Positions 1 to 64,000 of a stretch of 64,000 nucleotides of DNA are shown one piece after another. Source of the DNA: Cornus controversa. Taxonomy: Eukaryota; Streptophyta; Magnoliopsida; Cornales; Cornaceae. Numbering within the stretch: position 1 is the first letter of the stretch; the number at the start of each line of letters is the position of its first letter. Made by a program: the position numbers and the translations under genes. The stretch is from positions 51,137,755-51,201,754 of the forward strand of contig CM048853.1 of the NCBI GenBank assembly GCA_026545225.1. Direction: 5' to 3'. The notes under the pieces were generated by a model, which searched no databases, was not told the origin of the DNA, and saw only the letters and a list, made by a program, of their open reading frames with translations.

Positions 1-235
1 GTGGCGATGTGGATGTGCTGGAGTGGTGTGGTGGGGTGGTGGTGGAGGAAGGTGGCGATGGTGCGGTAGGGGTGGTGGCGGCGGTGGTGGAGGAAGGTGG
101 CGATATGGAGGTGGTGGTGTGGTGGAGTAGGAAGGTGGCAATGTGGGGGTGGAAGTAGTGATTGAGCCGATGGTGGTGGTAGAGCCGGTGTGGTGGTGAA
201 AATAATGGTTGTGGTGGTGATGGAGGTGAAGGATT
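1..235. repeat. G-rich GGTGG/GGAGGAAGG minisatellite-like tract
   Basis: The tract is built from irregular GGTGG, GGTGGCG and GGAGGAAGGTGGCGAT blocks; the last occurs at about 45 and 91. It is strongly G-biased on the plus strand, unlike the AT-rich DNA around it. It begins at the window edge, so its true length is unknown. No reading frame with protein features was seen. It may be the interior of a larger element whose right part is the next entry. Confidence 0.6.
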
Positions 236-264
236 TTTTGGTCATATATATATTTTGTTAATCT

Positions 265-425
265 TATTGGAAATGGAATACCCATTCCATAGGTTTAACT
301 ATGGAATGAATTTTCATTCCAAGTGAATAATCATTCTCATCTTACAATTCATACCAAACAAAGGAATGGTTGGAATGGGCAATCCATTCCATTCCATTCC
401 TTATACCAAATGCAACATTAAAACA
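265..425. mobile_element. GGAATGG/CCATTCC-rich element end
   Basis: GGAATGG and its complement CCATTCC recur many times here, giving a partly self-complementary stretch that ends near 425 at TTATACCAAATGCAAC. This resembles the subterminal region of a non-autonomous DNA transposon. The other end lies left of the window or is lost, so class and target duplication cannot be set. Confidence 0.35.
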
Positions 426-735
426 AATCAAATTGTTACATAGAGTATCATTTATCTGTTGATATATCTAGAATAGCTAGATTCTAAATAAAGTAATTAT
501 AGGTTTTTTTAAATCGTGATAATTGGGGTAAAAAAATATTTTCGTTAATTAAATTGGTAGACTTTTTCTTATGAATGGGGAATATTCCCCCTTTTCCACA
601 CTTAAAACAAATCAAATCATTACATGAAGTATCATTTATTTGTTGATATATCTAGAATAGTTAGATTAAATAATTGGGGTAAAAAAATATTTTAGTTAAT
701 TAAATAGGCAGACTTTTTCTTATGATTGGGGATAT
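418..735. repeat. Diverged two-copy tandem duplication
   Basis: Two copies start at about 418 and 600. Both carry AAAACAAATCAAA, TTGATATATCTAGAATAG, AATTGGGGTAAAAAAATATT and AGACTTTTTCTTATGA in the same order. The second copy lacks roughly 35 bp in the middle. No coding content seen. Confidence 0.75.
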
Positions 736-1411
736 TCAGTTAAAAAAGAATGAAAAAAAGTGACTTGGATGAAAAGAAACGAAGTGGCTTAAAGATGTGA
801 TGAAGACATTTCTGTCGAGAAATTTTAGGCCGCACGTGTACAACACTCACGGTTAAATATGCTCGGAGTAGTGTATAATTTTTCGTGTTTGTCATCCAAT
901 TTTATTTGTTTGGTCCCATCATGAAACAATTATTAGCCATTGTAAAGTTAATTTGACATGAACCTAAAAACTAAAAGTTTAGTGGAATTAAATAATGTGA
1001 ATTCAAATTAATTAATAATTATATTCATGTGGAGTCTACTACCTTTCTCATTTCACTACCAAGCCTTGACCTGTGCCATTGAGTAACATATCATCATCAT
1101 GATAAATTGATAATTTCAAATTTACATTGCTTAATTAATTGGGTTATAAAACTTTTCTAATTTTTTTTCTTTTGATGTGTCATGTTTTATTTGGATTTTT
1201 TTAGAGTATCTCCTGCCCAATTGTTGAAACCGTTTTTGCAATTGGACTCACTTTTGAGGGCTACATTGGCCTCGCCAAAATGGTGGGTCCCATTGCAATC
1301 GGGGTCTGGGTATTCCGAGAGTCATTTGGCGATCGCGACTATGGTCTATTTATTTTTGTTTTACTTAAAAATAAAAAAATATGGATCTCTCTCTCTATAT
1401 ATATATAGAGT
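736..1411. other. Intergenic DNA, no gene recognised
   Basis: AT-rich DNA. A small GC-richer island at about 1205-1345 has an open frame, but the predicted peptide has no recognisable domain and no splice partner was found. It may be part of an old DNA transposon. Confidence 0.4.
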
Positions 1412-1585
1412 AATGATCTCTTGCTCACCGGTGAGTAAGAAATTTTCAACACACCAAGTATGGTAATCGTTGGATATGATCTAAGTGTAAAAAATGTAAC
1501 TTTTCAAAATCATTGCAATCATATCTAATGGTTACCATACATGGTGTGGAAGAATTTCTTGCTCACCGATGAGTAAGAGATCATT
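1412..1585. mobile_element. Foldback MITE
   Basis: The left end AATGATCTCTTGCTCACC and the reverse complement of the right end match over about 30 bp with few mismatches. Complementarity continues inward through a second block around ATGGTAACC / GGTTACCAT, so almost the whole 174 bp could fold into a hairpin. It has no coding capacity. The target duplication is unclear, so the superfamily is not assigned. Confidence 0.8.
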
Positions 1586-1652
1586 TATATATATTATCTC
1601 ATTAAACCAACATTTTCTTTTGTTGTCACAAGTAAGCTTTAGCTAGTTTATA

Positions 1653-1916
1653 CTCCCTCCGTCCCATAATTTTAGTCCATTATTCCTTTTTGGGATGTCC
1701 CAAAATATATGTCCATTTCCTAAAATGGATTATATGATTCCTAAACTACCCATTCCAAACTCTACTATCCTAAAAGTTGGGCCCACCATATAATAATAAT
1801 GCTAACTTTTAAACAAGGACTAATATGTAAATTCATGCATTATTACACTAAAAAGTGGGTCCCACCATAAAAAGTTGGAATCCCCAAACATGCCAAGAAC
1901 TATGGGACGGAGGGAG
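1653..1916. mobile_element. Stowaway-type MITE (Tc1/mariner)
   Basis: Terminal inverted repeats start CTCCCTCCGTCCCATA at both ends, the well-known Stowaway terminus. The element is flanked by a TA target duplication at 1651-1652 and 1917-1918. It is 264 bp long, AT-rich and non-coding. The ends are nearly perfect, so the insertion looks fairly young. Confidence 0.95.
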
Positions 1917-1918
1917 TA

Positions 1919-2689
1919 TCTTATTATGATTTGATTATGAGAAACTGTTATACATATAGAGATACTTAATAAGAAAAAAAAAAATACATAAAAAAATATA
2001 ACAAGATAAATAATATACACCGTGCATCAGTTATGAATATTTCATCACTTTTTAAATTTTAACTAATTAAAATGGTTCATGGATGAACTAGATAAATCTC
2101 ACTTGCAACATGAAATATATATATATTTTAAAAGATTTATTAACTCTGAAAAAATTACTTAAGAAATTACATTTATAAGATGAAGGTTTTAGGTTTAATT
2201 CTCACATTCTAAACTTTATGACACCTCTCTAATTACCACAAAAAAAAAAGAAGTTGGTTAAAAAAAAAAAGTTTCCAAGGCTCAGCACCTTGCCACTAAG
2301 GCCGCGCGTCACACTTATTATGTTTTTTTATTGAATATTAATAAAATTAAAATTTTATTAAAATATTATTATTTTTTGCTAGCAAGAATTTGAAGAGTCC
2401 ATTGTGACACGACGCCTTCACTAGCACAAATTTGGAGAGTCCAAAATGCTAACATGGCTCTCCAAATTTGTGACATGGCAAATTTGGAAAGGCCGATATT
2501 GTTGGAGGCAATGCTTGGGTCCAACCCAAGGAGGATAAACTTCATCTTGCAAGCTAATGTGACTCAAAAATATTTTAACACCTGTCCAATGTTAAAAAAA
2601 ATAAAAAAAATGGCCTATACCTTGTATGTCGCGCTCCGATTTCCAACACCCAAAAAGGCATGGAAAATGGGGGGTAATTGAGTCAAACA
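1919..2689. other. Intergenic AT-rich DNA with a short palindrome
   Basis: No gene recognised. At 2426-2472 the arms CACAAATTTGGAGAG and CTCTCCAAATTTGTG form a short palindrome, followed by another partial copy. This suggests a decayed foldback element. The open frames here are short and have no domain. Confidence 0.45.
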
Positions 2690-4720
2690 TCCACAAATAA
2701 CTTCATGAACTATCTCAATTTCTTACAACTGCGGAAGCTAATCATACACAAACAATTTCGTTTGTGTGTACTCATCACTATCCATCCCAATGGGCCCCAC
2801 AATGGTTTACACACTCATACATATCCATTTCCAATCCGGATTTATGAAATTTCAAACTTGCTCAGTTTCGATCGGCTGGACACTTACTTCGATCTGCTGA
2901 AATCCTCATCCGGTTGACCAAAACAGGTCTTCTGCAGGTCCCCATTTACAATCTCTTAGGACTTTGGGACTACCGATTAGCTAGAAGGTTCATCAGCCAG
3001 CCAACAGAGTCGAGGACCTGATAGTCTCAATTTTTAAATCCCATACAAGTCCACACATGTATTCAACCATCTCCCATATTCATACATAACTCTAAACATG
3101 AATAAAACTCAGCAAAATTCATACATTTAAGCCTCATAAATACCAATTCCATACATCACATGAATACAACCCAAAAACACACTTTTATACATGTGTTTCT
3201 CAAGTCCTCAATGCATCAAAACATAACTTAAAAATATACAACTCCAAATACGTCCATATACAAAGTTTTCCTCTAAAATTTACATATATTTCCAAGTGTT
3301 TCAACATGCAACAAGCCAGCATGAATAACAAAAAATGTAATAACCAATACATCTCAAAAATGCTATTGAGTGTTTTATATGGCCACTCAAGTCCCATCCA
3401 CCACCGGTGCCTTATATGTAAAAAAATTTGGGAGAGAGGTGTGAGCAAAATAATTAGCTCAGTAGCAATGCCCCAACCCACTTAGGCATCGACTTGACAC
3501 CGACCTACATGATATGCAATCATGATGTCGCTACTCTATATGGCATATTCTATGTTTTAACGCCAAATCAACTCAATGCAATTTATTTACATATGCATTT
3601 AACATATTCATCATGCTTAATAATCAAACACATAAGCATCTTTTAGACAAATATCTTCTTCGATCATAATCTGATACTTAGACATGATTGGTCAACTCCA
3701 ACGATCATGTAGTGTTGGACAACTCCGACGACACTCGTATGATTGGACAACTTTGACGATCATACATTCATGACAATATATTGGTCTTGCCCTTGTGATT
3801 GGGCAACTCTGACGATCACAAAATTTGGGATATGATTGGGCATCTCCAATGATCATCCCATTGTGGATATTTTTACCACTTCAATACATGGTTGGGCGAC
3901 TCCGACCACCATGTAAGGCACACTTGGACAAACCTCTGATATACACATAAACATGCTCATTAGGCACATATATACATAACATACTTTTCATACACTTCTA
4001 TACACATTCATGCTTTAAATTGATTCTATCATGCATTGCATCTATACATATCACATATAAACATTTATATGACCAAAAATCACACATATTCCTCATACAT
4101 GTACACTAGGCCACATATGTAAATCTTATGCCCACAATTTCATACATATTACATGTATACATTCACAACATCATATATCATAATATGAACAATAATAACA
4201 TGTATTAAATCACAATAAAAGGGAAAAGACAATATCTCACAACCCCACCATTCTCTCATACATGCTAACTCAACCAAACCCTTCTCAAACTCACCAAAAC
4301 CTAGGAATTGATGAATAAGAGGGAAGAAATACCCCTACCTCAAGTTTGAAGCTTTTCTAACCAAAATCTTAGAATCCTCCAAGCTTTAACTTCGTTCGAA
4401 ATCATACTTTGTTCGATTTAAACGGAAACTCTTAACCCGTAGAACAAGTTGTCCCTTTTTGGGAATTAACTTCCAAATCCAAGTTCTAAGTATCTAAAAT
4501 GAAGAGAGGAAGATAAAAGATGAAGAGGGGGAGAGGAATAGAGATGGCCGGTTGTTCTTGCCCTTTTCAAATGGCTGAGATCTCAGCGTCCAAGATTATA
4601 TATTATATTATATATATTTCCTATTATACGTGCGATTAGATTATATATCTTTTCCTAAACCATATAGGTTTCTTACACTTTCCCCTAAACCATTTAGGAC
4701 TAGGATTTCTTGTCTCCTAA
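2690..4720 (-). mobile_element. LTR-like block, probably solo LTR of a Ty3/gypsy-type element (fossil)
   Basis: Read on the minus strand, this roughly 2-kb non-coding block has a TATA-rich promoter-like stretch near 4600, then a GC-richer transcribed-looking leader. Near 3690-3915 it has an irregular repeat of a short unit containing ACTCCGACGATCA. This structure is typical of long plant gypsy LTRs. No internal gag-pol region was seen next to it, so a solo LTR is the simplest reading. The ends and target duplication were not resolved. It looks old and broken. Confidence 0.4.
3690..3915. repeat. Irregular short tandem repeat inside the LTR-like block
   Basis: About five diverged copies of a unit with the pattern GATTGG(A/G)CAACTCCGACGATCA recur at unequal 35-60 bp spacing. 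Such internal repeats are common in long LTRs and are not coding. Confidence 0.65.
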
Positions 4721-4730
4721 GGAGGGTGTA

Positions 4731-5680
4731 GTCAATTAGAATTTTGAAGGACTTTGAAAGATATTTTTTAAATGATAGATTTATGTGAATTCATGGATTT
4801 GTATAGACTTCTATTACAGACTTTATAGACTTTTATTAGAGACTTTGATGGATTTTTATAGACCTTTATTGATTTCTTCAGCCTATTTATTTATTTGCAT
4901 CCTTGAATTCTATTTTTGTGTACAAGTAAACCAATGGCTCAAGGGGTAGATATAATGCAAAATGGATATCTAATATATTGTCTAAAAATTATTGTGTAAT
5001 GCAAATATCACAGGAAAGAGCAGAGATAATAAAATAATTCACTTGATGATCACATATTGCATATCAACCCTTTCTTAGATTTCAATCGGACATTATGAAA
5101 AAAGAGAAAAAAATACAAACTTTACTTATAAGGTCTAGGTTAAATCATTAGATAGATAATTGGAGAACCTTGAACCTAAGTTATATTAGATTATTAATTA
5201 GACTTCATGATCAATCTTTGTGGCTTAAGAGATTGATCTCTAATAAACAATGTAGAGAGAAAAATTCCTCATATACTGCGAGAGATTGATCAACTTGTTT
5301 GGAAACTCAAGTTTTACAAGTTTTCCTAATCCAATAGAAAGAGGGAGAATTTGAGAAGAGGGAGAGAAAAATCAAGAGAGAAAAAAGGAATGTACCTTGA
5401 GATGGAGAAAGGTTATTACCAAAATCTATAGGGGAAAAGTTGGATTTGTTATGGCCTTTAGTATTTATACCTTCTACCCTCAAATTCACCAAAATCCACC
5501 ACTTAATGAAATTCTTCAAAATCTATGACTTTTTGAATACACCTAAACTTCTGTATAATTTTTTAAAATCCTAATTGAATACAGCCAGATTTGTATGGAT
5601 TCTTTAAAAGTTTGGATTTAATACAGCCATATTTTTAAAGTTTTTTAAAATATTTAAAATTCTAATTGAATACACCTTCC
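4731..5680. mobile_element. PIF/Harbinger-type non-autonomous element
   Basis: The left end GGAGGGTGTAGTCAATTAGA and the reverse complement of the right end GGAAGGTGTATTCAATTAGA match over about 25 bp with two differences. The direct repeat TAA flanks both sides (4728-4730 and 5681-5683). A 3-bp TAA target duplication and GGTGTA-type ends fit PIF/Harbinger (Tourist-like) elements. The 950-bp interior has further subterminal inverted matches but no transposase frame, so it would depend on an enzyme made elsewhere. It lies beside the right end of the LTR-like block. Confidence 0.8.
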
Positions 5681-5683
5681 TAA

Positions 5684-6400
5684 GTTTATTTAGCCTCCAA
5701 GATTATGTATTTATAAATAGGCCTTTATATATTGTTAATGATACCAATCAATTCAATATAAATATAATACAATTCTCTTTTTATATTTCAACACTACGCA
5801 TTAAAGAGATGACTCATTAGGTCTAAGGATCAAGTCCTCTTGAATACGAAACAATTCTTTGAAGTGAGCGTGTGTACCAATTAGAAAAAAAAAAGAGATG
5901 ACTCACTGAAGTGTTCCATAAATGATATGATGAGACCCATCTTCAATCATTTTCATCCTATTTTTTTTTTCCGGAAATTCAAACAATTGTATATGGATGG
6001 GTAATTACAAAAAGCCCAATTTAATGGGTTTAGGCCCAAAATCAAGTGAAACATAACAGACCAAATGGTTACAAAAGGGATCCAGAATTTAATGTATTGA
6101 TGGACTAGGCTTTCACTTTTACTTACTAATCTTGAAGTCCAAACTGATGAACATCGTACCATTTGATTAATTACTTTGATGCTTTGTTAATTATTTTTAT
6201 TGTAAAATCTGTTAATATTTATAAGAAATCCTTAATAATGTTTTTTTATTATTAGGTAAATAAATTCACACTCACACCGACAAAATGCCCACAGTAGAAC
6301 TTGAAACCGTCACCTTCACTTTTAGAAAATGAGAGATTACACTGGCTGGACTAATGTTTATGAAGGAAGGCTCGCGGGCCCATGTTTTATCTGGTCTGGG
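5684..6400. other. Intergenic DNA, no gene recognised
   Basis: AT-rich sequence with poly-A and poly-T runs. A short frame on the minus strand at about 5953-6162 has no recognisable domain. Nothing else was supported. Confidence 0.4.
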
Positions 6401-6411
6401 CCTTGGCATTA

Positions 6412-6835
6412 CCTTTAGTTTTACATGCAGAAAATCCACAAATTGCACTTTCAAAGATAAAATTGAAATTGCAATTGACAGAAACAAAAACCCTTCAAAC
6501 AGTATTATAGAGGCCAAAGCAAAAAATTAAAAGTTTTTTTTTTGTTTTAATTTTTGAAAAAGCCTTCATTACAGTCCCGTATTAAGGAGTAATTGAAACA
6601 GAGCCCTCATATTACATAACTGTGCATTACCCAAAGATTTTGTTTTACATGCACAAAATCCACAAATTGCTCTTTTACAGATAGAAGTGAAATAGCAATT
6701 CATAGAAAGAAAAACCTTCATCAAAGCAATAAACTTAAAATAATAATAATGATAATAATAATAATTTTGCCTTCAATACTGTCCCATATTAGGGAGTAAT
6801 TGGAACAGAGTCCTTGTATTACTTTCCATGAACAT
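6412..6835. repeat. Two-copy tandem duplication of about 225 bp
   Basis: Copies start near 6412 and 6640. Both carry TTTTACATGCA.AAAATCCA followed by CAAATTGC, then a GCCTTCA stretch and GGAGTAATTG.AACAGAG in the same order. The second copy has an expanded AATAAT run. No coding signal seen. Confidence 0.75.
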
Positions 6836-6989
6836 GGCTAATAGTTTTCATTACAATTTCAACCTTCAGCAACTATTTCTTACTTGCATATAAAAAATAA
6901 AAAATAAAAAATAAAAAACTAATGCTTTCTGAAAAATTAAAAGAGCCCATTCTCTAAGTTTAAAAGTAGGAGCCCGCATAGGGTTGCTC

Positions 6990-7545
6990 AGCGCGCAGTG
7001 ATGGACCCAGGAATTTTTGTGAGGGGGAGCAACCTTTAACACTAATTTTTTTTTAAGCCATCGTAATAATTCTATTGAATAAATTTATCATTGTTCATTG
7101 ATAACATTTACTTTATTATTAAAATTTTTTTTAAAAAATATTTACTTCATTTTTTTTTAATTTATCTATTAAAAATTAAATGAATTTATTAATTAATTAA
7201 TTTTTTTATAAATATAGAGAGAAGGGACAAAGACTCAAAGAGAGAGGATAAAAAAAAGAGAAATAGATTGGATAGAGAGAGAGAGAGAGAGGACAGAGAG
7301 AAAGAAAGGGAAAAAGAGAGAGGAAGAAAGAGAGGGATAGAGAGAAATATTGGGGAGAGAGAGGGGACGAAGAGAGAGAAAGAGAGGGGAAAAGAGAGAG
7401 AGAAAAAGATTAAAAAAAAAATTAGGGGCCCTAGTGGGTTTTTTTTTTGTAATTTTAGGGGGGGAAGGGCAAGGGGTTATATATAAGTATATAATTTAAA
7501 AAATAAGAGTATATAAAAGGGGAAAAAATAATTCAGTGGGACCCA
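6990..7545. repeat. GA-rich tract in a decayed repeat
   Basis: From about 7205 to 7420 the plus strand is nearly pure purine (GAGAGA, GAAAGA, GGGA). It sits in DNA beginning near 7002 with GGACCCAGGAATTTTTGTGA, a type of sequence often found at plant transposon margins. The open frame across the GA tract gives only an Arg/Glu/Lys repeat and is rejected as a gene. Confidence 0.7.
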
Positions 7546-7646
7546 ACATGATTCCGTCCCTAGCTCAACGGTTAAGGGACTTCACTTGGGGAGAACGGTA
7601 AATCCAAACGTCTTGAGTTCCACTCTCACTTAGTCCCCAAAAAAAA
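7545..7646 (+). mobile_element. SINE-like tRNA-derived element
   Basis: A pol III A-box-like motif TAGCTCAACGG lies at 7561-7571. A B-box-like motif GAGTTCCACTCTC lies about 45 bp downstream, at 7615-7627, and an A-run starts at 7639. This order and spacing match the tRNA-related head of plant SINEs. It is very short and may be a truncated copy. No target duplication was identified. Confidence 0.5.
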
Positions 7647-8425
7647 GAAATGACTTAAATGATGCATTTGCAATTTTTCATGCGATTGCGTGTATTTGGA
7701 ATTTGCAAATCATTCAAGAATTGAAAGTGACTTTTTTTTGGGTGGTGGAGAAGAGGGATGGATTAAAGTTTGGTGAGATGCGTATTTGACTATCTGATTT
7801 AAATTATTTGAAATTGTTAGGTACTTTTCACCTACAAAATTATATATATATATTTTTCACAATGGTTAATACTTAAAAGAGATGTCAAAGCATGACACAT
7901 ATGTATTAATATTAATAAACTTTCTTACATATAAATGTTTGCAATTCTATTTCTATATATATATTTTCACTAATTATAATTATTATTAATATAATTGGTT
8001 ATTTGAAAAATAATAATTATTAAGTAATTGTATTTTTCGAACCAAGTTGTTTCCCAAATAAATGTTTTTTGTAATCAAGTTATTAAAATATTATTTGTTA
8101 GAGGATTAATAGTTTGTATTAGCTTAAACCCTCTTAAATAATTGGTAATGGTTACACAATGCAACCAAGGTTCTCTGTCTGTGTAATTTCTTGATAGATA
8201 TATGTCCACAGTTTATAGGATTGCTCTATAGTGATTTTCAAAAAGATAATTGAAACAGAGAGTTCATTAATGAATGTAATGTTCTTCTAGTTGATCAGAG
8301 AGAGAAGAGAGCCACATTAATTGATCAAGTTATACATACATACATACATACATACATTAAGAGCATTATTGACATCACTCATGTAAGTTCACATAATGTG
8401 AAGATCCATCTTAATTTAGCAACAC
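7647..8425. other. Intergenic DNA downstream of the lipid-transfer gene
   Basis: AT-rich DNA that follows the 3-prime end of the minus-strand gene at 8426. It includes a (ATAC)n microsatellite at about 8333-8357. No gene was recognised. Confidence 0.5.
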
Positions 8426-9411
8426 CTATATGAGCAAGTGTGGAGTGAAACACCATATGAGTAAGACCCCACCAACAATGACTTCCAATCCCAACCACCT
8501 CTTCCCAGCACTTGTTCCCATGCTATTGGCACTTGTGGAATTAGCTTTAACTGTAACCCAAAAATAAAAAAGTAAATGAATTTAATTACAAAATACAATC
8601 AGCTTCACCATTCATCCAAAACAATTATATATCCATCTATAATTATGCCTACCAAATAAATAAATAAATAGATATGTATTGAAAAAGTTCAATTGTCTTA
8701 CCACTAGCAGCTGGGCTACTAGCATTAGCATTAGAGCCCTTACCAAATTGATAAAAAACCTGAGCATCCGATGAATTTGGGGCCAAGTTTAGAAGTGCTG
8801 CATCCATCACAAAAGTCAAAAATAAAAAATCAATCAATCCAACAGTCCATATGAGATCATCAAACTATGACAAATTAAAAAGGCATCAAAAACAATATTG
8901 GTCCCACTAATACCCAAGTTAGGTAAAGTCGGAGCTCGAATTCCTCGTTCAACTAGAGATTATATCAACTAAGCTAATGAACAGAGTTCAAACAACATAT
9001 TCTACAAGAAAGGTTTTTGGAATTCTCAAGCACACTAAGGTAACTTTGGTCTCATGGGATTCTAAAATTAGACTTACCAGGGCATTGGGAGACATTGGCA
9101 GGGGCCTGGCAAACAGAAGGAAGGCCCAAAGCAAGAGTAACATTGATGTTGAGGGCTAGGTCTGGATCATCTCTATCTTCAATAATCACACAGAGACACT
9201 TCTTGTTAGTCTTGAGGACTTGCTTGAGACCACTGCAACAGTCTGGTGTTGGAGCTTTTGCACCACCTCCCACATAAGGCAGACATGTAGCTAGTCCAAC
9301 CAACTGCTGTGTACACTCTTCTTTGTCCTTGGCTTTATCTGAGGTTGCACAAAATATCAGTGTTGACATCAAGAGGATTGAGAGTCCCACCGTAATGGAA
9401 TATGAACCCAT
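8426..9411 (-). CDS. LTPG: GPI-anchored non-specific lipid-transfer protein (LTPG), three exons
   Basis: Exons on the minus strand are 9411-9078, 8797-8702 and 8550-8426. All junctions are GT-AG and in phase, giving 184 aa. The protein starts with a hydrophobic signal peptide (about residues 1-24), then has the eight-cysteine lipid-transfer fold: C, C, a CC pair, CLC, then two more cysteines, ending near residue 110. A Ser/Ala/Asn-rich linker follows, then a hydrophobic C-terminal tail suited to GPI-anchor addition. The exon junction completes a [19 protein letters not shown] stretch typical of the group around Arabidopsis LTPG6. Family members carry lipids at the cell surface and help in cuticle or wall lipid export. 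The gene looks intact and is the clearest ordinary host gene here. The exact orthologue is inferred from memory of the family. Confidence 0.93.
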
Positions 9412-9460
9412 TGTGATATTTTGAGAGAGAAGTGATGGGAAAGGGCTTATGCAATACCCA

Positions 9461-9467
9461 ATTTATA
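9461..9467 (-). promoter_or_regulatory. TATA-box candidate for the LTPG gene
   Basis: On the minus strand TATAAAT lies about 50 bp upstream of the start codon at 9411. That would give a leader of only some 20 bases. A second AT-rich motif, ATTTAAATAG, lies just upstream at about 9474-9483. Confidence 0.4.
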
Positions 9468-9483
9468 TTTGGCTATTTAAATG

Positions 9484-10330
9484 ATATGTATACATATATA
9501 TCATGTATTCTCTTTGCATCGCCGGTCACAGTACTGCCACCTCATAGAATTTTGGTACTCTCTAGTAAATCAACTTCAAATTTGAGGAAAAAAATGAATT
9601 TCCATGTATTGAGTGGCATGATATGATTGGCAATTACAAGACAACAAGAGAGAAAAAGTATCTATATTCTATAGTGGGTTGGTCACTCGAGTGTTTACAA
9701 ATAAAATCAGACGCAACCACAATTTGCTGGCTAGTTGGATTAGACACTTGTGACTTGATCCTATCTTGAGAGGTGTGAGTTTGATGATGATGTCTAAAGA
9801 AATACGAGTGCATATAATATATATTCTCCCAAGTTTCAAAGTGGGGATGGAAGTGGATCTGTTGTATTTTAACCTACTCTGTGAAGGCTGTGGAGGCAAG
9901 GCTAATGATGGGATGAAGCTTCCACCAGTTGTTTGTTTATATGTGCTGCTGGCCACAAATGTTACTGGCCTTTGTATCATGGCGTCATATTGATGTCATC
10001 ACTTGTAACTGTACAATATTTGGGACTTCAGCTCACAAAAGAAATATAAAGGCCCCGGTGTTTTGCCCAGCCCAACTGTTGGGGCTGCGAGAAATGTTTA
10101 GATGACCCGGGACTACATGGTACTGGTCATTCATAGATTGACAATTCATTAAAAAGTTAAATAAAAATGACATATTGAAGATGTGTCGGTTTGTGATTAG
10201 TTGAGACAATGTAATTCCGGACCATTTAATAATGTCTCATGCGCAGGCCCAAGCCTAAAAAGACGCATACAAAATTTTTGATATAAGGTCCACTGCATAG
10301 TTTCTTTTTTTGGTGGATATATACAATAAT
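9484..10330. other. Intergenic DNA, no gene recognised
   Basis: Mixed-composition DNA upstream of the LTPG gene. Open frames on both strands around 9669-9993 are mutually antisense and have no domains. Promoter elements beyond the TATA candidate could not be assigned. Confidence 0.4.
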
Positions 10331-10331
10331 A

Positions 10332-10818
10332 GGATAAAGTGCAAAAAACACTCCGTTTTATACAAAATGTGCAAAAAGATCTCATACAGTTTATTAATTG
10401 CATATAATTCTCCTGCATTTTTACAATATGTGAAAACACTCTCATCCGTCAAAATTTTCTTTTAAATGACCAAAATGCCCCTCACAGACTTTAAAATCCC
10501 AGTGCCATGTTTGGATGCAATATTTCTTATTTTTTTATTAACTAAAAATATATTTTAATTATTTCAAATGGGCTTGATGAGTGAAAATAAATGAGTATTC
10601 GCACATTTTTTAAATAAATAAGAAATTAATATTCTGATAAGTCCATTTTAGACATTCAAACATGGTACTAGAGTGTAAGAGTGTTTTAGACATTTTAGTT
10701 GTTAAATTAACAAAATGTCCTAATTTGCACATTTTGTAAACAGTGAGGGAATTTTTTGCCTAGCAGTGGAGTTTTTGGACATTTGGTATATAGTGAGAGT
10801 GTTTTTTTACACTTTATC
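10332..10818. mobile_element. MITE-like element, copy 1 (GGATAAAGTGCAAAAAA ends)
   Basis: The left end GGATAAAGTGCAAAAAACAC and the reverse complement of the right end GATAAAGTGTAAAAAAACAC match over about 22 bp. The interior repeats TGTGCAAAAA and TTTGCACATTTTGTA motifs in both orientations and has no coding frame. A second copy of the same family, about 500 bp, lies at 13749-14252. Non-autonomous, superfamily not assigned. Confidence 0.7.
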
Positions 10819-10844
10819 GCTGCATAAAATGGTGAAAGTTGAAG

Positions 10845-11390
10845 GAAAAGTGGTGCAAATCACGAGTACAAGTTGTGTACAATAAAATTGAAAATGCTCA
10901 AAATATAATTAATAAAAATTTGATGAAAAAGTGGTGCAAATTCCAAATACAAGTGATGTATGATAAAATTAAAAATACAAAAAATATATTTGGTGAAATT
11001 CAAAGAAAAAGTGATTAATATATCAAAGAAAAAGTGGTGAATATCCAACTGAATGTGGTAAAAATTGGAAGCACAGTTACATTGGAAGTCTCGAAATATG
11101 GTTTGTGAATAAGAAAAACATGGTGCAAATTACAACTATAAGTGTCGGAATTAAAAATGGTAAAATCTAAACTAGAATAGTTCACAAACTCGAAATGTGA
11201 TTGGGAATGCATCTAATTAAAAATGATGAGAATCCGAAACAAGTTATATGAAAATATTTCTAGGTTTTTTTTTCTTCTTTATATCGATTCTTGAAGAAAG
11301 ATGACAGGATTTTTTTTTTTTTTTTATGTGAAAAAGTAGTGCAAATTTCATGTACAAGTGACTTATAATGGAATTAAAAAAGATGAAGCT
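10845..11390. repeat. Degenerate tandem repeat, roughly 85-bp unit
   Basis: Units contain AAAAAGTGGTGCAAAT followed by TACAAGTG(A/T)TGTA and an AAATTAAAAAT segment. They recur about four times between 10845 and 11160, and one more copy lies near 11330 after a poly-T run. Repeating short peptides in the minus-strand frames are a by-product of this array. Confidence 0.65.
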
Positions 11391-11759
11391 AGTCTGAATT
11401 AGATAGTTGACAAACAAAGTTAACTGCTGTGTCACCCATTTTGTTGTTTTAAAATGTTCGCAAAGTTCACACCGTGAGAAACCACCTAAAATCTTTGAAT
11501 TGAGCGTATTTTGATCCACAATTTATATGGTCAACATAAAAGAGACGAAAAATATCCAACATAGAAGAATAATAAACAAATTAAATTGAGAGCTATACAA
11601 CAATAGAACCGATTGAATAGATAGATTTTTTTTTTATAAATAAAATATAAGTGTGTGTAATATTATATATATGTGACGATGTATATATATCTCCTACCGT
11701 GTGAGGAAAGAGGATGTCTTATTTGTCAAGTTGAATTGGAGTCATAAAAACCTTATTGT

Positions 11760-11930
11760 AAAATAGGACTTTTTTTTTTTTTCAAGCAAAATTGAAGACT
11801 TGAGAATCCTATTGCAAATAGAATTTTTTTTTCTTGTCCAAGCGAAATTGAAGACTTGAGGATCTTATTGCAAATAAGATTTATTTTTTCCTTATTCAAA
11901 CATAATTGAAGACTTGAGGATCCTAAAAAA
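11760..11930. repeat. Three-copy tandem repeat, about 65-bp unit
   Basis: Three copies of AAATTGAAGACTTGAG followed by (A/G)AT and CTTATTGCAAATA, each after a pyrimidine-rich run. The third copy is cut short. Non-coding. Confidence 0.75.
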
Positions 11931-13514
11931 ATCTCTTTCGTTATGACCTGACATCTTTCTTTTTCATTATTTTAGAAAACTTTGTGACTTTTTCAATTAC
12001 TATTAAATAAGATTGAGGTGAAATGACAAAAATGGGCATACAGTTTCTTAAAATAAGATAATTTTATATAGGTGCAAAAAATTTCTATATTGGTCAGAGA
12101 TTCATACGTATATGTATAAACAAGTGTTTAAAGGGAATTTACAATGGTGGGCCAAGAGGCCTAATTACAAAAGTGTTGTTGCTGCCAAGTAAAAGTGCTG
12201 CTGCACAAGAAAGAGGACCATACAAAGAAGTGTGTGAGGCCATGAAGAGTACGTAGTTTTATATGCTTAATTTAAGCTAGAGAAGAAATAGAATGAACGA
12301 AAAAATCTTATCATGCTAAAAAAAAGAAGAAAAACGGTACACAGACAATTTGCACAGGAAGAAATGAAAAACTAATGATGCTAATTGTGTTTTACGTATT
12401 TAAAACCGTTGGCATCAAGAACGAAATTCTTTGATTTTTTTTTTAAATTACTTATTTTTGTCATTTCACTTCATTGATATTTAATGGTAATTAAAAAAAA
12501 TAGTAAGTTAACTAAAATAGTGAAAGGAAAGGCTAGGCAGTAATTAATAGTGTGCGGACTTGTTAACATATATAAGAGATTATTTACAAAACTCTAAGGT
12601 TATAGAATACAAATCAGTCTACTCATGAAGGAAGAGAATTAGAAGAGATTGGGAGAACTTGCAAAATTTCAAGTAAGTGATATTCAAATGTTTTATAATA
12701 ATTGACATGTTTCTTGTATAGTATTTACATGTAAATCTTATCATAATTTTTGGGTTATTGTTAATGCTATAATGAAATTGATTTGAATATATGTAACATG
12801 AGACTTATATTGGATGATTAAGAATAAATCGATATATATTTATGTATAACACATATCGGTGAATGTAAATATGTTAAAATAAACAAGAATTGGGATACTG
12901 CGCGTGTGTACCTGCTGGACCCTAAACTTTAAACTAATCTTGGTTCATTAAAGAACACGTGGCAAATATATATGTAAAATATATATATAGGTTTAAAACT
13001 GTTCAAGTATTTCTAATGGTTGAAACATGAATCTGGTATGGTTTATTTCATGGATTGGAGGAGCACTGTGAATCTTATGATTGAACACTTTGAATAGGTA
13101 TATGGGGCATTTAAAAATTCAAGAATTATAACCTCTGATTTTAGTATGAACAGTAACTAATAGGTTTAGGCGTAGAGGTTGCATATGGCTTGAAGACAAC
13201 TTATTACTGTCATGGGATTAACTTAGATAAGGAACCTATAGATGTATTGGAATTCCAATATTTTGATTAGGTTGGATTTTGTAGTAAAAGAGATTGGAAT
13301 CATAATTTAGTGTTCGGGTTAGTGTTCGGGCTTGAATTCAAAGTGGGAAGAAGGCCCAATTGCGCGTGCAAATTGTGATGTGGGTGGTTGGCCTCGGGTT
13401 GGGCTGGTTGTGGTCCGCTTGCCAGGATTGAGATGATGGGTTCGTTTTTGGATATATTCGAATTAAAAATATATAATTATTTAATATTTAAAATTAAGAA
13501 AAAAATAAGGAAAA
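11931..13514. other. Intergenic DNA, no gene recognised
   Basis: AT-rich sequence without convincing frames or element ends. A GC-richer patch near 13340-13440 has no domain-bearing frame. Confidence 0.4.
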
Positions 13515-13748
13515 TTATCTATAAAACCCAAAAAATTATGAAGAATTGTAATTAAATATTATTACCTTAATTGAGACAAGATACACTTAGATTAGTTAGT
13601 GGTTTATAATTAGTTCAAAAAGTAACACTTTTTGATACAAAAGGCCAAGAGTATGAATTACTCTTAGTTGGTTAGACATTGATATTTTATGGAGAAAGCA
13701 CTAGATTGTTTGGAGATTTTTAGTTATACTATTTTTGCTATTTTAGTG

Positions 13749-14252
13749 TAGGGTAAAGTGCAAAAAACACTCCCGCTATATACAAAATGTGCAAAAAACT
13801 CCGTGCAGTTTATTATGTGTATATAATCTCCTTGCATTTTTACAATTTGTGCGAACACCCCCTTCATCAAAATTTTCTTTTCAAATGATCAAAATGCCCC
13901 TCACAACCTTTAATACCATTGTGACATGTTCGAATGCAATATTTCCTTTTCTTATTTTTATATTAACTAAAAATATATTTTAATTATTTTATTATTTCAG
14001 ATGGGCTCAATGAGTGAACATAAGGGAGTGTTCGTACATTTTTTAAATAAATAAGAAATTAATATTCGGATAAGTCTTTTTTGAACATCCAAACATGTCA
14101 CTAGAGTGTAAGGGTGCTTTAGACTTTTTAGTTGTTAAATTGACAAAATATTCTTATTTGCACATTTTGTAAACAGTGAGGGGTTTTTTTTGCACTGCAA
14201 GGGGATATTTGCACATTTGGCATATATTGAGGGGTTTTTTTGCATTTTATCC
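13749..14252. mobile_element. MITE-like element, copy 2, inserted in the left arm
   Basis: Left end TAGGGTAAAGTGCAAAAAA and right end TTTTTTTGCATTTTATCC are inverted, and the interior is clearly related to the 10332-10818 copy. The matching site in the inverted copy near 63828 is uninterrupted, which shows directly that this is an insertion. An AGTG sequence lies at both edges and may be the target duplication, though an extra AGTG blurs the right edge. Confidence 0.8.
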
Positions 14253-14255
14253 TTT

Positions 14256-14660
14256 AGTGAGTGTATTTTTTAGCATGAGTGATCATGTAAGAATAGCCAT
14301 GTGATAGAGATTGAATTTTATTAGTTGATATTGGAATATTGTGGATTTTATTATAATGAATCGTGTTTTAATTAGTGATATGATTTATTTCATATTGTGG
14401 TAGATGAACTTGAAAGTTAAATCACTTGTAATTGGTTAGACAATGATATTTTGTAGGTAAAGCAAGTGATGGTTTGGAGATATTTAGTTATACTAATTTT
14501 GTTGTTTTAGTGTGTTTGTTAGCTTGAGTGATCATGTGAGCAAGAATTGCCATGTGATAGAGATTGAATTTTATTAGTTGATATTGGAATATTGTGGATT
14601 TTATTATAATGAATGTTATTTTAATCGGTGATATGATTTATTTGATATTGTGATAGATGA
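14256..14660. repeat. Tandem duplication of about 250 bp upstream of the DA1-like gene
   Basis: The block GAGTGATCATGTGAG / CATGTGATAGAGATTGAATT / GATATTGGAATATTGTGG appears twice, near 14277 and 14527. The flank before the MITE, around 13660, matches the flank between the copies. The same doubled structure exists in the inverted arm at 63420-63835, so the tandem event came before the large inverted duplication. Confidence 0.8.
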
Positions 14661-15375
14661 ATTTGAAAGTTGAATAAATGTGATGCACTAAATTTAAGTA
14701 TTGGATTAGACGTTTGTGTTTAAATTTTATTTACAAATTGTTAAAATTAGAATCCCCAATTATTTTTTTCAGATGTTGTATTGCAGTGGATATTTTTGGC
14801 TAATACAAAATTTGATATATATATATATATATACATAATTTCATACTAATTAATATATTTATTTAGCATGGAAAACTTAATGAAAAATAACCTCACGACT
14901 TGAATGTTTAGGTTAGATAAGCCACGAGCATTTATGTCAAACGAATCACAAGTGTGGTGTGCATGTGTTTATATGATTTTTCTTTTTCTGGTAAATTGTA
15001 TATGTCAATTTCCATTCCATAATCCATATCTCTCAAATCTTTTGTAAAATCTTTTTCTATATTCATTTTTATTGGATAATTAATACGTTATTTTAGTCCT
15101 AATTAATGTTATTTATAATACTATATTAAATATTAGAAAATTTTCTTTTTAAATTCTTACTAAGGCCTCAACTTTTTTCAAGCTGACCCTGGTAAGTAAC
15201 GAAGAAGGTGAAGAATCTATTCTTCTTTTTTTTTGGTTAAATTGCAAACGGGCCACTTGTAGCTGGTGGAGCACATGGTCAATTTCATTGCAAATGGAAT
15301 AAAAAATTGAGGAAAAACATCTTATTTTCAGTTTAATGTAGTGTGTTTGAAGAACATTAGTTGTCTACTGCTTCC

Positions 15376-16805
15376 ATGGCTAATAGTATGAGGAATACCG
15401 ATTCGCCTCACTATCCTTGGATTCAAAATGCAAGTAGTTTGAGAAATTATTTGGTCACATTCTCTCTCTCAATTTACCAAATCCTGTCATAAGAGCAGAA
15501 TGGTCATGAGAGTAGTGATACTTGGTCGAAATTTGGATGAAATAGCATTTGATTTCTGTTAAATTATTTATTTTCCTATTTCATAATTAATATGCCCCTT
15601 TCTTCACTAACAAAAAATATTATCCAAATCAATGTTCTTTAAATGTATCTCACGAATCATGTTTTCAAATTATAGGAAAATTATACTGGTATTTCTCATC
15701 ACTCAACGTATCAGAACCAGAATAATTTGGTTTGTCACGTTTGTGGTAATATGGTAGGTATTTTTTCTTGTTACAAAAATTATACTAAATGTATCTCTAA
15801 ATGTATCTCATGAATCATGTTTTCTAATTATAGGAAAACTTCAATATTTCTCTTGGTTCAATGTATCAGGACCAAAATCATTTGGATTGCTACGTTTGCG
15901 GTATAAAGGTGAGTAATTTTTCCATTTACAAAAATTATACTATTTTGGTAATATGCTATTGGAACGACATTTTTGTATACTTGTATTTGACTTGATTTTT
16001 TTAATTTATAAGACAATGACAAAAAAAAATTCGAAAGTGAATTGTAAGAATACTTTTTAGAATAATAGTGAATTGTGAGAGCCCTTTAAAGAGGATTGTG
16101 TCATTTTAATTGTATTATTTTCAAAAACAAAAAACTATATATAACAAGTGAAGTGCAAGTCTAAATATTATTCACTACTATTTCCTCAATCCTAAATTAA
16201 CAGAATATTTTGCCTTTTTTAGATAATTAAAAAGTTTTTCTTTTCTTTCTCGATTTCGAAATTGCTGTGAACATCATTTCAGTTCTTCATAGTTTTTGTC
16301 ACAATAACTGAAAGAAAGATTTCGTATAGTATTTGAATCAATGACTCTTGTGGTATGGAGAAAATTAATTAATTTAGGAAATTTAATACAAAATATACTC
16401 ATCTATGAATTTTAAAATAATTTTATTGTAGAAGCCAGGTTCTCAAATGTCTCAGCTTAAATTCTGGAACCATTCTTATTGTAAGATCCATAAATCTGAT
16501 GGGACTCCTCGATGCTTCAGCTGCAGAAGATACCAGGTTTGTATGTATAATACTTACTTCAAAAGAAATAATTTTTGTCCTTCGTGTGAAACATGGTCCT
16601 GTTACAATATTGAGGATTTATAAATTGATGGTAAAAATCTAACCGTTAGCATTGTATCTAGGATCCAAATTTTAGAATATTCTGTGGGAAGCAAAATACT
16701 TTAGTATTGATTACCGAGTTGTTGATTGTTTAATTTGTTTATAAATTATGTTGAGTGGAATCCAGATTCCAGAATGGGAGCAGGCCCCCTGGGCCATGCT
16801 GGCAC

Positions 16806-16850
<45 letters not shown>

Positions 16851-17560
16851 TCTTCAAATAAATTTGCATTCTCTTTCTTCAATCAAATCCTAATTTTTTC
16901 TCCTTCAAAGTTGTCTCATATTTTTTTTCTTATAAAATTTCTTCTTGCTGCACACATACATACATGTATGTCCAGTAACATTTTTTTCTTTCTTCTAATT
17001 CTTTTTTATTCTCATATCTTTAAATTTATTAGTGAAATTTATAAACTAAGAACTTGTTCGACAATCTTCTGTTAGTGTTTTTGTTGACAAATTAGTGAAA
17101 AATGATAAATAAGTCATGAAACCCCATTTGATAACATTTCTTATGCTTGCACAGCATCTTTTTCTAAAAATGACCGCAACATGAAAGTGAAAAAGAAAAT
17201 GTCATTTTCACTTGGTTTTTTTGCTATTGCAGTTGAACAACTATAATGAGAATTTTTTTCAAAAACTAATATACTGTAAAGGCAACTGATATTCGTACTC
17301 CACTAACATTCTCAAGCGCTCCACTCTTCTATTCTCTAAATAAAATTACTAAAAAGTCTAATTACACAAAATATTTTTAATACCATAGTTGTCCTTCTCT
17401 ATTAGACAAAAATTCTTTTGTCATACAACACCCACATCCCTTAGATCACCACCCTTTAACATTCTTTGCATCATGGAAGATTCATTGGTTTTTCTTCCAC
17501 TTCGAGCTCCCTCAGATCACTAACTATGTACTAAATAACATCACATCTCTTGTATAACTA

Positions 17561-17599
<39 letters not shown>

Positions 17600-20500
17600 C
17601 ATCTCTCTTTGTCCCTCTTAAATTCTAGGGAAAATTTTTTTGGAGTCTTTCAATTTTTTTTGGAGTTTTCTATTGGATGTAGTGGTTACATAAGATTGTA
17701 CTAATGTTTTGGAAAGTTGAACAAAGAAATTTACTAAATTTTAGCTTAATTTATGTTTTCTGCTTGTGGGAGTGATGTGCTTGAGAATCCTTGAAAAAAA
17801 GCATAGTATGTTAGTTGTATGTTTATTACATATCTAACAAATTAGTTACTTTTCCTTTACCGACGACAATCACAAATGGTTTGATTGTAATTTGAGTTGA
17901 CTTGTGAGAATCTCTTTGCTCCACCGAGTTCTGCTTTTCGCAACCAAAGCCAAGCCTCGGTCGATTGTCTCTCGAACAACGCAATTGCTAAAGAGAAAAA
18001 AGAATTTAGTCGAACTTGATGGAGCGCCTCGATGAGCTTCGAAGGGTACATATGTTGTTCTGTTACGGTCTCCATCTATCTTGTTTTATCTTGTTTTTTT
18101 CAATTTGATTTTTGATTCCAATTTCCCTTCTCTTCTTACTCTATGATTCTCACAATTTGTTGAAATTAGCTTTGAGATTATAAATCCAAGTTGATGCCAT
18201 CAATGAATAAATTTAGAGAGTTATAGGATTAGAATATACTTAATTTGTGAACTTTCTTTCTCTTTGTTTTTATCTTTTTTCGAGTCACAAAAAGAGAACT
18301 TGAGAGAGATTATCTAAACATGACATCTATGACACTGCTTACCTTTTTCTCCACCCTTTGATCTAGACCTGCTATTATCACTAGATCCCTGGTTAGTATG
18401 CCTTCCCCTAATCTACCAATGAGCAACCATAGCCGAACTTGAACTTTCATCAATGAAAAATTTTCTTTTGTCGTTGGACAAGAGAGTCGACTCAACTTCC
18501 TCCATCTTCAGCGTATCATTGCCATACAAAAAGGTAGTCACTATGTTCTCATAGGAATCTGGAAGTGAAGTAAGAAGTAATAGTGCTTTGTCTTCTTCTT
18601 CAATTTTCATATTGACATTTTCAAGTTGATCAACAATTCCATGAAATTCATTCATGTGCTCCAAGAGGTTTCCGCCTTTCTTCATCTTTAGCTTGTACAA
18701 ATCCCACTTTAGATTAAATTTTGTTGTGAGATTTTTCACTAGATAGAGCTTCTCTAGCTTCTCCCACAATTTTGGCGCCGAATCCTCTCCACTAACATTG
18801 TTAATAATGTTATCCCCAATACAGAGTCGAACAGTGCTAACACACCTTGACTCTATATCCTGTCAATCATCAACTAACATTGTTTCTGGCTTTCCATCAT
18901 TCCCTTTTAACGCTCGCGCTAAGCCTTGTTGAACTAGGATGTCCTTCCCCCTCCTTTGCCATAGGGTGAAGCTACCCTTACCATCAAATCTCTCCACCTT
19001 GTATTGTGTAGTAATATTATCAGCCATGATTGTCACAAGTACCCAAGACGAACAACAACCGTATTATAAAGAAAAATCTAGATAAGACTTTTATCAAACA
19101 CCTTGTGTGTACCTTGAAACTCTGATATCAATTTGTTGAGAAATAAGCCCCCAATCACGAACCACCAAATATTATGATGTGATGATAAGTAAACAAGTAC
19201 AAAGAAATCACAAAAAAAAAAAAAATAAATCACACAAAAAAAAAAATTATTATTATTTTTGCTTCATATGAAATTGAAAATGTAAAGTAGAAATTGTTCT
19301 CAAAAGGATCCTTAATGTTCGTATTTTATGTTTCTAAATTCTTTTACATCAATTTTTTCTTAAATTATTACGTACTATATGAATTTTAATTACTGCACCG
19401 TCACTACATGTCTATTTTTCAAATTATTGTCTTGTTGCACTGTTTGTTGAAAAAAAAAATATTTATAATGTTTAATTTGCATCTAAGATAAATTCTTGAC
19501 TTCGTTTGGAGTGAAATTACTTTGTTTGATTTACTTCTTTTTTCAATTTGGATGATCATTTTCTCTGTAGCGATTTCATTTTCCCATCATTATATGTTTA
19601 GATTTGAGTATCCCGCGATTCAAATATATATGTAATATGTGATAAGAGTATGCCTTTAGCAATTATTATAACAAAATGGTAAGTTTTGGTTTTTATTTAT
19701 TTATTTATTTTATGTGCTTTAATGAATTTGGTGTGTCATCACATATTATATAATGTTAATGTGAAAGCCAAAACTTATTTATGACAATTTTTTTTAAAAA
19801 CAAATTATGTATGTGCAGAAAAGAGGATCGGTATATATCCCTCTCACTTTTGATCGAAAACTTTGCCGGTATTGTCATTCTGTAGCAATTATGGATGACG
19901 AAAAATGCGAACTTGTCATTGACAGAGTGCATGAGTTTTTAAAAACATTGAATCTTAAAGTCAAGAAGGACATTCCGATTCTATTGGTGGATAGAGATGA
20001 GTTGAACAAGTTAGCAAATAAGGTGCAAGGCATAATATCAATTTTAACAAGTATATGTGCTGTTTTGTTTATAAATGTTTCATTAGGTTTTTCTTTATCC
20101 ATTGTATCAACAGAATGGTCCTGCATGCAATACGTCTATTGGCTTGACCACTTATAGTGTAGCAACAGTCAACAAGGTAAGGATTTTTGTCAATTTTTAT
20201 TTCTAGAAAAAACGATGTATAACATAATTTAATAATAATAGTTATTTTTTAACAGAAAATATATTTATTTTTTAATAGACTGATTTTTTTATATATTGTT
20301 ATCACAATCATAGGTTACTCAGTTTTCACAAGGGAAAGTTGAACAACAATCCCTAAAGTTGAAAAAGCACAAAGTGACATCAATTTTGCTTTTGTACGGC
20401 ATGTCCAGGTAATATTACCAAGTAAACTTGAATCAAATCGATTTATTTTCTTATCTTACTTGGTGTTGCTATAGCTAATTTTTTTTAAAAAAAAAAAAAA

Positions 20501-20681
20501 ATTATTTATGAGGATATGAGAGGACTTGACTAATTAAGATGTAAAAATTTCTCTACAAAGACAAACCTTATGTAAATTCGACACTAGTACCCTCCTTCTG
20601 AGCAGATCTAGGTTAGCAAACCAACTGACACAGATGTAGGAAATATGTGCTAGTGTGTGCGTGTTTGTATGTATGTGTGTG

Positions 20682-20721
<40 letters not shown>

Positions 20722-21380
20722 AATATAAAGCAATAAATTTACCATCTAGGAGTGCTACCTTAATTGCTATATGAGACATTCATGAAACTATAGGCATGGG
20801 AATAATTTTAAGTTTACATGAATGTTTGATAAATCAATTTTAAATGCAAGTCTCTTACAATGATCATTTCCTTTTTCAAGTTTTAATTTCTCACCCTAAA
20901 ACATATTTTATCTGTAGTGTGATGACAGGAGTCACCTTGGCACATGAGATTATGCACACATGGTTTGCGTACAAAGGTGAAAGCTTTTTGAATTCCATTA
21001 AAAAATTTATTTTAAACATATTTTTCAATTAGAAAAATGATGTGGTATGGGTTTTTGAATAATAATTTTAAATCACCCCCAAATTCATATATTTAACAGG
21101 TTACACAAATTTGGAAGAAGATGTTTTAGAAGGGATGTGTCAAGTAATATCTCACAAGTGGTTAGAATGGTTGGCTTCCACTAAAGGTGATTCCTCATTG
21201 AGCTTCACCTCCGATCTGGCCCGGTTTGTGAGCCATTTGAGAGAGTACGAAAGGAGTTCAATTGAGTCAAGAAGTGATATTTACGGTCATGCATTTAGAA
21301 AGGCAAAATCGGCAGTTGACGAGTTTGGCTTGGAAACTACACTAAAACATATTGGAAAGAAAGGAAGTCTTCCTAACTAG
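15376..21380 (+). CDS. DA1-like: DA1-like LIM and zinc-peptidase protein, nine exons, no UIM region
   Basis: Exons: 15376-15429, 15676-15753, 15834-15908, 16432-16536, 19819-20022, 20114-20176, 20314-20408, 20918-20976, 21100-21380; all phases agree, giving 337 aa. Intron 1 would use a GC donor. The LIM-type region (exons 2-5) has CHVC, HLDCYVC, CKIH, CFSC and CRYC ligand pairs; a cysteine usual after HxxCxxC is a lysine. Exon 8 carries the HEIMH zinc-peptidase motif of DA1, and exon 9 the conserved EEDVLEGMCQVISHKW stretch and C-terminal end. DA1 is a ubiquitin-activated peptidase that limits organ growth. Here the N-terminal ubiquitin-interacting motifs are absent, so the protein is much shorter than the usual 500-plus residues. 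Intron 4 is 3.3 kb because of insertions. The first exon is the least certain. Confidence 0.88.
16537..18300. other. Intron 4 DNA of the DA1-like gene with AT microsatellites
   Basis: Non-coding intron sequence. (AT)n runs lie at about 16807-16847 and 17563-17597. A minus-strand frame at 17857-18075 has no recognisable domain but sits in GC-richer DNA next to the retroelement relic, so it may be inserted sequence. Confidence 0.5.
18310..19150 (-). mobile_element. Ty1/copia gag fragment (fossil)
   Basis: Read on the minus strand, the region encodes a gag polypeptide of the UBN2 type found in plant copia elements, lying across intron 4 of the DA1-like gene. A TGATATCAGAG primer-site-like sequence lies just upstream near 19117-19127. 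Only the 5-prime internal part remains; protease, integrase and reverse transcriptase were not found. It is a truncated and broken fossil with several disruptions and looks old. Confidence 0.8.
20640..20720. repeat. Compound (TG)n(TA)n microsatellite in intron 7 of the DA1-like gene
   Basis: A GTGTGCGTGTTTGTATG-type stretch passes into about 15 TA units. Confidence 0.9.
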
Positions 21381-22850
21381 TTTTCTGGACTATGTTATAG
21401 CCAGCATGAGTCAAACCAGAAATTCCTACTTTTCATTGAATAAAAAGGTCCAGCTCAAAACAGTTTCGAACTCTATTTGACTCGGATTTATCTCTATTTG
21501 ACTCGAATTTATCATTTTTAGCATGGATTATGATACACAACTACAAGCCCACACAAAACTCACTGATTGATTGAACGGAAGGCTTTGTAGTCTTTGATTA
21601 CATGAAAGTCAAAGTGGGATGGGCAAAATGCAAAAATCACTCCAAGATTCACAATATATAACTCCTTTTTGTTTTCCAAAATGTTGTAAATAAGGACTTC
21701 TTGTGTTAGGCTCTGTTTGATTGACAGAGCTTTTGTTTCGATATTTGCAAAGAAAAAAACAGAAACAGAAGCTAAATGAGAAAGATAGTACCCATCAACT
21801 TCCCTCTATTTGAATTTTAAAACTATTCAGCCTTAACAATCCAAACACTTTTCAAAACGATTTTTGAACTTTAAAAGCCAAAAACCGTTTTTCAAAAACC
21901 AATTCAAATAGGACTTAGCATATGACCAATCGCTATTGAACTCGGTGTTAGATTCAATTGTATGCACACACCAAATAGCAGAGGAAAGAAAGCAATATTT
22001 CTTTTTTATTTTTATTGAACTATGAGGCTAATTCATTTATAAGCAAACAGGAGCCAAAATTAATTAAAAGTCCATCTATTATTTACATCAAAGTAGGCTA
22101 ACCTTGAAAATTATAAGGATATTATTTCTTATTTGTTATTTATAAATAATGATTAATGTTTTCATGTGCCTTTTCACCTAATTATGTTTTACCTTTTTAT
22201 GCTTAAATTGCGTCAATAAAACTATAATTTCTTTGTGCAATGAATTTACATTCAAATTTTACCTTATTTTTGTATTTCTTGAAATCACTCAATCAAGAGG
22301 ATCATAAACAAACTATATTTACATAAATTAGATAGATGAGAGAAGGTGCAATTACTCAGTTGAATCATTATGAAAACCCCTCACAAGAATTATTAATATT
22401 CCCCCAGCAAATCTCGATTTTTCAATGAATTACCCATCTACCAGCTGAATTTAAATATACTATGTATACTCTTTTAATGGTCCTAAACTTAAATTATAGA
22501 ACCAGTCACAGACATATCCATGCTCTTTTCTCATTAGAGTAACTCATTTAATTTTTTTTGTTTTTTTAAGTTCATCTGACCTTGTTGTACCATTTATTTA
22601 TTATTTTTTTTGGAGTTTGGCAAGCAAGTCTTTTATATATTCCAGTAAAAAGACATGTGGATCACATTAAATGTTAACTTAGAACCTTAAATGTGATCAA
22701 TTCCATGGAATATGAACAATTTTAAAATTCTAGATGAACACACATAGATATAGGGAACTTCGCCCCTCCAGCACATAGTATGATATTATCCTCTTTGGAC
22801 TTAAGTTTGCACGAATTTTGTTCTTGAATTTTACTTCCAAAAATCCTCAT
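21381..22850. other. Intergenic DNA downstream of the DA1-like gene
   Basis: No gene recognised. AATAAA-like signals near 21439 (GAATAAAAAGG) could serve polyadenylation of the DA1-like transcript. The rest is AT-rich DNA without clear element ends. Confidence 0.45.
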
Positions 22851-22854
22851 CCAT

Positions 22855-23037
22855 TTGGAGAGAACACACTACATATAAACACATCTCCTTCTCCACACCC
22901 ATGTGATGTGGGATTGAGCACCCTGTAGTCTGTCAGTGTGGTAACTCAGCCCAGTGTCTATTCTTGCACCCGCCCACAAGGGTCACTTCGCATGGGTGTG
23001 AAAAAGGGAATATACTTATATGTAGTGTGTTCTCTCA
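22855..23037. mobile_element. Foldback MITE-like element
   Basis: GGAGAGAACACACTACATATAA at the left is mirrored by TTATATGTAGTGTGTTCTCTC at the right. An inner inverted pair CACACCCATG(T/C) also matches. The centre is GC-richer and non-coding. The target duplication is unclear. Confidence 0.75.
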
Positions 23038-23594
23038 AAATGATATGAGGTATTTTAGGGTAAAATCTAAGAACAAAAACCATATTGGCTTAAGCCCAAA
23101 GCAGACAATATCATAAACCATGTATTTTTGAATTAATCAATAAAAAATTTAAAATGTATATAAAAATAAAAATTGAAGATGTGACTTTTGGATGACTTAC
23201 AACTTTTGGAATTAATCAACAAAATAATAAAAAAAATAAAAATGTATATAAAACGATATTAAAGAATATATACAAGTTAAAAATATACACACACTTTTAA
23301 TAGTAGAATAGAAAAATAAATAAAAATATATTAAAGTGTATATAAAAATTAAAAATTATATATACTTTTAATAGTAGGATAGATATAAATATATATTTGG
23401 GGGACGGGGTTGTTAATGTTTTTGCATACTGCCATTGCTTAAGAATGAGCCAAGTTCTAGTAAATGGTGTTCCTCCCCTGTATATCCAAACTCACAAAAA
23501 ATGAGCAACAGGAGGAAATGAACAAAATACAACCCAGACGAGAGGAAACATAAAACAAGTCAACAAAACGAATGCCCAACATCCTCCAACTTTG

Positions 23595-23645
<51 letters not shown>

Positions 23646-23734
23646 TACTAGTGTATGCCTGTTTCTGCAGCACTATCATGTACTTAAAATCGTGTCCGTT
23701 ACATATAATTATTTTGAATCGTAGATATACAAAT
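23038..23734. other. AT-rich DNA with a TA/CA microsatellite
   Basis: TATATAAAA-rich sequence with two TTTTAATAGTAG motifs that recall Helitron 5-prime ends. A (TA)n(CA)n microsatellite lies at about 23600-23645. No gene seen. Confidence 0.45.
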
Positions 23735-23945
23735 AAATTTTGATCCACATAATTAATTTTTTAATTACTTTTGATAGTTAGATTGACTTTTTTGTTTTAT
23801 TATATTAAGCTTAAATGTAATATAGAACAGTAAATAGATAAAGATATTTTGACTCACATGATTGATTTTTTAACTACTTTTGACCGTTAAATTGATTTTT
23901 ATTTTATTTTATTTTATTATACCAAACTTAAATGTAATATAGATA
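23735..23945. repeat. Two-copy tandem duplication of about 120 bp
   Basis: Both copies run TTTTGA(T/C)(C/T)CACAT(A/G)ATT, then TTTTTAA(T/C)TACTTTTGA, a short T-rich stretch and AAACTTAAATGTAATATAGA-like ends. The second copy has an expanded TTTTA run. Confidence 0.75.
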
Positions 23946-24480
23946 TATCCATTTGAAACAAGCACACATAGTATGAGTAGTTGATCAAATTCAAATTATC
24001 TCATCAAATTTAAGTTTAAACTAAATTTCTTTCGAATTCAATTTTAAAGTGTCAATTCGAAACCCTCAAATGCAACATTAATGTTTTGCAAACATTGATA
24101 ACATATAAGATCTTGAGTTTTAGTCCATGTCAGCGCGAAATTGACAACTGTTCTCGTCAATCTGTCGCAGTGGCACAGGAGGATATCAATTTCCGTTTGT
24201 AACAGGAGAGACACCTCTCTCTCATATATGGTTGGGAAGAAAGGGCAACCAGGTTCCATTGCATGTGTCAGCTTGCTTTTGAGGTCCCAGTAATTAGGGT
24301 TTTTGAAAGTACTGTGCTTGATCTAGCTAAGACTGATCGTACTCTATCATCCTTATTACAATAAATGAAAGTTCTCATGTTTGCTTTGGTGGAAAAAAAC
24401 GCACTTAATTTTTTTATTTAATTGAGTAATTTTAAAGAGGAAAAAGTAATTAAAAACCATTCATGCATCTTCATTCTTGT
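23946..24480. other. Intergenic DNA, no gene recognised
   Basis: A moderately GC-richer patch at 24044-24300 has a minus-strand frame without a known domain. Nothing else was supported. Confidence 0.4.
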
Positions 24481-25203
24481 AAAGCACGCGCAATGCACGT
24501 TGATTAAAAATAAATTAAAATTTTATTAAGACAATCAAAACAGTCAAAACTATTATAACACATCCAAACACATTAATTAAAACACTCAAAACTATTTCCA
24601 TTATAACATTGGTAATATAAGTTAACTATTATTCACATGAAATGAATCAAGTATAAACTATAAAAAATCAAAAGGTATAATTTAAAAATAAAAAAAGAAA
24701 AAAGATTTTACTTTTTTAAATTTAGAAATTAGAAATAAAAAGAAAGAGTTTTGCTTGGAAAAAGGGTTTTGCTTGCGTAATTCGATTCTTTTAATTTCAA
24801 AATAAAAAAAGAAAAGGATTTTTATTGGGTAATTCTATTTTTTAATTTAAAATAAAAAATAGTGTACTGAAACTAAAAAATCCCTTTGTACTTTTGTATT
24901 ATTTAATGAGCTCAAGTATATATTATTTATATAAGACGAACTTTAAAACTATTAATATAATAAATATTTTAATTTGCAAAAGAATTTTACCCATATTTAT
25001 ATATTAATATATATATGTTTGTCTAATTCTATTTAATATTTCTCTTACACTTCATTCCTAACACAAAATCTTTCTATTTTAAAATTTAAATAATTTAATT
25101 AGAAAAATAATTTACAAAGTTTCAAAGCATTTAATTTAATTAGAATTCTTTTTTTCTTAAATGTCTAAAGAATTTCAAATCCATTTAGAGTGACTTAATT
25201 ATG

Positions 25204-26162
25204 TTAGAATTCCAATTTAGTTCACATTTCATCTCTAACACAAATTCTTCCTATTTTAGAAAAAAATAATTTTAATTCTTATTTTTATAACTTTTCTAAT
25301 TCTATTTATTCTTTCTCTCACACTTCATTCCTAACACACCATCTTTTTATTTTTAAAATTCAAAACAATAAAAAAACATATATTATAATTCTTATATATT
25401 GATATTTTTTCTAATTCTACTTATTCTCTCACTAACTTCATTCCTAACACATACTTCGAAAATATAATATTATTTAAATAAATATTTTTTTTCTAATTCT
25501 ATTTCTTCACTTTCTAACTTCATCCCTAAGACAAACTCTTAAAATATAATAATATTTATTACACAACCATTAAAAATTGTATATCTCCAAGTGCATTATG
25601 CATATAAAATCCAATCAGTTTCTATTAAAATTAATATTTCAAGCTATTTACAAAAAATTTACACCAAATATAGATTAATTAGGTTAGAATTCTAATTTAG
25701 TTCACACTTCATCCCTAACACAAATTCTTTCTATTTTAGAAAAAATAAAAATAAAATTATAATTCTTACTTTTATAACTTTTCTAATTCTATTTATTCTT
25801 TCTCTCACACTTCATCCCCAACACACCATCTTTTTATTTTTAAAATTCGAAAAAATAAAAATATATATATTATAATTCTTATATATTGATATTTTTTCTA
25901 ATTCTATTTATTCTCTCACTAACTTCATTCCTAACACATACTCCTAAAATATAATGTTATTTAAATAATTTTTTTTTTCTAATTCTATTTTTCACTCTCT
26001 AACTTCATCCTTAACACAAAATCTTAAAATATAATATTATTTATTACACAACCATTATCAATTATACATCTCTAAGTACATTATGCATATAAAATCCAAT
26101 CATGTTCTGTTAGAATTAATATTCCGAGCTAGGCACAAAAAATCTACACCAAATATACTTCT
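25204..26162. repeat. Tandem duplication, period about 480 bp
   Basis: TTAGAATTC(C/T)AATTTAGTTC starts at 25204 and again at 25684. The following 480 bp match in order, through TTCTCTCACTAACTTCATTC and the ACATTATGCATATAAAATCC segment near the end of each copy. Copies differ mainly in homopolymer length and scattered substitutions. Confidence 0.85.
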
Positions 26163-26266
26163 AGCAGTTGCATCAAATGTCAAAAAAGAGACCATACATA
26201 TATCTATGCATCCTACTTACGACATACAAGTTGATTACCAAGAGAGATGGTTAAATCTCTCTTGAT

Positions 26267-26268
<2 letters not shown>

Positions 26269-26318
<50 letters not shown>
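26269..26318. repeat. (TA)n microsatellite
   Basis: About 24 uninterrupted TA units, likely to vary in length between individuals. Confidence 0.95.
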
Positions 26319-26319
<1 letters not shown>

Positions 26320-27436
26320 GTAACAGAATTATTACTACATGTTGATTAATGATTACCAAGATACAATGTACATGTTGTTCATAAATCATATAAACATACA
26401 TAAATGCATATATGTGCGTAATACGTATTGTGTATTTAATTAGGACACAAACACACCAAATAAAAAGAATTCATGTAAAACATATTGAACTAAGATGAAC
26501 ATATATGTATGGTAGTTTAAGAAAATTACTTGCAGAACATTTTGAACTTTGTGAAGATTAAATCTTCTGAAATCACCCGCTTCAAATTATTAAATCTCTT
26601 GTACTACAACAATACATGACCAAATTAATTGTTTATTTATATATATAAAGGAAAGGGTTTTGCTTGGGAAATAATTTAAATAAAAAAGTAGATTTAGAAA
26701 TTAAAAGAAAAAGAAATGGTTAATAAAAAAGGAAAGGGTTTTACTTGGGAAATAATTTAAATAAAAAAGGAAAGAGTTTTGTTTGGGTAATTTTATTTTT
26801 TAATTTAAAAATAAAAAATAGTGTGCTGAAACTAAAAAACCCTGAACTAAGATAAACATACATGTATGGCAGTTTAAGAAAATTACATGCAAAACGTTTT
26901 AAAATTTTGTGAAGAAATCACTCGCTTCAAATTATTGAATCTCTTGTACTGCAATAACACATGACCAAGTTAATTATTTATTTATATATATAAAGGAAAT
27001 GGTTTTGTTTCGAAAATAATTTAAATAAAAAAGTAAATTTAGAAATTAGAAATAAAAAGAAAGGGTTAATAAAAAAGGAAAAGGTTTTGCTAGAGAAATA
27101 ATTTAAATAAAAAAGCAAAGAGTTTTGCTTGGGTAATTCTATTTTTTAATTTAAAAATAAAAAAATAGTATACTGAAACTAAAAAACCCCTTCGTACTTT
27201 TAATAGTAGTATAGATATATATATTTCATGCCTTGGTTTCTTAGGACACAATGATGTATGCTGAAGCCTAATTATATGCGCACTCAATTTAATTATACTT
27301 CACTGGATAACAATTCGATAAAGTCGTTGGCATTGATGGCATGACAAAGGGTTAAGGGAAGAAAAAAAAAACAAGAATGAATTATTAATAGGTGATGAGA
27401 AAATACTCCATAAAATGAATCAATTTAGTCATTGGC

Positions 27437-28010
27437 ACTTGATATGAAAAAGTTGAAATTTTTAGTCAAATAAAATGGGATGTTAGCTCTTTGATACTTG
27501 ATATGAGAAACTGAGATTTATAGTCAAATAAAATGAGATATCAGGCTTAACCAAGTCTTTGACACTTGATATGAGAAATTGGGATTTTAAGTCAAATAAA
27601 ATGGGATGTTAGTGTTAACTTAGTCTGACACTTGATATGAGAATTTGGGATTTGAGGTAATATAAAATGGGATTTAGCCTTAATTCAGTCATTGACACTT
27701 GATATGAGAAATTGGAATTTGTAGTCAAATAAAATGAGATGTTAGCATTAATTCAGTCCGACACTTGATATGAGAAATTGAAATTTGTAATCAAATAAAA
27801 TGAGATGTTAGCCTTAACTTACTCATTAACACTTGATATGAGAAATTGGAATTTGTAGTCAAATAAAATGAGATGTTAGCCTTAATTCAGTGTGACACTT
27901 GATATGAGAAATTTGAATTTGTAGTCAAATAAAATGTGATGTTAACCTTAAATCAATTTTTAACACTTGATATGAGAAATTGGAATTTGTAGTCTAATAA
28001 AATAGGATAA
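27437..28010. repeat. Tandem array, nine units of about 55-70 bp
   Basis: Nine copies of ACTTGATATGAGAAATTGG followed by a TTGTAGTCAAATAAAATG segment and a variable GTTAGCCTTAATTCAGT spacer. Spacing alternates between two lengths, as if a two-unit repeat had been amplified. Non-coding, flanked by AT-rich DNA. Confidence 0.9.
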
Positions 28011-28090
28011 GGATGATGGAGGTGGTTATGACTTATGGGATAAGGAAGTTTCACTAACATTGAGTTCAGAGCAAGGACTAAAATGTAATA

Positions 28091-28131
28091 TCTTTAAGAG
28101 ACATGATGCACAAATGTACCACATGCTAATG
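28091..28131 (+). repeat. 41-bp perfect direct repeat, left copy
   Basis: TCTTTAAGAGACATGATGCA and the next 21 bases are identical to 31379-31419. The copies bracket about 3.2 kb that includes the LTR-like block. Confidence 0.9.
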
Positions 28132-29180
28132 CTTTTAAGTGGATTGATGGTTTATGTTTAAAGAATTTGTTCTATTTGATTGATTGTGAAGCTGAGCTGC
28201 AATGCCTATTAGAAAAATGGATTCACTGTCACTTTGTTTTGGAGCTTATAAAAGGGACAACGTTACTCTAAAAAAGATATGTTTATTTTTAAAGTTCGGA
28301 TCGGCATGAGAGGATTCATTCACTTAATTTGAGTAGATATTATGAACAAGTCTAGAAATTTAGGCTACTGAAAGAAATAATAAAGATTAGGGACATGACA
28401 TCAAATATTGGACTAATGTACATGGAAAATTCATATATATATAAGTTTGAAAATATATATATATATAAGTTTGAAAAAAAAATTTGAAAAGGGTAAAATT
28501 AGTATTAAAGAGTATTTTTAGCTACAGGGTTGGAAAGTGAACATAAAGAAAATTTTCGCACACTTTTTAAACTAATGGAGAGTTTTATGCACTTTGCCCC
28601 TTATATTTTATTATTATGGTTTATTGCATATCATATAAGAATAAAAGGATCATTGTTTGGGCAACGCATAGCTTGGCTACTAAATCTTTCATCTTTTATC
28701 CTAACCTCTGTGTACATAATTTGTTAAATAAGGAAAACATAGAGACTGAGACAACTGAATGCTAAAAAGAAACAATTCAAAATAAGTAGGTTAGTGTAAT
28801 TATCCCAAAAAAAGAACTAGCATGTAATTCAACAACAGAGGTTTAAAGCGAGAATAAAATCTGAATGCATTCTTCCCACCTACACACGCATACATCATCA
28901 CTGAATTATCAGAATGCAATAAAATTATCTTTAATTTTAAATTGGATTAAGTACAATGACTTCCTTTGAAGTAGGAAGATCTAAAATAAAAATAAGGTAT
29001 ATGAACACACCTATAAATAAATAAAAACATAAGAGAGAGATTGACAGTCACCTTAGATCTGCAGAGCGAGAGAGAGACCAGGTTCTTCAGTTAGAGAAAG
29101 CGAGAGTGATGGGTGTGCGCTGAAAAAGAGAGAGAGTAAAACAGACACGTTGTTATAAACGATGGAATGAATTATGCTTC
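28132..29180. other. Intergenic DNA, no gene recognised
   Basis: AT-rich DNA. A GAGAGA-rich stretch at 29033-29140 looks like transcript leader sequence, but no adjoining gene was found. Confidence 0.4.
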
Positions 29181-29189
29181 TGTTTGTGG

Positions 29190-31157
29190 GTGTCAATACA
29201 GAACTTGAGAGGAAGGTTGACAAGTCAACCTATGCCAACATGGCAACCACGTCACAAGTGAAAAAGGCCTATATCCTGAGGGCTCGAGCACCACGAATTG
29301 AGCTCCTAGGCCCATCCCTCGGACGTAATGGCCCAAGCCCATTGCTCAAAAATCATCATCTAAAGGCTTCGAAACCGCATCGCCCTAACGCTACAGTTTA
29401 AGTCCAGGGACCTATCTCTCGAGCACTGTCAACAAAGCCTCGGGGGCTATCTTTCGAGCACTATCAATAAAGCCTCGAGATTTACATCTCGAGCACTGTC
29501 AACAAAGCCTCGAGGGCTATCTCTCGAACACCCTCAATAAAGCCTTGGGAACTATATCTCGAGCACTGTCAATAAAGCCTCGAGATCTATATCTCGAGCA
29601 CTGTCAACAAAGCCTCGGGGGCTATCTTTTGAGCACTATCAATAAAGCCTCGAGATCTACATCTCGAGCACTATCAACAAAGCCTTAAGGGCTATCTCTC
29701 GAGCACCATCAATAAAGCCTTGGGAACTATATCTCGAGCACTGTCAACAAAGCCTCGAGGGCTATCTCTCGAGCACCATCAATAAAGCCTTGGGAACTAT
29801 CTCTCGAGCACTGCCAATAAAGCCTCGAGATCTATATCTCGAGCACTGTCAACAAAGCCTCGAGATTTACATCTCGAGCACTGTCAACAAAGCCTCGAGG
29901 GCTATCTCTCGAGCACCATCAATAAAGCCTTAGGAACTATCTCTCGAGCACTGCCAATAAAGCCTCGAGGGCTATCTCTCGAGTACTGTCAACAAAGTCT
30001 CGAGGGCTATCTCTCGAGCACCATCAATAAAGCCTTGGGAACTATCTCTCGAGCACTACCAATAAAGCCTCGAGATCTATATCTCGAGCACTGTCAACAA
30101 AGTCTCGAGATCTACATCTCGAGCACTGTCAACAAAGCCTCGAGGGCTATCTCTCGAGCACCATCAATAAAGCCTTGGGAACTATATCTCGAGCACTGTC
30201 AACAAAGCCTCGAGGGCTATCTCTCGAGCACCATCAATAAAGTCTTGGGAACTATCTCTCGAGCACTGCCAATAAAGCCTCGAGATCTACATCTCGAGCA
30301 CTGTCAACAAAGCCTCGAGATCTACATCTCGAGCACTGTCAACAAAGCCTCGAGGGCTATCTCTCGAGCACCATCAATAAAGCCTCGAGATCTATCTCTC
30401 GAGCACTGCCAATAAAGCCTCGAGATCTATCTCTCGAGCACTGCCAATAAAGCCTCGAGATCTATACCTCGAGCACTGTCAATAAGACCTCGAGAACTAT
30501 ACCTCGAGCACTGTCAATAAAGTCTCGAGGTCCAACCCTCGAGCACGGACACCAAAGCCTCGAGGCCTATCCCTCAGGCATCGCCCATAAACATTAAATA
30601 TACGAGAACATTCTCACAAATCAACAAACAAACCCTACAGCTCGACAAGGTTAAGGATCGGTAGGTCCCGCCCTTGCAGCCATGTAATAGGGTCCAAATG
30701 GGATACCAGAAGGGTTTTGGATTGGAGGATGAACAATAGAGAAAGCCCAACTAAACCAAGGGGGCCTAGTTAGTGGAACAGTGAACGATACTTTGCCGTA
30801 ACAGAGACTCTTACCATCATCATTAATGCTCTGTCAAAGAATAATTAATGTGACCAACTACCGCCGCTAAAGGATGTCTGAGGGCATTCAATACAAAAGA
30901 AAGGAGGTGACATGTTAGGTGTTTAGGGTACTCATGACCTAAGCACCCTCGACCCGTCTAGGGTGACCCGAGACCAATGACTTTTTATAAATAGAGAATT
31001 CTGTAATAATGGCAAGGCAAGGTCCTACCCTCACTATCTTCCCCATTAACTAGCTCTAATTGTTTCCCCTCTGGTCTGGATACTCTTTGGCTCCTTCATA
31101 GTTGTGTTGACCACCCCATTTATTATATAAGTTACTGTTATCAATAAAGAACCCCTA
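29190..31157 (+). mobile_element. LTR-like block with internal 35-bp array (fossil, probably solo LTR)
   Basis: The block is non-coding. Its distal part has a promoter-like TTTTTATAAATAGAGAA at about 30982 and an AATAAAGAACCCC polyadenylation-like signal near the right edge, which ends CTACA. A GC-rich leader and a large internal tandem array complete the picture of a long LTR. No gag-pol DNA was seen beside it. The left edge is approximate, the target duplication was not resolved and the family is uncertain. Confidence 0.5.
29400..30590. repeat. 35-bp minisatellite with CTCGAG palindromes, about 34 units
   Basis: The unit is CTCGAGCACTGTCAACAAAG followed by CCTCGAGGGCTATCT, with two or three alternating variants (GGGCTATCT, ATCTATATCT, AACTATCT). 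Many units hold two CTCGAG palindromes about 15 bp apart that can pair with each other. The period is not a multiple of three, so an open frame of 126 codons (30035-30415) shows the same unit in three frames and is not a gene. Confidence 0.95.
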
Positions 31158-31478
31158 CACTGTTCATACGTTTTTTTAAATAGACATCCCAGTTTTCCGT
31201 GTTTTCTTTTAGTTTTCGAAAGTCCCAAAACAACATTTTATTGTTCTCTAAAAATTCATACCTGTTTAACTCAACTTTGTAAAAATTGTTTTTGAAAAAC
31301 AGTAATAATTTTTTATTTTTTGTTATTCTGAAAATAAAAAATTGTTGCCAGAGTGACAAACCAAGCAAGTCCTCAATGTCTTTAAGAGACATGATGCACA
31401 AATGTACCACATGCTAATGGTAAAACGTGAAAGGAAAGGGGAATGCAACTTTCACATGAGCACTCAAATTCATACAAC
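31158..31478. other. DNA between the LTR-like block and the REM gene remnant
   Basis: AT-rich DNA containing the right copy of the 41-bp direct repeat (31379-31419). Minus-strand frames have no known domain. The missing C-terminal half of the second B3 domain was not found here. Confidence 0.4.
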
Positions 31479-31479
31479 T

Positions 31480-31603
31480 TCTGTTTCTTTTCCATCAGAT
31501 TTTTGATCAGGGTTACCCTCCATGACCTTTGTTGAGATCTCAGTATCATCTCGCAACTTCTGTTTATTAGGTCATTCTGCTTTGCAAATTTCAAAGGAAC
31601 ATA
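31480..31603 (-). pseudogene. Remnant of second B3 domain downstream of the stop
   Basis: Directly after the in-frame TAG at 31604-31606 the same frame continues with YVPLKFAKQNDLINRSCEMI and a SQQRSW stretch. This is the middle of a REM-type B3 domain. The conserved C-terminal part of the domain, around the usual GD(S/C)xxFEL motif, is missing. So the second DNA-binding domain is both interrupted and truncated. Confidence 0.7.
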
Positions 31604-31995
31604 CTACAACACAACTAACAGAGAAGATTCAAGGCTATAAGGCCTCAGGGTGAACACGAAACGAGGATGACTGCCAAGTGTGAAAGGATCAGAATCTTCT
31701 GCTTTCGGACGAGCCATGGACGGATCATTAAAAAACTTTTCTGACCCTAAAAAGTCATGTTCATCAAATGCAAAACAAAAATTAATTATAGGATAAAAAT
31801 CACATTTTTAAATTTTTTTGAGTTAGATATAATGGGATAAAAAGTTGGGGAAACAAATTAATGAAAACTACACAACACTTTTCCAAATTAATTTCTTCTT
31901 TCCATTTCAAATTATCAAAATGTACAGTCAATTTGTTTAATTTTGGAAGCTCAATGCATGTTTTCAAATCTATACATGCATATATAATGTTTATA

Positions 31996-32046
<51 letters not shown>

Positions 32047-32565
32047 CAGACACAGCAAAATTAATTAAGATGGATCAACTAACCGGTACTAAAGATAGAA
32101 TCTGAATTCTCTCCCAAAGACTCTGAATCAATGGTATTCTCTCCCACGGACTCTGTATATTCTCTCAAACATCCGCTGGGTTGAAACACGGTAACATCAA
32201 ACACCATGTCTCCTTCGTGTCTGAAAACCAATAAATCCCCAACACTTAGGTCATGGCCGTTGGCAAATTCAGTCCAACCATCTTCCAAACAGAGTCCATT
32301 CACCTTGACTTTCCATTCCCCCAAACCGCTTCTCAGAACGGCCTGCTCGCACGGTCCGTTCAAGTACTTGAAGAAACGGATGGGTATCAACTGCACCAAA
32401 ATGCATTCATAATATTATTCTAGCAATTAAGCTTTCATATATACACAAATACATATGTGAGTGTCTGTGTATATATATATATATGCTCACCAGTTTATGG
32501 TGGAAACCTGGTAACAGGAACTTGAAGAAGTGGGGTTTGGTTGGAGGGATTGTTGGAGCTGCCAT
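31604..32565 (-). CDS. REM: REM-type B3 DNA-binding protein, truncated after first B3 domain
   Basis: Exons on the minus strand are 32565-32491, 32390-32084 and 31746-31604. Splice sites are GT-AG and in phase, giving 174 aa. Residues 9-100 form a B3 domain: HFFKFLLPGFHHK, then RFFKYL, WKVKV, LEDGWTEFA, DLSVGDLLVFRHEG and a final VTVFQPSGC. An acidic Ser-rich linker follows, then the start of a second B3 domain (HPRFVFTLRPYSL). This is cut by an in-frame TAG, after which B3-like coding continues. REM proteins are plant nuclear DNA-binding factors, often flower-expressed and rapidly duplicated. The gene may make a one-domain protein or be a young pseudogene. An upstream ATG at 32670 is in frame but lies in a duplicated segment, so the start at 32565 is preferred. 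Confidence 0.8.
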
Positions 32566-32645
32566 TGTTGAACGGTGAGCTCTGGTAAGAGGGGCTTGAA
32601 GAAGTGGGGTTTGGTTGGAGAGATTGCTGGATCTGTATGGTTTAA
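32512..32645. repeat. 74-bp tandem duplication over the first exon of the REM gene
   Basis: The motif CTCCAACCAAACCCCACTTC (minus strand) occurs twice, 74 bp apart. One copy is in the coding start, the other just upstream. Because 74 is not a multiple of three, the upstream copy is read in a different frame. Confidence 0.85.
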
Positions 32646-32699
32646 TTGAACTGAAGGTTGTTGTAATCAATAAATGTACTGCATTTAATCAAAATTGAT

Positions 32700-33615
32700 T
32701 AAAAGCCCGGGTACTTCCAACTACAATTGGGATTTACTGAAAAGTGTCTGACGCACAGAAAAAAGATACAGTATAATACAAAATTGGGATTTACTGAAAA
32801 GTGTTTGACGCAAAGGAAAAAGATACAGTATAATGTAAAATTATGTATTTTACATGACACTGTTGAAATCTAATACTTTATATGTATCATACCGGCCACT
32901 ACCATTTTAAAATAAGAGAGGTATTTGTAATTGAGAAATTAATTATTTGATTTAATTTGAATGGATAATTGTCAAAAGTGACTTGAGTGTACAAAAATAT
33001 GTTCAAATCATAAAATCAAATCGGATTGGACAATTTGATCTTTTTTTACGAGTTCGGTCATGGTTCTAATATTGAAATCGTGAATTAACAATTGAGTTTT
33101 GGTTTCATATCTTTGAGGACCGGACCGGATCGAACCGAATAGTTTATATATATTTATATATATAATATATTATATAATTTATGAGTATAATATTACTATA
33201 AATTAAAAAATAAGTAAGTTATAAGTGTAATTAGTATAGTAATAGAAGAGTATGAGAAGTATATTATTACTTATTTTATCTATTTTAATTTAATAAGTGT
33301 ATATAAAAATTAAAAAGTCTGTACACTCTTGTAGACACTTCATTTTGTACTATTTTTTATTTTTATTTTATTTTTATGTGTATTTTCTTTTATTTTATTT
33401 CTTACTTTTAAGTATATTTTATTTTATTTTTTATGTATATTTTAAATTTTTTTATCTTTATTCTCTCTTCTCTCTCTCTCTCCCTCTTTAATTCAATCTC
33501 TCTCTATATATAATATGTATAAAAAAGATTCCTCTCTGTCTCTCTTTTCTTCTGATATAACCTTTCATGCAAAGTCTATCCCTTTCTATCTCTCTTTGCC
33601 AACTTTTCCCGCACA
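32700..33615. other. Intergenic AT-rich DNA upstream of the REM gene
   Basis: GGGATTTACTGAAAAGTGT(C/T)TGACGCA followed by AAAAAGATACAGTATAAT occurs twice in tandem at 32730-32835 (period about 57 bp). From 33300 the DNA becomes pyrimidine- and T-rich. No gene recognised. Confidence 0.5.
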
Positions 33616-33619
33616 AGCT

Positions 33620-34730
33620 TGGGTTTATTTAGGATTTGATATACTAGACACCATTGACATTTTATAAATATATGATTTTATTTTCATATTGAGATGATTG
33701 CATACATTTCTTTAACCGATTGCGAACCTTCAAATAGACGCTGATAGAGTGACTGTGTTGGAATGATCGAGTTAGGCGTTGAGATAATGACAAGACTAAG
33801 ATTCGTACGACGTTATATAAGCATGACATACCTAATTGAGTAGGAGCTTCGTCGTAGTATACATAACATACTGTATATGCTATTTAATCGGCCACTAAAA
33901 GAGAGTGATTGAAATTATCCTTATTTCGTCACTGTGTGAGATCTTAGAACCATATAGTTTTGATTCACTTATATCCTTATAACTTAGGACTATGTTATGA
34001 AGAAAAGACTTAATGTCGTTACTTTAGTATGTACCTAAAGGACCATGAATCATGCTGTGCATATCTAGAAAAACAGTTAGGTCTAACTGGATTAACATGA
34101 GTAGCAGAAGATAATTTCGTAATACACTATTGTGTTGTGACTCATAGCCCAGGAGACTCTGTTAGAATTTGTTTCCAGACGTATCTTGAGTACAATACAG
34201 ATTGTGGGATTCAAGTATCGCTTTGAAAATAAGTCTCAAATGAGATAACGAATGTTGAATCAGGTGTAACAAAATAGTCTGGGGCATAAATGAGATTACT
34301 AGTTCGTAGTGAGGTACTATGTTAGTTTGATAGTAGCTTAATACAGTACTCCTACCATGATCATTCTCGTCTGGTTGCACGATCCATTTTCAGTATGTAG
34401 ATATGAGATAAAAGATGAAAGATATGAAAAATTCAGAACTCGCCTATGTGACTGAGTGAGAGATATAAGATAAATGAGTGAGTATAAAACGTTATCCCCT
34501 ATTTAGTAGTTCATCTACTATAGACTCCTATGTGGAGAGTATAATTATGTGATACATAATATCGACGATTGAAATATATATTCTCTCTGTATTTTTCCTC
34601 AATAGGATCCGTTGTATTGACTAGGATCATGTTGTCGTAGAAACAGCTAATAACAAAAGTTATTGGTTTGTTTGTTTCCGCTATTTCGATCTAACCCGAA
34701 TATTTCAATAATTAATATTAATTTTCTAAT
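33620..34730. mobile_element. Unclassified block, possibly retroelement LTR (fossil)
   Basis: A 1.1-kb non-coding block less AT-rich than its surroundings, ending near TTTGTTTCCGCTATTTCGAT, a pattern often seen near the right end of plant LTRs. No ends, target duplication or coding region were resolved. Low-confidence call; it looks old. Confidence 0.25.
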
Positions 34731-36640
34731 AGTTGCTTACACACTTGTCTCTTCTACATAGTAGATTGGTGGAATTAATTATCATAATTTATCGTTGTAG
34801 ATGAGCCCGGAGATTAATCGGCTAAATTCTTTTTAGTTAACATTGTGAACTGAAAGAAATTTCACAAGAATAATCCCATCAAATTTCATAAAATATGAAA
34901 AAAAACAAAAAAACAAAAAAAGGAAAGAAAAAGCTGCCTAGGTTATTTTTAACGACGTATCATTTTTATCGCACGTTAGTGTCAGTTCACCAGTCAAAGA
35001 TTTCTTTGGTTAAATATTTTCCTTCTTGTCGTAAATATCTTTTTATTTATACAAATCAATTGAATTTCTGGAAGAAAAAAAAAAACATGAGAAGAAAGTT
35101 ATCAACTGGTTGGTGACATTTTAGTTCAAAAATTTTCAAGAAATTATGCACGAATGCAAAGAATTTAGACTCTTTTCATTCAATAGCTCCATCAGAATTC
35201 AAGTGTTTAAATTAAGTAGTCAAATATTTAAAAATTATTTGAACTCTAGGTCTCCTTTCAATCTTATAAAATGTTGTTTGTGTGCAGAATGGGGCCTTCG
35301 TTGAACATTTAACGGGTTATTCCAAGTCAATGGATTGGGCTCACAAACGGGCTCTGCTTTACTTATTTTTGGCCATCATTGGTCTTTCAGATTCACTTTA
35401 CTTGTGTTTTGGACGTAAATGCCCCTTTTGTTATAACACCCTCACAAAGAGGCTAACTATTGGGCCTTTCTCAGGCCTTCCTTGTAATTAATTATCCTTA
35501 CATATTTATATACATTGCATAAAACTTTCGGGAAAAAGAAAAAAGAAAATTGCATGCCACATTTACCAGTACTAATAATCTCAATTTGCTTTTCCTATAA
35601 TAGGATATCCAACGCTGAAAAAAGAGGAAATTTCTTAGAAGTATGCACTCCACTCATTAATGAAGCTAGGAGAGAATGTGGGACTCGAACCCTCAACTTT
35701 ATTCTTGACAACGAACCCTCAACTTTATTCTTGACAAAGATATGTTTTATCATTATGTTATTTTTGTTGACTACCACGGTGATGACACGCTTTTAAGTAA
35801 TTCAAACGAACTTTTATTTTTCTGCTAGACAATTTTAAACTCCAAATTAAACTACAAGCACGAATGGATAGCTGGCTAGGGAAGAGAGATGGTTGGGATG
35901 AAAAGAAAGGGGGTTAATGAGATAATGATAAGTAGGTCAGGTTTAGTTTGTGCCTTTAACACAAATTACACAATCACTAAAGGAAAAAGACCAATTTAGA
36001 TATATATAAATTTAAGTAGAATTTTTATACATATTTTTATTTTTTCAATTAATAAATAAAATATCTAACTATTGTTTCGTCTAAAAGCTTAGGTCTTAAA
36101 TATAAATTTGTATTTATAAATAGATGGAGAAACACAATGTGCCGCCAAATCGCCACCATTATTTTTAGTGACAATTTTTAACCATTTTCTTGTATCTTGT
36201 TAAGTATAAAATTATGCAAGTTTAGCATGACTAGAGGCATTGTGCTGTAAATTTTTTTTACAGCTACAATTGCAAGTTTGTCAATATGTTATGCCATTTT
36301 TTGTGATCTCATGCCAGATTGTAAGGGCATTACGGTCTAATCAAACAACTAAAGGTTATTTGAGTCTTTTTGCACATTTTCGTTGATGGATAAGTAGGAT
36401 AACAGGTAGAGGTTTGTTGATAACGCGTGCCTAACCTCAGGGATACATGGTGTAATAAACAACAAACATAACTATCATGTGTAATTGGACTAAATTTCAT
36501 GGGAGGTCAGTGTATTTTACCTTAAAAATAAAACGATATGAATTGACATCATACGAATAAAAGCTTAGAGAATTATGAATAAAAGCTTAGAGAACTTTAA
36601 GAAAAGTAGGAATTGAATGATTAACAAATTTATTTAATAA
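34731..36640. other. Intergenic DNA, no gene recognised
   Basis: A GC-richer patch at 35282-35491 is open but has no known domain. A short direct repeat AACCCTCAACTTTATTCTTG occurs at about 35689 and 35717. The block at 36310-36530 carries TTTTTGCACATTTT and GTGTATTTTACC motifs reminiscent of the MITE family at 10332 and 13749, but is too decayed to assign. Confidence 0.4.
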
Positions 36641-37175
36641 AATTTTAGAGGAAGGAATGATGTCTAATGAATGGAGAAAGAGTACGATCATACTAATTTA
36701 CAAAAATAAAGGCAATATAAAGACTTTTTATAAGTATTGAGGACTTAGATTAATGAGTCTTACAATGAAATTATGAGAAAGTGTCAAAGAACAAAGATTA
36801 GAAATGAAACCACATTTTCTGAAAATGAATTTGGATTTATGTGAGGTTGATCTACTATTTAGGTCATTTATTTAATTAGGCAATTGATAGAAGAAGGTAG
36901 AAGTAAACAAACAGATTTGCACATGATTTTCATATATTTAGAAAAGGCATATGATAGAGTACGGAGGGATATAATTTGGTGGACTTTACAAAAAAACGAG
37001 TTACTTTAAATCTTATAAATATTATTTAGGATATGCATAAGGAGAGTACAAGATCAAGACTAGAGTTCATACCGTAGGTGGAGAAACTAATGATTTCTCT
37101 ATGAAAATGAGACTACATACCTATTTGCATTAGTTATTGATGAAATAATGAAAGACATATAAGAAGACATTCCGA
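36640..37175 (+). mobile_element. LINE fragment, RTE-like reverse transcriptase
   Basis: Plus-strand frames show reverse-transcriptase segments in order: EWRKSTIILIYKNKG, a YRGLRLMSLTMKL-like block, FGFM-GRSTI, LHMIFIYLEKAYDRVRRDII with the AYDRV signature, and a late LFALVIDEIM segment. These match the widespread plant RTE-type LINEs. The fragment has several stops and frameshifts and lacks the N-terminal endonuclease and the catalytic YxDD region, so it is a dead 5-prime-truncated piece. Confidence 0.85.
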
Positions 37176-38306
37176 CCTATCAGTTTTATTTTCAATTTTA
37201 AACTTAGTATGAACTCCCTGCTTGGGCTTTTTCTGAGAATTAGTTGTCAGCCTCTTCTACTTGTTACAGATATTTTTGCTCCAGTTACTATTCTGAGATG
37301 TGTTATTGATTTGGGTACAGATATAACTAGTTTACTTTGTCACATGAAGACATGGGTCTTGGTGTCTGATGTTGATTTGAGGTATTTCACACGGTGACAT
37401 AAAAATGTGAAAGAGTTTTAACATTTCAGGCAGTAAATCGGTGTCACAAATAACTGTGTTTGATTCAGTGACAAAAGCATAGGTCGATCTTGTATATACT
37501 TCATATTTATAAGTTAACGTACAGGAAATATATATATATATATATATATTTAATTTTTCTCATTGGAGGTTTTTAATTCAATAAAATAATGCATCATCTG
37601 CTGGACACGGTGTACAAACACGATAGAGAAACCAACTAGCTAGGAACATAGAGTCTAGAAGGGGTAAAGGGGTTTGGAGGTGATCCTAACAAACAGAAGG
37701 GCTTTAACTCCTCTAGGTCAAGAAGTCTGCTTTGTATTCGTAAACTCATAGATCCAAGGAAACAACTCATAGATAAATTTAAATTTGCAAATGAGGATTG
37801 AATTTTAAAATCCCCTTGTATTCAGTTACAAGTCAGGTCTCTCTGACTTAAAATCCAGAACCCTTATTAGGTGAAATTTTCTTTCTTAGTGATAACTAAT
37901 TTTATGTTTATGTAGTGCAGTTGCCAGAGAAAATCCCTCTCTTCATCGGGTTATAGAGCACCACCTTGTATATTCTTTAATCTTGAGACTCCATGTTATA
38001 ATTTGAAGTATAGTATCTACAGTGCCCAACTTCTAGATAGATCAGTCTTGCAAAATTTCAGAGACACTGAGTAGATATTACTTGTAATTGTTTTGATTTC
38101 TTTGTTTCCTTGCTTTATTTTATAGATTGTCTTGAGTGACCTGTGCACTGTTTAAAATTATTTGTTTTCTTTAATTTGAGTTCCTTACAATGCTGCAATT
38201 ATTTAAAGGGGGCATATTTTTTTTATGCTGGCTTCAAATTTTTCTTCAATATTAATTATTGCTTAAAATTGCAATAAAGTTGCTGATTTGTTGTTATTTA
38301 CCATAG
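37176..38306. other. Intergenic DNA, no gene recognised
   Basis: Contains a (TA)n run at about 37529-37550. The moderate-GC stretch 37200-37400 is open on the plus strand but has no recognisable domain. Confidence 0.4.
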
Positions 38307-38377
38307 GACTTGGATTTCACCAAGAGGCAGCTGCTGTAGTCATGGCACGCCTAGTTTCTTTCAAAATGGAAGCTGAG
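38307..38377 (+). pseudogene. SEC23: SEC23-like exon relic
   Basis: An exon with good splice signals (CCATAG before, GTAATA after) encodes LGFHQEAAAVVMARLVSFKM. This is a highly conserved segment of the COPII coat GTPase activator SEC23, usually FDQEAAAVVMARL. Neighbouring SEC23 exons were not found, except a possible one near 39193. This is therefore an isolated gene fragment, probably captured by or left from a mobile element. It is not a functional gene. Confidence 0.75.
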
Positions 38378-38484
38378 GTAATAGGCTTGAGTAACATGAC
38401 TCTCTTAATTCATTGAGACATATTCTGTTAGTATTTGGTTTTGTATTAGGGATAAGAGGAGTGTAGAAGCACTCGCTATCCTGC

Positions 38485-38731
38485 TAGAAAGCTTATCATT
38501 ATCCTCTCTTTTAAATTACCCTTATCTTTGAAAATTTTACCATTCATGCCATTGCAAATTTGATCTGAATGCATGTTATTTAAATTGATGGCACTAATTG
38601 TACTCTTATTTTAAAAAAAAATTTACATTTAGTTCCATCAATTTAATCATGATTCAATGTGAAATTTACAACGTAATGGTAAAATTTTCAAAGATAAGGG
38701 TAATTTAACAGAGATGATAATGATAGCAAAA
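38485..38731. mobile_element. Foldback MITE
   Basis: Left arm TTAAATTACCCTTATCTTTG and the next AAAATTTTACCATT are mirrored exactly at the right end, with extended outer pairing through ATCATTATC(C/A)TCTC. The whole 245 bp is close to a hairpin. It sits about 110 bp downstream of the SEC23 exon relic. Confidence 0.85.
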
Positions 38732-39192
38732 CATTTCTTTTGCATGTAATAATGACCAAAAGCACTGTCAAGAGAAAGAGGAGAGTGGAGCAGAGAAGAC
38801 AGATTCAAATATTGTGAGTTTAACTGGAAAATTTGTGAAGGGAAGAACGTCGGCTTTTAATTCTCTTAGTGCCTAATGAATCTGCTTCGTAGAGAAGTGG
38901 AATAGAAAACGATAATTTACTGTTGTGATAGATGTATAGCAGTCACATAAGACTAGTCCGAAGGTATAGATAATGCTTCTCATGACTTCTACACATGTTA
39001 TACATGTGTCAGGATAATGTTTCAAGGCTACACGCATTTTACGCGAACCTTCCTTCTACTATGGCCTCAAGATACACCTTGTGAACTAAGATAATATTTT
39101 TCATTCTAACCCTCCTTCAACTTCCACAAAGCCCCTAAGATTAATAAAAATTTGTACAGAAACAAATGTTAATTTTGATGTTCTTTGTGCAG

Positions 39193-39260
39193 AAACTAAG
39201 TGACTCATCCCCATCCTCTTTTCGGCTGGCAGACATTTTTCTCCTTCATTTTTTAACCTC
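39193..39260 (+). pseudogene. Possible second SEC23-like exon relic
   Basis: After a GTGCAG acceptor the frame reads KLSDSSPSSFRLADIFLLHF. This is reminiscent of the SEC23 DDPxSFRLxxNFSLxPQ stretch that follows the 38307 segment in the protein. The match is short and degraded. The order and strand fit a decayed SEC23 piece, but the intervening coding exon is absent. Confidence 0.35.
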
Positions 39261-39832
39261 TCGAAATCAGCCTTATATCAATTCTACACCCAGTAAAAAT
39301 CTTAGTTCTATGAATTCAATATAAATAAAATACATTGAGGATTTTGGCTTAGATCATCGATCAAAACTAGTGAGTAGCTGGGAGCCCATAATATTCATCA
39401 AAATCCACTAAAAATTAGATTTAAACTATTTATATATATCCACTAACAATCGAATATATATATATATATATTACCTTCACCACTGTGGATTAAAATCCTC
39501 TCCTGTGAGGATTCAGTCCTGTTCCAGCCAGTGTGCTATATGTGGTTGTGGGTAAGCCACATCACTAACTAAACTTTACTAAGCCACCTCACCAAAATGG
39601 ATAAAAAAATTAACTGAGGCTAGCAGTATAAACCATTTACGCCTCTATACAAATACATATACAAAAAACATTTTTCCCGCCCAATTTTTTGATCATCTTC
39701 TTCAGCCATATATATATATATATATGTACACACACACACTTTAGTTAGCATCTTTATTGGCTAAAAATAGATCGTTTTCAACAAAAACGCTCAACGCAAG
39801 GATACGCGCTCAAGGCTCTCTACTCACTCTGG

Positions 39833-39864
<32 letters not shown>

Positions 39865-40680
39865 ACCAAGTTGGTATCTTTGGTGATAATCATGAATGTT
39901 GTGTATATCTTTGGTGATATTATTGATTTTGAATCTGACATTGGTGCTTATTTATTTATATGGGATGGGGTACGAGCTGAGTGCTTGTGGGATTGGTCAT
40001 TTATACAATATGGGTTTCTTGATGTTATGTTTGGTGTTTTTATACTTTGGTTCAGTCAATTTACCAGGTGGATTTATTTTTAATGATGTCGATTTCGAAA
40101 TCTATGTTTTTTTTGTGAACTTACCTTTCACCAGGTGATTCTACCCTCTATGTACCCCTTCTCTGTAGCTCCCTCCTCCAAGTGAAAGACCATAAATGAG
40201 AAAGCCAAAAAGTTGTTAACTGTCATGATAAAGCCTATAAGTTGTTAACTTTCATGATAAAAGTGTACGACTAAAAACTCAACAGATGGTATTAATCTTT
40301 GAAATAAGTCTAAAAGCATTCCAGTAGCCTTTCACTCATTGACTAAACTAATTATGAAAATTTTGAAGAATCTGATGCCAATAAAATAGAAGTAAAATTT
40401 TTATTAGGCAGGTAATTAATTGCAAAAGGTGTCAACTGAAGGCTTTATCACACTTTCTGAGAAAGCCACGTCAATGAAATCACCACTATTGTTACATTTG
40501 CACACTAGCCTCTTGAGTGTTATATCAAGTTAATTTTAATATTTCTTTTCTAAAGTTATGGCTGTTATTTTATTTGGTATAAAACGCTTAGAAACAAACT
40601 CACCATTTCTTTCTTGGTTTATTCAATAATTAAGGGAACAAATAAAATACAAACCATAGCTAGAGCAAAAATAATAGGCT
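39261..40680. other. Intergenic DNA left of the MULE-like region
   Basis: Contains (TA)n and (TG)n microsatellites near 39710 and 39845. A tandem pair of AAGTTGTTAACT(G/T)TCATGATAAA lies at about 40212 and 40241. Frames at 39757-40138 have no known domain. The left end of the MULE-like element may lie in the right part of this stretch, but no terminus was identified. Confidence 0.4.
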
Positions 40681-41665
40681 GAAAACTTTAAATGAATGTT
40701 ACATCCTAACTAAAACATAACATATAGGAAACATGAATTATATGTTACATTCCAATCTTAAGGTAACCGATTGCCCAACTTAAGATAACAAGTTGGAAAT
40801 CTAAAATGTATGGTACATCCTAACTTATGGTAATAGGCAAGAAACTTAAAATGTATGGTACATCCCAACTTAAGGTAACAGATTGGAAACATAAAATGTA
40901 TGGTACATCCCAACTTAAAGTAACAGATTGTTCAAATTAAGCTAACAGTTTGGAAACCTAAAATGTAAGGTACATCCCAACTTAAGGTAACATATTGAAA
41001 ACCTAAAATGTATGATACATCCCAACTTAAGGTAACAGATTGTCCAACTTAAGATAACAAGTTGGAAACCTAAAATGTATGGTTACATCCCAACTTAAGG
41101 TAATAGATTGAAAACCTAAATGTATGATACACCCCAACTTAAGGTAACAGGTTGCCCAACTTAAGGTAACAGGTTGGAAACCTAAAATGTATGATACATC
41201 CCAACTTAAGGTAACAGGTTTGAAACCTAAGATGTATGGTACATCCCAACATAAGGTAACAGATTGCCCAACTTAAGATAATAGGTTGGAAACCTAAAAT
41301 GTATGGTACATCCCAACTTAAGGTAATAGATAGGAAACCTAAAATGTATGATACATCCCAACCTAAGGTAACAGGCTGCCCAACTTAAGGTAATAGGTTG
41401 AAAACCTAAAATATATGGTACATCCCAACTTAAGGTAACAGATTGCCCAACTTAAGATAACAGGTTGAAAACTTAAAATGTATGATACATCCCAACTTAA
41501 GGTAATAGGTAGGAAACCTAAAATGTATGATATATTCCAACCTAAGGTAACAGCCTGCCCAACTTAAGGTAATAGGTTAGAAACCTAAAATGTTTGGTAC
41601 ATCCCAACTTAAGGTAACAGATTGCCCAACTTAAAATAACAAGTTAGAAACCTAAAATTTGTGCA
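40680..41665 (-). repeat. Left tandem array of the MULE-like element, about 15 units
   Basis: Units read AAACCTAAAATGTATGGTAC then ATCCCAACTTAAGGTAACAG and a short GATTGG tail, about 45 bp. About half carry an extra 23-bp CCCAACTTAAGATAACAGG segment. The unit is the reverse complement of the 45310-46870 array, so the two arrays form long inverted repeats around the FAR1/MURA gene. The array ends about 350 bp before its start codon. Confidence 0.95.
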
Positions 41666-42012
41666 TTTATGGCTTATCTTACACTAATAAAATATTTACA
41701 TTTAGAGTTTCGTATGCTATAGACTTGGATGCAGTTTATTTCTGACTAATTATGTGAGATAACACATCGTTTCTGTTGTTAATTTTCCTTCATAATTGGT
41801 AGGGCATGTTTGGAGGCAGAGTGTGCAAACATGGAGTGTTTGTCTTGAGAAGTTACATAGGACTATGTAAATGCATTGCTAGGACATGTTTGGGACAGAG
41901 CGTGCTAGGGCATGTTTGATGTTATACTTAGATTAACTGATAAAATTCAAGTCAATTATGATTTATTTTGCTAAATTGTGTTCTATATATGTTTGTTATT
42001 GAAGTTATTCAA

Positions 42013-45000
42013 ATGGAAGTTGAATTAATTAACATTGAAGACACAACAAATGCTTCAGTTCTTGAGCCTGAGCAAATAAAATGGAAACCAAGGTTTTCGA
42101 TGGAGTTTGATACTGAGCAAGACGCATATGATTTTTACAATGCATATGGGGGTAGAATCGGATTCAGTATTCGAAGAGAATATTTTAATAAAAGTCGTGT
42201 TACTGAAAAAATTACATCCAGATTGTTTGTTTGTTCCAAGGAGGGTATTAGGGTGAAGGACAAGAGGGATATATCAACAAGAAATCCTAGGGCTGAAACA
42301 CGAACTGGCTGTGGTGCACTCATGCATATTAAATATAACAACGAAAAGGGAAAGTACTTCGTTTCTAAATTTGTGGAAACTCACAACCATCCTTTGATAA
42401 TTGAGGAGTGCACTCACATGATGCCTTCACAGCGAAGAATTACTGCAATTCAAGCCATTGATGTGGAGTTTGCTTCCGATTCAGGAATTGCGGTTCGTAA
42501 TGCATATGAGTTAATGGGAAAACAAGCTGGTGGGAAACAATCTATTGGCTTCACTAAGCTGGATCAACAAAATTATATAAGGACTCGAAGACAAAATGAG
42601 CTTCAATTTGGAGATAAAAGTTGGCTGATGAATTATTTTCAGACTCAGGCCTGCGAAGATCCTTCATTCTTCTATGCTGTGCAATTAGATAATGAAGAAA
42701 TGATAACTAATATATTTTGGGCAGATTCGAGAATGATAGTTGATTATGGCCATTTTGGAGATGTCATAACTTTTGATACAACATACAAGCTTGTCCACGG
42801 CAATCGGCCTTTTGCATTGTTTCTCGGTCTTAATCATCACCGGGAGACTGTTGTATTTGGGGCAGCCTTCATGTATGACGAGACTTCTGATTCTTTTGCT
42901 TGGTTATTTGATACATTCTTGAATGCGATGTCTAGTAAAGCGCCAAAGACGATTTTGACTGACCAAGATGCAGCAATGGCAAAGGCATTAACGCAGGTTA
43001 TGCCCGGGACGAAACATCATCTTTGTACGTGGCACTTAATGCAAAATGCACAAAAGCATCTTGGCCCATTTTTTGAAGGTGACGAAGACATCAAAAATGT
43101 GATATCCAAATTCATGTCTTGCATTGAGGAAGAAGATGATTTTTTAGTCAAATGGGAAGAAATGTTAACATTATATGGTGTTGTTGATAACACATGGCTG
43201 GACAACTTGTTTGGTTTGAGACATAGATGGGCTAAGGCATTTGTTAAAAATGTGTGGTCCGCAGGAATGCGTAGCACACAGTTAAGTGAAAGCTTCAATG
43301 CTCGATTGAAGGAGTACTTGACGAGGCAACTAACACTTCCAGATTTCTTCAATCACTTTGAAAGGCTGTTATCCGACAAGCGTTACAAAGAGTATGAAGC
43401 TGAGTATGGTTTGCTCTATAAGCTACCTAGACTCCAAAGAGATTGTGAAATTTTAGTTCAAGCCGGAAAGACTTACACAAGGAGGATATTTGAGATTTTT
43501 CAGGAAGAATTCTTAGTAGCTTGTGTCAGCGAGAGAATCATTAGCTACAGTGCCATGGATAGTAATGGACACTGGGTTTATAAAGTTGGCATTCATGAAA
43601 ATGGGGTGCAACGATGCGTGACAAGGACAGATGATGACCAATTATCTTGTTCATGTGGAAAATTTGAAATGGAGGGTATTATGTGCAGTCACACTTTGAA
43701 AGTTCTTAAAGAGGTGATGAACATCAATGAATTGCCTTCTCAATATATATTACCAAGGTGGACTAGAAATGCTAGACATGGTAACATGGATGAAATTCTT
43801 GCTGGTGAAGTTATGGTGGATCCTAAACTTGAAATCAGGCGACGACATAGGATCCTTTGTCGTATTCTAATTGAAATATCTTCTATTGCATCGGAAACCA
43901 ATGAAGGATACAATGATTTATTACTAAAGGCGATGGAATGGAAAAAATCTGCACAAGGAAGTTCTACTCAAAGTTCAGTTGGGAAAGAAGCAAGTTTACC
44001 ACCTATATCCACTGGAATAAATGCCAAGGGCTTGAAGACTAAAGATACATCTAAAGGACGAAGGCGTAGGATAAAATCTGATTTGGAGAAATCTGTGGAG
44101 AAGAAGAAAAAGGCTATAAAACGAAAACTTAAGGTATTTACCAAAATTTCATCGTTTAAGTTAGGATGTAACATACATTTCAAGTTTCTATGTGTTACTT
44201 TTAAGTGGATATGTAACATACATTTCATATTATCATAATATCATTGTATACTATTATATATGAATTTTTTTGCATTGTGAAACTGTAAAATCTCTTAACA
44301 TTTTTCTTTTGTTCTAGAAATCCAAGGACACTGGTGTTTCTGAAGTGGCAGGTAGTAGTGGTAGGAGGACAAGCCCCTCTTATATTCTAGTCAATGTGAG
44401 AATTGTTGTCACTAAATGAGATCTAATAACTTGTTTGGATAACATCTACATAGTAATTTGTTTATTTTGTTTACAATATAATTCTAACCTAACAGAGGTA
44501 CATTATTTATTTTTTGAAGGGTGCTGAAATTCCATCTGAATTTCTCAATGATCATTGTTATGTGCCACCACCTGTAATGCACAAAAGACAGGGTTGCGAA
44601 CCACCTTATAGTTCCGGTATTCATTTTGGTCAACCCATGACTCCTTCAAACCAGGTAAGTGAGGTGATACAATTTTATTTTCGTAATGGAATATAAATTA
44701 TGGCTTTCATTGCGTAATCTCTAATGAACACTTAAATTTTTGCAGACTAATATTGGTGATACGTGTATGTTTTCATCAGAATTATTCAATACTCCTTCTT
44801 CCTATGACGAATCATGCGCGGCTGATATGGCAAGTGAATAATATCTACTTTTTCACCTTAATATTTTATTATGTTCTTATATTTTAAGCTTTAATTGTGA
44901 TTTAAATTGACTTTGGGCATGTTTTCTCAAGTTCCTCTTCAATTTGTATAAGATTTAATAGTAACTACTCTCATATGCTACATGCCTTTTTATTTTGAAT

Positions 45001-45188
45001 GCACATTAAATATTTGTTTTAATACATTCAGATTTCAATAACTCTGTTTTGAAATGCAGGCCTCAGGTAACAATTGCTACAACATCAATCTTGATCTTAG
45101 GCTCAGTCATTCAACTTTCACGCCAACGTCCCATATGCCAATCCCGGAGATTAACCGTAGTACACAACAACAACTATTTAAAACTTGA
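42013..45188 (+). CDS. FAR1-like: FAR1/MURA-type transposase, five exons, intact
   Basis: Exons: 42013-44133, 44318-44395, 44520-44654, 44746-44829, 45060-45188; 848 aa, all in phase. Intron 4 has a GC donor (ATG|GCAAGT). Domains: FAR1 N-terminal DNA-binding zinc domain at about 27-125 (ends THNHPL), MULE transposase domain with DTTY (D255), TDQD (D317) and LSESFNARLKEYL (E426), SWIM zinc finger CSC...CSH (C546, C548, C558, H560), then a basic RRRRIK tail likely acting as nuclear signal. Such proteins are either Mutator-like transposases or domesticated light-signalling factors (FHY3/FAR1). The inverted tandem arrays on both sides and the neighbouring Ulp1 gene favour a transposon gene. The start at 42013 fits family N-termini; an in-frame ATG at 41989 is possible. 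Confidence 0.93.
44155..44236 (+). repeat. Two array-type units inside intron 1 of the FAR1/MURA gene
   Basis: TTAAGTTAGGATGTAACATA and a second TTAAGTGGATATGTAACATA, each followed by CATTTCA, have the core of the 45-bp and 47-bp arrays. They sit just after the donor of intron 1, in the same orientation as the right array. Confidence 0.85.
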
Positions 45189-45309
45189 GTTGGAAGGGCT
45201 TATGTATTTTTTACATGTCTAGTTGGCATATGACTAGCAATTACATTTCTCAGCTGTATGTTAAGTTGAGTATCCTTGAATGTACATGACTCAAATTAAA
45301 TGTTGTTGA

Positions 45310-46870
45310 GAAAACTTCTTAACTTGGGATGTACCATACATTTCAGGTTTTCAATCTGTTATCTTAAGTTGGGATGTACCATACATTTCAGGTTTTCAAT
45401 CTGTTATCTGAAGTTGGGATGTACCATACATTTCAGGTTTTCAATCTGTTATCTTAAGTTGGGATGTACCATACATTTTAGGTTTCCAACCTGTTAGCTT
45501 AAGTTGGGATGTATCATACATTTTAGGTTTCCTACCTATTACATTAAGTTGGGATGTAACATACAATTTAGGATTTATACCTATTACCTTAAGTTGGGAT
45601 GTAACATACATTTTAGGTTTCCTACCTATTACCTTGAGTTGTGATGTAACATACATGTTAGGTTTCTAACCTGTTACGTTAAGTTGGGATGTAACATACA
45701 TTTTAGATTTCTAACCTGTTACGTTAAGTTGGGATGTACTATACATTTTAGGTTTCTAACCTGTGACGTTAAGTTGGGATCTAACATACATTTTAGGTTT
45801 CCAATCTGTTACCTTAAGTTGGGATGTACCATACATTTTAGGTTTCTAACCTGTTACGTTAAGTTGGGATGTAACATACAATTTAGGTTTCCAATCTGTT
45901 ACGTTAAGTTGGGATGTACCATACATTTTAGGTTTCGAACCTGTTAGCTTAAGTTAGGACGTATCATACATTTTAGGTTTCCAACTTATTACCTTGAGTT
46001 GTGATGTAACATACATTTTAGGATTCCAACCTATTACGTTAAGTTGGGATGTACCATACATTTTAGGTTTCTAACCTGTTACGTTAAGTTGGGATGTACT
46101 AAAAATTTTAGGTTTCTAACCTGTTACGTTAAGTTAGGATGTAACATACATTTTAGGTTTCCAATCTGTTACCTTAAGTTGGGATGTACCATACATTTTA
46201 GGTTTCTAACCTGTTACGTTAAGTTGGGATGTACCATACATTTTAGGTTTCTAACCTGTTACATTAAGTTGGGATGTAACATACATTTTAGGTTTCCAAT
46301 CTGTTACGTTAAGTTGAGATGTAGCATACATTTTAGGTTTCTAACCTGTTACATTAAGTTGGGATGTAACATACATTTTAGGTTTCCAATCTGTTACGTT
46401 AAGTTGGGATGTAGCATACATTTTAGGTTTCTAACCTGTTACATTAAGTTGGGATGTAACATACAATTAAGGTTTCCAATCTGTTACGTTAAGTTGGGAT
46501 GTACCATACATTTTAGGTTTCTAACCTGTTACATTAAGTTGGGATGTACTATACATTTTAGGTTTCCAACCTGTTAGCTTAAGTTGGGATGTACCATACA
46601 TTTTAGGTTTTCAACCTGTTACGTTAAGTTGGGATGTACCATACATTTTCGGTTTCTAAATTGTTATCTTAAGTTGGGCAACCTATTACCTTAAGTTGGG
46701 ATGTACCATACATTTCATGTTTCCTTTGGTCTTACGTTTAAGTTGGGATGTACCGTACATGTTACCTTAAAGTTGGGATGTAATATATATTTCAGGTTTC
46801 CTATGTGTTACGTTTAAGTTGGGATGCAATATACGTTTAAGATCTGAGGATATAACATATAATTCAGGTT
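45310..46870 (+). repeat. Right tandem array of the MULE-like element, about 30 units of 45 bp
   Basis: The unit is TTAAGTTGGGATGTACCATA followed by CATTTTAGGTTTCTAACCTGTTACG, period 45 bp, very regular from about 45320 to 46680 and then decaying. Because 45 is a multiple of three, long repetitive open frames run through it (for example 46044-46577); these are not genes. It starts about 130 bp after the stop codon of the FAR1/MURA gene and mirrors the left array. Confidence 0.97.
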
Positions 46871-46899
46871 TTCAACGTGTTACGTTTAAGTGGATATAT

Positions 46900-47275
46900 A
46901 ACATACATTTTAGGAACCTGTCTTTTTCCATTAAATTAGGATGTAACATACATTTCAAAGAACCTGCCTATCTCCATTAAAATAGGATGTAACATACATT
47001 TCAAGGAACCTGCCTATCTCCATTAAATTAGGATGTAACATACATTTCAAAGAACCTGCCTATCTCCATTAAAATAGGATGTAACATACATTTCAAGGAA
47101 CCTGCCTATCTCCATTAAATTAGGATGTAACATACATTTCAAAGAACCTGCCTATCTCCATTAAAATAGGATGTAACATACATTTCAAAGAACCTGCCTA
47201 TCTCCATTAAAATAGGATGTAACATACATTTCAAAAAACCTGCCTATTTCCATTAAATTAGGATGTAACAGTCAT
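46900..47275 (+). repeat. Second right-hand array, about eight units of 47 bp
   Basis: The unit is GAACCTGCCTATCTCCATTA followed by AA(A/T)TAGGATGTAACATACATTTCAAA. It shares the core GGATGTAACATACATTT with the 45-bp array but has different flanks, so both arrays derive from one ancestral motif. Units are nearly identical, which suggests recent amplification. It ends about 130 bp before the 3-prime end of the Ulp1-type gene. Confidence 0.95.
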
Positions 47276-47407
47276 CCATAAAAAAAATAAAACAAAGCCA
47301 AAAAATACACCATCCATAAGTTGGGATGGGATATAATGAATAAGCCATCTAAATAAACCTAACTGTGGCAAAATATATAGTCATCAATAAAAATACAGTC
47401 ATCCACA

Positions 47408-50400
47408 TCACTTTGCATTTTTAGAATATGCTTCATTCCATGCAATGTTGGCCTCTAGGGTGATGTGATCGCGAATTTCGTTCATCGGATGGTCCAAAAA
47501 TTGTAGCACAAACTCAGAACGCATAACCCTTGGATCTGTCTGCAACATTAAGAACAAAACAAAGTTGTGAAACGTAATTGAATATTGGTAACTAAAAAGT
47601 TATAATACATTATACTTACATTGAAGTCGCGGGAAAGCTCGTCGCCATTCCACAACTCCATAAATTTCATCAAAAACACTCCACATGATGTCCTAATATG
47701 CGAATTTTTTATTAGAAATCTGGTTAGGCTATTTATCTAAATCAGTTACTTACTTGCTTTGTATTTAAATTACTATTTATCATGTAAATAAGGTATACAT
47801 ACCCATCAGGCTGAATCGGTAATTTGTCCCGTTTTTTTATTTCAAAATGTGGCCACTCTTCCTCAAAAGCAATCTCAAGAAACTCTTTCTGACATACAAC
47901 ACAAGATTTGGTAAATAGATGACCTAGACACAAATTAATAACCCTGAAAATAATCTGAATAGACATGTACCACAAAGTCCGCATAGTGTGGTTGTCTAGA
48001 GGGACGTCCCTTTGAACAAAGATAGTCAACCATTTTCCGTGGACGATTGACAACTAACAAAAACCAATGTTGCTTCAAGCATGCAGGAAAAAAGAACTGT
48101 GCCAAAGGGAACATCAATAAACTTTGCTGTTATTGCAACAATAAATAAAAAACCTCAAAATAAATGACATGTTCACTTTATAATCATCTAAAATATAAAG
48201 TACTTGTATTTGAATATGTACTATAATATGAGACAGGGACACTTACTAGTAACAAAACTAAAGTAATCAATATTATATATACACGAACAAACATACTAAC
48301 CATCTCCGATTTCTTTAAGTCTTCCAAATCAGTTGTTGCAAGTCTTTTGTACTTCTCCCATACACCTTTCAAGACAGACCTACGGTCCGATGAATTTTGT
48401 ATCTTCTCTATGTTGTTATCCTCCATTAATTGTACGACAAAACTTTTAAGAAACAACTTCTTTCTATTCTTTCCTTGTTCATTGTTCAGAACATTTCCAA
48501 AGAAATTAATCATCTGTTAAAAGAAAATAATTTGATTAGTTAAAGAAATATTGAAAAACATATAACATTGAATATAAATACAAAAAATGTAGTTAGGTAA
48601 ATCCACTCACAAGGCTCGATACCCAATTGTTGTCAAAAAAGTGTGACAGCTCACGTCGACGGAGGGTTTCATCGAACATGTAAACCAGTACTTCACTGAG
48701 ACAAATATGGACCACACCATAAATTATTTATGATACAATATAGAATTTAAAACAACATAAAACAACTTCTTTCTGAGTGCCTATTACACTTACTCTTTCT
48801 CATGGCCAGCCGCTGCCACATAAAACAACTTTTTCTTCTGGTCATCACTGAAATTACTTTTTTTATTGTTTGTGTTTATCCAGGGAGAGTATCCGTAAGG
48901 CCCACATTTTTTTTTCCGTTTGGGTCTTGCAACATTTTCCACTTCTTCAGCAATTGCAGTCTCTGAAATTTTCTGAGACTGTTGCAATGGTGCATCACAT
49001 TTATCTTCTTCTATATTGGGAGTGGGTTCGGTCACACTCAAGTAAGCAGGGTCAACAATGGGTTCCCTATCACATTTGTCCTCATCATTGTCAGCAGCAG
49101 GCTGTTCTTGACCAGTTTTGTAGACATTATCATCAACAAAGGGTGTCCTCTCACCTATATCAATGGGGTCACCAATGGGTTCCTTATGCCATGTGTCCTC
49201 TTCAGTATTAACACCAAAGGGTTCCCCATAACCTCTATCATCATCATTGGTGTCCACCGAGACTCTTGCTTTTTTCTTTCCCTTCCGTTGCCTCACAAAA
49301 GATTCTAATTTGCCTAGCTTGTTTTTTGAAGCTATTACATGTTTTTCTGCTAGTTGGATTTCCATCCGGATTTCTTTGATGTAGCGCTGAGTAAAGAGAT
49401 TATGGTGAGCACCGACAATTTTACAAGAAAGTCTATTCATAGTTAAAATAATGTAATACATATTTACCTTCAACTCTGTGTCTGAATAACTATCATGGTC
49501 AACATCTGTATTTGATGACTCAGACAGAGAAGGGGATAAACCATGTTGAGATGGGCCCGCATTGGTAGTGCTGCAAAATGCTTTGCCCCATAACGGGAGC
49601 AACTGTTCCAAATTGATATTAAAAGATGAAGTTAATTTTCAGCAAAATAGTTATTATCCTCTTTTCAATTCCATATACTACAAATATTTAAAATGAAGAA
49701 TAAATAATATTACCTGACCGTGTCCAAAACCTCCCATCTCATTCTCCCACATTAAGCGTTTTCGTACAAGGTCATTGTGCCAATAACCAATGTTTTGTAT
49801 ATCTCCCTTGGGATAAGAAGGGTATTTCACAGCACAACGCGTCAAATACAGAAGCTGTTTTAAATTGCATGAAACAAATGAGACAACATTCATATTAATA
49901 AAGAATCAAATTTTATATAAAAAATTAAATATATAATCTTAGGAAATATAATATTATATACCTGTAAGAAAATCATACATCCGCCGTACATTTGTTTTTC
50001 CTTCACATCTGCATCTTCTTTTATACTGTTAAGTAAACACTCTCGGACATATGCGCACCAGTTGTAAGTCCTAATTGCATTAACATCATCAACAGCTTTC
50101 CACAAGCTCATATGGCATTGATAATGACCATTTGGGCTAAGTATTGCAGCACAAGCAAATAGGACAAATGCTCGCTTAAAATCATCTCCAACTTCTAATG
50201 TTCTGACCTTCTCAGCCAATTTTGCTAAATGCATTCCTCCCCTCGCTCGATATCCACCTTGGACTATCCAATCTGCAACAAAGTGGGAATTTTTTGGCAC
50301 TTTCACATTGCCAGCAGGTAATCCTAGGATAGATTGCACATCATCCCCATGTACGGACAGATACCCTATCTCCTCAACTTTAATAAGAGATTTATCTGAA

Positions 50401-51512
50401 TCAAAATGTTTTATTAAATATTGGCAAAGTAAACGTGACAAGTAGGAGCATTTCAGGTTCAACAAAACCTCAAACCCAATCTCCTTAATTGCCTTCCTCT
50501 TTCCATCATCAAGATAGGATATGACTTCAATGAACTTGGGGAGCGAGCATCTATGCCAACAACCTTTTGGTTTTATTTGGTTCTGAATCATAACAAAACA
50601 TTACATTCAGAAACACAAATAACATAAGAGGAAAACATAATTATTTTATTTTCTCAAACATAGTAGGAGAAGTAATGAAATAAAATGATTACCAAAAAAA
50701 AATTACCGTGTTTTTGGAAACTTTATTTGGTTCAGACTTTTTGAACTCTTGATGTAGTTTTTGATATAAGTGGATATAAGGAGCTTGTTTGTCATTGTTC
50801 ATTTTTCTCCAAGCATCAAGAGCTTTCTTGTGAATTTCATTCATTACTTCGCTCTTAACTCTTTCCTTTAGTCCATGCTTTTCTCGATAGCTCTTCACAA
50901 AATCAGATCTGATATCATATGACAAATTATAAATTGAGGATAATGTATGTGCATCACAAATTTTATTAACATGTATAAACTATGAAATGCTTATAACATC
51001 CCAACTTTTTCCTCACATGTTATAAGGTATACACTTGTTCATAAAAAGAGCAGAACTGATATTTTGAGAGTAATTTTGTCACTATGAATTTTGCAATTGA
51101 AAACCACCAACTCAAGAACCGCCATAGAATAGTTGCAAGACCTTGAAAGACAAATTTGACTTAACCCATCTATCTCGTGTTACTTGCTAAAATCAAAATT
51201 ACATATCAATATGACTTAGGGGAATTTTTTTAATTTAAATGTGAATGTAAATTTGAATGTATACCTAAAGAGGAAGAAGGTTCCGGCAGGCCGCTTCCCT
51301 ACTTTCTTAGAAACTGAATCTACAGCAGCTGTTGTGGAAGCGCCTCCCGTAGCCTTTTCAGAATTCTCTTCCATCTCGGAACTATGGATAGCTGATGGAG
51401 AACTTGGAGTAGAAGAAGGATTGTAATCACTATCGTCGCTTGAACTTGTTGGAGAGATAGGTACGGATTTCTTCTTTGGGGATTTTTTAGCTTGCAATTT
51501 AAATCTAGGCAT
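47408..51512 (-). CDS. HMG-box-like plus Ulp1-type cysteine protease, twelve exons, intact
   Basis: Exons on the minus strand: 51512-51265, 50908-50707, 50582-49962, 49854-49714, 49602-49468, 49386-48794, 48695-48611, 48513-48301, 48096-47971, 47888-47803, 47692-47620, 47539-47408; GT-AG throughout, 884 aa, no stop. Residues 72-143, split by intron 1, look like an HMG box: KRPAGTFFLF, then DAWRKMNNDKQAPYIHLY. Residues 150-400 resemble the plant-mobile/DUF1985-type region of transposon Ulp1 proteins. Residues 450-640 are charged linker with KRKKK. The C48 protease domain (about 660-845) has QHW (H756), Gln814 and TSCGVF (C820); where Ulp1 has its catalytic Asp this protein has Cys773. Ulp1 enzymes cut SUMO or related modifiers. 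ULP-like genes are known passengers of plant MULEs. The gene converges on the FAR1/MURA gene, with the arrays between them. Confidence 0.88.
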
Positions 51513-52234
51513 TTCAATTTGTCTAATTCATGAATGAAACCAAAATTAATCAGAAAATTTCAAAAAATCCAACAATTGATGGGCAAAATATGATCTTTAT
51601 AAGACAATTTAACAATTAAGCACCAACCAATAGCAAAAAAATAAAAAATAACAGTAATATCCCAAGTCCCAACTTTAAGGTTTGTTAATCGTGAGGTAGC
51701 GTGCCAAAAATGTGTGCCAAGTAAAGAATTATATGAACTATGACTTGCCAATCTGTGTCACACATGTATCCAATATTGAAAGTATCAATGACAAACATAA
51801 ATCAAAAGATCTGTTAACATAGATTCTGTTAACAAAATGATATCACTATGTTTCCAGTGCAAAAATAAATAAAAATAACAGAAAAAAAATGAGCATTCTA
51901 CGTTACTTGAAAGATACCAGTCAACAATGTATAGGTTAGTTTAGTGTTATCACACTTTTTTAACCTTAGTTTAGTTTTGGACTTCCTCTTCTACTAGCAT
52001 TACCCTTAATACGGACAACATTTCCTAACCAATGGATTTACTGGACGTCATTGCACACAGCCAAACCATCTTAACAAGCTCTCTCTCATTTTATCTCTAG
52101 TAGGTGCTACTTCAAACTCAAACATCCCACCAATGTGTTCATTTTCTATTTTGTCGTTTTTTTGTCTTGCCACACATCTAGTTCAACATTCGCATCTATG
52201 CTATACTTATTATATGAATGTGTTATTTCTTTAA
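51513..52234. other. Region upstream of the HMG-Ulp1 gene
   Basis: Presumed promoter and right flank of the MULE-like element. The 45-bp unit is absent here; only a weak CCCAAGTCCCAACTTTAAGG match at about 51660 recalls it. No terminal inverted repeat or target duplication was found. Confidence 0.4.
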
Positions 52235-52400
52235 CTACCCACTAATATCTCCAATAAAGTATGAATTGTCTAACAAATGTTCTAAAGATTTATCTCGATC
52301 ATACAATATTCCAGAAGCACTCCTCCATTTAACGCATCCCATTTTTATTCTATGATCAACTTTGCAAGCTTCATGTTCATATGGTCCTAGCAATAGTTTT
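52235..52400 (-). mobile_element. LINE fragment, 3-prime part of RTE-type reverse transcriptase
   Basis: The minus-strand frame includes VDHRIKMGCVKWRSASGILY, the well-known RIKxGWxKWRxASGVLCD segment near the C-terminus of plant RTE LINE proteins. The usual following LKLKGKFYR block is absent. It is a short isolated piece of the same family as the 36640 fragment, but on the other strand. Confidence 0.75.
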
Positions 52401-53300
52401 ATGTTGGCTGTGAAGCTTTTTAATGAGTTAATCAAAATAAAGTATACATAGTTCTGAAATGAACATTTGATCATGTTATTTATTGTTAAGAGTAACTTTT
52501 ATCAAGGAAATTCACTTCATCAAATATTGCATGGTCATTGTCTGGGTTATGCTGTAAGTTTCCTGTTCATAGTTGAAAGGTAAAACCTGAATATGCATGC
52601 TGACACAGTGACACCACCTCTGTTCTGTTTGAATGAAGGTGGTAATGCAATCCCTCAGTTTTTATTCAGGTCACAAAAATATGAGGAACAGCACCAAAAG
52701 GCTCGTACTGCTGTGCCTTCAAATAGTAATCTTAATAAAGCAGATTGACCATCTCTGATATTATGTGTTTTTTGTAAAAATGTCTATAAGCTGTTTTGTT
52801 TTTTTAAAAGGTAAGGAACCAACCATAGCTTTAGAGGGCTGGGACTTCTGCTGCCTGTTCCAAACCAAAGCTTGGGACCAAGCAGAGACCAGGGGAAGCT
52901 CATGCTCAATACCATCTGTACACTATTTGCTACTGATATTTATGCTCATCTTGTATTCCTATCCTCATTCTTATTGTGATGTAATACTAATATATGGTGC
53001 AAATGCTATCTTAAAATCCCTCTGTGAAAATTTACTTGAGAATAGATTCTCTCTATTCTTTCTGGCTTTTTGCGGTGCATTCGTTGTGGTCTTAAAGAAG
53101 TAGATCCGCCCGTACATCTAGTGACATTGATGATCATATTGTGTTCGTATTCTGGTAAACCATATATGGTGCAAGTGCTTTCACGAATTTCCTCTGAATA
53201 TATATTTTAGACTACATTCAAATTATGAAGAAATGAGGCTTTTTAGCGAGTGGTGAAAAAAGAGTATAACAAATTACATGGACTAGATAGATGTGCACTG
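52401..53300. other. Intergenic DNA, no gene recognised
   Basis: GC-richer segments at 52605-52720 and 52800-52930 look exon-like and have moderate open frames, but no family was recognised. Given the nearby gene-fragment relics, they could be captured exon pieces. Confidence 0.35.
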
Positions 53301-53302
53301 CA

Positions 53303-53353
53303 AAAGTTGCCCAGCAAAACTGCACCTACCCTGAAACACTCTATTCCAACCCA
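53303..53353 (+). repeat. 51-bp direct repeat, left copy (second copy 55642-55692)
   Basis: AAAGTTGCCCAGCAAAACTG and the following CACCTACCCTGAAACACTC match 55642-55692 with two mismatches. The copies bracket about 2.3 kb holding the L1-type fragment. Confidence 0.85.
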
Positions 53354-54290
53354 TGCAACTTTGCAAAATCTAAATGTTTATGATAGAGTTATGGTTCTGC
53401 CAAGGTTATGAACTGGCATGCTTATTATGGTAAACAGAGTAATAATAGAGTATTCATAAGTTTCAAGGCTCAAATTAAGCTAACAGCTACAACCAGTTGT
53501 CGGAAGAAATTTAAAGGGAAACAACGCACCTTTCTTAACAATAACAGAGAAGAAGGCTAGAAAAGCATAGGATTGACCGAGCTAGGAACTTGTGGGACTA
53601 ATATTGGCAAATTTGACACTAGAATGTTGGCAGAGGCCAGTTGTGTGTCCTTGGTTCTGCTATTACTTTTTCTTCTTCCTCCACAAGTTTTTGTTCTTCT
53701 GTTCTTCTTATTCTCTGGAGAGACACAAATAAATAAATAAATAAATAACAGTGACTGCATGAGCTGGGGTGGTTAGAGTTCATAAATTCAGCTCATAAAA
53801 TTTCCAATTTATCAAATAGCACCTTCCTTTTCTAATTTGCAGATCCTATACAGAAAAAATACAGGACATATAAGAAGAACTAAACATCTTACAATTTAAA
53901 TAAATATAACAAAAGTATTAAATCAAGTACTCTTCCACTTTGAAAAAGTTTTCGCTGACAAGTACTCTTCCTCTAGGAGGTGTTTAAGTTATCAAATTAT
54001 GAAAAAAAAAAAAAAAAGTTCCCAAACACATACAAAAATGAAGCAAAAGGTAAATGTTTCTAACTTGGAAGTCTCATCCCTGAATTAGTAATATCATATT
54101 GTAAGTGTCCGAAGCTTCAATCAATTGACTGACATTCAAAACTCTACATGTAGTTAGTAAATTGTGACAAGTCAGGTTTGTTTTTTAGTCCCAGTACTGA
54201 TGCACAACTGTAGTCCCAAATCAAAAGTTTGCTAAATATGTGGCATACTTCTTGGAAGAATGTGTATTTGGGATTACCAGCAGCTTTGGG
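53354..54290. other. Intergenic DNA, no gene recognised
   Basis: An (AAAT)n microsatellite lies at 53728-53749 and a poly-A run near 54001. Short frames have no domain. Confidence 0.4.
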
Positions 54291-54294
54291 TAGA

Positions 54295-55212
54295 TCTAAA
54301 GTTGAAAGTTTTTAATATGTGAGTGATCAAATCTCATCCAAAGTGAAGCACTTGAAAGGAGAGTACATGTCAAAGGCAGGTAGGGAGGTTCTTTTGAGAT
54401 CAGTTCTGGCTGCTCTTCCCATTTTCTCTTTCCAGTGTTTCAAATTTCCCTCCACCATGTGTAAAACTTTGACAAGTAAATTGTCTAATTTTTGTATGGG
54501 GTGGGAGTGATAAATACAAACTGAGATAAGTGGGAGTTATAAGTACAAACTGAGATGGGTGAGTTGGTCAACAATTTGTCAACCTAAGAAAGTGAGAGGA
54601 TTGGGTTTTAAGTTTCTTGAAGCTTTGCTCACTAAATTGGCTTGGAGATTGGAAGTAGAAGATAATTCTCTGTTTTTCAGAATTTTGAAGGCTAAATACT
54701 TTCCTTCTACTTCATCTTTGAATTTGTCTAGTGGAAGGAGTGCATCCTGGGCATGGAAGAGTATCCATTCTGCTAAACCAGTGCTATGAAATGGTTTAAG
54801 ATGGAAAATTGGGGATGGTAAACAAATTAATATTTGGTCTGAAAATTGGCTTCAAGATCTGAGTAATCAGAGGGAGACTTAAGGAAAAAGAGGTTGTCAA
54901 CTACAATGGGTGGCTGAGCTCATTGATAAGATTTACATTTATGGAAACATGATGTGATTCAACGACATTTTAACAACAGGGATAGTAGGCTTATTTTACA
55001 GATCACTCTGAAACTTTTACCTTGTCCTGATAGCAAGATTTTGGGTCCAACTGCAAATGGGAAATTTTCAGTCAAACCTGCTTATAATTTGGTTTTGAAG
55101 GTGTTGCAGCAAGATCCAAGGAATCAAGGTAGTTGTAGTGTGGTGTCAAAAATGAATTCTTTATGGAAAGGTATACGGTTTTTTGGACTGTCACTAAAAG
55201 ATTGTTCCTAAA
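54295..55212 (+). mobile_element. L1-type LINE fragment, C-terminal part of reverse-transcriptase protein
   Basis: Consecutive plus-strand frames give blocks found after the reverse-transcriptase core of plant L1 LINEs: KVKHLKGEYMSKAGREVLLR, LPIFSFQCFKFP, CQPKKVRGLGFKFLEALLTK, LAWRLEVEDNSLFFRILKAK and a GKFSVKPAYNL stretch leading towards the zinc-binding region. Stops and frame changes break it (for example near 54510 and 54789). Neither the catalytic core nor a poly-A end is present. It is a truncated, dead copy. Confidence 0.85.
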
Positions 55213-55641
55213 AAGCTAATTCTTGTAGTGTATATTGAAACAAAATTTTAGTACACATCATATCACAAGTGAGACATTTTAGTCGATCTTGATCCTTTTC
55301 ATCACTAATATGGTAGTAAAAAATTGCAAGCAAATTGGAGAATAACTTAAAGAGTAGCAGAACCACACACAAAATGGAAGTACAAATGGATGAATTAGAC
55401 CCTAAAAAATAAAATAAAATAAAAGAGGGGAGAAATTACAAAAAGTCCTATTTATAAAAATATAAGACCATCAAATCCTATTAATGAACAAGCAAAGAAA
55501 TGAATTTGAGGACTGAACTATAATGGACAAATGATGAAAACAACTCTTTAAAATGATCACAATCTAACTCATGATGAGGCAACTATATGTCCCCTGGTTG
55601 ATCATAACCCTAAGATGACAATCTGATGTTATGCTATTGCT

Positions 55642-55692
55642 AAAGTTGCCCAGCAAATCTGCACCTACCCTGAAACACTCCATTCCAACCCA
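55642..55692 (+). repeat. 51-bp direct repeat, right copy
   Basis: Pairs with 53303-53353, with two mismatches. Confidence 0.85.
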
Positions 55693-56309
55693 GACAATAT
55701 CAGAACACTTGAGCTAAATTTCATAGCCAAAGGTACCAGATAGCTTAACTTGGTTGATTCAATGCCATAGAAAAAGCGTTGTACTACAAGTTATCTGTTC
55801 ATTTTCATTTCTATAGGTAATTTAAATCCTATAAGTTTGTCAAAAACGTTGTACTACAAGTGCTGACATGTCATTTGAAAGTAAGGGGTGGGGTTAAATT
55901 CTTGTACATAAATCTTAAATTTCAAAATCTCCATTGGTACTTGGCAGAACTCAGCAGCTGTTGTACTATTCTATTAGTTGCAATCTTTTAGTCAATAGGT
56001 ATAAAAGAGGATCTAGAGGAAGTGTATATGTGGTAGTCCTCCACTTGTTCATGCTTATCTGTTCCATTAATTCAATCTTTTCGGTCAGAGTTGTGGCTGA
56101 GTTTGCCAGAACTTTACACGTATGTACATACGCGCGCATATATATATATGACATAGAACATTATGGGTTGACAATTATGTTCATCCGATTTAATAGATTT
56201 TAATTTTGGTTCTGCAGACTGGTCTGTCCAAATCTGGGAGAATGCTTGTTGAATTCATTTGTATGTGGCATGCATTTATTTATTTATTCTCTTTTGTTAC
56301 TGTTAACAG
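55693..56309. other. Intergenic DNA, no gene recognised
   Basis: AACGTTGTACTACAAGT-like blocks occur at about 55782 and 55846, suggesting a small local duplication. No further exon of the PAA fragment was found. Confidence 0.4.
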
Positions 56310-56402
56310 GTTGGAGTTGTGAGGAAGGAGAATCCTGTGTTTAGAGTGTTGTTCATGGAGGAGATTGAGAAACATTTGATTGCCATAAGTGAGTGTGATT
56401 AA
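56310..56402 (+). pseudogene. PAA: Last-exon relic of 20S proteasome alpha subunit PAA
   Basis: After a TGTTAACAG acceptor the frame reads VGVVRKENPVFRVL, then EEIEKHL and AISECD, then a stop. This is the C-terminus of plant proteasome alpha-type-6 (PAA), usually VGVVRKExPEFRxL...EEIEEHLTAISERD. Substitutions at otherwise conserved positions and the absence of upstream exons show it is an isolated exon copy, intact in frame but not a gene. Retention of the intron-exon boundary implies capture as genomic DNA rather than through mRNA. Confidence 0.8.
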
Positions 56403-57600
56403 GTACTGGTCAGAATCTGAAAATGCATTCAAGTAGTCATTCAGATTTTATAAATTGCAAGACTCGCTTTTTCATTCGACTAATCATTAGACCTGTTATT
56501 AAATCAGATGCCTGAGTTTTAATTGTAACAGTGGACTTTGATTTTGAACTACAATTGTAATTGTAATTGTCTAAAGCATTTGTTGGACTTTGACTTTCTC
56601 TCAAAGAAATAAAGAAAATAAATGGACATCGAATGCATGAAAAGATAAAAATGAAAAGAGTGTAAGTAGGATAAATAATAAGTACAAACCTACAATTGCG
56701 GACACAGGCACAATGTGTGAGACAATGCTACTAAAATTAGATTACTTAGAAAACGTGTACCATAGAGTTATGAATCCAAGAGGAAAAACAATAGACTTAC
56801 AAGTTGTATTGAGTGGTAGGGCTTGAGTGTCAGTACATAACATCAACGCCTTCTTGTGAACAGGTTTAGTTTTGCCAGCAATTAGAATTTTATGAGGGTC
56901 ACTGCAACACTGAACCATAAAATGAGGTTTCACAATTACAAGAACAGGTATATGTAGAAAAATCTCAAGAATTTATCTACTTTTTGAAAGCCTCAGAGGC
57001 TATAACCAGCAAAGAGAATGGGAAAATTGCACCTTAACAACAATTTTAACACCAAGGAATTATGTGAATGAGGTTTTATGGCAAAATCATGTTTGAATTT
57101 GAGGGCAACCACCTGACCTTACACAAGAAGTAAATGTCAGGTATCTGACCTCATCCACCCTTCCAAGGCTGAATACTGGATAATGTTGATCCTTATAGTA
57201 GGTCGCCTCCTGATGAATATATTCATATCTTTATAATAAAATTTTCTTTCACACATAGGCAAAACTCACTGCTATACTGAATTGATCCTTTCTGTTTCTT
57301 TCTTTTGGTAAGTAAAATTAAATGTTTGAGTTGAATTTTTTTTTTTTTGAATGGTATGTTTGAGTTGATCTTGTTCAACAAAACTCAAGCCAGATGACAT
57401 AATTCAATTATTCCACTTAAATTTATCTTTTATATATATATATATCTAAACACAAAGATATACAAATACAAAGGGAAAAATAAAAATTAAGAAATTTATA
57501 CACACAAATACAAATACGAGAGAAAAATATTACCTTAAAAATAATAGAAATTCGGAACCTAGCATCAATCGAAATCGTTGATGACTGGAAAAAAACCCTC
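56403..57600. other. Intergenic DNA with one exon-like patch
   Basis: On the minus strand at about 56917-56800, a TTCAG acceptor opens a frame CCSDPHKILIAGKTKPVHKK. No family was recognised and no partner exons were linked. The rest is AT-rich, with a TA run near 57433. Confidence 0.35.
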
Positions 57601-58465
57601 TGAACCCAAGAAACAATTGTTAGGGTATTGTGAGTTGAACTCGATGAACCCTAGACTTAGAGATAGAGAGAGAGAGAGGGTGTACCTAACCAGAGTTGGT
57701 GCTGCAACGAGGTGAACTACAGGTGCTTCTACAGATACTTCTACAAGCGATGCTCTGGATATGGAGGATTTACTGAGTCGGCAAAATGAACTGCTTCTAC
57801 TGGTGCTAACTTCGATTATGCCACGGCTTGATCGTGAAGGCTCTCCTCACTCACTAACCGCATCTCTATCTCTAGCTGGATGTGGTTCTCGATCATATAT
57901 GAAGATCAGAATCAGTACAAAAGGGATAAAATTCAAGAAATTAGAAATTGGCTGAGAGAATCGTGTGAGAGGGAGAAGAGAGAAAGAGAGGGGTGGAACT
58001 AAGAAAGGTTTCGATCAAAAAAGAAAGAGGCTTGAAGAAAGAAGGCTTGAAATCCTGAAATCTTCTTCGGGTATGTCGATCTGCTGTGCTTTCACTGGAG
58101 TCCGGGGAAGGCTCTGCTCTGCTCTGTTTTTGATTGGCTGAAGAGGACGATCGAAAAATTGGGCGGGATTGAGATGGGTTTAGTTTGGGCGGGATGGAGA
58201 GTAAAATCAGATATAGGTATATACTGCTTTGTATATGTATTCGTATAATAAGTAAATGATTTTTTTTTAATTGGAGATAAATACACAAAAAGGTAAGTGG
58301 TATTTACCACATATGTATGCAATAAGTCCCTCGATTTGAGCGCACCGGCTGGGACTGGTTGGTTCCAAACAGGAGAGGATTTTAATCCCACCACTGTACC
58401 AATTACTATTTACAATATTAATTCATTCACTTACCTATTTACCCACAATAATGACACAGTTAGGA
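57600..58465. other. GC-richer, GA/TC-rich DNA resembling a gene 5-prime region
   Basis: GAGAGA tracts (57661-57680, 57958-57992) and exon-like composition suggest a first exon or leader. Open frames on both strands overlap and have no recognisable domain. No gene is called. Confidence 0.35.
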
Positions 58466-58665
58466 CAGTTAAAGCACTCCACTGGTGGCGCCTCTAACCT
58501 GAGCACTCCACTGGTGGAGCCTCTATTTCCACTTGAAATGTCAGTCTCTCTGGCTAAGGAGGATGTGGCTGTGGCCTCTATTTCCATTTGAAATGTCGGT
58601 CTCTCTGGCGAAGGATTGAAATGTCGGTCTCTCTGGCGAAGGAGGATGTGACTGTGGCTACGAGT
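58466..58665. repeat. Small nested tandem duplications
   Basis: GAGCACTCCACTGGTGG(C/A)GCCTCTA occurs twice near 58470 and 58500. TTGAAATGTC(A/G)GTCTCTCTGGC followed by (T/G)AAGGA occurs three times at about 58534, 58588 and 58616. These are recent local duplications. Confidence 0.8.
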
Positions 58666-59165
58666 GTCTCCTCCCCTCCCTATCTCCATACTCCATTATG
58701 GCAACGTTCGATGAACTAGATTATCAAACTGATCACCACAACGGCTAGAAACTCAACCTAAATGGAATCCCCCTACACCCTACAGAGTTTAACAACAAAA
58801 CATATGAGAAGAAAAAATAAAAAAAGTAGCAGAATAATATAAACTCTGTAAATCAATTATCATATTTGTATGCTAAACAAGGAAAACAAAATATAATTAT
58901 ACGTTAAACAAAAACAAACAATTATCAACCAACTTACAGAATGATTGAATAATGAATTAAATTGAATTCGAGTCATGTATAAACACAATTTCCTTAAGAC
59001 AAATTTGTTCCCTTATAGTGCTCAAGGTGATGAACAATTGTCTTCCAAGATAGAACGGATTTACGATTCGCAGCACTTCAATCTTTAGAATCCTTCGAAC
59101 ACAACTTGTGCAGTAATCGAACTATATATATATGCAAAGATAGATGATATGAAATTGTTTTTCCT
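58666..59165. other. Intergenic DNA, no gene recognised
   Basis: AT-rich sequence with no convincing frames or element ends. Confidence 0.4.
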
Positions 59166-59169
59166 TTGT

Positions 59170-59395
59170 GAACAGACATGTTTGTTCGTGAATAGTCATA
59201 TCTATTCCAGAATAGACATGTTTATTTATGAATAGTCATACCTATTCTAAAACAAACATGTTTATTTACGAAGAGTCATACATATTACAAAACAAACATG
59301 TTTGTTCTTGAAAAGTCATACCTATTCCAAAACAAACATGTTTGTTCATGAAAAATCACAACTCTTCCAGAATAGTCATGTCTATTATTCAGACA
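59170..59395. repeat. Tandem array, about five units of 50 bp
   Basis: The unit is AACATGTTTGTTC(A/G)TGAA followed by (T/A)AGTCATACCTATTCCAAAACA. Copies diverge by scattered substitutions. Non-coding. Confidence 0.85.
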
Positions 59396-59980
59396 ACCAC
59401 TACTTAAAGCCATATTTGATTGGAGAATTTTAATAATTAATTTTTCATTCAATAACTAACCATTTTTTACCAAATCCTCCAACAAACTCAGTAATGAGAG
59501 AGCCTTGACTGTTTTCGCAGGCTTCCAAGTGGAAGCCAACTATTAGCTTTATATATAGAGGGACTCCCAACAAGCCATATAGTTTTGAATAAATTATTAT
59601 GATCTCCTCTAAATTTGATCATATTAGCTAGGGCAGGTAAGGGTAATTTAACTTTAATACATGGCTTACATCATGCATCAATTTGCTGCGAAAGGGAGAT
59701 ATCACTATTAGGTTTACTTTATCTATAATTAGCAAACAAATGATTATTGATGATTATTGATTCATAATAACAACTTTATTTTTTTATAAAGAAAGACCAT
59801 TCCAAACATGACATTAAACAAACACACGTGTACATTTGAGAAAATTAGTGCATTTTCATTAAGTTTTCCATGCCAAAGTAAATACTAATGATTAGAGAAA
59901 AATAGTTCTTGGCAAAGACTATATTATCCTAAATTTTGACAAATTCAAACAGAATTAAACACCCCAAATAACCTGGCATA
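59396..59980. other. Intergenic DNA with a short extra copy of the inverted-arm sequence
   Basis: Near 59850-59895, TTTTCATTAAGTTTTCCATG resembles the segment at 63248-63267 of the right inverted arm (and 14869-14888 of the left). This suggests a small third copy of part of that unit. No gene seen. Confidence 0.4.
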
Positions 59981-60078
59981 GTGTGATGGAGGGAATATTT
60001 GTAGCATATTTTCTTAATCATTTCGATGAGTGTGATGGAGGGAATATTTGTAGCATATTTTCTTAATCATTTCGATGA
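59981..60078. repeat. Perfect 49-bp tandem duplication
   Basis: GTGTGATGGAGGGAATATTT and the following 29 bases are repeated exactly at 60030. No mismatch, so very recent or an assembly artefact. Confidence 0.95.
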
Positions 60079-61306
60079 GATTCTGCCTTTCAACAAAATA
60101 AATTATTTACATACATAAATATATATTAATTATGTGAGTGGGATAATGGGCCTCACAAATAAAATTGGACTAAATCCGATCGACCTGTATATCATTATTC
60201 CTTTTAGAATGCTCAATGAATTCATTTGAGTTCATTTTATCAAAATTTATGAAATACATTTACATATGTTCACACTTAACTTTTAATACTTGGGTCAGGC
60301 TATATAAGGACAAAATTTGTCCTTACTAGTGTGGCCTAATAAGAGAATGACACCTCTTCTGAAATTGAACATGTCATAACCTTGAAGGGTTACAATGTAA
60401 ATTTGAATCATAATCCCACTCAAATGTAAAGGTGTATAGCTTGAATTTTTTGTTTAATTTATTTGTGATGGTATTGGACCTCTTATGATAATTAATTTGA
60501 ATTGATTAAATGACCATTATTTTCCATTTAATTTTGAAATGATTAATTGTTGAAATGTTTATTACTCCCTCCCCCAAAAATTCATATCTCTTTTTCTGGT
60601 TTTTTGATGTCTCAATTGAAATTCAAAGAGAGAAGATATAATATAATAAGGTGCGAGCATCTCATTATAACACTAGCTTGCTCCATCTCATACAACCCAT
60701 CATGATTGCATCACGCAATCAGTGTATCATCACTCTTTTGGGAATGTTTTAATTTACAATTTGTGAAATTTAGGAACAATTTTTAGAACTTGCAGTGTGG
60801 TTTTTGCTAATGGAAAATTTGATGTAAAATATTTTTGATATTTTGTAGTTTTTAGTGATCAGATACCCTCTACTTTTCACTTAGAAATGAGAAGAAATAC
60901 CACTACTCCACATATCTCAATAATTTTTAGAAATAGTTGAATTTTGGATTCATTGATTATTAATATTATTATATTTTCTTTGTCTATACTTTGTGAATTA
61001 AAAGTGTTTATCGTTAATTTAAGAATTTTCATAACTCTGCTCCGTCACATATACTATCTTTAGATGAAACTTGTCATAAGTGGAAGACGGAAAAACATGT
61101 ATATATACATAATATATGTATATTATAATTTTAATCAGCAAAAAAAAACTTGCTACAACTGTGATGAATCTAATGATTAGGAGTTGTTCTATAACAGTCC
61201 TTTGGTTTAAACTTGGTTCAATTAGTTTTAGGCCTTTTTTGTGGACGTTTATGATTGCTCTGGGCTTGGCTAGCATTATCACATGTCACCTTGTAAATTT
61301 ACACCC

Positions 61307-61343
<37 letters not shown>

Positions 61344-61430
61344 GTTTGAATTTCCGAAAAAAAAAATGGTTGTTGTTCACTTCTTAAAACTCCATTCATC
61401 TTATTAGCATAGACGAGTCAAAAAGGAGAA
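60079..61430. other. Intergenic DNA, no gene recognised
   Basis: ATTACTCCCTCCCCCAAAAA at about 60561 looks like one end of a Stowaway-type MITE, but no matching right end was found. A (TA)n stretch lies at 61308-61342. Confidence 0.4.
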
Positions 61431-61439
61431 AATCTCCCC

Positions 61440-61540
61440 ATCTGATGTATTTTGTCACGTGCTACACCTTCCAATCAAAACTCAATATATATTTTTTAAA
61501 AGAAGGTGTACCATGTGACAAAATACACTATTTATTGTAC
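61440..61540. mobile_element. Short foldback element
   Basis: TGTATTTTGTCACGTGCTAC and the next ACCTTC are mirrored by GAAGGTGTACCATGTGACAA and AATACAC, with a loop of about 35 bp. It is a small hairpin-type MITE remnant of unknown class. Confidence 0.6.
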
Positions 61541-62269
61541 ATTTTTAGTCAAAAATAAGATTATATAAGTCTTAATATCTTTAGTATGATAAACAAGAAG
61601 TGACCCTCACTCGAGTTTTAGTGAGTTAAACTCGACTGATTTGCAACCCTTTTAATAACAATTCAATTTAACTAAATTGATTAAAAATATATATAGATCT
61701 CTTAATATCCTTGACATGATAAACAGAATTTGACTAGTAATAACAATTCAATTAACAGAATTTGTTAAAAGAGTATATAATAGTATCTTTCAACTTTTGG
61801 GACACTTTAAAAAGTTGGATATCTTCTCCTCTCTGTAAAAAGACAAAGACCTAAAAAAATGGCAAAAGATAAAGTTTATCTCAACAAAGCTATTGTTACT
61901 GAGTTAAGTTATTCATCATTTTTTCAAAGGAAAAAAAAATAAAATTGATGAAATTCAATACACTTTTTACTATTTGTACACGAGATGTTGTCAAGCCAAA
62001 AAATACATTTATAAAAGAAATAACAAATATACATTAAGCTTACTAAGATAAATAAAAGATTTTTAGAGTAGTTGTATAGTGAAATCTTCTCTTTATCTCA
62101 AAATTGAAGATTGAGGGTTCAAATTTCATAGGGTAAGTTGATAGGTGAGTTAGTTATTCTTAAGGGAAAAAAAATAAAGAAGAAAAAAGAAAATAAAAAT
62201 ATTTTCATGATATTATCAATCTGGAACCTTTTTTTTTTTTTTTTTCAGAAATTAATTTAACAAAATTGT
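61541..62269. other. Intergenic DNA, no gene recognised
   Basis: At 62075-62120, GAGGGTTCAAATTTCA resembles a pol III B box of a SINE, but no A box at proper spacing was clear. The rest is AT-rich. Confidence 0.4.
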
Positions 62270-64000
62270 TAAATTAGTATTGAGGAAATAGTAGTGAATA
62301 ATATTTAGACTTGCACTCCACTTTTTATATATATATTTTTTGTTTTTGAAAATAATAAAATTAAAATGACAATCGTTCTTTAAAAGGCTCTCACAATTCA
62401 CTATTATTCTAAAAAGTATTCTTACAATTTACTTTCGATTTTTTTTTGTTTTGCCATTTTCTTATAAATTAAAAAAATCAAGTCAAATGCTAGTATACAA
62501 AAATGTAGTTCCAATATCATATAACCAAAATAGTAAAATTTTTGTAACAGCAAAACATACTCACCTTTTTACCGCAAACGTAGCGATCCAAATAATTTTG
62601 ATTCTGATACCTTGAACCAAGAGAAACATTAAGTTTCCCTATAATTAGAGAACATGATTCATGAGATACATTTACAGCTACATTTAATATAATTTTTGTA
62701 CCATCAAAAAATACCTATCATTTTACCACAAACGTGACGAACCAAATTATTCTGATTAGTCATGAAAGCAGTAGACAACTAATGTTCTTCAAACAAACTA
62801 CCTGAAACTGAAAATATGGAGTTTTTTTTCAATTTTCTGTTCCATTTGCAATGGGCTCCACCAGCTACAAGTGGCCCGTTTGCAATCTAATAAAAAAAAA
62901 AAAAATAGATTCTTCATCTTCTTTGTTACTCACCAGGCGCAGCTTGAAAAAAGTTGAGGCCTTAGGTAAGAAATTAAAAAGATAATTTTCTAATATTTAA
63001 TACAGTATTATAAATAACATTAATTAGGTCTAAAATAATATATTAATTATCTAATAAAAATGAATATAGAAAAGAATTTTACAAAAGATTTGAGAGATAT
63101 GGATTATGGAATGGGAATTGACAGATACAAATTACCAGAAAAGAAAAAAAAAATCATATAAACACATGCGCACACCACAATTGTGATTCGTTTGACATAC
63201 ATGCTCGTGGCTTCCCTAACCTAAACATTCAAGTAGTGAGGTTCTTTTTCATTAAGTTCTCCATGCTAAATAAATATTTTAATTAGTATGAAATTATATA
63301 TGTGTGTATATATATATATCAAATTTTTTATTAGCCAAAAATACCCACTGCAATACAACATTTGAAAAAAATAATTGGGGTTTCTAATTTTAACAAATTG
63401 TCCAATCCAATACTTAAATTTAGTGCATCACATTTATTCAACTTTCATATTCATCGATCACAATATCAAATAAATCATATCACCGATTTAAAATACCATT
63501 CATTATAATAAAATCCACAATATTCCAATATCAACTAATAAAATTCGATCTCTATCACATGGCTATTCTTACTTACATGATCACTAAGATAACGAAAATA
63601 GTATAACTAAATATCTCTAAACCATCATGTGCTTTCTCAACAAATTATCATTGTCTAACCAATTAAGAGATTCAACTTTCAAATTCATCTACCACAATAT
63701 CAAATAAATCATATCACCAATTAAAATACCATTCATTATAATAAAATTCACAATATTCCAATATCAACTAATAAAATTCAATCTCTTTCACATGGCTATT
63801 CTTACATGATCACTCATACTAAAAAATACACTAAAATAGCAAAAATAGTATAACTAAAAATCTCCAAATCATCACATGTACCAAAAAGTGCTACTTTTTG
63901 AACTAATTATAAACACTAACTAATCTAAGTGTATTTTGTCTCAATTAAACTAATAATATTTAATTACAATTCTTCATAATTTTTGGGTTTTTTTAGATAA
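62270..64000 (-). repeat. Right arm of the large inverted duplication
   Basis: The reverse complement matches 13515-16205 over its whole length, including the doubled 250-bp block (63420-63835), and is still matching at the window edge. It lacks the MITE found in the left arm. The match stops near 62275, inside the segment equivalent to intron 3 of the DA1-like gene. Confidence 0.9.
62566..62763 (-). pseudogene. 5-prime fragment of a DA1-like gene, broken inverted copy
   Basis: On the minus strand an ATG at 62763 opens a 45-bp fusion of exon 1 and exon 2 sequence (MTNQNNLVRHVCGKM). It was made by a deletion that removed intron 1, the rest of exon 1 and part of exon 2. The first LIM cysteine is arginine, and the exon 2 donor GT is AT. 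The exon 3 equivalent (about 62638-62566) has a one-base frame change, so no LIM finger could be made. No later exons follow. It is a dead partial copy of the gene at 15376-21380. Confidence 0.8.

Follow-up and report, generated by a model that had tools for sequence, protein, structure and literature searches.

Does a pair of convergent genes lying among inverted tandem arrays in the genome of Cornus controversa belong to a transposon, where does that transposon end, and what might its arrays do? The sequence analyzed here (the window) is a stretch of 64,000 nucleotides, C9:51137755-51201754. A sequence-only reading had placed a large MULE-like element at 40680-51512, with an intact FAR1/MURA transposase gene bracketed by about 15 and about 30 oppositely oriented 45-bp units and facing an intact Ulp1-type gene. 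It had suggested recent or current activity, had proposed looking for further copies of the unit and of both genes and for the element ends with their target duplication, and had named single-copy host genes beside a local repeat as the outcome that would overturn it.

Ends, copies and recent movement

We searched the whole 64-kb window for perfect 12-bp inverted pairs separated by over 1 kb and flanked by a perfect 9-bp duplication, and a single pair emerged, at 39487 and 58388, with CACCACTGT on either side (39478-39486 and 58389-58397). The whole element spans 39487-58388 (18,902 bp), bounded by terminal inverted repeats (TIRs) and by a perfect 9-bp target site duplication (TSD) at precise ends, as in MULEs. 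The interval first proposed was correctly assigned to a MULE and is the inner part of this element, which extends beyond it by 1.2 kb on the left and 6.9 kb on the right. The left TIR occupies 39487-39708 on the plus strand, and the right TIR, its inverted match, 58135-58388 on the minus strand; the outermost 20 bp are identical, the sequences then diverge, and a 34-bp inner block (39675-39708 and 58135-58168) is 91% alike. In the genome, 28 of 51 matches to the left TIR start at 39486 or 39487, most of the others being inner pieces, while 16 of 56 matches to the right TIR start at 58388 or 58389, with many of the others again inner pieces. Two narrower delimitations, one with the arrays themselves as TIRs (an element of 40.68-47.28 kb) and one ending at the Ulp1-type gene, were refuted by the TIRs and TSD lying farther out and by a second copy that aligns exactly to 39487 and 58389. 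By its sequence, 39487-58388 is almost certainly a transposon, and by its structure a MULE. The inner TIR block contains TCCCGCC, which we take to resemble an E2F site and which could link expression of the element to dividing cells.

The genome searched comprises 771.7 Mb in 61 contigs. A 601-bp transposase probe, for which 40 of 102 candidates were scored so that counts are lower bounds, gave at least 41 matches. Nineteen of these, at 88-100% identity, come from 18 close loci, among them that of the window itself; two of the 18 are partial, one being split into two pieces. At least 22 further matches, at 77-80% identity, form a sister group. Exon 3 of the Ulp1-type gene (hereafter the partner gene) has at least 42 matches, with 40 of 57 candidates scored, and the 23-bp core of the array unit occurs 366 times in exact form. 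Host genes, too, can encode FAR1/MULE/SWIM proteins, and a domesticated FRS gene would be single-copy without TIR or TSD; the transposase gene here is multi-copy, with TIRs and a TSD. At least 18 close and at least 22 sister loci exclude, for this genome, the case of single-copy host genes beside a local repeat, and the idea that the two genes are domesticated host genes (FRS-type and ULP) is so strongly contradicted by the many copies, the precise ends, the TSDs and a recent second insertion that we give it almost no credence.

The window copy (A) was compared with seven close copies (B to H). Of these, copy B on C6 can be aligned over 39487-58389. Within 2 kb, the left flanks of A and B have only AT-dinucleotide runs in common and the right flanks nothing; one further weak match, 141 bp at 72%, is out of register. 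Five copies (A, B, C, E and F) show both TIR ends and a target duplication. The duplication of A (CACCACTGT) is perfect, as are those of B (CTCTTTATG), C (TAAATGTAT) and F (TATAAGTTG), and that of E has one mismatch; the DNA fetched for D, G and H lacked one or both ends. L052, the sixth element bounded by TIRs, has flanks without a matching duplication, and target duplications are present in five of the six elements with both ends read (four perfect). L052 retains the last ~80 transposase codons and 37 array units, has no partner match and is seemingly rearranged. Inward-facing TIR matches 7-9.5 kb apart also occur at C7:56921720-56929035 (in L052), C1:72162125-72171419, C6:44003179-44012727 and C7:10328632-10336098; these four pairs, outside the scored transposase matches, are candidate non-autonomous relatives.

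With the right array set aside, A and B are separated by a single substitution over 5,832 bp and by 5 over 11,113 bp (6 in 16,945 bp); in that array, B exceeds A by 405 bp (9 units). At a substitution rate of 7e-9 per site and year, the two copies would have split about 25,000 years ago, a figure that gene conversion could make look younger. The near identity of A and B at unrelated sites argues that the element moved very recently; the activity first suggested from intact frames is thus borne out, as recent movement, by copy B rather than by the frames alone. Of the eight copies examined, only A and B have both genes open. In each of the other six, the transposase gene is disrupted by an in-frame stop or a frameshift or is incomplete. 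The partner gene is interrupted by stops in E, F and H, and the DNA fetched for C, D and G yielded no match to it.

The right-hand part of the element varies among copies. Homology to A stops at 51722 in E and H and at 51910 in F, and resumes at ~58025 in E and H, leaving 51911-58024 unaligned in all three. This segment is a patchwork: 52000-52417 matches C6:47.8 Mb (98%), 52412-52674 matches C3:55.7 Mb (83%), 52668-53047 matches C6:21.1 Mb (93%), 52709-53249 matches C8:58.3 Mb (96%), and, apart from family copies, 55850-57100 matches C2:61.8 Mb (95%); a stretch within 52000-52363 matches some 30 places at 68-70%, as a dispersed repeat would. The right 6 kb is probably captured host DNA, Pack-MULE-like, in an element that still carries both genes; a nested insertion is a possible alternative source. 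A third gene was sought in 51.5-58.1 kb, and none of ten ORFs compared with Pfam (nine of them from there) reached the curated cut-off. Part of 54.3-55.2 kb reads like what is presumably a LINE fragment, with no Pfam match among the ORFs scanned.

Two convergent genes

The transposase gene (42013-45188, plus strand) consists of five exons (42013-44133, 44318-44395, 44520-44654, 44746-44829 and 45060-45188) with 849 codons including the stop, and its last intron is GC-AG. The partner gene has twelve exons, reads along the minus strand from 51512 to 47408 (895 codons with the stop counted) and converges on the transposase gene. Both models were made by hand from splice rules and reading frame, and neither contains an internal stop or a broken splice site. 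The five-exon and twelve-exon genes of the sequence-only reading are therefore confirmed as intact and facing each other, and an HMG box is added to the second.

Pfam domains of the transposase are FAR1 (residues 40-129), MULE (PF10551, 102 bits over the full profile) and SWIM (residues 540-565). An N-terminal FAR1 and a C-terminal SWIM domain make up the Jittery-type arrangement, and by this domain layout the transposase fits Jittery-type MULEs. A comparison of a transposase exon with solved structures returned two weak ribosomal-protein matches, which we judged to be chance, and a search of viral_contigs with the transposase and the core motif of the arrays found no relatives.

The protein encoded by the partner gene joins an HMG box to an Ulp1-type domain. 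The HMG box (residues 73-143) scores 26.1 bits, barely above the Pfam cut-off of 25.4, and reaches 33 bits in one sister partner protein; the exon carrying most of it, folded as one sequence, is predicted to form a single long helix (pTM 0.41), a result that neither strengthens nor weakens the assignment. The C48 domain (PF02902) spans residues 671-841 with 50.4 bits, placing an Ulp1/C48 gene inside the element ends, as in ULP-carrying MULEs. DUF1985, the VANC domain, gave no Pfam match in the partner at E<=1. In an alignment to SENP2, whose catalytic positions we take to be His, Asp, Gln and Cys, the active-site His, Gln and Cys match and the Asp position is Cys, so the His-Asp-Cys active site of an Ulp1 protease is incomplete, with His and Cys kept and Asp replaced. 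The same Cys occurs in one sister protein and in copies B, E, F and H. Because they recur in relatives, the HMG/Ulp1 fusion and the lost Asp look like family traits rather than damage to this copy, and, since the active-site Asp is missing, a role of the partner as a SUMO protease is doubtful.

We counted the partner as linked where a match lay downstream of the transposase within 35 kb (close loci) or 20 kb (sister loci). Twelve of the 18 close loci have such a match, convergent in all 12, with two unusual distances of 30 kb and 0.4 kb; the other six have none within 35 kb among the scored matches. At the sister loci, linkage was found in 6 of 22, again always convergent, with none among the scored matches for the other 16. 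The alignments of copies E, F and H span the arrays and the partner gene together. The partner gene evidently belongs to the element and travels with the transposase.

Against one sister element, the transposase has dN 0.176 and dS 0.987 (330 codons); for the partner the values are dN 0.545 and dS 1.161 (590 codons), inflated by alignment into introns, and for its exon 3 alone dN 0.424 and dS 0.949 (205 codons), values of dS near 1 being poorly measured. The partner has thus changed more than the transposase in this comparison, a contrast that rests on few comparisons, given that the transposase reaches dN 0.256 (dS 0.608, 620 codons) against a second sister locus.

Inverted arrays and their core

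The arrays were delimited with a profile made from 30 right-array units, which match it by construction. The left array (40672-41663, minus strand) contains 18 units of the 45-bp repeat. The right array (45319-46678, plus strand) contains 30 units of 45 bp (to 46666 by the profile and to 46678 by TRF) and continues at 46686-47275, on the same strand, as degenerate units and then 46-bp units (46899-47270) that retain only the ~25-bp core; this continuation comprises 13 units at E<=1e-3 followed by a weak final unit, ending at ~47275. The sequence-only reading had placed the arrays correctly. The window contains 476 inverted pairs, and the 25 longest include arms of 149-179 bp that are 85-89% complementary and 4.4-5.6 kb apart.

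Units also occur in introns. Intron 1 of the transposase gene holds two degenerate units (44156-44227, plus strand; dimer profile E=1.6e-10), and a unit at E<=1e-3 is present there in seven of eight copies, the window copy included. Intron 1 of the partner gene holds a relic of a unit dimer (50942-51007, minus strand) that scores 13.3 bits, compared with a best score of 11.8 in 200 shuffles of the array-free window (none of the 200 reaches it). A candidate extra unit at 51664-51716 (E 3.8) was left out of the count.

The core AAGTTGGGATGTANCATACATTT has 58 matches in the window at up to three mismatches, all within 40690-47231, and none in 100 dinucleotide shuffles. Array variants preserve TTAAGTT-GGGATGTANCATACATTT or near it, and the 46-bp units and intron copies keep a ~25-bp core while the rest of the unit differs. 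The reversed control for the genome-wide count of the exact core gave zero. The first 100 of the 366 places, by position, fall in copies G, I (C1:27.48 Mb), H, F and E, at a partial transposase at C1:47.65 Mb, and at C1:72.16 Mb, a TIR-bounded stretch without a match among the scored transposase matches. The core is limited to the element within the window and to places of the family among these first 100.

The arrays lie inside the TIRs and are not terminal: the right array stops 11.1 kb short of the right end, and the profile search found no 45-bp unit in the TIRs. Their size differs among copies, with 18-31 units on the left and 0-52 on the right (left/right: A 18/43, B 18/52, C 18/0, D 20/0, E 21/29, F 21/29 plus one distant unit, G 31/0, H 28/42). 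Left-array units were found at 18 of 19 close loci (five at L046 and none at L047), as lower bounds from flanks reaching 1.5 kb upstream; at a sister locus, L050, none was found in a flank of the same reach.

Known MULEs and the possible role of the arrays

Both the element type and the ULP cargo are already known. In the available parts of PMC6446971, the plant Jittery group (group 36) has FAR1 at the N-terminus, SWIM or CCHC at the C-terminus and TIRs of 39-292 bp or none, and its plant members have one ORF and a TSD that is not indicated or is 8 bp; Jittery has TIRs of ~200 bp and 9-bp TSDs according to the accessible text of PMC9569675. The window element resembles the maize Jittery group in its FAR1 N-terminus, SWIM C-terminus and TIR length within 39-292 bp, but differs in its 18.9 kb, in its second gene (HMG box and Ulp1-type) and in its long inverted arrays. 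In grapevine, ULP sequence lies downstream of the transposase in some Jittery-like families, and the multi-copy, Jittery-like Jitvine-1 and Jitvine-2 measure 11.9 and 14.4 kb, with TIR or TSD not listed, in the portion of PMC2528002 at hand. The element described here is likewise Jittery-like, and unlike Jitvine it has TIRs and a TSD, together with an HMG box and arrays that are absent from the Jitvine account as far as that portion goes (PMC2528002). With Arabidopsis KAONASHI (KIU genes) and melon ULP MULEs it shares a ULP-type gene, which in KI elements also lies in reverse to the transposase. The original papers on KAONASHI and the melon ULP MULEs are reportedly Hoen 2006 and van Leeuwen 2007. 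KI elements are described as non-TIR MULEs in the available text of PMC2528002 and PMC13317346, whereas the window element has TIRs; Ulp1-carrying VANC genes are the KIUs, and the role of their Ulp1 domain is called unknown (PMC13317346, same text).

The nearest parallel for the arrays comes from the VANDAL elements. As given in excerpts of PMC5735166, VANC21 binds motif arrays, such repeats lie in introns and upstream of VANA, and VANA is much more conserved than VANC. Tandem short-motif arrays in non-coding parts, upstream of the transposase and in introns, are likewise present here, as are a partner that changes faster than the transposase and repeats gained or lost between copies (PMC5735166, PMC10398659, both in excerpt). 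VANDAL transposases, in contrast, belong to another MULE clade (PMC6446971, in part), their TIRs are degenerate, and VANC carries DUF1985. In the open literature, as far as its text was accessible, we found no description of an HMG-box/Ulp1 fusion, of the lost Asp or of inverted arrays within long TIRs, nor an HMG box joined to Ulp1 in a MULE; the accessible text of PMC12477816 has 'hmg-box' in a reference only.

The FAR1/MULE/SWIM transposase would cut at the TIRs. By analogy with VANDAL, the HMG-box/Ulp1-type partner, alone or together with the FAR1 domain, would dock on the arrays via the 23-25 bp core and protect the element from silencing, as VANC does on VANDAL motif arrays. The statement as a whole, that this is an autonomous, recently mobile Jittery-type MULE whose arrays dock an element protein against silencing, we consider about evenly balanced between right and wrong; for the docking and anti-silencing role, modeled on VANC, our confidence falls a little short of that mark. 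Docking is favored by the core kept in 45-bp units, 46-bp units and the transposase intron, by array sizes that vary among copies, by the greater change of the partner against one sister element, and by the TIR-bounded, nearly gene-less L052 with its 37 units. Against it count the missing DUF1985, the closeness of the HMG match to its cut-off, a sister copy that, read upstream and between the genes, has the partner gene and zero units of the array, and copies C, D and G, in whose fetched DNA the left array is present and the right array and the partner are missing. That a Jittery-type TIR MULE evolved recognition of its own DNA independently of VANDAL, by an Asp-less HMG/Ulp1 fusion and inverted arrays whose length changes faster than the sequence of the element, is a tentative extension that we regard as rather doubtful.

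The same arrays could instead be passive minisatellites produced by slippage or unequal exchange, their symmetry dating from one ancient inverted copy and their core kept by chance. Tandem arrays also arise without function, unit number shifts fast here (9 units between copies with 6 substitutions elsewhere), and other, unrelated minisatellites occur in the window. We nevertheless think this unlikely, on small counts: 46-bp units and intron copies keep the ~25-bp core with the remainder different, and L052 lost nearly all of both genes yet kept its array. We attach a similarly low probability to the arrays being extended internal transposase sites, with FAR1 binding the core, the inverted arrays pairing the ends and the Ulp1-type protein employed elsewhere. 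FAR1 is by its Pfam name a DNA-binding domain, the arrays flank the transposase gene in inverted orientation, and the left array is kept in copies without a partner match; MULEs with tandem TIRs, in which repeated sequence also lies towards both ends, are on record, though with a few whole-TIR copies rather than dozens of 45-bp units inside the TIRs (PMC3310237, consulted in part). However, the right array stops far inside the right end, the unit is absent from the TIRs, and the sister subfamily (77-80% in the transposase probe) lacks it in two loci read.

A further alternative turns the docking proposal around: the inverted arrays would yield hairpin or antisense transcripts and small RNAs and so attract silencing instead of preventing it. 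The long, complementary inverted arms fit such a role, and long TIRs of MULEs are often siRNA sources (PMC10398659, from the available text), but both recently moved, gene-intact copies carry full arrays on both sides, and we consider this reading distinctly improbable. For docking by the partner, the family offers a clean test case, with two near-identical full copies, both genes open, exact ends and a family-specific candidate binding site, and comparison material in decayed relatives that miss parts and in a sister subfamily with a partner-type gene that is array-less in one copy read. Should the partner prove to bind the core, such self-recognition as a defence against silencing would extend among MULEs beyond the VANDAL clade.

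The window holds further repeats and coding fragments. A minisatellite at 29412-30575 (33 copies of a 35-bp unit with CTCGAG, and a 209-codon open frame inside) shows no sign of connection to the element. An array of a 68-bp unit (7.7 copies) lies at 27427-28003, and inverted copies of another repeat, 87-90% alike, occupy 14260-16202 and, near the right end of the window, 62267-63832. On the minus strand there are a lipid-transfer-protein-like ORF at 9052-9462 (LTP_2, 60 bits) and a copia gag fragment at 18413-18862 (104 bits).
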